Assembly: GCA_002746135.1 (NCBI GenBank)
Contig: NVWE01000011.1
Coordinates: forward strand, 54,401-91,199
Direction: 5' to 3'
From: Cellvibrionales bacterium
GTDB taxonomy: Bacteria; Pseudomonadota; Gammaproteobacteria; Pseudomonadales; Porticoccaceae
Length of the DNA stretch: 36,799 bases
Numbering within the stretch: the first letter of the stretch is position 1; each line of letters starts with the position of its first letter. Shown piece by piece: positions 1 to 36,799 of the stretch. The translations under genes and the position numbers were made by a program. The notes under the pieces were generated by a model that was not told the DNA's origin, did no database searches, and saw nothing but the letters and a program-made list of their open reading frames with translations.

Positions 1-2
1 CC

Positions 3-767
3 CCGATATCCATCGACAGCGTCTACAACGGGCCAGTTAATTGCGGTAATGGGGGTTATATCAGTGGCCTGCTTGCAAGTTTTGTTGATGGCGATGCCGA
101 GATCCGCATCAATGCGGCCTTTCCGGTGGAGACGCCGCTACAGGTAAAGGACACTGACAAGGGCATCGGCGTTTATCTTGACGACAAACTCCTCGGCAGT
201 GCGCGCCGTATTCAGCTCAAACTCAGTATCCCCGCCCCACCCAACCTGGCCAGCGCCCGCGCCGCTAGCCAGCGCTTCAAGTTCATCCACGCCTCCGACC
301 CGAAAGGCTGCTATGTGTGCAGCCCGACCCGGACTAGCCAAAATGGCCTGCTCGTATTTTGTGGTGCTTTAGACACACTCATAGAGCCAGAAGCCGGTAT
401 TGACTGGCGTACACAAACCGAAAAAAACATCGTCGCCGCCCTATGGCGACCCGCTGAAAAGCTCTGTAACGACAAAGATACTATCGATGATATTTATATT
501 TGGTCAGCCCTCGACTGCCCCGGGGCCTACGCGATTAAAGCCACTGAACCCGATGCCGGCCTGCAACTACTCGGCACCTGCAGCGGTAGTATTAAAACGC
601 CCCTAAAACATGACGAAGACTATATTGTCAGTAGCTGGAAAATCTCACCCAACAGCGGTCGCAAGCGTTTTATGGGCGTGGCGATTCACAATATAGCAGG
701 GGAGTTAATGGCTTGTGCCGAGCAAATATGGATTGACGTGGGTAATGCCTTGCCAACTTTAAAATAG
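3..767 (+). CDS. Hotdog-fold (thioesterase-like) protein, 5' end outside the window
   Basis: The reading frame is open from the first complete codon at position 3, so the gene starts upstream of the window. The in-frame GTG at 126 is not a credible start because coding continues across it. The part ahead of it carries a motif of the type NGPxNCGNGGYxSG (positions 27-70), which I associate with hotdog-fold thioesterase-like proteins. Later parts include CYVCSPTR and WSALDCPGAYA, which fits a second hotdog half, so a double-hotdog protein is likely. No substrate can be named. The motif supports a family-level call only, and acyl-CoA thioester binding is an inference from the fold. The gene ends in TAG at 765-767 and converges with the small membrane-protein gene downstream. 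Confidence 0.7.
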   Translation, partial: PISIDSVYNGPVNCGNGGYISGLLASFVDGDAEIRINAAFPVETPLQVKDTDKGIGVYLDDKLLGSARRIQLKLSIPAPPNLASARAASQRFKFIHASDPKGCYVCSPTRTSQNGLLVFCGALDTLIEPEAGIDWRTQTEKNIVAALWRPAEKLCNDKDTIDDIYIWSALDCPGAYAIKATEPDAGLQLLGTCSGSIKTPLKHDEDYIVSSWKISPNSGRKRFMGVAIHNIAGELMACAEQIWIDVGNALPTLK

Positions 768-788
768 GACAAGACTTAAGCTATCAAC

Positions 789-1127
789 TTAATCGGCATA
801 CATTTCCTTGCCTTCAGAAAGTTTCATCCAGCCTTTCACAATCCGATAAATAACCCAGATGCCATCGGCCAGCAGCACCAGGTAACCAACAAGAACAAAG
901 ACGAATACAAAGCCAATAATCGACCACAGCACACTGAACCAGAAAGTACGGATCTGCCACAGAAAGTGAGATTCAAGCCAGGTGCCTTCGACCTCAGATT
1001 TCTTAATGTAATTAACAATAACCGCGGCAACAAACGAAAGACCTATAAAAAAAGAAACTGCTTGAAGGGCATAGACCACCGTCGTAATCGTTTTTAGCGA
1101 CTGTACTTCCCGAATATTCTCATTCAT
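789..1127 (-). CDS. Small inner-membrane protein (DUF4870/Tic20-like)
   Basis: This 112-residue protein has three hydrophobic stretches, at about residues 15-40, 62-82 and 78-98, separated by charged segments. The middle contains ESHFLWQIRTFW, followed near the C-terminus by WVIYRIVKGW. That layout (a soluble HxxWQIRTFW helix followed by two membrane spans) is the pattern of the DUF4870-like family of small membrane proteins found widely in Pseudomonas relatives. Function is unknown for this family. It stands alone, convergent with the hotdog gene. The product is a confident membrane protein; the family name is from memory of the motif. Confidence 0.75.
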   Translation of the reverse strand: MNENIREVQSLKTITTVVYALQAVSFFIGLSFVAAVIVNYIKKSEVEGTWLESHFLWQIRTFWFSVLWSIIGFVFVFVLVGYLVLLADGIWVIYRIVKGWMKLSEGKEMYAD

Positions 1128-1261
1128 TACTCACACCTTTAAGAACACAGAATCCATACGATTCCTGGCTCGTCATTTCCACAAAATATACACCGCCAAT
1201 GGTGCGGCCGAGGTCACCGGGAATACAGCCTTTGAGAACGCGACACTAATCAAAAGTCAGC

Positions 1262-1540
1262 TTAAGCCTCATCAGCCTCTTTGGACTGCTTTTTCTTGGC
1301 AAAGCCAGCCCCTTTTTTTGTTTTAGCACTCAATTCTAGCTGCTCGATAATGCTTCGGTAATCCATTCCCGCTCCGTGCATGGCCGCACAACAGGTAACC
1401 GCAACCGCTATGGGGTTTGGCACTTCACCCTTCTTTTTATAGGCTTGTAAATTCTTTTCACTAACCTTAATCAGACGACTGAATTTAGGTAGAGAGATGC
1501 CTGCATCGAGCAGCATTTTTTTAAACTCTACAAATGTCAT
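1262..1540 (-). CDS. Small helix-turn-helix-like protein with basic tail
   Basis: The start is placed at the ATG at 1538-1540, giving 92 residues, because an AGGAAAGG ribosome site sits six bases upstream. The longer frame from 1567 would put that site inside the gene. The N-terminal half (DAGISLPKFSRLIKVSEKNL) looks like a Cro/CI-type helix-turn-helix. A segment with two cysteines (TCCAAMHGAG) follows, then a Lys/Ala-rich tail. DNA binding is an inference from the helix pattern. It is divergent from the lysine-rich protein gene at 1729, with about 190 bases between the starts, so regulation of that neighbour is possible but not shown. No characterised homologue is recognised. Confidence 0.65.
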   Translation of the reverse strand: MTFVEFKKMLLDAGISLPKFSRLIKVSEKNLQAYKKKGEVPNPIAVAVTCCAAMHGAGMDYRSIIEQLELSAKTKKGAGFAKKKQSKEADEA

Positions 1541-1628
1541 TGCATACCTTTCCTGTTGGTTTACCAAGTATGGGGGTGCCTTAGCACAGCATAAACACCC
1601 ATACTTTATATTGAAAGACTATATTTTA

Positions 1629-1657
1629 TTGACTTTTTAAAAAATGACCCGTTAAAT
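1629..1657 (+). promoter_or_regulatory. Candidate sigma-70 promoter for the lysine-rich protein
   Basis: TTGACT at 1629-1634 and TTAAAT at 1652-1657 are separated by 17 bases and lie about 70 bases upstream of the ATG at 1729. The -35 is a good match and the -10 is weak. A TATAAG at 1661-1666 is an alternative -10 but lacks a good -35. Confidence 0.35.
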
Positions 1658-1728
1658 AGCTATAAGTTATTACTTTTACCCAGTAATAACGACATAAACA
1701 TACACTACAACAAAGAAGGAATAGCACA

Positions 1729-1917
1729 ATGGCAAAAACACTTAAGAAAAAAGCCGTCAAGAAACTGGTTTTGAGCGCAGTTAAAAAAGCTGACATCAAA
1801 AAGAAGAAAGTTAAAAGCGTTGCCAAAAAAGTAACTAAAGTTGCTTTGAAAAAGAGTGTTTCAAGCAAGAAGAAAGCCGCTAAAGTCATAAAGAAAGCCG
1901 TCAAAAAAGCAGCATAA
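1729..1917 (+). CDS. Lysine-rich histone H1-like small basic protein
   Basis: This is a 62-residue protein in which 26 residues are lysine. The rest is mostly Ala, Val and Ser, with a single acidic residue (Asp22). Short units of the type KKAVKK and KKKVKS recur, as in the C-terminal tails of histone H1 and in bacterial H1-like proteins (Hc1, AlgP/HimP type). A good ribosome site (AAGAAGGAA) precedes the ATG, and a strong terminator follows 50 bases after the stop, so this is a genuine single-gene transcript. Nucleic-acid binding, as a nucleoid or RNA chaperone-like protein, is the likely role from composition alone. It is short for the AlgP family and contains no globular domain. Confidence 0.75.
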   Translation: MAKTLKKKAVKKLVLSAVKKADIKKKKVKSVAKKVTKVALKKSVSSKKKAAKVIKKAVKKAA

Positions 1918-1967
1918 GTCTGATGTGAGAGATTAGGCGGTGGTGTATTACGCGCTTAAACACTCGC

Positions 1968-2015
1968 AGCCCCGCAAGACCCATCAATATTAATGAGTCT
2001 TGCGGGGCTTTTTCT
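1968..2015 (+). terminator. Rho-independent terminator after the lysine-rich gene
   Basis: A perfect 13-bp stem, AGCCCCGCAAGAC (1968-1980) with its complement at 1997-2009, has a 16-base loop and is followed by a T-run at 2009-2013. It also lies downstream of the convergent acyl-CoA dehydrogenase gene, but the T-run favours termination of the plus-strand transcript. Confidence 0.9.
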
Positions 2016-2070
2016 TTCAAGGTCTGGGCTTGTTTCTATCGAACAAACCCTGATCTATACGACCAATACC

Positions 2071-3225
2071 TTAACTACGCGCACCCGACGCCAGCAGGCG
2101 ACCAATAATAATGCGCTGCACCTCTGAAGTCCCTTCGACAATTTGCATAATTTTACTGGCGCGGAAAATACTCGCCACTGGGTAGTCTTCCATCACGCCG
2201 TTGCCACCCAGTATTTGCACCGCATCGCTGGCGCATTGCTCGAGCATTTCCGAGGCATAGAGCTTGGCACTGGCCGCTTCAAAGGTGTGGGGGCGACCTT
2301 CATCTTTTAACCAAGCCGCTTTTAAATAAAGTGTTCGCGCCATTTCGATTTTCACCGCCATATCGCTGAGTTTGAACTGCACGCCCTGAAATTCAAAAAT
2401 GGGCTTGCCGAATTGCTCACGTTCTCGGGCATAAGCCAGGGAATGATCGAGGCAGGCCTGCGCTGCACCCACACAGGCCGCGGCAATACTGATGCGACCG
2501 GTCTCGAGCACGGCGAGGTGCTGGGCGAAACCGCGACTGGGGTCACCGAGAATACTGTCTTTGGGAATTCGGCAGTTGTCAAAAATCAGCTCGTTAGTGG
2601 CGCCGGACTCAAAGGCAATTTTGTCGTAGCTTCTACCCACCACTAAGCCCGGTGTATCTTTGGGCACGATGAAGGTAACAATCTGCTCTTTACCTTCGAT
2701 CTCGGCACGGGCCGCAACGACCACCAACGAGCAGTGATCAAGGCCAACATTGGTGATGAACTGCTTGCTACCTTCTAACACCCATTCATCGTCAACCAGT
2801 TCAGCGCGCATTTTCAGGCTACCGGCATCGGAACCGCTGCCAGGTTCGGTCAGCGCAAAGGCACCAATGGCTTTACCGGAACATAAATCGGGCAACCACT
2901 GCTTCTTTTGCGCCTCGGTACCAAAACGATCAATTTCCTGAGCGACAACACTCGTGGTGACATCGAGCAGAGTACCCAGGGCAATATCCGCCCGCGAAAC
3001 TTCTTCAATCACCAGGTGCATCGACACCCAGTCACCGCCACCGCCGCCGTACTCCTCACTAAAGGGCACGCCCATAAAACCCATATCGGCCATTTTGTGG
3101 AGGATGTCGTAGGGCACATCGCTGCAGGTTGAAAGTTTCTGAAATTCAGGCGCGATAATGTCGCTGGCAAAACGCCTGGCCATATCGCGGATAATGCTCT
3201 GTTCTTCATTCAGGTCAAAATTCAT
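2071..3225 (-). CDS. Acyl-CoA dehydrogenase
   Basis: This FAD-dependent enzyme catalyses alpha,beta-dehydrogenation of an acyl-CoA and passes electrons to ETF. The 384-residue length is normal for the short/medium/branched-chain group. The N-terminal helical domain begins MNFDLNEEQ. The FAD/substrate motif FALTEPGSGSDAG lies near residue 130 and FITNVG near residue 157. The C-terminal signature includes QILGGNG and the VEGTSEVQR motif, whose Glu364 is in the place of the catalytic base. It lies 59 bases downstream of an enoyl-CoA hydratase gene on the same strand, which suggests an operon for two consecutive beta-oxidation-type steps. Which acyl chain is used (fatty, branched or aromatic-derived) cannot be told from sequence alone. 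Confidence 0.93.
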   Translation of the reverse strand: MNFDLNEEQSIIRDMARRFASDIIAPEFQKLSTCSDVPYDILHKMADMGFMGVPFSEEYGGGGGDWVSMHLVIEEVSRADIALGTLLDVTTSVVAQEIDRFGTEAQKKQWLPDLCSGKAIGAFALTEPGSGSDAGSLKMRAELVDDEWVLEGSKQFITNVGLDHCSLVVVAARAEIEGKEQIVTFIVPKDTPGLVVGRSYDKIAFESGATNELIFDNCRIPKDSILGDPSRGFAQHLAVLETGRISIAAACVGAAQACLDHSLAYAREREQFGKPIFEFQGVQFKLSDMAVKIEMARTLYLKAAWLKDEGRPHTFEAASAKLYASEMLEQCASDAVQILGGNGVMEDYPVASIFRASKIMQIVEGTSEVQRIIIGRLLASGARS

Positions 3226-3284
3226 TGCGTCTAATTCTCAATAATTACTGTGTTGTTAAGGGCGCCTGCTTACCACAAGGCTCG

Positions 3285-4061
3285 TTATTTACCGCTCCAT
3301 TGGGGTTTGCGCTTTTCAACAAAGGCCTTAAAACCTTCGGCCCTGTCTTCGGTAGCGAACAAAAAGTGGAACAAACGCTGCTCCGTCGACAGCCCGTGAA
3401 CGAGGGTTTCGTCCAGCGCAGCATTGACACACTCTTTGCCCACTTCCACCGCCAGGGGTGGCCGCTTGGCCAAATCAACCGCCAGCGCCTGTGCCTTGTC
3501 CAGCACCTCGTCACCTGGGCAGGCGTAATTGGCAAGACCAAAATTGATAGCCTCATCGGCGTTAAGCGTGCGGCCATTCAGAATCATCTCCATCGCCAAA
3601 GGCTTGCCGACGATGCCCGGTAAACGCTGAGTGCCTCCGGCGCCGGGAATCACACCCAGCGTCACCTCGGGCAAACCAAGGCTAACGTCATCGCTCACGA
3701 CGACCATGTCGCACTGCATCACCAGCTCGAGACCACCGCCCAATGCCAGTCCTCTCACGGCGGCAATAATTGGCTTGCGGAAGTTTTCAATCGCCCGCCA
3801 GCTGGGGTTGTCAAAATGGCGGCGCGCATCAACGGCGGAAAAGTCCATCAACTCACTAATGTCAGCACCAGCGGCAAAGGCGCGCTCGCTGCCCGTCAGT
3901 ACGACGGCCCGTACGCCATCATCATTTTCAAAACCTGTAAGCACGGCACGCAGCTCATCGAGCATACCCTGACACAAAGCATTTAATTGCTTGGGCCGGT
4001 TAAATTGCACCCGAGCAAAACCTCTGTCGTCTTTTTCAACCATCAAATACTGATATGTCAT
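3285..4061 (-). CDS. Enoyl-CoA hydratase/isomerase family protein
   Basis: This is a crotonase-fold protein of 258 residues. The oxyanion-hole segments AFAAGADISE (residues 61-70) and ALGGGLELVMQCD are present. Glu112 (GGGLE) and Glu132 (GLPEVTLG) sit 20 residues apart, as do the two catalytic glutamates of mitochondrial enoyl-CoA hydratase (Glu144/Glu164), so hydratase activity is well supported. IPGAGGTQRL follows, as usual in the family. It is the first gene of a probable two-gene operon with the downstream acyl-CoA dehydrogenase. The two together would form and then hydrate an enoyl-CoA. The specific pathway is not shown by the sequence. Confidence 0.92.
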   Translation of the reverse strand: MTYQYLMVEKDDRGFARVQFNRPKQLNALCQGMLDELRAVLTGFENDDGVRAVVLTGSERAFAAGADISELMDFSAVDARRHFDNPSWRAIENFRKPIIAAVRGLALGGGLELVMQCDMVVVSDDVSLGLPEVTLGVIPGAGGTQRLPGIVGKPLAMEMILNGRTLNADEAINFGLANYACPGDEVLDKAQALAVDLAKRPPLAVEVGKECVNAALDETLVHGLSTEQRLFHFLFATEDRAEGFKAFVEKRKPQWSGK

Positions 4062-4296
4062 TTAGCTGTCTCCCGTTTATGGATGTGCATGGGCAATGCG
4101 TATCAACGCCTGCGCTGACGGATTGTAAGCAAATAGAGGCAGGTATCTTATAAAACTAATGACTATCAGGTCATGGGGCGGGGAATGGTGGGGAGGCTTT
4201 GCACTGTTTTTTTGCTACGACTAGCAAACAACTAAACAAGGGGACATTACCGAGCCTTCGGCAGATAGAAAAAGGCCCGGCAATGAAATTGGTCGA

Positions 4297-4824
4297 TTAT
4301 TTAAACTGATCATCCAACGGCGTGTGCGCCAGTTTATTGGTGTAATTACTGATTATCTTCTGTGCGATGCCGAGGATAATTTCGAGCAATTGCTGGTTGC
4401 CATAACCGACCGCGTTAAAGCGTGTGATTTGCTCATCGTTAAGGTCGCCGCGCTGATTTAATACTGCCTGCGTGGTGTCTCTCAGCACATCCAGTTTTTC
4501 TGTCGGCAGCGCCTTGCCTTCGTTCAAACTATTGATAAGGGCAGAATCGACTTCCATCATTCCCGCAATCGTCGTGTGGGCAGGCACACAGTAGTGGCAT
4601 TCGTTTTCAAGATTAATGGATTGCCAGACAACCGTCAGCTCTTCCGCATCAAAGCTGCTCTGTTGAAACAAACCGTGCAGGCTTTTATAGGCGGTGAGTA
4701 CCGGCGGGGCCTCCGCCAGTACAGCATGTAAATTTGGCACCCAGCCAAAAGACGCAATCGAATCTTTCAGCTCATCTTGCGCCGCCTGCGGGGCCGTTTC
4801 TGGGGTATAGAGGGTAAATGACAT
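4297..4824 (-). CDS. Carboxymuconolactone decarboxylase / AhpD-like protein
   Basis: This 175-residue helical protein carries the CMD signature NECHYCVPAH, with Cys76, Cys79 and His83 in the CxxC...H arrangement of AhpD-like alkylhydroperoxidases. The CxxC pair suggests peroxide or thiol redox chemistry rather than true carboxymuconolactone decarboxylation. That is family knowledge, not shown here. The gene is divergent from an AraC-type regulator at 4959, with about 135 bases between them, a common arrangement for a regulator and its target. It ends with TPLDDQFK and TAA, with no clear terminator after it. Confidence 0.88.
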   Translation of the reverse strand: MSFTLYTPETAPQAAQDELKDSIASFGWVPNLHAVLAEAPPVLTAYKSLHGLFQQSSFDAEELTVVWQSINLENECHYCVPAHTTIAGMMEVDSALINSLNEGKALPTEKLDVLRDTTQAVLNQRGDLNDEQITRFNAVGYGNQQLLEIILGIAQKIISNYTNKLAHTPLDDQFK

Positions 4825-4856
4825 GGGCTATCTCCTGTAGTGTGAAAGTGTCTCGA

Positions 4857-4877
4857 GGCAGAGTGGATGATTCTGCC
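4857..4877. promoter_or_regulatory. Dyad in the divergent AhpD-like / AraC intergenic region
   Basis: GGCAGA (4857-4862) and TCTGCC (4872-4877) form a perfect 6-bp inverted repeat with a nine-base spacer between the two divergent starts. It could be an operator. AraC proteins usually bind direct repeats, so this assignment is weak. Confidence 0.25.
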
Positions 4878-4958
4878 ACCTGAAGAGGCCATGACTTTAC
4901 GCCGCAAAGGTCGTACGATGAATGCCTTATAAGACGAAATTATAGCTCTGGAGTCCGA

Positions 4959-5849
4959 GTGTCGCCCTTAAACGACCTGACCAAATTACTCAAACTGCAC
5001 GTAGAGGTCTACCATAACGCCCGTGTTTGCGGCGACTGGAAAATAGAAACCGGCCCCGAACCGGCTGGCAAAACCTGCTTTCACATGGCCACCCAGGGCG
5101 GCTGCCTGTTAAGTGTGCCGGAGCACGACAACTGGGTACTCACAGAGGGCGACCTGGTGATCTTCCCCCGGGAAATCGCCCACAGTATGGTCAGCCAACA
5201 GCCGCAACAGGGCGCGCAACAACATCTGCTTATCAGCCAGTCTCAAAAGACAATTGGCACCAGTATGCTCTGCGGTGAAATCACCTTTGCCAACCCCGGC
5301 TTTCAGGTCTTACTCGATGCTCTGCCCACAGTGTTTGTTATTGCGCGCGACGACTCCACACCCTGGTTAACGGAATTATTGAATTTGATACTCGCCGAAA
5401 GCCTGAGCAGCGAAACCGCATCTAACCCCCTGCTCGACAAACTTTGCGAACTGCTCTTTGCCTACGGCTTACGCCACTTTATTGAATATCAAAATAACAA
5501 AATTGGCATTGTGGCCCTGTTCAGTCACCCGAAAATCACTCGTGCTGTTAGCGCTATTCACAAAAAACCGGATCACGAATGGGGGTTAATAAGTCTTGCC
5601 GAAGAAGCGCAAATGTCCCGCACCCAGTTCGCCCAAACCTTTAAACAACTCAGTGGCTGGACAGCCATGCAATATCTCACCTGGTGGCGCATGCAACTGG
5701 CGTGGTCATACCTTGATGCTGGCGAACATGTTGCTACGGTTTCTGAAAAAGTGGGTTATCGTTCAGAGTCAGCCTTCTCGCGGGCCTTTCAGAAGAGTCA
5801 TGGGGTGAGTGCTGGGGCGGTGCGACGTAAAGGACGAACGGATAAATAG
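4959..5849 (+). CDS. AraC-family transcriptional regulator with N-terminal cupin
   Basis: This 296-residue regulator starts with GTG at 4959 behind a CTCTGGAG ribosome site. Residues 1-160 form a cupin-like sensor half (WVLTEGDLVIFPREIAHS is the typical cupin/AraC-binding stretch). Residues 195-296 carry the two helix-turn-helix motifs, SLAEEAQMSRTQFAQTFK and VATVSEKVGYRSESAFSRAF, which are conserved in AraC proteins. It is divergent from the AhpD-like gene, so it probably controls that gene in response to a small ligand or redox cue. The pairing is inferred from position only. The family call is secure. Confidence 0.92.
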   Translation: MSPLNDLTKLLKLHVEVYHNARVCGDWKIETGPEPAGKTCFHMATQGGCLLSVPEHDNWVLTEGDLVIFPREIAHSMVSQQPQQGAQQHLLISQSQKTIGTSMLCGEITFANPGFQVLLDALPTVFVIARDDSTPWLTELLNLILAESLSSETASNPLLDKLCELLFAYGLRHFIEYQNNKIGIVALFSHPKITRAVSAIHKKPDHEWGLISLAEEAQMSRTQFAQTFKQLSGWTAMQYLTWWRMQLAWSYLDAGEHVATVSEKVGYRSESAFSRAFQKSHGVSAGAVRRKGRTDK

Positions 5850-5899
5850 CGTTCTATTAACAAGCCAAAAGCAATGTAACATCGAGCTAGAGAATTCGC

Positions 5900-6187
5900 T
5901 TAGAAGTTTTTCTCATTCTCTTTGTTGTGCCAGATTCTTAATATAAAGATGGCGTCGCTGGTGATGAGATAACGCGCGGTGTAGTGACCCACATAAAGGT
6001 CACGAATTTGCTCTGGATCAGGCGCTTTTAAAACTGGCAGGCCAATCCGGGGGAATTGCTTAAGCCTGTCGACACCCTCCTGAAGATCAATAGCAACTCG
6101 CCGCGCCGCATAAGGGTTTTCACTCTCTAAAAATTCCACGACCCGCTCAAGGTCGGCAATGGCCTCCGACGAGTATTTTACTTTCAT
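5900..6187 (-). CDS. ParE/RelE-family toxin of a type II toxin-antitoxin pair
   Basis: This protein of about 95 residues has the ParE/RelE layout: SSEAIADLERVVEFLESENP in the first helix pair, QFPRIGLPV in the middle and the C-terminal strand IFILRIWHNKENE. ParE-type members inhibit gyrase and RelE-type members cut mRNA on the ribosome; the sequence does not decide between them, though the layout is closer to ParE. The ATG at 6185-6187 overlaps the antitoxin stop by one base (TGATG), giving translational coupling. A GTG one codon earlier (6190) is possible. The antitoxin gene lies upstream, as usual for parDE. Confidence 0.88.
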   Translation of the reverse strand: MKVKYSSEAIADLERVVEFLESENPYAARRVAIDLQEGVDRLKQFPRIGLPVLKAPDPEQIRDLYVGHYTARYLITSDAIFILRIWHNKENEKNF

Positions 6188-6450
6188 CACTTAGGCGATG
6201 ACTTTCTTGCACCGCTACCCCAGGAATTAAGCCAGACATTGACATCCGCTTCATCGACAGACTGACCCGCCTCAACTGACTCAAGCGCCTTAAGCGTATC
6301 TTGCCAGCGTGAGTCTTCAAGGGCTTGCCTGGCAATAAACTCCTTAATCGCCTGATTAATCAGGTAATTTTTACTGCGATCTAATTTTTTTGACAGGGAC
6401 TCCAGGGGCTTATCCATGTCGTCCGAGAGCCGAATGCTTGTAATGCTCAT
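6187..6450 (-). CDS. Ribbon-helix-helix (CopG/ParD-like) antitoxin
   Basis: This is an 87-residue protein. Its first 40 or so residues (SITSIRLSDDMDKPLESLSK and then RSKNYLINQAIKEFI) match the beta-alpha-alpha RHH DNA-binding fold of CopG/Arc antitoxins. The remainder is an acidic toxin-binding tail ending near NVWLNSWG. An AAGG ribosome site precedes the ATG. It is the first gene of the toxin-antitoxin operon and would be expected to repress its own promoter in the short region 6451-6494. That region also separates it from the apparently truncated gene at 6495. Confidence 0.88.
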   Translation of the reverse strand: MSITSIRLSDDMDKPLESLSKKLDRSKNYLINQAIKEFIARQALEDSRWQDTLKALESVEAGQSVDEADVNVWLNSWGSGARKSSPK

Positions 6451-6494
6451 AAGCCTGCCTTCACGTAGTCATTTGTATTACATCTTAGTACCAT

Positions 6495-7418
6495 TTGAAA
6501 AGGGTGGCCAGAGGGATTTATAAAGCCTTATTAATGCACGCACCTTCGCAAGCCGCGTCTGCTTACTACTTTTTAACTTTTCGCCAGCAAGAAGTGGTCA
6601 ACCATGATGTCGACAATCAGGATCTGCCAGCCGCATATGACGTCGAAGGGGCCTATAACAGTTTCTGGTGGGATTTCGGTACTGAAATGAACGAAGATCG
6701 ACGCACATCATTGATTGTCGACCCAGCCAATGGGCGTCTGCCAGCCCTGACGCCAGAAGCACGGGAATACATGAAAAGGAACCTACTGCACACCCCGCCA
6801 GTCAGGGTCTTTGGCTCCCTCGGTGAAGTCACATTTCGCCCCAAAGGGCCGGAAGCACTCGGGCTATCTGAACGCTGCCTGGTGGGATTCAATGCCGGCC
6901 CACCGCTGATACCGAGCGCCTATAACAACAACATCCGCATCGTACAGACACCCGGCTATATTGTTTTATTCACCGAGATGATTCACGACGCACGCATTAT
7001 CGCCATGAATAACAGCCCGCAATTACCGCAGGACATTAAAAGATGGTCAGGCGGTTCAAGAGGCCATTGGGAGAAAGACACGCTCGTCATCGAAACAAAC
7101 AATTTCACCGATAAAACACCGGTCTATCAATTGCCCATTAACTTGAAAGACCCGTCGATGAACGGCGTAGTCGGCAGAGGCAAAGATTTAAAGCTGACCG
7201 AGCGAATAACGCGAATCAGCGATTCTCGCCTGCTCTATGAATACACCATCGACGACCCCAATACATTCACAAAACCCTTTACCGTCGCAATACCCATGAA
7301 GGCGACTGAAGATCAAATGTTTGAATATGCCTGTCACGAGGGCAACCACTCAATGGCCTGCATGCTGGGTGGGGCGCGAACCCTTGAGAGAAAAGAAGCA
7401 CAGGCTGCCAAAAACTAA
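6495..7418 (+). CDS. Uncharacterised secreted-family protein, apparently 5'-truncated
   Basis: The body contains stretches such as RTSLIVDPANGRLPALTPEA, ERCLVGFNAGPPLIPSAYNN, MIHDARII, SRGHWEKDTLVIETNNFTD and FEYACHEGN. I recognise these from an uncharacterised family of exported proteins in marine gammaproteobacteria, sphingomonads and acidobacteria. Those usually begin with a signal peptide followed by a PDLxGxW segment. Here both are missing: the frame opens directly after a TAG at 6486-6488, with TTG (6495) or an internal ATG (6534) as the only starts and no good ribosome site. The toxin-antitoxin operon begins only 45 bases away. Loss of the 5' end is therefore likely, and the gene may be non-functional. 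The function of the family is unknown. Confidence 0.6.
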   Translation: MKRVARGIYKALLMHAPSQAASAYYFLTFRQQEVVNHDVDNQDLPAAYDVEGAYNSFWWDFGTEMNEDRRTSLIVDPANGRLPALTPEAREYMKRNLLHTPPVRVFGSLGEVTFRPKGPEALGLSERCLVGFNAGPPLIPSAYNNNIRIVQTPGYIVLFTEMIHDARIIAMNNSPQLPQDIKRWSGGSRGHWEKDTLVIETNNFTDKTPVYQLPINLKDPSMNGVVGRGKDLKLTERITRISDSRLLYEYTIDDPNTFTKPFTVAIPMKATEDQMFEYACHEGNHSMACMLGGARTLERKEAQAAKN

Positions 7419-7471
7419 TGCAGTTAAGCTATCGTCAAATTCATTGGCTGTATTTTTGATAAACTGAGGGG

Positions 7472-7516
7472 CTTCCGCACCTGCCATATGTGCCAGAAAT
7501 GTGGTGGGTACGGAAG
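7472..7516. repeat. Long imperfect inverted repeat (hairpin)
   Basis: CTTCCGCACCTGCCA (7472-7486) pairs with TGGTGGGTACGGAAG (7502-7516), with a 15-base loop, two G-U wobbles and one mismatch in 15 positions. No T-run follows on either strand, so it is not an obvious terminator. It lies in the gene-free gap between the truncated secreted-family gene and the 3' end of the GHKL/STAS operon. Confidence 0.6.
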
Positions 7517-7624
7517 AACCGAATCCATGCTCTTGTGACTTACCCCTGCAATCAATGCCCCACTATTAAGCGGGTAAAGTTACTTAAAAGATTGATAATG
7601 CGTGTATGCAAGGCCCTATTCTGA

Positions 7625-8227
7625 CTAAGACCGAATCCCAATTTCCAATAACTCTGCACGAACTTTGGCACAGTCAATAGCTATTTTTGCTGCCCTACCT
7701 TTTGATGGCTTCCTATTAACAGATTCGAACTCACCTCCTGTAGTAAGGTCAAAAACTGAATCAGAAAAACTCTCAATAGACTTAGCTATTTCTGCACCCC
7801 GGTTATTTAAAGAGAGGCTAGAAAGCAATCGTGAATATTTAACAATTAGCTTAAAAAATGATTTTATCCGGATTTCACAAGTCTGACACTCTACTAATTC
7901 TTCTACCTTAAAATCTGTAAGCCAATATTTTATAGCTATAGATTCAAAATCAAAAACCACCTCTTTAAGACTTAACGCAGTCTCCGCTACGGCATTCCTT
8001 TTACCCTCCAGTTTCCAATGGAAGAAGCTAAATAAAAATGCAGCTATGGCACCAGATATCGCACCAATCACCGTAATAATTAAAGCATCAAAAAATCCAT
8101 CGATTACTGAGCTTTCAACAGCTACTGCAATTCTTTCTACAAAAACAACCAGATCTTCGGGCATTAACTGTATAGAGTTTGATAAAACACCCCAAACTTG
8201 CTCACCATTCATTTGATTGCAATCCAT
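7625..8227 (-). CDS. Single-span membrane protein, third gene of the GHKL/STAS operon
   Basis: This 200-residue protein is not recognised. One clear membrane segment lies at about residues 46-69 (FFDALIITVIGAISGAIAAF, with a GxxxG pattern), followed by basic residues (WKLEGKR) that place the C-terminus in the cytoplasm by the positive-inside rule. The remaining 130 residues look mostly helical, with two cysteines in ECQTCE. It starts 20 bases after the stop of the STAS-like gene and has the same AT-rich composition, so it is very probably co-transcribed. A role as the membrane-located partner or effector of the upstream signalling proteins is inference from context only. Confidence 0.7.
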   Translation of the reverse strand: MDCNQMNGEQVWGVLSNSIQLMPEDLVVFVERIAVAVESSVIDGFFDALIITVIGAISGAIAAFLFSFFHWKLEGKRNAVAETALSLKEVVFDFESIAIKYWLTDFKVEELVECQTCEIRIKSFFKLIVKYSRLLSSLSLNNRGAEIAKSIESFSDSVFDLTTGGEFESVNRKPSKGRAAKIAIDCAKVRAELLEIGIRS

Positions 8228-8247
8228 TGACCATATTCACCCTGAAC

Positions 8248-8613
8248 TCAGTTATTTTTTGTTGAAATATACGACTGTGAGTTAAACTTAGCTTCAGCTA
8301 TATACTTCTTGATTTTTTTCTCAAAAAATTCAAAATCCGGATCTGAATAAAGAAAGTCCAACTTATCTAATAAATCCTGTGCTGATATATACCCATATTT
8401 CACCATTCCCGCAAACCCTTCTACAAGGAACGATGACCCATAACCATCCACACCGTTATCAAGTGTGATTTCTACCTTCTCATCTTCAGCTAGCGACTCA
8501 ATACATGGCTTTAAGTGCTCCTCTCGAAACTGCTCCCCACTTGGCATTTTATCGCTATAGAATCGCCCCCCAGGGTCGACTGAAAAATCTTTACCTATAT
8601 CCATTTTCTTCAT
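8248..8613 (-). CDS. STAS-like (DUF4325-type) domain protein
   Basis: This 121-residue protein has the features of the DUF4325 STAS-like family: an opening of the form GKDFSVDPGGRFYSDKMPSG, then EQFREEHLKP, a strand-rich VEITLDNG and the conserved GYGSSFLVEGFAGMV. STAS proteins act as phosphorylation-controlled binding partners of GHKL kinases, as in SpoIIAA with SpoIIAB. The preceding gene encodes a GHKL ATPase 19 bases upstream, which fits. I see no obvious conserved phospho-serine site beyond the serines of GYGSS, whose role is not known. The start is taken as ATG 8613; ATG 8604 three codons later is also possible. Hand-counted G+C at 8281-8340 is 17 of 60. Confidence 0.82.
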   Translation of the reverse strand: MKKMDIGKDFSVDPGGRFYSDKMPSGEQFREEHLKPCIESLAEDEKVEITLDNGVDGYGSSFLVEGFAGMVKYGYISAQDLLDKLDFLYSDPDFEFFEKKIKKYIAEAKFNSQSYISTKNN

Positions 8614-8632
8614 ATGTGAGATCTGCCTGATA

Positions 8633-9769
8633 TCAATCTAACGTAACTTTCCAAATGATCAACGTTCCTAAAACCGGGTTATTGAAATGCTCTGATTTCA
8701 CATGCGCTTTGCCATCTTTCATAGAAAACCTATACAGCCCTCTTCGGCTAAGTATAGACAAATAACCGTTCTGTCTTTGCTTTACAAACTCAAGCATATC
8801 CTGCAACCCTTTTCCTCGATCTGATGATTGTGTACTTGTGCGGTCTAGCTCTACAGCTGCTTTAAGTAGCACTTCATCCTTTTTACGTTCTACTAAAGAT
8901 AAGCCAGACAAACGATCTAATAATTTCTCCCAAACCTCAGAAGCAGGTAGCGACTTAGGAATCCCAATCCCCTGGTCATAAAAAACGATTTTCAACTCTT
9001 TTGTTTTATGATTAAACCCACCCGACAGATACCAATTTTTGGCATCTGTCGTACGGCTTTTTGGGTAAGCATGTTGAGAAACATTTGTAATCGCTTCTGT
9101 TAACCCAGTATTCAAAAATATCCACTTACTGATATCTTCACCTACTATCTCACGTAAACCTGCCTTAAGTTGGCGAGTTTTAGCATTATCACCGCACTCA
9201 CCCTTTATATACTTTACAAGATTTACATCTGGATTCTCATTCTTAAGTATGGACGCTTCCTGTACTGGGCTATTTTGAAAAAGCTCAAAAAAGCCTAGCT
9301 CATAGAATCGCAACAAGATGGACTCATCCCAACCATCCACAAAAGGTCGAAGTTTTTGCCTTATCGCATCATCCCACTTTGATAACTCTGCAGTAAGAAC
9401 AAGCGCAGCTGAAGTTGAAATATTTCTAAGGCCATCAAAGTCAACAAGACTCAAATAATAAGCCTTTCCTTTATGCCGTACAGATTGAGACAATCGCCTT
9501 ATTGCTTCAATATGTAATGTTGTAGTGTCGTAATGAGAAGAAAAGTTCATTGTCTCCGGCAGTTTCAAGGTCACATCACATCTTTTGCCTATTAAGGCAT
9601 TTAGTTCTCCACAACGCTGATTATCTATCCATAGGTTTAATTTGCGCCACGAAACTCCCGAATCATTGTCACTACTTCCACTTTGACTCAGTAGTTTCGG
9701 CTTTTGTTTACGATGAAGAAAAGCAGTTTTCCGATCCCTGCATCGTTGTTTCTCTGAAATTTTTTTCAA
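8633..9769 (-). CDS. GHKL (HATPase_c) ATP-binding protein with STAS-like N-terminal region
   Basis: This is a 378-residue cytosolic protein. Its C-terminal half has all three GHKL boxes: the N-box LTEAITNVSQHAYP (Glu225, Asn229), the G1 box DQGIGIP (Asp265, Gly267, Gly269) and the G2 box RGKGLQDM (Gly319, Gly321). The HAYP form of the N-box is like SpoIIAB/RsbW-type serine kinases and ATPases, not histidine kinases. I see no phospho-acceptor histidine domain. Residues 65-165 (including LSLVDFDGLRNISTSAALVL and ELGFFELF) follow a STAS-like pattern. The start is a TTG directly after an in-frame stop. It heads a three-gene AT-rich operon. ATP binding is well supported; kinase activity and partner are inferred. 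Confidence 0.82.
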   Translation of the reverse strand: MKKISEKQRCRDRKTAFLHRKQKPKLLSQSGSSDNDSGVSWRKLNLWIDNQRCGELNALIGKRCDVTLKLPETMNFSSHYDTTTLHIEAIRRLSQSVRHKGKAYYLSLVDFDGLRNISTSAALVLTAELSKWDDAIRQKLRPFVDGWDESILLRFYELGFFELFQNSPVQEASILKNENPDVNLVKYIKGECGDNAKTRQLKAGLREIVGEDISKWIFLNTGLTEAITNVSQHAYPKSRTTDAKNWYLSGGFNHKTKELKIVFYDQGIGIPKSLPASEVWEKLLDRLSGLSLVERKKDEVLLKAAVELDRTSTQSSDRGKGLQDMLEFVKQRQNGYLSILSRRGLYRFSMKDGKAHVKSEHFNNPVLGTLIIWKVTLD

Positions 9770-9828
9770 CGCCAGTTATACCTTAGTTTTATGCGACTAG
9801 ATATTTTCTTCCATGGACGGAGTATTAG

Positions 9829-9844
9829 CAGATAGTTATATCTG
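9829..9844. promoter_or_regulatory. Candidate operator dyad upstream of the GHKL operon
   Basis: CAGATA (9829-9834), GTTA and TATCTG (9839-9844) form a perfect 6-bp inverted repeat about 60 bases upstream of the TTG start of the GHKL gene. No clear sigma-70 promoter could be assigned here, so operator function is a guess from position. Confidence 0.3.
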
Positions 9845-9849
9845 TATCA

Positions 9850-10096
9850 TCACGATTTTGATTGTAACCCATCGAACTCTATCGTCACTGCCTCAAGCTC
9901 ATCCTGCAAGTCCAGCCGCTCTTCCCCAGCGCTTGCAGTTCATGTTTCCTCTCACCCTGAGCCTTTATCAATTTATTCAGCTCCTGCACCGGCTTGTCGG
10001 TATAAAGGGCAGGATCGGCAAGTTGCTCGACGAGGCCTTCCAGCCTTGTTTCCAACTTGACCATTTGCTTTTCAATGGCGCTGATCTTTTTGTGCC
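9850..10096 (-). pseudogene. Decayed duplicate of the ABC-F (YheS-like) gene 3' end
   Basis: The minus strand encodes a near-copy of residues of about 571 to 645 of the intact ABC-F protein at 10603-12552. KKISAIEKQM and EQLADPALYTDKPVQELNK are readable. A one-base deletion then breaks the frame, after which ERLDLQDELEAV resumes in another frame, ending at a TGA at 9850-9852. A 48-bp stretch (9972-10019) is identical to 10723-10770. There is no ATPase domain and no start, so this is a non-coding relic. Plus-strand frames across it are antisense shadows. It sits at the upstream edge of the GHKL/STAS operon and marks a recombination or insertion junction. Confidence 0.85.
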
Positions 10097-10167
10097 ATTC
10101 GGGTCTAACCCCTTAAGTGCGCATTTTTTAATGCCTTTCTTAAGCTTGAAGAAATATAAAGCAGTTT

Positions 10168-10509
10168 TTACCCGCAGCACTTCTTATATTTTTTACCGCT
10201 TCCGCAATTGCAAGGCTCGTTACGCGCAGGAAGCTCATCAACTTTAACGGTACCCTTTTTATTAAGGAGCACTGTCAGCTCAGCGATAGACTCAACAGCA
10301 TCTTCACTACCATCGAGTTTAACCACGGCATGCAACTGCGCTTCAACCACCAATGCTTCCACTGCTTGCTTGCGCGCCTCGCTGGTAACGATCAATTCCA
10401 AGGGATATTTTTTACTGCCGAATTTTCGGCTAGCGTTCACGTCACGACCGTATTCAATGTGGTTCTCGCGTGCATCTTGACGGCCCATAAAAAAGAATTT
10501 ATCTGACAT
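10168..10509 (-). CDS. PBPRA1643-family SWIM/SEC-C metal-binding protein
   Basis: This 113-residue protein begins [15 protein letters not shown] and ends with the SEC-C zinc motif [15 protein letters not shown] (CxC...CC), the same zinc-binding tail as at the C-terminus of SecA. The start, the length and the tail match the small family annotated as PBPRA1643-type SWIM/SEC-C proteins. Its function is not known. Zinc binding by the last four cysteines is family knowledge. The gene lies on the same strand as the ABC-F gene, 93 bases downstream of it, and is bracketed by the intact ABC-F 3' end and the decayed duplicate of that end. Confidence 0.88.
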
Positions 10510-10602
10510 GTCATAACCCTAATTGTTGTAAAAAGATAAGCTGCAACCATCAATAAGTTGGTCGCCAGCTAAAATACGTTTAGCCTGCCAATTCAAACAA
10601 AA

Positions 10603-12552
10603 CTACCCAGTAAACTGCCCTTCAAACTCCTCAGTCATCATTTCCAGTTCATCCTGCAAGCCCAGCCACTCTTCCTCCAGCGTTTGCAGTTCATTCTTGC
10701 CCTCACCCTGGGCCTTCATGAGTTTATTCAGCTCCTGCACCGGCTTGTCGGTATAAAGGGCAGGATCGGCGAGTTGTTCTGCGAGGGTTTCGAGCTTTGC
10801 TTCCAGCTTGGCCATTTGCTTTTCAATAGTGCTGATCTTTTTGCGCTGGGGGGCGGCTTGCCTGCGGAACTCGGCCTGCATGCGTTTTTGCTCTTGCCGG
10901 TCGGGGGCTTTGCCCACGGGATTTGAGCCTGTATTTTCGCCCGGCACGGCGTTAGCATCTTCAGCACCTGTATCTAAGGGCCGGGGGGCGCTTTTAATCT
11001 GCAGCCGTTGATAGTCGTCTAGATCACCGTCAAAGGGTTTGACTTCGCCATGGGCGACCAGATACAGCTCATCAACCACGGTGTGTAGCAGGTGACGGTC
11101 GTGGGAGACGACGACAACCGCACCCGGAAATTCCTGCAGGGCGAGAATTAATGCTTCGCGCATATCGACGTCAAGGTGGTTGGTTGGCTCATCGAGTAAT
11201 AACAGGTTGGGCCTTTCCCAAACCAGCAGGGCCAATGCGAGGCGGGTTTTTTCACCGCCAGATAGTGGGCCAACCGGGGCGAGTACGGCATCACCGCGAA
11301 AGCCGAAGGTGCCGAGATAATTACGCAGCTCCTGTTCTTTAACCCCATCGGCAATGCGCTGTAAATGGAGTAAAGGGCTGGCATCGAGGTCTAGCGCGTC
11401 AAGTTGCTGCTGGTCAAAATAACCCACCTGCAGTTGGCGACCACGGTCGACATCGCCAGACACCGGTTCAATCACGCCGGCGAGTAATTTCACCAGTGTC
11501 GATTTACCCGCGCCGTTGCGCCCGAGCAAGCCAATGCGCGAACCCGGCAGTAAATTGATGTGGATGTGCTTGAGGATGACGGTGTCGCCATAACCTGCCT
11601 TCACCTGATCAAAGCTAATCAGCGGCGAGCACAGTTCGTCGGGCTCAAAGAATGTAAAATCAAAACCGCTGGCGGCATGCATGGGGGCGGCAGCCTGGAG
11701 TTTTTCTAGGGCTTTAACCCGGCTTTGCGCCTGTCGTGCCTTGGTGGCTTGATAGCGAAAGCGGTCAACAAAGGCTTGCAGATGAGCGCGCTGGCGTTGC
11801 TGCTTGTCAAACACGGCCTGTTGCAGCATTAAACGTTCGCCGCGCTGGCGCTCGAAACTGGAGTAATTACCCGCGTAGGTATCCAGGGCTGTGGCGTTGA
11901 AATGAATGATGCCGTCGACCAGATTGTCGAGAAATTCCCGGTCGTGGGAAATTACAATGAGGGTGCCGGAATAACGCTTGAGCCAGCGCTCGAGCCAGAC
12001 TACGGCCTCTAAGTCGAGATGGTTGGTGGGTTCATCGAGTAACAGTAATTCAGAGGGTTTCAGCAGGGCGCGAGCCAGGTTCACCCGCATACGCCAGCCA
12101 CCAGAAAAGCTCGACACCGGCTGCTGCTGTGCCTCGTGTTCAAAGCCCAGGCCAGCCAACAACTGCGCGGCGCGCGAAACCATAGAGTAACCGTCGAGGG
12201 CTTCGTAATTGTGGTGCCAGTGGGCCAGCACATCACCCCCGGCGACTTCTGCTGCTTCTTTCTCGGCTTCGAGAGCGCGGTATTCGCTGTCACCGTCGAT
12301 GGTGTATTCGAGGACAGAGCTGGAGATACTCGGGGTTTCCTGGTCGACACTGGAGATACGCCAGTGGACGGGAAAGCCGATATCACCAGCATCGGCGTGT
12401 AGCTCGCCTTTTAACAGAGCGAAGAGCGATGACTTACCCGAGCCATTAGCGCCGATCAGGCCGATCTTCTGGCCGTCGTGCACCCGTAGGTTGGCGTCTT
12501 TTAACAGGCTTTTATTGCCGCGAATCAGTTCCAGGTTTTGCGCTGTAATCAT
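10603..12552 (-). CDS. yheS: ABC-F family ATPase, YheS-like
   Basis: This 649-residue cytosolic protein has two ATP-binding cassettes and no membrane domain. Walker A sites are at residues 34-42 (GANGSGKSS) and 344-352 (GRNGAGKST), signature motifs at about 149 (FSGGWRMR) and 431 (SGGEKTR), and Walker B/LLLLDEP at 169-175 and 450-456. The linker with FRYQATKARQAQSR and the C-terminal charged coiled coil (about 555-645) match YheS of E. coli in length and order. ABC-F proteins act on the ribosome to relieve stalled or difficult translation; the exact role of YheS is less settled. The gene begins 5 bases after ttcA and is probably co-transcribed with it. Its 3' end is partly duplicated at 9850-10096. 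Confidence 0.93.
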   Translation of the reverse strand: MITAQNLELIRGNKSLLKDANLRVHDGQKIGLIGANGSGKSSLFALLKGELHADAGDIGFPVHWRISSVDQETPSISSSVLEYTIDGDSEYRALEAEKEAAEVAGGDVLAHWHHNYEALDGYSMVSRAAQLLAGLGFEHEAQQQPVSSFSGGWRMRVNLARALLKPSELLLLDEPTNHLDLEAVVWLERWLKRYSGTLIVISHDREFLDNLVDGIIHFNATALDTYAGNYSSFERQRGERLMLQQAVFDKQQRQRAHLQAFVDRFRYQATKARQAQSRVKALEKLQAAAPMHAASGFDFTFFEPDELCSPLISFDQVKAGYGDTVILKHIHINLLPGSRIGLLGRNGAGKSTLVKLLAGVIEPVSGDVDRGRQLQVGYFDQQQLDALDLDASPLLHLQRIADGVKEQELRNYLGTFGFRGDAVLAPVGPLSGGEKTRLALALLVWERPNLLLLDEPTNHLDVDMREALILALQEFPGAVVVVSHDRHLLHTVVDELYLVAHGEVKPFDGDLDDYQRLQIKSAPRPLDTGAEDANAVPGENTGSNPVGKAPDRQEQKRMQAEFRRQAAPQRKKISTIEKQMAKLEAKLETLAEQLADPALYTDKPVQELNKLMKAQGEGKNELQTLEEEWLGLQDELEMMTEEFEGQFTG

Positions 12553-12557
12553 CGCTA

Positions 12558-13418
12558 TCAGTTCCCCGTCAAATTGACGATATCAATTTTATCGGGATTA
12601 AAATCCACAGCATCTTCACCACGCTGTAATTTTAGACCGGTGAAATCAAAGAGTTTGGTATCGGCCAATTGTGAAGGGGCTAGATTTTTAATCGCTGAGA
12701 AAATCGTTTCCGTGCGCCCGGGATACTCCTTCTCCCAAGCCTGTAGCATCTCTTTGATGACCTGGCGCTGCAGGTTTTCCTGCGAGCCGCAAAGGTTGCA
12801 GGGAATAATGGGGAATTCTTTGTACTCTGCCAGCAGCTCTAAATCATCTTCACGGCAATAAGCGAGGGGGCGAATGACGATATTCTTCTTGTCGTCACTC
12901 AATAATTTCGGCGGCATGGCTTTTAGCTTGCCACCAAAAAACATGTTTAAAAACAGGGTTTCAATAATGTCGTCACGGTGATGGCCAAGGGCGATTTTAG
13001 TAGCGCCAATTTCCTGGGCAAAACCGTAGAGGCTGCCACGACGCAGGCGCGAACATAAACCGCAGTAGGTTTTATTTTCGAGCACCCGCTCGGTGACAAT
13101 ACTGTAGGTGTCTTTTTCGAGAATATGAAAAGGCACGCCCTGTTCGGTGAGATATTCTGGCAATACGTGTTCGGGGAAACCCGGTTGTTTCTGGTCGAGG
13201 TTAACGGCGATCAGTTCAAAGTCTATCGGTGCCGTCTTCTGCAAATTGCGCAGTATTTCGAGCATGGCGTAGGAGTCTTTACCCCCCGAAAGACACACCA
13301 TTACCTTGTCGCCCGCTTCGATCATATTGTAATCGGCAATGGCGGTACCCACCTGACGGCGCAAACGTTTATGTAGCTTGTTCAGCTCGAGGCGATTTTT
13401 ACGGGGCTGGTGGGTCAC
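12558..13418 (-). CDS. ttcA: tRNA 2-thiocytidine biosynthesis protein TtcA
   Basis: TtcA thiolates cytidine 32 of certain tRNAs using ATP and a [4Fe-4S] cluster. The 286-residue protein has the PP-loop SGGKDS at 44-49 and the cysteine pairs CGLC (Cys119, Cys122) and CNLC (Cys207, Cys210). These correspond to the cluster ligands and the nearby cysteines of E. coli TtcA (Cys122, Cys125, Cys213). LGHHRDD, typical of the TtcA/TilS group, is at 145-151. The gene is directly upstream of yheS. The 5' side is separated from the preceding DUF547 gene by a strong terminator, so a promoter should lie in 13419-13536. Confidence 0.95.
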
Positions 13419-13536
13419 GGGTATTACCTACGGGCTAAAAAGGGGCGCGCCATTGTAAAGCTTCGGGGCTGGACATACCAAGGGCAGTGCTATTCCAGCA
13501 CCCAACGATCATCTGCGCCAAACTGGCGGAACAATA

Positions 13537-13565
13537 AAAAACGGCGCTCTGTAAGCGCCGTTTTT
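13537..13565 (-). terminator. Rho-independent terminator after the DUF547 gene
   Basis: The perfect inverted repeat AAAAACGGCGCT (13537-13548) / AGCGCCGTTTTT (13554-13565) has a five-base loop and A- and T-runs on its two sides, so it can act in both directions. It lies 19 bases past the stop of the minus-strand DUF547 gene. Confidence 0.9.
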
Positions 13566-13583
13566 ATCCCCTAAGCCACTGAC

Positions 13584-14405
13584 TCAGGGCGCGTTGATAC
13601 GCCAATCGTGTGTGTAATCAATCTTGCCGTTGAAGCCGAGCAAGTAGAGGGCATCACGATCATCCGAATAATGGGCAAAAACTTTCAGTAACTTTTTGTC
13701 ACTCTTGGCGAAATCTGCTTTATACCATTCAAAAAGCTTTGATACGTGCAGCTCACCATTTTCCAACCGCACGCCACGCGGGTGTTTAACAAATTCGTAA
13801 CCCGCTTTTTTCAATAGTTCGCGACTGTTGGCACCGGTAAAAGCCTGAGGTTGTAAATTCGGGCAGCCTAAACCGCCGCAAGCTAAACCAAAATGTACTT
13901 TATGGTCTTGCCACAGAGGACGTAGAATGCGGTGTTCAATATCGTTAAGTGAGATTTTTTGCCCCGCTACGCTGGCGAGTTTTTTATCCCAGGGACCTTT
14001 CATACCGGAACCACGGGGGCCGGGGATATTTTCCACACTGTCGACCGGATAGTTATCTAAAATCAGATCCAGCGTCAGGGCATTATAAAGGTTCAACCAA
14101 TAGGCTTTTTGCTCTGCACGGCTGTAGTCCCGTGGGTCTAGGGATGTACTCGTTGTAATATAATGGTTCAGTTGTTTGCGGTGCTTGCGGCTTACGTCAT
14201 CGTAGCGAAAACGGTTAATACCCGAAGCATGGCCAGTAATAACATAGGTATTGAGAATAGAGTCGAGAGCGGAATGGTCAATCATTCGTCGGTTAGCTTC
14301 GCTACTTTTGTTCCACAACGGCCAGTAATCAGGCGCCGGGGCAGCAATACTCAGCCCACTGACCATGAGTAATACGACGCTCAATCCCATCTTAAATGTT
14401 TTCAC
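13584..14405 (-). CDS. DUF547 domain-containing exported protein
   Basis: The start is taken as the GTG at 14403-14405 (273 residues), because AGGGG lies at a proper distance upstream and this start gives a compact signal peptide (MKTFKMGLSVVLLMVSG, then AAPAPDYW). The longer TTG start at 14423 would place that ribosome site inside the gene. The mature part has the DUF547 hallmarks YWLNLYNALTLDLIL, ISLNDIEHRILRP, HFGLACGGLGCPNL and LSKLFEWY-like VSKLFEWYKADF. DUF547 has no agreed function. The protein is expected in the periplasm or envelope. It is divergent from bioA and ends at a terminator. Confidence 0.88.
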   Translation of the reverse strand: MKTFKMGLSVVLLMVSGLSIAAPAPDYWPLWNKSSEANRRMIDHSALDSILNTYVITGHASGINRFRYDDVSRKHRKQLNHYITTSTSLDPRDYSRAEQKAYWLNLYNALTLDLILDNYPVDSVENIPGPRGSGMKGPWDKKLASVAGQKISLNDIEHRILRPLWQDHKVHFGLACGGLGCPNLQPQAFTGANSRELLKKAGYEFVKHPRGVRLENGELHVSKLFEWYKADFAKSDKKLLKVFAHYSDDRDALYLLGFNGKIDYTHDWRINAP

Positions 14406-14543
14406 AATGTTGTCCCCTGCCAACGATGCTTCGCGGTGTAATCCTTGAGCGATGAATCTAACGTAGAGCCTTTGTTGTGGCTATAACGCCTGTCATACTG
14501 CAAAGGCCTCCTATCCCTAATTCACGGAACCGCTTAACAAATT

Positions 14544-15839
14544 ATGAATTTAAAAAACCTCAGCACCCGCCAGATTCGCGCCATCGACCAGGCCCACGTC
14601 TGGCACCCCTATTCATCGCTGAGCCAACCGCTGCCCACTTATCATGTCACATCTGCCAGCGGCGTACGCCTGCAGCTCGGCGACGGAAGTAAATTAATCG
14701 ACGGCATGTCATCTTGGTGGTGTGCGATTCATGGCTACAACCACCCCCAATTGAACGAAGCTGTAAGCACACAGTTGACGAAAATGTCCCATGTTATGTT
14801 CGGCGGCATTATCCACGAGCCAGCAGCCCAATTGGCACAACGGCTGGTCGATATTACACCGGAACCCTTAAACAAGGTGTTTTTCAGTGATTCCGGTTCG
14901 GTCAGTGTGGAGATCGCCATTAAGATGGCTCTACAATTTTGGCAGGCCAAGGGCCACGCAGAAAAAAACCAGCTGCTAACTTTAAGAAAGGGTTATCACG
15001 GTGACACCTTTGCCGCGATGTCGGTCTGCGACCCTGAAACCGGTATGCACCACCTGTTTAGCGAAGTACTCCGCCAGCAAGTCTTTAGCGAATCGCCCCG
15101 CTGCCCCTTTAACGAAGCTTGGCAGCCAGACTACCTCGCTGATTTTGAACACCAATTGATTGGCCATAAAGATCGGCTTGCGGCGGTGATACTGGAACCC
15201 ATCGTGCAAGGCGCCGGTGGCATGCACTTTTATTCGCCGGATTATTTAAAAGGCGTACGCGCGCTGTGTGACGAACACAACGTATTGTTAATTGCCGACG
15301 AAATTGCCACCGGCTTTGGTCGCACCGGCAAACTTTTCGCCTGTGAATGGGCGGATATCAGCCCCGACATACTGTGTATTGGCAAGTCACTGACCGGCGG
15401 TTATATGACATTGGCAGCCACGCTGTGCAACGATAAAGTCAGTGATGGCATCGGCGAAAGTGAGGCTGGTGTATTTATGCACGGGCCGACGTTTATGGCC
15501 AATCCCCTGGCCTGCGCCGTGGCCAATGCCAGTATAGAGCTGTTATTGGCCTCAGACTGGCAGGGAAATATTGCCCATATTGAAGCCCAACTGAAAGAGG
15601 AGCTTGCACCCTGCAAAGCCTACAACACCGTGACTGATGTGCGGGTGTTGGGTGCCATTGGCGTGGTGGAGATGAAAGACTTTGTCGATGTCGCGGCACT
15701 GCAAAAGCGCTTTGTCGAGGCCGGCGTGTGGATTCGCCCCTTCGCCAAACTGGTGTATGTAATGCCCGCCTTCAACATTGAAGCCGCCGATCTGAGCAGC
15801 CTGACAGCAGCTATTGTTGAGGTACTCAAGCCCGACTAA
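14544..15839 (+). CDS. bioA: Adenosylmethionine-8-amino-7-oxononanoate aminotransferase (BioA)
   Basis: BioA converts KAPA to DAPA with S-adenosylmethionine as amino donor, the antepenultimate step of biotin synthesis. The 431-residue class III aminotransferase has HVWHPYSS near the start (18-25), SSWWCAIHGYNHP at 56-68, ADEIATGFGRTG at 251-262 and the PLP lysine at Lys281 (CIGKSLTGG). HVWHPY and SSWWCAIHG are specific for BioA among this class. It is not in a bio operon here; no bioB, bioF, bioC or bioD is present. That is common in Pseudomonas-like genomes. I could not find a convincing BirA operator upstream, and the ribosome site is weak. Confidence 0.95.
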   Translation: MNLKNLSTRQIRAIDQAHVWHPYSSLSQPLPTYHVTSASGVRLQLGDGSKLIDGMSSWWCAIHGYNHPQLNEAVSTQLTKMSHVMFGGIIHEPAAQLAQRLVDITPEPLNKVFFSDSGSVSVEIAIKMALQFWQAKGHAEKNQLLTLRKGYHGDTFAAMSVCDPETGMHHLFSEVLRQQVFSESPRCPFNEAWQPDYLADFEHQLIGHKDRLAAVILEPIVQGAGGMHFYSPDYLKGVRALCDEHNVLLIADEIATGFGRTGKLFACEWADISPDILCIGKSLTGGYMTLAATLCNDKVSDGIGESEAGVFMHGPTFMANPLACAVANASIELLLASDWQGNIAHIEAQLKEELAPCKAYNTVTDVRVLGAIGVVEMKDFVDVAALQKRFVEAGVWIRPFAKLVYVMPAFNIEAADLSSLTAAIVEVLKPD

Positions 15840-15871
15840 GCCCTGACTAAATCCACCATCAACGTGGAGTA

Positions 15872-16879
15872 CTAGGCGAGCGGGCGAATACCCACTGCGC
15901 GACGCACTTCATCCATCAAGGGCTGACTAATGGCTCTGGCCTTTTCAGCACCGGCCTGCAATATGGCCTCTATTTCATCTGGCGCATTAAGCAGAGCTTC
16001 GTAGCGTTCACGGGCCGGAGCCAACTCAGCATTCACCAAGGCAAACAGTTGTTTCTTGGCCTCGCCCCAGGCGATGCCCTTGGCAAATTCTTCACGCATC
16101 TCCGCAATTTTCTCGGGCGTGGCAAAGGCCTGCCAGATTTGAAACACCGAGGAGGTATCGGCATCTTTCGGCTCGCCCGGCTCTAACAAGTTAGTTTTGA
16201 TTTTATTGATGTATTTTTTCAGCTTCTTTTCGGTGAGAAATAGCGGAATGGTATTGCCGTAGCTCTTGCTCATTTTGCGGCCATCGAGGCCCTGCAGCAA
16301 AGGCACATCGTCATCGACCAGGGCCTGGGGCAGAGCAAAGTGTTCGCCGTAGTGGTGGTTGAAACGCTGGGCAATATCACGCGCCATTTCGACGTGTTGA
16401 ATCTGGTCGCGACCCACTGGAATTTGATGAGCGTTGAACATCAGGATGTCGGCGGCCATCAATACCGGGTAGCTGAACAGGCCCATCGTCACGCCGAAGT
16501 CGGCATCTTCCCCCGCCGTTTCATTATCTTGCACCGCTGCTTTGTAAGCGTGGGCGCGATTCATCAAACCCTTGGCAGCCATGCAGTTGAGCAGCCACAT
16601 TAATTCGGGAATTTGCGGAATATCGGACTGGCGATAAAATACCGCCTGGTCGGTATCGAGACCCAGGGCAATCCAGCTGGCGGCAATTTCCAGGGTCGAG
16701 CGATGTACCGCGTCGGGATCATTGCATTTGATCAGGGCGTGGTAATCAGCGAGAAAATAGAAGGACTCGACATCGCTATTTTTACTGGCCTCAACGGCGG
16801 GGCGAATGGCACCCACATAATTGCCCAAATGAGGGGTGCCGGAGGTGGTAATGCCGGTCAGGATTCTCTGCTTGCTCAT
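15872..16879 (-). CDS. trpS: Tryptophanyl-tRNA synthetase
   Basis: This class I aminoacyl-tRNA synthetase has 335 residues, the normal bacterial length. The HIGH-type motif is HLGN at 17-20 ([14 protein letters not shown]) and the KMSKS loop is at 202-206 ([11 protein letters not shown]). The segment [19 protein letters not shown] at about 141-159 is the tryptophan/dimer region typical of TrpS. It converges with bioA, with only 32 bases between the stops. It lies 118 bases downstream of the metal-efflux permease on the same strand, and probably has its own promoter in that gap. Confidence 0.96.
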
Positions 16880-16997
16880 AATTTCTCTGCGCCATATTTC
16901 TGTTTGTGCGAGGTAACACCGCTAATGGCGATGCTGAAAAAAGTCGGCGCAATGATACCTGATTTCAGGCTCCTGTCGGGGCTACTCAACAACTCAG

Positions 16998-18119
16998 TTA
17001 CAGCGGCATCTGGTTGAGTATCCAGCCCAATACCAGCACTTGCGGCAAGGTGACGAGGGGCAGGAAGAGCGCGATTTTCCAGGATTTGGTGAGATCTTTG
17101 AGAATCATAATCTCGGTATAGTCGGTGGCGATGCCGGCCATCAAAAAGGTAAAGCCGTTGCCCGGCGCGCCGGCACGTATCACCAAATCGGCGGCGATCG
17201 GTGTTGAACCCTCGGAGCAGACTTCGATAATCGTGGCCGCCACCAGGGTCAGTAACAAACCCATCAAAGTCGGGCCAAACAGGGCACCGTAAGTGTCGAG
17301 GGGGACAAAAGCGCGAATTGCCGTGGCCAGTACCAGGCCAAAAAACAGCCAGCGAAAAACCATGCGTGAATCTTTCAAGCCATCCCACAACAGGGCACCT
17401 ATTGTTTGCGGTGTAAAACGAGCAGCGGCGAAGAGCTTTTTTAACTCGGGCCACACAGCAGGCGCTTGCTCCTGAGAATTGCCATCAGGTGTTGCCGGAT
17501 TGGCATTTAACACCCCCTTAGCGACCAGTCGATCGAAGATCACTCCGCTGATCAAACCAATCAGCAGTGACAGCCCAATATAGAGCAGCGTCCACTTGAG
17601 GCCGATCAGCGTGAACATAATGATGGTCAGCGACAGGGAGTTCCACGGGCTGGCAATCAGGAAGGCCATCAATTGACCAAGGCTGGCACCCTTTTGATAG
17701 AGCTTGGTGCCGACCATCAAAATGCCGTGGCTACAGAGGTCTAACAATAAACCCGCAAAGGTGGCCCGGGCGATACCTTTGAAGGTGCCCCCTCGCCCGA
17801 GGGTCGCCATAATCAGTTCGCGGGGGATTCTCTCCAGCAGGCCGACAAAAATCACCGCCGCTGCCAGGCCCCACCACATTTTATTGATCAGTTCGAAAAT
17901 GCCGCTGCTCATGACTGTTAGCCAGCGGGGTAAGGCGTTACTGTCGTCAAACCAGAAACCAAGCAAATAACAAACCAGCACTATGCTGCCCGATACCCAC
18001 AATAAATAGTCGCGCTGGTTTTTTTCACTGGGGCAGCAGGAGGTCTCAACTTTCGTTGCGCAGCAGGAAGACGGGGCAACCTCAGGTTCTGGCTCGGGCT
18101 TATTACAGCAGGAACTCAT
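16998..18119 (-). CDS. SO_0444-family copper/zinc efflux permease
   Basis: This 373-residue inner-membrane permease of the DUF318/ArsP-like superfamily has about eight to ten hydrophobic segments. The cytosolic N-terminus holds three Cys-Cys pairs (residues 4-5, 19-20 and 28-29), typical of the SO_0444 group of predicted Cu/Zn efflux transporters. Conserved permease motifs include GILMVGTKLYQKGAS, ASPWNSLSL and EVCSEGSTPIAADL. The ATG overlaps the stop of the upstream CueR-like regulator by four bases (ATGA), so the two genes are translationally coupled and share the promoter at 18579-18609. The regulator's monovalent-metal residues point to Cu(I)/Ag(I) as the signal. The transported ion itself is not proven by the sequence. 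Confidence 0.87.
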   Translation of the reverse strand: MSSCCNKPEPEPEVAPSSCCATKVETSCCPSEKNQRDYLLWVSGSIVLVCYLLGFWFDDSNALPRWLTVMSSGIFELINKMWWGLAAAVIFVGLLERIPRELIMATLGRGGTFKGIARATFAGLLLDLCSHGILMVGTKLYQKGASLGQLMAFLIASPWNSLSLTIIMFTLIGLKWTLLYIGLSLLIGLISGVIFDRLVAKGVLNANPATPDGNSQEQAPAVWPELKKLFAAARFTPQTIGALLWDGLKDSRMVFRWLFFGLVLATAIRAFVPLDTYGALFGPTLMGLLLTLVAATIIEVCSEGSTPIAADLVIRAGAPGNGFTFLMAGIATDYTEIMILKDLTKSWKIALFLPLVTLPQVLVLGWILNQMPL

Positions 18120-18541
18120 GGCTTACTCTCCTCGACGACCTGACTCTGTTCTTGCTGACCCGCCAGCGTATCGATAATGGCGCACTCTGCGTCTTCATCA
18201 TTGGCGCAAGCCCCCACCAGCCTGGCCAGCAAATCCCGGGTTTCGCCCAACTCACGAATATGAGCATCGACTTCTTTAAGTTTGTCACTCACCAGCTGGT
18301 GAACTTCCGTACTGCGGCGCTGAGGATTCTTATACAGGCCCAGTAAAAGCCGGCACTGGCCGATATTAAAACCAAACTGGCGGGCCTGACGCAGGAAGCA
18401 CAGCGTTTGAATATCTGTATTTTCATAACGGCGATAACCATTCGCCGCACGCCTCGGCGCACCGAACAGATCAATGCTCTCATAGTAGCGAATAGTTTTT
18501 GCCGGTAGGCCACTGAGTTTTGCTGCGTCGCTGATATTCAT
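18116..18541 (-). CDS. CueR-like MerR-family copper-responsive regulator
   Basis: The start is the ATG at 18539-18541, preceded by a GAGGT ribosome site; a longer frame to 18670 would cover its own promoter. The 141-residue protein has the MerR N-terminal HTH (NISDAAKLSGLPAKTIRYYE), a long dimerisation helix and the metal loop ACANDEDAECAII. Cys112, Cys120 and Ser77 fall at exactly the residue numbers of E. coli CueR, whose two cysteines bind Cu(I)/Ag(I) and whose Ser77 marks the monovalent-metal group. It is the first gene of an operon with the SO_0444-type permease and should activate it, and itself, when copper or silver is present. A copA-type ATPase, the usual CueR target, is absent here. 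Confidence 0.92.
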   Translation of the reverse strand: MNISDAAKLSGLPAKTIRYYESIDLFGAPRRAANGYRRYENTDIQTLCFLRQARQFGFNIGQCRLLLGLYKNPQRRSTEVHQLVSDKLKEVDAHIRELGETRDLLARLVGACANDEDAECAIIDTLAGQQEQSQVVEESKP

Positions 18542-18578
18542 GCTGCACCTCACCCTTAGCTTGCTGTGATTGAAGCTC

Positions 18579-18609
18579 AATCTAAGCCTTACAGCAACTG
18601 TAAGGTCAA
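18579..18609 (-). promoter_or_regulatory. CueR-type promoter/operator of the metal-efflux operon
   Basis: On the minus strand, TTGACC (18604-18609) and TAGATT (18579-18584) are separated by 19 bases, the overlong spacer of MerR-type promoters. The spacer region holds the dyad CCTTACAG-TTG-CTGTAAGG (18587-18605). The layout closely follows that of the E. coli copA promoter. It lies about 40 bases upstream of the regulator start. Confidence 0.9.
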
Positions 18610-18769
18610 GAAAAACATCGGCCTTTAGCCTCCTGCAAGCCAAGCTTTGCAAAAGGCGTGATATGTACAATTAGTTTCAGGGTGAGATCAGGCTGGCAAC
18701 GATTAAAAATAAGACAACAAAAAGAGCGCTAAGCGGGGAATGGAATAGCACCGTTTACGCCACAACATA

Positions 18770-19189
18770 TCAGCTCGCGCACTCCAAAATACTGATGAAT
18801 TTTTCAATCGACTCAAGCTCAAATCCAGCATGTAATTTTTTATGCCTGGCTAACGTTCTAACCTCACTGAGCGTAAACCAGTCGACTTCCAATAACTCAC
18901 TGTGATCTATGCGACCAATTTGACCGTTAAACAGAGTACCGTAAACTTTGTGCTGGTAACCTTTATAGGAGTAACTGCCGACATCGACCAGCGCCCCCAT
19001 TGCGGTATCGAGTTCTTCGTGGATTTCCCGTCGAGCCGCCTTAAGTGGCTTCTCACCCCAGTCAATTCTACCGCCGGGCAAACCCCAGATACCCGTATTT
19101 TCACCGCGAATATTATTATGTACGACCATTAAAAATTCGCTGTTTGCTTTCAGAATACAGCGCGAGGTTCGATACTTGTGTGTCTTCAT
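18770..19189 (-). CDS. Nudix hydrolase
   Basis: This 139-residue single-domain Nudix protein has the box at residues 40-61: Gly40, Glu46 and REIHEEL at 54-60, following GLPGGRIDWGE. The usual glycine after the REUXEEX part is Asp61 here. The metal-binding glutamates (Glu55, Glu58, Glu59) are present, so pyrophosphohydrolase activity is likely. The substrate cannot be deduced. It stands alone between the copper operon and recJ with gaps of 100 and 245 bases. The gap 19190-19434 shows no gene, only a short GGGG/CCCC hairpin near 19388-19400 without a T-run. Confidence 0.88.
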   Translation of the reverse strand: MKTHKYRTSRCILKANSEFLMVVHNNIRGENTGIWGLPGGRIDWGEKPLKAARREIHEELDTAMGALVDVGSYSYKGYQHKVYGTLFNGQIGRIDHSELLEVDWFTLSEVRTLARHKKLHAGFELESIEKFISILECAS

Positions 19190-19434
19190 GTTTCTCCCTG
19201 CTCATCGAGACAGATTTAATCCCTATGAATACGACCGTCTAAGTCATCTATCCTATTGATTAACAACAGAGATTAAAATAATACGTATTGTTACAAGCTA
19301 CCGCGACGAAGAGCACAGTCATCACAAAACTGACATGACAGCGAATACCCTTAAAAACAATTAGACAGACACATGACCGATAACGGTGGGGTCTTACCCC
19401 CCTATCAAGCGCAATAAGCCCGGACAATTCAAAC

Positions 19435-21186
19435 TCAAAGGTATAAATGCTCAACCATCAATTGCAGGGATTCCCGCCCCCGAAAGCGATTTATATCCAG
19501 CCGGTACACCGCGGCCACTCGCTCGGGTACGGCGGGCACACTACCCTCTTCCACCGTATTAAAGGCAATGGCGTCGACCACCTGTGTGTTTGAAGGGCCA
19601 TAGCCCAGTACCAACTTTAAATGCTTACCGCCCACCACTCTGTGCTGAACAACACTAAACTCGCCGTAAAAACAGGGCTCGGGAAAGTGCTGTCCCCAGG
19701 GACCACCGTCGCGCAGCTGCTGGGCGAGGTCGAGACTGAAATCGTCCGCCTCTAGCTCGCCATCGGTGAGCACTTCTGCGGCCAGGTCATCCGTCGATAA
19801 CTGACGACGCACCTCTTCATCAAAAGCCGCGGCAAAGGCGGGGAAATCGGCCTTTTTCAGTGACAGCCCTGCGGCCATGGCATGACCACCAAAACGATCG
19901 AGTAACGCGGGGTGACGGCTGGCGACGGCATCAAAAGCATCGCGAATATGAAAGCCGGGGATGGAGCGTGCCGAGCCTTTCAGCTCGTCCTCTCCCGCTT
20001 CGGCAAAGGCGATAACCGGGCGGTGTAGCTTGTCTTTAATACGTGAGGCCAGTAGACCGACCACGCCCTGATGCCAGCCCTGATCATAAAGGCATAGCCC
20101 CCAGGGCATATTGTCGGCATCAAAATCGAGTTCATCCAGCAGCACCAGCGCTTCACTTTGCATATCGGCTTCGATTGAGCGGCGATCCTGATTCAACTCA
20201 TCGAGGCGCAGGGCTAGTTGTCGCGCCTCGGCGGGGTCATCACTGAGCAGGCAGCGGATGCCAATACTCATATCATCAAGACGACCGGCTGCATTAAGAC
20301 GCGGCCCCACAGTAAAACCAAGGTCAGAGGCGACCAGCCACTGACGATCTTTATTCGCCAACTCAAGCAGGGCGAGAATACCCGGCCGTGCGCGCCCTGC
20401 CCGCAGTCGCCGCAAACCTTCATTGACCAATACGCGATTAGTTTTATCCAGTGGCACCACATCCGCCACAGTGCCCAGGGCCACCAGGTCGAGCCAGTTG
20501 GCCATCACCGGCTCTGCCAGGCCCGAGTCTACAAACCAGTTTTGCTCTCGCAGACGGCCACGCAGTGCGCTTAGCAGGTAAAAAACCACGCCGACACCCG
20601 CCAGATTCTTTGCACCAAAAGCACAGTCAGGTTGATGGGGATTAACGATGGCTTCAGCGGCGGGCAGCTCCGCACCGGGTAAATGGTGGTCTGTCACCAG
20701 CACTTTAATACCCGCAGCTTGTGCCGCGCGCACGCCTGCAAGACTCGAAATACCATTATCGACGGTGAGAATAAGATCGGGCTTGCTCTGCTGAGCGAGA
20801 GCGACGATTTCGGGCGTTAAACCATAACCGTAGTCAAAACGATTGGGCACCAAAAAATCGACCTGCTTGAAGCCGAGGGCGCGCAAGGCGAGCACGGCGA
20901 GTGTCGTGCTGGTAGCACCGTCGGCGTCAAAGTCACCGACAATAAGAATTGACTGGTCTGTACGCAAGGCATCACAAAGTAAATCAAGAGCGGCATCAAG
21001 ACCGCGCAGAGAGTCGGGGCGGGGCAATTCCGCTAGTTTTAACGACAGCTCCTGCTGGGAGAAAACACCCCGCCCGGCATACACTCGTTGTAACAACGCG
21101 GGCATAGCGGCATCAAAATCGACACCGCTCAGCTCAGCCTCGCGATAGCGAACCAGAGGTGATTGAGTGGCGGCTAGTTTCGACAT
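19435..21186 (-). CDS. recJ: Single-stranded-DNA-specific exonuclease RecJ
   Basis: RecJ is the 5'-3' single-strand exonuclease used in RecF-pathway recombination and mismatch repair. The 583-residue protein has the DHH-family motifs: VGDFDADGATST around residues 83-94, TVDNGI at 141-146, TDHHLPG at 165-171 with the eponymous DHH, NPHQPDC near 188 and the DHHA1 motif GGHAMAAG in the second half, then the C-terminal OB-type region. It starts 12 bases after thrC and is the last gene of a probable hom-thrC-recJ operon, an arrangement also seen in Pseudomonas. Confidence 0.96.
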   Translation of the reverse strand: MSKLAATQSPLVRYREAELSGVDFDAAMPALLQRVYAGRGVFSQQELSLKLAELPRPDSLRGLDAALDLLCDALRTDQSILIVGDFDADGATSTTLAVLALRALGFKQVDFLVPNRFDYGYGLTPEIVALAQQSKPDLILTVDNGISSLAGVRAAQAAGIKVLVTDHHLPGAELPAAEAIVNPHQPDCAFGAKNLAGVGVVFYLLSALRGRLREQNWFVDSGLAEPVMANWLDLVALGTVADVVPLDKTNRVLVNEGLRRLRAGRARPGILALLELANKDRQWLVASDLGFTVGPRLNAAGRLDDMSIGIRCLLSDDPAEARQLALRLDELNQDRRSIEADMQSEALVLLDELDFDADNMPWGLCLYDQGWHQGVVGLLASRIKDKLHRPVIAFAEAGEDELKGSARSIPGFHIRDAFDAVASRHPALLDRFGGHAMAAGLSLKKADFPAFAAAFDEEVRRQLSTDDLAAEVLTDGELEADDFSLDLAQQLRDGGPWGQHFPEPCFYGEFSVVQHRVVGGKHLKLVLGYGPSNTQVVDAIAFNTVEEGSVPAVPERVAAVYRLDINRFRGRESLQLMVEHLYL

Positions 21187-21198
21187 ATTCTTTTAAGG

Positions 21199-22599
21199 TT
21201 AAACCGTAATATTGGCTGCCATGTAGGCCTGCACTTTGGCCAGGTCATTGGCTTCGACGTGGTAACGTTCTTCCCGCTCAAAGAGGTCGGCCATGTGATG
21301 GGGCAAAGCGGGGCTTTCGGGGTAACCGGCCTGCATCACCGCATCGGGGAACTTCGCCGGATGAGCCGTGGCAAGACAGACCATTGGCGTGACCGACGAG
21401 CGACGGCATTTTCGACCCGCCTGTAAAGCGATGGCCGAATGGGGATCAAGCAGGTAATCGCTGCTCTTGTATTCATCGCGAATCACCTGCAGTGTTTCTT
21501 TATCGTCAAGGCGATAAGAGCTGAATACTTTGCGTGCCTGTTCCAGCGCTGCGGGGTCAAGCTCACTGACGCTACCGGCGCTTAAAGAGGCCATTAAGCT
21601 ATCGATAACAGCACCGTCTTTGCCGTAGAGATCGAATAATAGGCGTTCAAAATTACTCGAGGCCATAATATCCATACTTGGCGACAAGCTGTGTTGAATC
21701 GGCTTTTTACTGTGGTCGTTAGCGCTAATACAGCGGTGCAGAATGTCATTGGCATTAGTGCCGATCACCAGTTGTTCGACCGGCAAGCCCATACCTCGGG
21801 CCAGATAACCGGCAAAAATATCACCAAAATTACCCGTTGGCACGGCGAAGGATACCGGCCGGTGAGGCCCGCCCACGGACAGAGCCGCCCAAAAGTAGTA
21901 AACAATTTGCGCCATAATACGCGCCCAGTTAATGGAGTTCACCGCCACCAACTGTCGACCATCAGGCAAAAAGGACTGATCGCCAAAACTGGCTTTAACC
22001 ATATTCTGGCAATCGTCAAAATCACCTTCAACGGCGATATTGTGGATGTTATCACTCAACACGGTGGTCATTTGGCGACGCTGCACGTCGGAAACACGGC
22101 CGTGAGGGTGGAGAATAAAAATATCAATATTCTTACAGCGCCGACAGCCCTCTATCGCTGCCGAGCCGGTATCGCCCGAAGTCGCACCCATGACAACGAC
22201 TTTCTGCTCGCGCTTGTCGAGAATATAGTCGAGTAAATGGCCGAGAAACTGCAGGGCGAAATCTTTAAAGGCCAGCGTGGGGCCGTGGAAGAGTTCGAGT
22301 ATCCATTCGTTATGGTCACTCTGTACCAACGGCGCGATGGCTCGATGGCGAAAATCACTGTAAGACGCGTCAATAATGCCCTGTAAATCAGCAGCGGGAA
22401 TAGCGCCAGCAACGAAGGGCGAAATCACTTTAAAAGCCAGCTCATTGTAAGGCAGGCCAGCCCAGGAGGCGATTTCTTGACGACTGAATTGGGGCAAGGT
22501 TTGCGGCACGAATAAGCCGCCATCGGGCGCCAGGCCCGTCAGTACGACCTCTTCAAAAGACAGTGCGGGGGCCTGACCACGGGTGCTGATATATTTCAC
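21199..22599 (-). CDS. thrC: Threonine synthase
   Basis: ThrC is the PLP enzyme that converts O-phosphohomoserine to threonine. The 466-residue protein is of the long, fold-type II form found in gammaproteobacteria and yeast. The N-terminus is MKYISTRGQAP. The PLP lysine is Lys112 in HGPTLAFKDFALQ, followed by GATSGDTGSAA (phosphate-binding) and the later NFGDIFAGY. It lies 71 bases downstream of hom and directly upstream of recJ on the same strand, giving the last two dedicated steps of threonine synthesis in one transcript. ThrB (homoserine kinase) is not in the window. Confidence 0.96.
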   Translation of the reverse strand: MKYISTRGQAPALSFEEVVLTGLAPDGGLFVPQTLPQFSRQEIASWAGLPYNELAFKVISPFVAGAIPAADLQGIIDASYSDFRHRAIAPLVQSDHNEWILELFHGPTLAFKDFALQFLGHLLDYILDKREQKVVVMGATSGDTGSAAIEGCRRCKNIDIFILHPHGRVSDVQRRQMTTVLSDNIHNIAVEGDFDDCQNMVKASFGDQSFLPDGRQLVAVNSINWARIMAQIVYYFWAALSVGGPHRPVSFAVPTGNFGDIFAGYLARGMGLPVEQLVIGTNANDILHRCISANDHSKKPIQHSLSPSMDIMASSNFERLLFDLYGKDGAVIDSLMASLSAGSVSELDPAALEQARKVFSSYRLDDKETLQVIRDEYKSSDYLLDPHSAIALQAGRKCRRSSVTPMVCLATAHPAKFPDAVMQAGYPESPALPHHMADLFEREERYHVEANDLAKVQAYMAANITV

Positions 22600-22670
22600 G
22601 TTATACCCTTTCCTCTATATATTAACTTTCGACACCGAGCTGATTAAGTCGAAATAGTAATGGCAGTAAT

Positions 22671-23978
22671 TTATGCGTCGAGACTTTCCAGGCGAATTCT
22701 CACAACAGAGCCACTCACGGATTCCAGTGCTTCAATTTCTGCAACAGCGTCGAGCAGGTTCTGTTCACGCGTGGTGTTGGTGAGCATAATCAACGGCACA
22801 TCGGCCACCCCGGCGGGTGGCTCTTTCTGAATAATCGCCTCAATACTGATGCCGCGCTGACTCATAATTTGCGCCACGCTGGATAGTACACCCGGCTGAT
22901 CGAGCACTGAGGCGCGTAAATAATACGCGCTTTCAATATCAGCTATATCGAGTACACCGGGGTCAACAATACTGTCACTGGCAAAACCCAGAGCGGGCAC
23001 GCGATTTTCAGCCGCACAACCGATGCTACGCGCCACATCGACGATATCGGCAACCACGGCGGAGGCTGTGGGTTCAGCACCAGCACCAGCACCATAGTAC
23101 AAGGTGGGGCCAACGGCATCGCCTTTGACCATCACCGCGTTCATCACGCCGTTGACCTGGGCGATGAGCTGACGCTCGGGAATCAGGGTAGGGTGAACAC
23201 GTAATTCAACACCCTCTGCACGCTGTTTAGCAATACCTAAATGCTTGATGCGATAACCCAGCTCTTCAGCGTAAACCACATCTTCAGGCTGAATATCAGT
23301 GATGCCCTCGGTAAAGACAGCGTCAAAACGCAGGGGCATGCCAAAGGCGATGGAGGCGAGAATCACCAGCTTGTGGGCGGCGTCTGTGCCTTCAACATCA
23401 AAGGCGGGATCAGCTTCGGCATAACCCAGCGCCTGGGCTTCGGCCAGCACATCGGCGAAGTCGCGGCCCTTATCACGCATCTCGGTGAGAATAAAATTGC
23501 CGGTACCATTAATAATGCCCGCCAGCCATTCGATCTTGTTAGCCGACAGCCCTTCACGCAGAGCTTTAATAATCGGAATACCACCGGCAACACCGGCTTC
23601 GTAGGCGACTGTCACACCCTGCTTCTCGGCGGCGGCAAAAATTTCGTTACCGTATTCGGCGATAAGTGCTTTGTTGGCGGTAACAACATGCTTACCGTTA
23701 GCGATGGCCTGTAATACCAACTCTTTCGCCGTAGTGGTGCCACCAATGAGTTCGACAATAATGTCGACATCGGGACGGCTGGTGAGGGCGAAAATATCGC
23801 GCTCAACAACAACTTGAGCCGTATCGCAGCTGGCATTGTCACGGCGAGCACCAACCACGGACACCTTAATATCACAGCCCGCGCGCGCATTGATCTGCGC
23901 CCCGTTACGAGCCAACACATTGAAGGTGCCACTACCAACGGTACCCAAACCACAAATCCCAATATTGACTGACTTCAA
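22671..23978 (-). CDS. hom: Homoserine dehydrogenase
   Basis: This enzyme reduces aspartate semialdehyde to homoserine with NAD(P)H. It is the 435-residue stand-alone form with an N-terminal Rossmann motif GICGLGTVGSG (residues 8-18), the catalytic region with AYEAGVAGGIPII and GTGNFILTEM, and a C-terminal ACT domain (from about residue 350, YYLRASVLDQPGVLSSVAQI), which usually gives threonine feedback control. The start codon is TTG (23976-23978) behind a weak GGGGG ribosome site. The conserved N-terminus excludes other starts. The upstream dsbC terminator ends only 22 bases before this start, leaving little room for a separate promoter. Confidence 0.95.
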   Translation of the reverse strand: MKSVNIGICGLGTVGSGTFNVLARNGAQINARAGCDIKVSVVGARRDNASCDTAQVVVERDIFALTSRPDVDIIVELIGGTTTAKELVLQAIANGKHVVTANKALIAEYGNEIFAAAEKQGVTVAYEAGVAGGIPIIKALREGLSANKIEWLAGIINGTGNFILTEMRDKGRDFADVLAEAQALGYAEADPAFDVEGTDAAHKLVILASIAFGMPLRFDAVFTEGITDIQPEDVVYAEELGYRIKHLGIAKQRAEGVELRVHPTLIPERQLIAQVNGVMNAVMVKGDAVGPTLYYGAGAGAEPTASAVVADIVDVARSIGCAAENRVPALGFASDSIVDPGVLDIADIESAYYLRASVLDQPGVLSSVAQIMSQRGISIEAIIQKEPPAGVADVPLIMLTNTTREQNLLDAVAEIEALESVSGSVVRIRLESLDA

Positions 23979-24000
23979 GGAGCCCCCGTACGTAGATAAG

Positions 24001-24030
24001 AAAAAAAGATGGCCACCTTAAAGGTGGCCA
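24001..24030 (-). terminator. Terminator between dsbC and hom
   Basis: TGGCCACC (24010-24017) and GGTGGCCA (24023-24030) form a perfect 8-bp stem with a five-base loop. On the minus strand a run of seven T follows (24007-24001). It ends the dsbC transcript, or attenuates read-through into hom. Confidence 0.85.
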
Positions 24031-24055
24031 TGCCGAGTGTCAACGGGCGACTGCA

Positions 24056-24868
24056 CTATCCGCCACTGATACCCAGTACCCTGGCCAGATCGGCGGCGGG
24101 ACGGTAACCCGGTAACAGGGATCCGTCAGCAAGCACGATGGCCGGCGTACCGTTAACGCCCATTTGCTGACCCAGGTTGTACTGTTTTGCCACTGGATTA
24201 TCGGCACAGACATTCTGTTCGATGTTCTGCTTATTTTTCAAGGCAGTTAAAGCTTCCTGAGGGTTTTCAGCACACCAGGCCGAGGCGATTTTCTGGTAGG
24301 AAACCGAGTCGATACCGGCACGGGGAAAGGCCAAATAACGCACTTCGATTCCCATAGCGTTCAGCTCAGGCACTTCTTTATGTAGCTTTCGGCAATAGCC
24401 GCAGTCCACATCGGTAAACACATTGATCACTGCTTTGACCGCTGCTTTCGGCGAGAAGACAATCATTTCATCCAGCGGAATTTTTGCCAGTAGATCTTTA
24501 CGCACAGTACTTAAAGCCTTCTCTTTAAGATTGATAAATCGCCCCCCAGTCACCTGGTAAAGGTCACCATCAAAAAAGAACTCTCCATCATTGTAGACAT
24601 AGAGCAAGGGACCGTTCTCGACCTGTACCATTGATATGCCGGGGATGGGGCTAGCCATAATATCGCCATACTTAAAGTCAGGGAGAGCGGAACGTAGGCT
24701 GGTTAAAATTTTAGCCTTGCGCTCCTCACCCACAGCTACCACCTTGTGACGCTGCTCTACGGCCCACACAGGCTGGGCTACACAGACCATTAACACGCTA
24801 ATAAAGGCCAGCCAGCATAGACGTCCTTTAAAAAACGTCTTTGTCTTGTATCTGAAAAATTGCTGCAT
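24056..24868 (-). CDS. dsbC: Thiol:disulfide interchange protein DsbC
   Basis: DsbC is the periplasmic disulfide-bond isomerase kept reduced by DsbD. The start is taken as the ATG at 24868 with GGAG nine bases upstream (270 residues); a GTG at 24883 would add five residues. A basic N-terminus and hydrophobic stretch (LCWLAFISVLMVCVA) ending near PVWA form the signal peptide. The dimerisation domain follows, then the thioredoxin-fold domain with the active site DVDCGYCRK (Cys156 and Cys159 from this start). GVNGTPAIVLADG near the C-terminus carries the cis-proline. It lies between xerD and hom, as in Pseudomonas. Confidence 0.94.
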   Translation of the reverse strand: MQQFFRYKTKTFFKGRLCWLAFISVLMVCVAQPVWAVEQRHKVVAVGEERKAKILTSLRSALPDFKYGDIMASPIPGISMVQVENGPLLYVYNDGEFFFDGDLYQVTGGRFINLKEKALSTVRKDLLAKIPLDEMIVFSPKAAVKAVINVFTDVDCGYCRKLHKEVPELNAMGIEVRYLAFPRAGIDSVSYQKIASAWCAENPQEALTALKNKQNIEQNVCADNPVAKQYNLGQQMGVNGTPAIVLADGSLLPGYRPAADLARVLGISGG

Positions 24869-24969
24869 TAATTGAAACTCCACTCTTGCTATTAAACGTT
24901 ACTACTTGCTATTAAATAGACGGTCATTGGAACACATTACCGGCAATCTGTTCCTAAGGGCGATAACAG

Positions 24970-25911
24970 TTAGCCTCTGGGGTGGTGCTCTGCGTGTAAC
25001 TCCTGCATACGACTCTTGGCAATATGGGTATAAATTTGCGTGGTCGATAAATCACTGTGGCCTAGCAAAAGCTGCACCACCCGTAAGTCTGCCCCGTGAT
25101 TCAATAAATGCGTGGCAAAGGCATGACGCAAAGTATGGGGCGACAGCGCTTGCTCAATACCCGCCACACTCGCCCAGTGTTTAAGCCGGTGCCAAAAAGT
25201 CTGTCGAGTCATGCCACGACCGCGCTGACTGGGAAAGAGCACTTCGCTGGCTTTCATGCCCAGCAATTCGGGACGGCTGTGGCGCAAATAGCGCGTTAGC
25301 CAATCAAGCGCCTCTTCGCCGACAGGCACTAGCCTCTCTTTTGCACCCTTGCCGATCACTCGCACTACGCCCTGACGAATGTTGACCTGACTCATGGTCA
25401 AAGTCACCAACTCAGAGACTCGAAGGCCGGTGGCGTAAAGTAATTCGATCATGGTTTTATCGCGCAGGCCGATGGCAGTATCCGTATCCGGGGCCAGTAA
25501 TAGTTGGTCAACCTCCGCTTCACTCAGGCTTTTCGGTATCGGCTGGCCCAGTTTCGGGCTGGGGATATTTGCAGTGGGGTTTGTACTGATCTGCTTTTCC
25601 CGCAGCCAGTAATTATAAAACCCCCGCAGGCAGGACAGTGAACGAGCCGCCGAACGAGGACTCTTCGAGGGATCCAGGCGATAGGCCATATAATCGCCCA
25701 GCAAAACCTCATCGGCTGCCATCAGCGTCGCGCCCAGCGGCTGCAGCCAACGGCTACAGGCAGACAGGTCACGGCGATAGGACTCTCGCGTATTGTCGCT
25801 CAAGCCCTTTTCCAGCCACAGCGCATCAATATATTTATCGATGCGCTCCTCATCCGTCGCAATATTCATTAGCCCAGTGTAGTGGCTCGACATCGTCCCT
25901 GTAAACGTCAT
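24970..25911 (-). CDS. xerD: Site-specific tyrosine recombinase XerD
   Basis: XerD with XerC resolves chromosome dimers at dif during cell division. The catalytic residues are all present: Arg164 (TGLRVSEL), Lys188, His259 and Arg262 (HTLRHAF), His285 (LGHSDLSTTQIYTH) and Tyr294. The N-terminal SAM-like domain starts at IDKYIDALWLEKGLS. Counted from 25911 the protein has 313 residues; the ATG at 25869 (residue 15) would give 299, nearer the E. coli length of 298, and may be the true start. Position next to dsbC and the hom-thrC-recJ block supports XerD rather than XerC or an integron or phage integrase. Confidence 0.94.
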   Translation of the reverse strand: MTFTGTMSSHYTGLMNIATDEERIDKYIDALWLEKGLSDNTRESYRRDLSACSRWLQPLGATLMAADEVLLGDYMAYRLDPSKSPRSAARSLSCLRGFYNYWLREKQISTNPTANIPSPKLGQPIPKSLSEAEVDQLLLAPDTDTAIGLRDKTMIELLYATGLRVSELVTLTMSQVNIRQGVVRVIGKGAKERLVPVGEEALDWLTRYLRHSRPELLGMKASEVLFPSQRGRGMTRQTFWHRLKHWASVAGIEQALSPHTLRHAFATHLLNHGADLRVVQLLLGHSDLSTTQIYTHIAKSRMQELHAEHHPRG

Positions 25912-25970
25912 TGGCTGACCCTAAAAACCGCGGTAGCGATCATATCCACGCAATGAATGGCCATTCCTCA

Positions 25971-26001
25971 GGCACAAAAAAGGCGACCGAAGTCGCCTTT
26001 C
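25971..26001 (-). terminator. Terminator after rplS
   Basis: AAAGGCGAC (25979-25987) and GTCGCCTTT (25992-26000) form a 9-bp stem with the stable CGAA loop. On the minus strand six T follow (25981-25976). It closes the rpsP-rimM-trmD-rplS transcript. Confidence 0.9.
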
Positions 26002-26022
26002 TTAACACAGCCGGGGAAATGC

Positions 26023-26376
26023 CTAGCCGAGCTTTTCTTTGATTCGTGCCGCTTTACCCGACAATTCGCGCAAGTAGTACAGCTTGGCCTGACGCACGTC
26101 GCCGCGACGCTTAACCGTAATACTGTCAACGACCTTGCTGTAAGTCTGGAACGTTCGCTCCACACCGATACCACTGGAAATCTTACGCACAGTGAATGCT
26201 GAGTTCAGGCCGCGATTGCGCTTGGCAATGACTATACCTTCAAAAGCCTGCAGGCGCTCGCGATCACCTTCGCGGACTTTAACCTGAATAACGAGGGTAT
26301 CACCGGGGCTAAAGTCAGGAATTTCCTTACCCATTTGCTCCGCTTCAAGTTCAGCGATAATTTTGTTCTTGCTCAT
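26023..26376 (-). CDS. rplS: 50S ribosomal protein L19
   Basis: L19 sits at the interface of the ribosomal subunits. The 117-residue length and the sequence are standard: [50 protein letters not shown] and the C-terminal [20 protein letters not shown]. It is the last gene of the conserved rpsP-rimM-trmD-rplS operon and is followed by a strong terminator. The 149-base gap to trmD is longer than the rest of the operon's spacers and holds two hairpins. Confidence 0.98.
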
Positions 26377-26404
26377 GACCAGCTCCAGATAACTCTCTTT
26401 TATA

Positions 26405-26463
26405 CGGCTTCACAGCCGGGTTAATGTCGTCAACAACTTGCTGTGCAGCCCGCAATTGTTGTT
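26405..26463 (-). other. Hairpin pair in the trmD-rplS spacer
   Basis: CGGCT/AGCCG (26405-26409 and 26414-26418) and AACAACTTGC paired with GCAA-GTTGTT (26432-26441 and 26452-26463, with a two-base bulge) form two consecutive hairpins upstream of rplS. They could tune expression of L19 relative to TrmD or protect the processed mRNA. No function is shown. Confidence 0.4.
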
Positions 26464-26525
26464 ACAATTTCATTCATTGTTTCCAGGGGTAAATCAAAAC
26501 GACCCATCCCATTACTACTATAAAG

Positions 26526-27260
26526 CTACTCTTTTGAAGCGGCGGCCAGTATGGCTTCCTGCTCCTCTGTTAGCGTCAATGCCGCCAACAGCTCCGGCCG
26601 TCTCGACCGTGTTCTCAATAACGAACGCTGCAAACGCCAACGTCGTATTCTTTCATGATTGCCCGAGAGTAGTACTTCGGGAACCGCCATACCGTCATAA
26701 ACTTCAGGCCGCGTGTAGTGCTCACAATCGAGCAAACCCTCTACAAACGAATCCTCTTCAGCCGATGCCTGGTGACCCAGTACGCCCGGCAACTGCCTGA
26801 GCAGAGCGTCCATCAGCACCATCGCTGGTAGCTCGCCACCGCTGAGTACATAGTCACCGATCGACCATTCTTCATCGACCTCTAGCGACAGCAGCCGCTC
26901 ATCAATGCCTTCGTAGCGTCCGGCTATCAGCACCAGGTTTTCTCTTTGCCCGGCAAAATCGGCAACCGCCTGGTGCTTCAGCAACTGCCCCTGTGGCGAT
27001 AAGTACACCACCTTGCACGGGCCCTGCATCCAGGCCCTGGCCTGCGTTATCGCTTCGCGCAAAGGCCCAAGGGTCATCACCATGCCCGGCCCTCCGCCAT
27101 AGGGTCTATCATCAACACTGTGATGACGGTCTGCGGTGTAGTCTCGCGGATTAAAAAATCCGACTTCTACCAAACCCTTGCTGAGCGCTCGCCCCGTTAC
27201 GCCGTAATCCATTACCGCTTTAAACATTTCAGGAAACAGCGTCACCAGTGCTATTTTCAC
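26526..27260 (-). CDS. trmD: tRNA (guanine-N1)-methyltransferase TrmD
   Basis: TrmD methylates G37 of tRNAs with S-adenosylmethionine, which prevents frameshifting. The 244-residue protein has the knotted SAM site: YLSPQGQ at 86-92, [12 protein letters not shown] at 111-122 and [13 protein letters not shown] at 133-145, followed by an Asp near residue 170 in the linker corresponding to the catalytic base. The N-terminus [13 protein letters not shown] is typical. It lies 80 bases after rimM in the ribosomal-protein operon. Confidence 0.97.
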
Positions 27261-27340
27261 GAGCTATAACACCTGCACAGCATGTCGCTCACACTGAGAA
27301 TCAATCCTACTTCCTTTCTTTATATAGCAGCCCGACAAAG

Positions 27341-27904
27341 CTAAAACTCGGGATCCCAGTCGACCAGTATTTCACCAGCTTCGGTATCGACCTTCAGCAA
27401 GAACTGATCCACATAGGGAATCAGCCTCTCTTTTTGATCAATACTACCAGCGACTCCCTTGACCACCAGAACATCATTAGCACCCGTTTCAAGAAAGCCC
27501 GCCACTTCACCAAGAAGTACTCGAGAATCCCCATCGGCGCTACTCCCAGCGGCACTATCCCCGTCGACACTAAAAACCTTCAAACCCTGAAGCTGATACC
27601 AGTAGTGATCACCACCGTCAAGGGCATCAAATTGTTCTCGCAACACGTAAATATCAAGGCCACTTAAAGCCTCGGCCTCGTTGCGATCGTCAATACCGCA
27701 CAAATGCGCGACATTACCTTTGCCTTGCGCTCGAAAGCTATCAGCTTCTAACTCTTGCCAGCGCCCATCAAGCTTTACTCGCCAGGGTTTATAGCTAAAG
27801 ACATTTTCTGCTGGCTGGGTATAGGAATGCACTTTCACCCATCCCTTAATACCGTGGGCTCCGGTAATCCGAGCCACCACTGCATAGTTATCTGGCTTTT
27901 CCAT
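27341..27904 (-). CDS. rimM: Ribosome maturation factor RimM
   Basis: RimM helps assemble the head of the 30S subunit through protein S19. The 187-residue protein opens with VVARITGAHGIKGWVKVHSY, the conserved RimM start, has the barrel segment with LCGIDDRNEAEALSGLDIYV and ends with the PRC-barrel part IPYVDQFLLKVD and ILVDWDPEF. It is somewhat long in the middle because of an acidic/serine insert near residues 113-126 (VDGDSAAGSSADGDS). The position between rpsP and trmD is canonical. Confidence 0.96.
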   Translation of the reverse strand: MEKPDNYAVVARITGAHGIKGWVKVHSYTQPAENVFSYKPWRVKLDGRWQELEADSFRAQGKGNVAHLCGIDDRNEAEALSGLDIYVLREQFDALDGGDHYWYQLQGLKVFSVDGDSAAGSSADGDSRVLLGEVAGFLETGANDVLVVKGVAGSIDQKERLIPYVDQFLLKVDTEAGEILVDWDPEF

Positions 27905-27954
27905 ACCTACGTAAAACCCTGTTTACCAGACCCTAAACCAACCGGGCCAATAAA

Positions 27955-28206
27955 TCAGGCAGCAGCTTTAGCGGCTTTTTTCAGCAGGCTTGCAACGCGA
28001 TCAGACAAGGTAGCACCCTTGCTAACCCAGTAATCGACGCGCTCTTGATCGACGCGCAGTGGCTCTTCCTGACCACGGGCGAGAGGGTTAAAAAAGCCAA
28101 CTCGCTCAATGTAGCGACTATCGCGCGCACGGCGGCTATCGCTAACTGTCAGATGGTAGAAAGGGCGTTTTTTTGAACCGCCACGTGCCAGACGTATTGT
28201 GACCAT
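27955..28206 (-). CDS. rpsP: 30S ribosomal protein S16
   Basis: This 83-residue S16 has the standard sequence [34 protein letters not shown] and [17 protein letters not shown]. It is the first gene of the rpsP-rimM-trmD-rplS operon. The operon promoter should lie in the 219-base gap 28207-28425 after ffh. That gap holds no gene, and I could not fix a -35/-10 pair in it with confidence. Confidence 0.98.
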
Positions 28207-28425
28207 GAAATCTGTTTTCCTGTTTTTACCGGGATAATTATGCCGGGGTAAAGTCTACCGAGGGTAAGCACCCCGTCGTACATTACGCAGAGCCTAGGTA
28301 TTGGTCCAACAACGCATCAAAATCGAAAGCGAAGTAAAACCACATACAGCCCTACGGAAAGGCGCGGTATTTTACGTCAATTTCAACTCAAAGAAAACCA
28401 TCTTCTCAGAACAATTTTCAAGCCG

Positions 28426-29823
28426 CTAGCGACGGAAGCCTCCGGGCGGCATACCACCCCCCTGAGCACCGCTTTGCGCCATCATACTTTCCATGCCGCG
28501 CATCATTTTATTCATGCCCTTACCTTTCATTTTCTTCATCATCTTACTCATTTGCTTGTACTGTTTGAGCATACGATTGAGATCTTGAATACTGGTGCCA
28601 GAGCCTTGAGTGATACGCCGCTTGCGCGAGCCATTGAGGATATCGGGATTGGATCGTTCGACCAGCGTCATCGAGTCAATAATGATCGACATACGACCCA
28701 GCTGCGAATTTAAGTTCGCCTGTTCCACCATCTGCGCCATATTGCCCATGCCGGGTAGCTTTTCAAGCATGTCGCCCATGCCACCCATGTTTTGCATTTG
28801 CTGCAGCTGGTCACGCAGGTCGTTAAGGTCGAAGCGCTTGCCCTTTTGTACCTTTTTGATTAGCTTATCGGCTTTCTTTTTGTCGACCTTGCGCTCAACT
28901 TCTTCAATCAGCGAGAGCATGTCGCCCATGCCGAGAATACGCGAAGCGATTCGTTCGGGATGGAAAGGCTCGAGGGCATCGGTTCTTTCACCGACACCGA
29001 GGAATTTAATCGGCTTGCCAGTGACCTGCCGCACAGAGAGCGCCGCACCACCGCGGGCATCGCCGTCGACCTTGGTGAGAATAACCCCGGTCAACGGCAG
29101 CGCCTCATTAAAGGCACTGGCCGTATTCACCGCATCCTGACCAATCATCGCGTCGATAACGAACAGGGTTTCAACCGGCTTGACAGCAGCGTGAAGATCC
29201 TTGATTTCAGTCATCAAGGTTTCATCAATATGCAGACGACCCGCGGTATCGACGATCAGCACATCGGCAAAGCTTTTGCGCGCAGCCGCCAGTGCAGCTT
29301 CGGCAATATCGACCGGACTCTGCTCGGCGGCACTGGGGAAGAACTCAGCACCCACCTCTGCAGCCAATACCTCTAGCTGTTTAATCGCCGCCGGGCGATA
29401 CACATCGGCACTGACCACCATCACCTTTTTCTTTTCACGCTCACTCAGGTAGCGAGCCAGCTTGGCAACGGAAGTGGTTTTACCCGCACCCTGCAAGCCA
29501 GCCATTAAAATAACGGCTGGCGGCTGAGCAGCGAGATCGAGGCTCTCGTTGCTGGAACCCATCACCAGCTCAAGCTGGTCCTGCACAATCTTTAAAAATT
29601 GCTGGCCGGGGTTCAGGCTTAAATTAACGTCCTGACCCACAGCCCTGTCGCGCACCTGGTCAACAAAGGTCTTCACTACCGGCAGCGCAACATCGGCCTC
29701 CAGTAACGCCATGCGCACCTCGCGCAGGGTGTCCTTAATATTCTCTTCACTCAAAGTCGATTTGCCGGAGATGGCTTTCAGACTATGGGAAAGGCGATCA
29801 CTAAGATTTTCGAATAGAGCCAT
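28426..29823 (-). CDS. ffh: Signal recognition particle protein Ffh
   Basis: Ffh is the SRP54 GTPase that binds 4.5S RNA and signal sequences and delivers ribosomes to FtsY. The 465-residue protein has the N domain (1-90), then the G domain with GLQGAGKTT (109-117), DTAGR (192-196) and TKVDGDARGG (250-259), and the methionine-rich M domain from about 300 to the end (for example YKQMSKMMKKMKGKGMNKMM). The Met/Gly-rich C-terminal tail AQGGGMPPGGFRR is usual. It is divergent from the YpjD-like gene, with 202 bases between the starts. Confidence 0.97.
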   Translation of the reverse strand: MALFENLSDRLSHSLKAISGKSTLSEENIKDTLREVRMALLEADVALPVVKTFVDQVRDRAVGQDVNLSLNPGQQFLKIVQDQLELVMGSSNESLDLAAQPPAVILMAGLQGAGKTTSVAKLARYLSEREKKKVMVVSADVYRPAAIKQLEVLAAEVGAEFFPSAAEQSPVDIAEAALAAARKSFADVLIVDTAGRLHIDETLMTEIKDLHAAVKPVETLFVIDAMIGQDAVNTASAFNEALPLTGVILTKVDGDARGGAALSVRQVTGKPIKFLGVGERTDALEPFHPERIASRILGMGDMLSLIEEVERKVDKKKADKLIKKVQKGKRFDLNDLRDQLQQMQNMGGMGDMLEKLPGMGNMAQMVEQANLNSQLGRMSIIIDSMTLVERSNPDILNGSRKRRITQGSGTSIQDLNRMLKQYKQMSKMMKKMKGKGMNKMMRGMESMMAQSGAQGGGMPPGGFRR

Positions 29824-30025
29824 GGTAATTTATTCCCGCTGAACGTTAGGCGCTAGAAATTAGACAAATAAGCCCTGCAGTATAACTGATCAAGACCCTC
29901 TTCGGCAGCAACATGCCGCCACTAACAAACAAGAAGCGATCAATTGAAGCCTGTGTCGGCCGAGGCTTTGCGTCACTGGCTTTCTGTGCCAAACTCGACG
30001 AATCTGATCAACACGAACAGCTGTT

Positions 30026-30835
30026 ATGTCCGTACAACTTACTGCCACGCTCGCCATTGCCTGCTACCTGACTGCTTTTGGCCTGCAGGTTCGCGCCAGC
30101 CTTCAATCCTCTAACAGTACGGCCTCCATCGCCAAAGGCTCAATACTTGGGCTTAGCGGCCTGGCCTTAATCGCCCACTTTGCTACCAGTTGGCAGCAGA
30201 TATTCACTGATTCCGGCACCAACTTCAGCCTGCTACCCCTGTCGGTAGCGATATTTATGGTTATCAATTTTATGGTTGTCGCCGGCAGTCTGCGGCACCC
30301 CTTTCACAGCCTGTTCCTGCTGCTCTTCCCTTTCAGCGCCCTCGCACTGGCCCTCTCTTTCCTACCCCTATGGCAGAGCCCGCCCCGCAACAACCTGCCG
30401 CTGGGCCTGAGTCTGCACATACTGCTTTCGATTATCGCCTATAGTCTGCTGAGTATTGCCGCGCTTGAAGCGCTTTTTCTCGCCTACCAAAATCGACAAC
30501 TGCACCAACATCACAGCAGCGCCTTAATGCGCATACTGCCACCCCTGCAAACCATGGAAAGTTTGTTGTTTAGTCTAGTGATCACAGGTTTTACTCTGCT
30601 CACCCTGGCACTCGTTAGCGGCCTGCTGTTTGTCGACAATTTTTTCGCCCAGCATCTGGTACACAAAACAATTTTCTCCATTGTTGCCTGGCTGGTTTAC
30701 GGTATTTTATTGTGGGGGCATTTCCGCTGGGGCTGGCGCGGTAAAACGGCAACTTTGTGGACTCTCGGCGGCTTCACCCTGTTAATGCTCGCCTTCTGGG
30801 GCACCAAATTTGTCCTCGAAGTAATTCTGGCCTAA
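30026..30835 (+). CDS. ypjD: YpjD-like cytochrome c assembly family membrane protein
   Basis: This 269-residue inner-membrane protein has eight or so hydrophobic segments. The C-terminal half (LLSIIAYSLLSIAALEALFL, HKTIFSIVAWLVYGILLWGH, then WGWRGKTATLWTLGGF) has the pattern of the CcsA/CcmF-like cytochrome c assembly family, to which E. coli YpjD belongs. Its true job is not settled; it is not accompanied here by ccm genes. Divergence from ffh and the following CNNM/CBS gene reproduce the ffh-ypjD-yfjD order of other gammaproteobacteria, which strengthens the call. Confidence 0.88.
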   Translation: MSVQLTATLAIACYLTAFGLQVRASLQSSNSTASIAKGSILGLSGLALIAHFATSWQQIFTDSGTNFSLLPLSVAIFMVINFMVVAGSLRHPFHSLFLLLFPFSALALALSFLPLWQSPPRNNLPLGLSLHILLSIIAYSLLSIAALEALFLAYQNRQLHQHHSSALMRILPPLQTMESLLFSLVITGFTLLTLALVSGLLFVDNFFAQHLVHKTIFSIVAWLVYGILLWGHFRWGWRGKTATLWTLGGFTLLMLAFWGTKFVLEVILA

Positions 30836-30904
30836 AGCCAGTTGCCAAGCGCTACAAACTACTTCAACATGTGCGACCCTTAGCTACAAGAGCTCAGTCC
30901 CTCT

Positions 30905-32194
30905 TTGAACGACGCCCCGATATGGTTGCTTGTCAGTGTGCTGGCAAGCCTGCTGATTATCTCTGCTTTTTTCTCTGGCTCCGAAACAGGCATGATGTCC
31001 CTCAACCGTTACCGGCTGAAACATCTCGCTAAAAAGAGCCGTGGTGCCCGCCGCGCCCAGAAACTTCTCCAGCGCCCCGACCGCCTGATTGGCATCATTC
31101 TGATCTGCAATAATGCCGTCAACGTGCTCGCCTCAATTATTGCCTCCATCATCAGTATTCGCCTGTTTGGGCCTGAATGGGGTATTTTTGTCGCCACCCT
31201 TGGCCTCACCTTTGCCTTGCTGATTTTTTCCGAGGTGACACCCAAGACCATCGCCGCTCTGCACCCTGAAGCCGTGGCGTTTAAAGCCAGCCATATTCTT
31301 AAACCACTGCTAAAACTCGCCTACCCTCTGGTGTGGATCGTCAATCATTTCTCCAACGGACTGGTGCGCCTGCTCGGCTTCAACCCCCTGAAAAAACTCG
31401 ACGACAGCCTCAGCAAAGAGGAATTGCGCACGGTGGTGGATGAGGCGAAAGAGGAGAACCTCTCCTCGCGCCACCAAGATATGTTGATCAGCGTTCTCGA
31501 CCTGGAAAAGATCAGCGTCAATGACATTATGGTGCCGCGCAGTGAAATCCTTGGCCTCAATCTTGAGGATGACATCGACACTCTGGTCGAGCGCATTATC
31601 AATACTGAGCACACGCGCATGCCAGTCTACGTGGGCGAGATTAATCAGATAGTGGGCATCCTTCACATGCGCAAGGTCAGCCGCATTTTACGCGACGGCG
31701 ACGGCGAACTAACCAAAGAAGCGCTTAAACGCTTCACTAACCCCTGCTACTTTATTCCGGCTGAAACACCTCTGCATGTTCAATTAATTAACTTTCAGAA
31801 GAATAAATATCGCCTTGGACTAGTGGTCGATGAGTACGGTGAAATTGAGGGCCTGGCGACCCTCGACGATATACTCGAAGAGATCGTCGGCGATTTCACC
31901 ACCAATATTTTCGAGCACGAGGATGAAATTGCCAAACAAGATGACGGCAGTTATCTGATTGATGGTGCCGCCAACATTCGCGATATTAATAAAACCACGA
32001 ACTGGGATTTACCCGTGGACGGGCCGAAAACCTTGAACGGCCTGGCCCTCGAGCACATCGAAAGCTTCCCCGATGCCAAGGTCAGCTTCAATATCGGCAC
32101 TTACCGACTGGAAGTGCTCGCGCTCTCAGAAAAAATGATCAGCAAACTCAAAGTTTGGCAGGTAACAGCGCCCCAGGAAAAAGAAGAGCTCTAG
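30905..32194 (+). CDS. CNNM/CBS-domain (CorC/HlyC-like, YfjD-type) transporter
   Basis: This 429-residue membrane protein starts with TTG at 30905. Residues 1-180 form the CNNM (DUF21) membrane domain, with FFSGSETGMMSLNRYRLKHL near the start and the NxxVN-type ICNNAVNVLAS. A pair of CBS domains follows (about 195-320; SVNDIMVPRSEI and GLVVDEYGEIEGLATLDDIL). The C-terminal CorC_HlyC domain is at about 345-425. Proteins of this family are linked to magnesium or cobalt efflux; the substrate here is unproven. The gene follows the YpjD-like gene on the same strand after 69 bases, as yfjD follows ypjD in E. coli. Confidence 0.92.
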   Translation: MNDAPIWLLVSVLASLLIISAFFSGSETGMMSLNRYRLKHLAKKSRGARRAQKLLQRPDRLIGIILICNNAVNVLASIIASIISIRLFGPEWGIFVATLGLTFALLIFSEVTPKTIAALHPEAVAFKASHILKPLLKLAYPLVWIVNHFSNGLVRLLGFNPLKKLDDSLSKEELRTVVDEAKEENLSSRHQDMLISVLDLEKISVNDIMVPRSEILGLNLEDDIDTLVERIINTEHTRMPVYVGEINQIVGILHMRKVSRILRDGDGELTKEALKRFTNPCYFIPAETPLHVQLINFQKNKYRLGLVVDEYGEIEGLATLDDILEEIVGDFTTNIFEHEDEIAKQDDGSYLIDGAANIRDINKTTNWDLPVDGPKTLNGLALEHIESFPDAKVSFNIGTYRLEVLALSEKMISKLKVWQVTAPQEKEEL

Positions 32195-32219
32195 ACATTA
32201 TGTAGTGACCTCCCCAAGA

Positions 32220-32453
32220 TCAAGCGAAGGGATTGCCCACTTTACTCCGATTGTGCGCCTTTTTAATCACCGCCCGACGCTCAGTGTTATCCAGCAACAT
32301 CCACTGGCGAATTTCATCACCACTGCGATGGCAGCCGATACAGATATCATCCGTATCGAGAACACAAATGGCGACACAGGGCGACACTACCGACGCCTCT
32401 TCAACATCGCTGTTGCTACCATCGGTGGCCGACTTACTACCCCCACTCATCAC
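32220..32453 (-). CDS. DUF1289 domain protein
   Basis: This 77-residue protein has four cysteines (Cys26, Cys30, Cys38, Cys41) in SPCVAICVLDTDDICIGCHR, followed by EIRQW and ERRAVI, the signature of DUF1289. The cysteine pattern suggests a metal or iron-sulphur site, but the function is not known. The serine-rich first 23 residues may not be conserved, and the second methionine is an equal start. It lies 28 bases downstream of the gamma carbonic anhydrase gene on the same strand, probably in one operon, and converges with the CNNM/CBS gene. Confidence 0.87.
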   Translation of the reverse strand: MMSGGSKSATDGSNSDVEEASVVSPCVAICVLDTDDICIGCHRSGDEIRQWMLLDNTERRAVIKKAHNRSKVGNPFA

Positions 32454-32481
32454 TCAGTTAGCCTCATTTTCTTCCGGTGCC

Positions 32482-33012
32482 TCAAGAAGGCAAATCCAGA
32501 GGAATGAGTGACGTACGAAAACTCGCCGCTTTTTCAATATAAGTAGCAGCAGAACCCTGCAACACCGCAATGGTTTTCTCATCCAGCTGACGGACAATTT
32601 TCGCCGGTGTACCGAGCACCATTGAATTATCGGGGATCACCATGCCCTCGGGTACCAGGGCATTGGCGCCAATCAAGCAGTTTTTACCAATAACCGCGCC
32701 ATTGAGAATCACCGCATTGATACCAATGAGCGAGTTGTCGCCAATCGTGCAGCCATGAATCATCGCGCAATGGCCGATGGTGATATTGCAGCCAATATTG
32801 ACCTGTATCCCCGGGTCGGTATGAATAACAGCGGTGTCTTGCACATTAGTGCCAGCACCGATATTAATAATATCGGTGTCGCCGCGAATCACCGCGCCAA
32901 ACCAGACACTCACCTGATCACCCAAATTCACGGAGCCAATCACATCGGCGCTGGGGGCGACAAAAACATCTTTGCCCACTGTCGGTACCCGGTCTTCGTA
33001 TTGATAAATCAT
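32482..33012 (-). CDS. Gamma-class carbonic anhydrase family protein (YrdA-like)
   Basis: This 176-residue left-handed beta-helix protein is made of hexapeptide repeats (for example IGAGTNVQDTAVIH, NITIGHCAMIHGC, GINAVILNGAVIG). The three zinc histidines of gamma carbonic anhydrases are present as His64, His81 and His86. Many bacterial members bind zinc but show little carbonic anhydrase activity, so the catalytic role is uncertain. It lies 29 bases after the CoA-pyrophosphatase-like gene and before the DUF1289 gene, forming a probable three-gene operon. Confidence 0.93.
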   Translation of the reverse strand: MIYQYEDRVPTVGKDVFVAPSADVIGSVNLGDQVSVWFGAVIRGDTDIINIGAGTNVQDTAVIHTDPGIQVNIGCNITIGHCAMIHGCTIGDNSLIGINAVILNGAVIGKNCLIGANALVPEGMVIPDNSMVLGTPAKIVRQLDEKTIAVLQGSAATYIEKAASFRTSLIPLDLPS

Positions 33013-33041
33013 CTTTTAAACCTTCGATCCTTTATTGATTC

Positions 33042-33698
33042 TTAGCCCTGCTCACCCTGGGACTCTCCTTCCGGGAAGCGCGGGAATTGTTGACGTAACT
33101 CTGCGGGCAAATCAGCGCGATCAATCTCGGCACTTAAACCCACATCAAAAACACGATTGAGCATGTCCACCAGCACTGTGAGCGTAAAGCCCCAGATGGT
33201 GTAACCGGCGTAATGATAACAGGGCATCCAGCACTGGCTACCCAGCACATCCACCTGTTTCTTAATTAAATGCTGCGACTCCAGCAGGTACGACAGGGGC
33301 ACGTGAAAAATCGCCTCCAGCTCACCAGGGTCGGCTAACAAGGGCAGGCCGGAGCGAATAAAGCCGAGGTAGGGCGTCACCTGCACCCCCAGGCGTGTGC
33401 GGCGCTGGGGCAGCTTGGCGATGAGCTCAACCTCCCCCGGTGCCAGCGCCACCTCCTCCTCACTTTCACGCAGCGCGGTAAACAGCAAACTGCTATCGCC
33501 CGGCTCCCATTTACCGCCGGGAAAGGCCACCTGCCCAGGATGACTCTTCATGTGTTGCGCACGCTGAATAAGCACCAGTTGGGGGTCGATTTCTCGCGTC
33601 AAGGCAAGCAGCACTGCGGCCTCTCGAACCCCTTCCGCTGGCTGCAGGGGTTCGGGTGGCAAAGTATCGAGCTGCTCAGTAATTTTCTTTAACACCAA
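33042..33698 (-). CDS. CoA pyrophosphatase-like Nudix hydrolase (NudL type)
   Basis: This 218-residue Nudix protein has the Nudix box at about 61-83 (GGKWEPGDSSLLFTALRESE and following EE), and upstream the CoA-specific-looking VLIQRAQHMKSHPGQVAFPG. The pairing of that HPGQVAFPGG stretch with the box is the mark of the UPF0035/NudL-type CoA diphosphatases. They cut CoA and its derivatives to phosphopantetheine and 3',5'-ADP. Inside the window it heads the minus-strand group with the carbonic-anhydrase-like and DUF1289 genes. Divergence from the zinc-ribbon Nudix gene at 33800 leaves a 101-base shared upstream region. Confidence 0.92.
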   Translation of the reverse strand: MVLKKITEQLDTLPPEPLQPAEGVREAAVLLALTREIDPQLVLIQRAQHMKSHPGQVAFPGGKWEPGDSSLLFTALRESEEEVALAPGEVELIAKLPQRRTRLGVQVTPYLGFIRSGLPLLADPGELEAIFHVPLSYLLESQHLIKKQVDVLGSQCWMPCYHYAGYTIWGFTLTVLVDMLNRVFDVGLSAEIDRADLPAELRQQFPRFPEGESQGEQG

Positions 33699-33799
33699 TA
33701 AAACCTGCTGCTTTAAGCGAATGGATGGGCAAGGTTATGTTCTCAAGGTTATACTCGGAGAAACACCTTGTCATAAATCATTCTGGATGAGCGAGCACC

Positions 33800-34333
33800 T
33801 TGAAATACTGTAGCAGTTGCGGCGGCGACATTGAGCATCGCATCCCCGAAGGGGACGATCGCCACCGCCACGTTTGTGATGACTGCGAAACCATACACTA
33901 TCAAAACCCCTGCATTATTGCTGGCTGCATCCCCGTCTACCAAAGTCGGGTGCTACTCTGCCGTCGGGCGATTGAACCTGCCTACGGCTATTGGACGCTG
34001 CCCGCCGGATTTATGGAAAACGGCGAAACCATGCTTGAAGGTGCTCTACGTGAATGCGTAGAAGAGGCCAACGCCCACCTGCATTCACTCGAGCTGTACA
34101 GCATGATAGACATCCCCCATATTAATCAGGTCTACGTGTTTTTTCGCGGCGAACTGGCCAAGCCCGAGTTTTCAGCGGGCATTGAATCCCTGGAAGTCGA
34201 ACTCTTTGAAGAACACCAAATACCCTGGGATAATATCGCTTTTCCCTCGGTAAAAAAGACACTCAAACATTTTTTTAAAGATAGAGAATCCGGCGTATTC
34301 CCCGTCAGAACGGATGCCATTCGACGTAAATAA
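33800..34333 (+). CDS. Nudix hydrolase with N-terminal zinc ribbon
   Basis: This 177-residue protein begins at a TTG and has a four-cysteine zinc ribbon (Cys4, Cys7, Cys26, Cys29; KYCSSCGGD and VCDDCETIHY) ahead of the Nudix domain. The Nudix box is at 70-91 (GFMENGETMLEGALRECVEE, with Gly70, Glu76, Arg84, Glu85, Glu88, Glu89). The zinc-ribbon-plus-Nudix layout resembles NADH pyrophosphatase NudC and related ADP-ribose/FAD hydrolases. NudC has an extra N-terminal domain that is missing here, so the substrate is left open. It is divergent from the NudL-type gene. Confidence 0.92.
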   Translation: MKYCSSCGGDIEHRIPEGDDRHRHVCDDCETIHYQNPCIIAGCIPVYQSRVLLCRRAIEPAYGYWTLPAGFMENGETMLEGALRECVEEANAHLHSLELYSMIDIPHINQVYVFFRGELAKPEFSAGIESLEVELFEEHQIPWDNIAFPSVKKTLKHFFKDRESGVFPVRTDAIRRK

Positions 34334-34434
34334 TAAATACGCTGACCGATTACGCCAAAAGTCCTTACAAAGGCACATTACTGTCTTAATCGGCACCCCT
34401 AGAGGCACTTAATGACCTACTCTCACTCCTGTCT

Positions 34435-34518
34435 TTTACGTAAAGTCCCTGCTTTGTAAACTGCTTAGTACCATTTTTATTAAAAACGAGAATAATAAAA
34501 CCGTACCAAATTGATCAA
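34435..34518. promoter_or_regulatory. Palindrome-rich control region of the RND operon
   Basis: The region upstream of the adaptor holds the 10-bp palindrome TTTACGTAAA (34435-34444), two GTACCA copies (34468-34473 and 34503-34508) within an imperfect inverted repeat, and TTGATCAA (34511-34518). A TetR/MarR-type operator is possible. I could not fix a promoter. Confidence 0.3.
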
Positions 34519-34539
34519 ACAATCAGGGAACCACTGGGA

Positions 34540-35619
34540 ATGACGCTTTCTTTAAAGAGCTTATTAACGGGCTTTCGCTATACCGCGCAAGCCACTATTT
34601 TATTCGCTACGTTTAGCGCCAGCGCCGCACCCAGGCCCTACCCGGTCACACAACAAACCGTTTACGACCTTAAGTCTGTCTTTGCCTCGGTGCAATCCAT
34701 GGATGTCACCCAGGGCAGAGCCCGCATCGGCGGCACTCTGGTTGAACTGCTGGTTGATGAAGGAGACATTGTTGAAGCCGGACAAAAACTGGCCCTGGTG
34801 CGCGATGCCAAACAAAAATTGCAAATCGCCGCTTTCGCCTCGAAATTACGCTCTTTGAATGCCCAGTTAAAACTGGCTAAAACCACGCTAAAAAGGGTCT
34901 CCACCCTGCAAAAAACAGGCAAAGCAAGCCAGGCAGAGCTCGACAAAGCAAAGACGCAGGTCGACGTCGTCACAGCTGATATCGCGGCGCTTAAACTGGA
35001 GCAGGAGGTCGTTCGCGAAGCCCAGGCTCAGGGCTATGTCCTCGCGCCAACCCGGGGCCGGATACTGAATGTCAATGTCACCCAGGGCGCGGTCGTCATG
35101 CCCGGCGAGCCCATTGCCGATATCGCAGCTGACAACTACATCCTGCGCCTGATGTTGCCCGAGCGCCACGCTCGCTTTATCAAAAAAGATGACAACGTGT
35201 TAGTTGCTGAACGGGGCATGCTCGACATCAACAGCAACCCCAACACAAACAGTAATGCCCGCCAGGCGACGCGGCGCGAAGGCACCGTCTCCCAGGTTTA
35301 CCCTGAGCTCGACAACGGCCGCGTAGTTGCCGATGTTCAGGTCGATGGACTCGGTGATTTTTTCGTCGGCGAGCGGGTCAGAGTTTGGGTCTCCACCGAT
35401 CAGCGCGAAGCCTATGTCATTCCCGAATCTTACATCCACCGCCGTTACGGCCTGAGCTTCGTCTATTTAAGCGATGGCAGCGAAATTGTTATTCAGCCCG
35501 GCAGCCCGCTCGCCACCGGTATTGAAGTGCTATCCGGCCTGCAAGACGGTGACATGCTGATACATAAGCAGCAACGCCCACAACAGCCCCCTGCCCACTC
35601 AAATAACGCGGGGGAATAA
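34540..35619 (+). CDS. RND efflux periplasmic adaptor (membrane fusion protein)
   Basis: This 359-residue protein links an inner-membrane RND pump to an outer-membrane channel. A signal peptide (FRYTAQATILFATFSASA) is followed by a lipoyl half-motif (GGTLVELLVDEGDIVEAGQK), a helical hairpin with AKTTLKRVSTLQKTGKAS, the second lipoyl half (APTRGRILNVNVTQGAVVMPG), and beta-barrel and membrane-proximal parts to the C-terminus. There is no clear lipobox cysteine. The next gene, an RND permease, begins two bases after the stop (TAA at 35617-35619, GTG at 35622), so they are co-transcribed. No regulator is next to it. Substrate is not deducible. Confidence 0.92.
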   Translation: MTLSLKSLLTGFRYTAQATILFATFSASAAPRPYPVTQQTVYDLKSVFASVQSMDVTQGRARIGGTLVELLVDEGDIVEAGQKLALVRDAKQKLQIAAFASKLRSLNAQLKLAKTTLKRVSTLQKTGKASQAELDKAKTQVDVVTADIAALKLEQEVVREAQAQGYVLAPTRGRILNVNVTQGAVVMPGEPIADIAADNYILRLMLPERHARFIKKDDNVLVAERGMLDINSNPNTNSNARQATRREGTVSQVYPELDNGRVVADVQVDGLGDFFVGERVRVWVSTDQREAYVIPESYIHRRYGLSFVYLSDGSEIVIQPGSPLATGIEVLSGLQDGDMLIHKQQRPQQPPAHSNNAGE

Positions 35620-35621
35620 TT

Positions 35622-36799
35622 GTGTCTATAGGCATTGCGGGGCGCATTACCCAGGGCTTTATACAGTCGGCACTAACGCCACTGATTCTTATCGTCTCCG
35701 TCATTCTCGGCGGTATGGCACTACTGAGCATGCCCCAGGAAGAAGACCCACAGATCACCGTGCCCTTCGTCGATATTTTTATTGACACCCCCGGCCTGAG
35801 AGCAGAAGACGTGGTCGAACTGGTGACCAAGCCCTTTGAAGACATTCTCAAAGGCATCGACAATGTTGAGCATGTCTATTCAATGACCCGTGACGACGGC
35901 ATCGCCCTGACCGTACGTTTCGATACGGGTTTCGACGACGATGCCGCCGTGGCGCGAGTCAACGATGCCATCGACGCCAACCGCTATCGCGTGCCTGCAA
36001 ACCTGCCACCGCCGCTGGTGATTGGCCGCAGCATTGATGATGCCGCCGTGGTGGTACTCACCCTGTCGCCCAAGCCCGGCAATAAAGGCCGCTGGAGCGC
36101 CGAAACCCTCTACGATTTAACCGAAGAGCTAAAGCACGAAATCATCAAAGTCGACGATGTTGGCCTGACCTATATTATTGGCGGTCAACCCAAAGAATTG
36201 CGCATCGAACCCGACCCCGAATTACTGTCTCTTTACGGCGTCACCCTCAATCAGGTGGTCGATAAAGTACGCAACGCCAATCGGTCATTTGCCGCCGGTA
36301 ATTTGCGTAACACCAACCAGCTCACCCCCGTCATCGTTGGTCAGACACTGCACAACACCACCGAAATTGGCCTGTTGGTGATTACCACTACCGACGGCCG
36401 ACCGGTATATTTACGCGATGTCGCCAAGGTTGTGATCGGCGCAAGTCTCGGCGAGCACCGGGTTTCACAACTACTGCCCGTCAGTGACGGTGAAAGTGGC
36501 AAAAGCTACGAACGCCTGCCCGCTGTTACCCTGGCCATTGGCAAGCGCAATGGTGCCAATGGCGTGGCCATTAGCGAAGGTGTATTAAAGCGCCTTGAGC
36601 TAGTGCGCGGCAATTTGATACCTGATGACATTAACGTGGCAGTAACCCGCGACTACGGTGAAACAGCGGGCCATAAATCGAATGAGATGATGCTTCACCT
36701 GGTTCTCGCCACTGCTGCCATCGTCATTATTATGGGCGCATTTTTAGGCTGGCGAGAGGGCATTGTCGTACTACTGGTCGTTCCCTCAACCATATTACT
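35622..36799 (+). CDS. RND efflux transporter permease subunit, 3' end outside the window
   Basis: The GTG at 35622 follows the adaptor stop by two bases and has GGGGG seven bases upstream. The frame is open for 392 complete codons to the window end. The N-terminus (LTPLILIVSVILGGMALLSM) is membrane span 1, followed by PQEEDPQITVPFVDI and the porter domain with VVELVTKPFEDILKGI, VNDAID and the long periplasmic loop. The last part (LATAAIVIIMGAFLGW) is the start of span 2. These are the features of AcrB-type RND pumps, here of the group with a PxEEDPQI start. About two thirds of the protein, including the proton-relay residues of span 4, lies outside the window. Confidence 0.95.
   Translation, partial: MSIGIAGRITQGFIQSALTPLILIVSVILGGMALLSMPQEEDPQITVPFVDIFIDTPGLRAEDVVELVTKPFEDILKGIDNVEHVYSMTRDDGIALTVRFDTGFDDDAAVARVNDAIDANRYRVPANLPPPLVIGRSIDDAAVVVLTLSPKPGNKGRWSAETLYDLTEELKHEIIKVDDVGLTYIIGGQPKELRIEPDPELLSLYGVTLNQVVDKVRNANRSFAAGNLRNTNQLTPVIVGQTLHNTTEIGLLVITTTDGRPVYLRDVAKVVIGASLGEHRVSQLLPVSDGESGKSYERLPAVTLAIGKRNGANGVAISEGVLKRLELVRGNLIPDDINVAVTRDYGETAGHKSNEMMLHLVLATAAIVIIMGAFLGWREGIVVLLVVPSTIL

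Follow-up and report, generated by a model that had tools for sequence, protein, structure and literature searches.

A broken ABC-F gene end at a DNA seam beside an AT-rich operon in a Cellvibrionales bacterium

Why does the 3' end of an ABC-F gene occur a second time, at the border of an AT-rich operon? We addressed this question in a 36,799-nucleotide stretch of a Cellvibrionales genome (the window, to which coordinates refer unless another locus is named). The genome that carries it, G000, is a draft of 31 contigs (3.07 Mb, contamination 3.35%) and belongs to a collection of 112 genomes of its family, six of them congeners of G000. The intact ABC-F gene (12552–10603, minus strand, 649 aa), which we take to be YheS, has PRK10636 as its best NCBIfam model with a score below the model cut-off, and passes the cut-off of a ribosomal-protection-like ABC-F model. 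Further along the minus strand lie a SEC-C gene (10509–10168; PBPRA1643 family, TIGR04102) that was absent from the initial annotation, the relic (9850–10092, minus), a startless copy of about the last 80 ABC-F codons with a broken frame, and then the operon. The latter consists of a GHKL-ATPase-like gene with weak profile matches only (8633–9769), a STAS-like DUF4325 gene (8248–8613) and a third gene (7625–8227) whose product has a hydrophobic stretch near residues 33–70, all on the minus strand.

The relic and the intact gene end form a direct repeat of two ungapped blocks, 9926–10095 against 10677–10846 (86% identity over 170 bases, spacing 751) and 9868–9925 against 10618–10675 (74% over 58 bases, spacing 750). 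They are the sole self-match in the 36.8-kb window at an E value of 1e-3 or better, with E 1e-63, and the repeat is therefore not due to chance. The partial, same-orientation repeat that had been described in the initial annotation is thereby confirmed, and the alignment also reproduced its 48-bp identical core (9972–10019 = 10723–10770, minus strand) and its frame-breaking one-base deletion relative to the intact gene, which lies between 9925 and 9926. Over 240 comparable bases the two copies are 80.8% identical (46 differences). Because its frame is broken and it has no start, the relic copy is dead; two open reading frames that overlap it (9813–10247, plus strand, without a Pfam match, and 9977–10180, minus strand) were taken as chance frames.

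The right edge of the relic lies between 10091 and 10095. On the left, similarity is firm only from 9868 (to 10092), and 9850–9867 could be either unrelated DNA or a diverged C-terminus that closes with TGA. If the relic reached 9850 it would end in LQSKS-stop, unlike the six aligned ABC-F genes. Since the ABC-F origin of these bases is uncertain, we infer rather than observe that the operon stood right behind the stop codon of the donor gene. The G+C content of the relic (49.8%) resembles that of the far flanks (50.1% and 52.3%) and not that of the operon (38.5%), so that the relic is chromosomal in make-up; the SEC-C gene with its flanks has 43.5%.

Comparison with G004, the closest relative among those compared, placed the seam. 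G004 matches the window at 1–6050 (89.7%) and 10092–17371 (88.7%), SEC-C gene included. Its similarity starts at the G at 10092, with unrelated DNA to the left of it; it departs from the window at about position 8811 of its locus L033 and has no relic. The seam (10091–10095) thus has ABC-F-like relic to its left and DNA shared with G004 from 10092 on, and the DNA on its left is absent from this sister lineage. The relic belongs with the operon side. The G at 10092 fits both G004 and the ABC-F end, and with a single mismatch to the intact gene tolerated the common stretch extends over 10092–10095. Foreign-looking and resident DNA are joined at 10091–10095 over 1 to ∼ 4 common bases, as judged against G004 and the intact gene rather than against the donor sequence. 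Identity to G004 in 500-base windows is 89–93% from the seam through 12500 and 80–97% in windows elsewhere, with no step, and fourfold divergence between G000 and G004 is alike in ABC-F (77/308) and SEC-C (10/43). From these two observations the SEC-C block looks vertically inherited. The seam is not a repeated element: a 20-base pattern from 10092 has a single occurrence in the genome even when as many as three mismatches are tolerated. Nor did the alternative DNA of G004 prove to be a segment that had moved within G000, where only a ParE remnant and one short 74% match to it were found. In the place of the operon segment (L033, 9048–10240) G004 has what by eye looks like a transposase remnant and, further right, two small unknown genes.

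The SEC-C gene stands beside ABC-F in G000 and G004 only, among the relatives read there. A search with it gave a match in 70 of the 112 genomes, nearly all to the short SEC-C motif, and the only close full-length homologue among the matches listed, G004 aside, was in G002 (68%). As this homologue lies on a different contig from the G002 ABC-F gene, relocation or acquisition of SEC-C probably predates the separation of G000 from G004. The G002 homologue resembles the window only within the gene, and SEC-C was dismissed as the source of the seam.

How rare the relic is was assessed in several ways. Scoring the best six candidate places per genome, a search with its DNA gave matches in six of the 112 genomes: G000, with both the relic and the intact gene; four congeners, with their ordinary ABC-F end; and G012, with a 33-base match elsewhere. 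In these best six places no other copy of the relic, and so no donor, appeared in any of the 112 genomes. The case that the initial annotation had named as fatal to its reading, a relic without the operon, likewise did not occur in the best six places of the 111 other genomes. A protein search with the ABC-F end matched 84/112 genomes; a second piece close to the main gene was seen in G000 only, and seven other genomes gave weak second matches (E 3e-4 to 9e-3), each within a long open frame on a different contig. We also inspected 30 ABC-F loci, that of the window plus 29 more (G001, G002, G004, G005 and G017 included), with ∼ 1.5 kb of downstream sequence for every locus except L032, where 89 bases were covered. 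The ABC-F tail is repeated in the window's own locus alone; one other match, of 17 bases and on the opposite strand, came from L013. The GHKL-like protein found no match in the family genomes except in G000 itself, and no donor with the operon adjoining ABC-F was found in the family genomes searched.

The downstream side of ABC-F was read in the five relatives with a close gene (G001, G002, G004, G005 and, from another genus, G017); no close ABC-F gene was shown in the congeners G003 and G006. The DNA after ABC-F varies among the relatives read, and a fragment in G001 resembles, by eye, the end of the downstream gene of G005, the remaining ones being different. In G001, G002, G005 and G017, ABC-F is not accompanied by SEC-C, and no second ABC-F end lies close to the gene. 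It had been expected that in relatives lacking the operon ABC-F would be followed directly by the sequence now near 7420; this failed in all five, where other DNA follows. The position of the relic at the border of the AT-rich operon, on the other hand, holds, the relic forming the margin of DNA that was found in none of the relatives read.

On the left flank, G003 matches the window at 6579–7488 (82.6%) and 4377–5828 (80.3%). In G003 a 378-aa, full-length homologue of the 5'-truncated gene at ∼ 6560–7418 (plus strand) directly follows an AraC gene, and similarity runs on to 7488. The window is arranged likewise, save that AraC and the truncated gene are separated by a ParE/RHH pair (5900–6450). 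The G003 contig ends 1.9 kb beyond its match and has no ABC-F gene on it. By this comparison the sequence up to 7488 is native-looking DNA, beside the AraC gene as in G003. Because similarity to G004 stops at 10092 and similarity to G003 near 7488, the stretch 7489–10092, without a nucleotide match in the loci of the compared relatives (relic excepted), looks like one foreign piece comprising the AT-rich operon and an ABC-F end.

The same flank has two further features. The ParE/RHH toxin–antitoxin pair (5900–6550) adjoins a gene that is short of ∼ 95 N-terminal residues compared with its G003 homologue; a ParE remnant lies at the same place in G004 (79% over 130 bases), and G013 has a 73% match to 5900–6526 that takes in the whole pair. 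G003 carries a second partial copy of its post-AraC gene (4390–4697 of L091; 308 bases against window 6714–7021, 82%), ∼ 1.5 kb downstream and in the same direction, another partial duplication on the other side of the same spot.

We favour, with modest confidence, a model in which the relic is the seam of a one-sided illegitimate recombination of the homology-facilitated type (HFIR) between two versions of the spot downstream of ABC-F. The first version, seen in G004, has ABC-F, SEC-C and other DNA; in the second, assigned to a related lineage, the GHKL/DUF4325 operon would have adjoined the ABC-F gene end of that lineage. From this second version a fragment, operon plus ABC-F end, would have entered a chromosome of the first. 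The right end of the fragment would have been joined with almost no homology ∼ 75 bases beyond the SEC-C stop codon; the left joint was probably a homologous crossover within shared DNA to the left of 7489, and the resident DNA between both joints would have been lost. The left flank is common to G003 up to ∼ 7488, and the crossover point itself is not visible there. The donor ABC-F end, now without a start, would have fallen out of frame and degenerated, and the 48-bp stretch would perhaps have been matched later to the intact gene by gene conversion. That the operon side is the newcomer, and not the SEC-C side, is more likely because the sister also has the SEC-C side, with no step in identity, and the GHKL gene is unique.

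The model resembles HFIR as known from transformable bacteria and E. coli (PMC3240628) in its apparently near-homology-free joint, in the foreign DNA on one side and in a loss of resident DNA that we infer here. It differs in that only an old product is left as a scar and the homologous anchor is not located. The duplication as such lends HFIR no support, since in the E. coli study a deletion was the expected outcome of HFIR, and the partial duplications seen (109–950 bp) were attributed to shortened circles that had recombined by a single crossover (PMC3240628).

The mirror event would account for the observed structure equally well. Here the operon would have stood behind ABC-F in the original chromosome, and a G004-like fragment (ABC-F end and SEC-C) would have replaced the front, displacing the old gene end as the relic; one anchor, by homologous recombination in ABC-F, and one illegitimate joint, inside the old ABC-F end, suffice. 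Its topology is that of effector–immunity displacement in V. cholerae, in which the 3' end of the old effector gene is shifted back (PMC5361080), and the low G+C content of SEC-C with its flanks (43.5%) also speaks for it. However, identity to G004 does not rise beside the seam (89–93%), and the piece that is missing from the sister is the GHKL gene, not SEC-C. We therefore regard the mirror event as possible, though unlikely. The V. cholerae T6SS loci share with ours an intact gene, a downstream gene, a truncated 3' end from another copy and further genes in one orientation (PMC5361080); unlike them, our locus has an ABC-F ATPase gene in place of an effector gene, is a single case in the family genomes searched and shows no stacking. 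A T6SS-like stacking spot was accordingly rejected: there is one relic only, with no second piece near the main gene in the other family genomes that gave a match or in the 29 other loci, most of them covered for 1.5 kb downstream.

Copying of the genome's own ABC-F end next to the operon by a rearrangement appears improbable. The relic is identical to the genome's intact gene over the 48-bp core, and a tree of the 240-base tail in which relic and G000 are the closest pair had, by a hair, the best likelihood (AU p 0.545). All five relic placements tested were accepted (AU p 0.19–0.60). At 12 sites G000 and G004 agree against relic and outgroup, compared with four at which relic and G000, and three at which relic and G004, stand against the outgroup majority. 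These patterns favour a relic lineage outside G000 and G004 and speak against a copy from G000, although decay can mimic outgroup states. Own-genome duplication would moreover leave unexplained why the relic directly borders an operon that was not found in the relatives. Identity of the relic to the ABC-F ends of other genomes is 81.2% for G004, 73.3% for G002 and G005, 67.5% for G001 and 53.6% for G017. Of the origin proposed in the initial annotation, a partial and old copy stands; derivation from a related lineage is possible, given that the tree accepts all placements, and gene conversion of the core is plausible.

The age of the relic was judged from its substitutions. It has 25 private changes (codon positions 1/2/3: 7/7/11), of which 17 (0.68) are nonsynonymous against a random expectation of 0.73; the 12 sites at which relic and outgroup share a state (codon positions 4/2/6) were left out, and because of this the private class is skewed towards nonsynonymous changes. 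Among all differences from G004, the nonsynonymous share is 25/45 (0.56) for the relic, 5/16 for G000, 24/50 for G002, 22/42 for G005 and 25/55 for G001. The private changes likely represent near-neutral decay, but the contrast with distant functional genes is slight. At fourfold sites of ABC-F, G000 and G004 differ at 77 of 308, or ∼ 0.15 per lineage after correction. Set against this value, the 25 private changes in 240 sites suggest, as a rough estimate, that for much of the interval since G000 and G004 diverged the relic was already dead.

The 48-bp core stands out from this decay. Given 46 differences in 240 sites, an identical run of 48 bases has a probability of ∼ 0.0005 in uniform shuffles, and the same value was obtained when shuffling was stratified by codon position and conservation class. 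Elsewhere the stretch shows no particular conservation, with seven to nine differences per 48 bases in G001, G002 and G005 and one in G004, and one of its bases (GAG against GAA in G004, G002 and G001) is common to the relic and the intact gene only. Its excess length, its ordinary conservation and the GAG confined to the two copies make it plausible that the core, a candidate tract on the evidence of this one stretch, was partly gene-converted to the intact gene.

The ABC-F 3' end might be a reusable homologous anchor for accessory modules (SEC-C, and the operon before or after it), each bringing its own gene end without an integrase. The end of a housekeeping gene would then act as effector genes do in stacked T6SS immunity arrays, an idea that we consider quite doubtful.

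The initial annotation had explained the repeat as the product of a Campbell-type insertion of the operon. This explanation falls, as a single crossover places the inserted DNA between the two copies: what stands there is SEC-C, which G004 has at this place without a relic, and the operon, lying outside the pair, cannot be what such a crossover inserted. Had a small circle carrying an ABC-F end and SEC-C integrated in Campbell fashion before the G000–G004 split, by one crossover, this would fit the direct repeats of period 751 that flank SEC-C, with the relic as the old gene end; shortened-circle crossovers leave such duplications in E. coli (PMC3240628). Yet G004 has the inner piece with one ABC-F end only, and would need an independent second break within ∼ 4 bases of the relic edge; with SEC-C and without the relic, it appears to keep the original left context. 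We hold this origin to be very improbable. A misjoin in a draft of 31 contigs with 3.35% contamination is scarcely credible, as two misjoins would be needed (both sides run into congener-shared DNA) and the relic, differing from the intact copy at 46/240 sites, is no repeated copy of it.

At this locus DNA pieces with different histories meet at a seam placed within a few bases, and the relic may be read as a gene fragment that records another lineage. On the reading preferred above, a mobile-looking three-gene module is suggested to have reached the chromosome without a recognisable integrase, most likely through exchange between relatives plus one illegitimate joint. The locus bears a clear though ordinary mark of gene transfer and adds one more example to a known class of events. 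Bacterial chromosomes have variable spots beside conserved genes, and the locus is like them in that relatives differ in the DNA after ABC-F; in contrast to such spots, no integrase was recognized among the proteins scanned in 5900–9769. No family of this kind was found among the six proteins concerned and the repeat does not stand at both ends of the operon, and an integrase-mediated island at a gene 3' end was therefore rejected.

The bordering operon may be of more interest than the relic. PADLOC gave no match for its first two genes and only a weak one for the third (Orf5, E 0.0075). No Rfam family reached the gathering threshold in 5800–10700, and the promoter and terminator scans found three and two candidates, compared with 6.7 and 2.7 in shuffles. 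Searches of genome contigs and of viral contigs with the GHKL-like protein returned one distant relative each (29%). Distant relatives of this protein (26–30% identity) are encoded on Novosphingobium, Vibrio and Acinetobacter plasmids, by Marinobacter phage AS1 and by a Helicobacter prophage. In all five regions inspected (of six matches) a STAS-like gene, annotated as such in four and recognized by sequence in AS1, comes after the GHKL-like gene, and in four of the five a gene for a small protein with an N-terminal hydrophobic stretch stands next.
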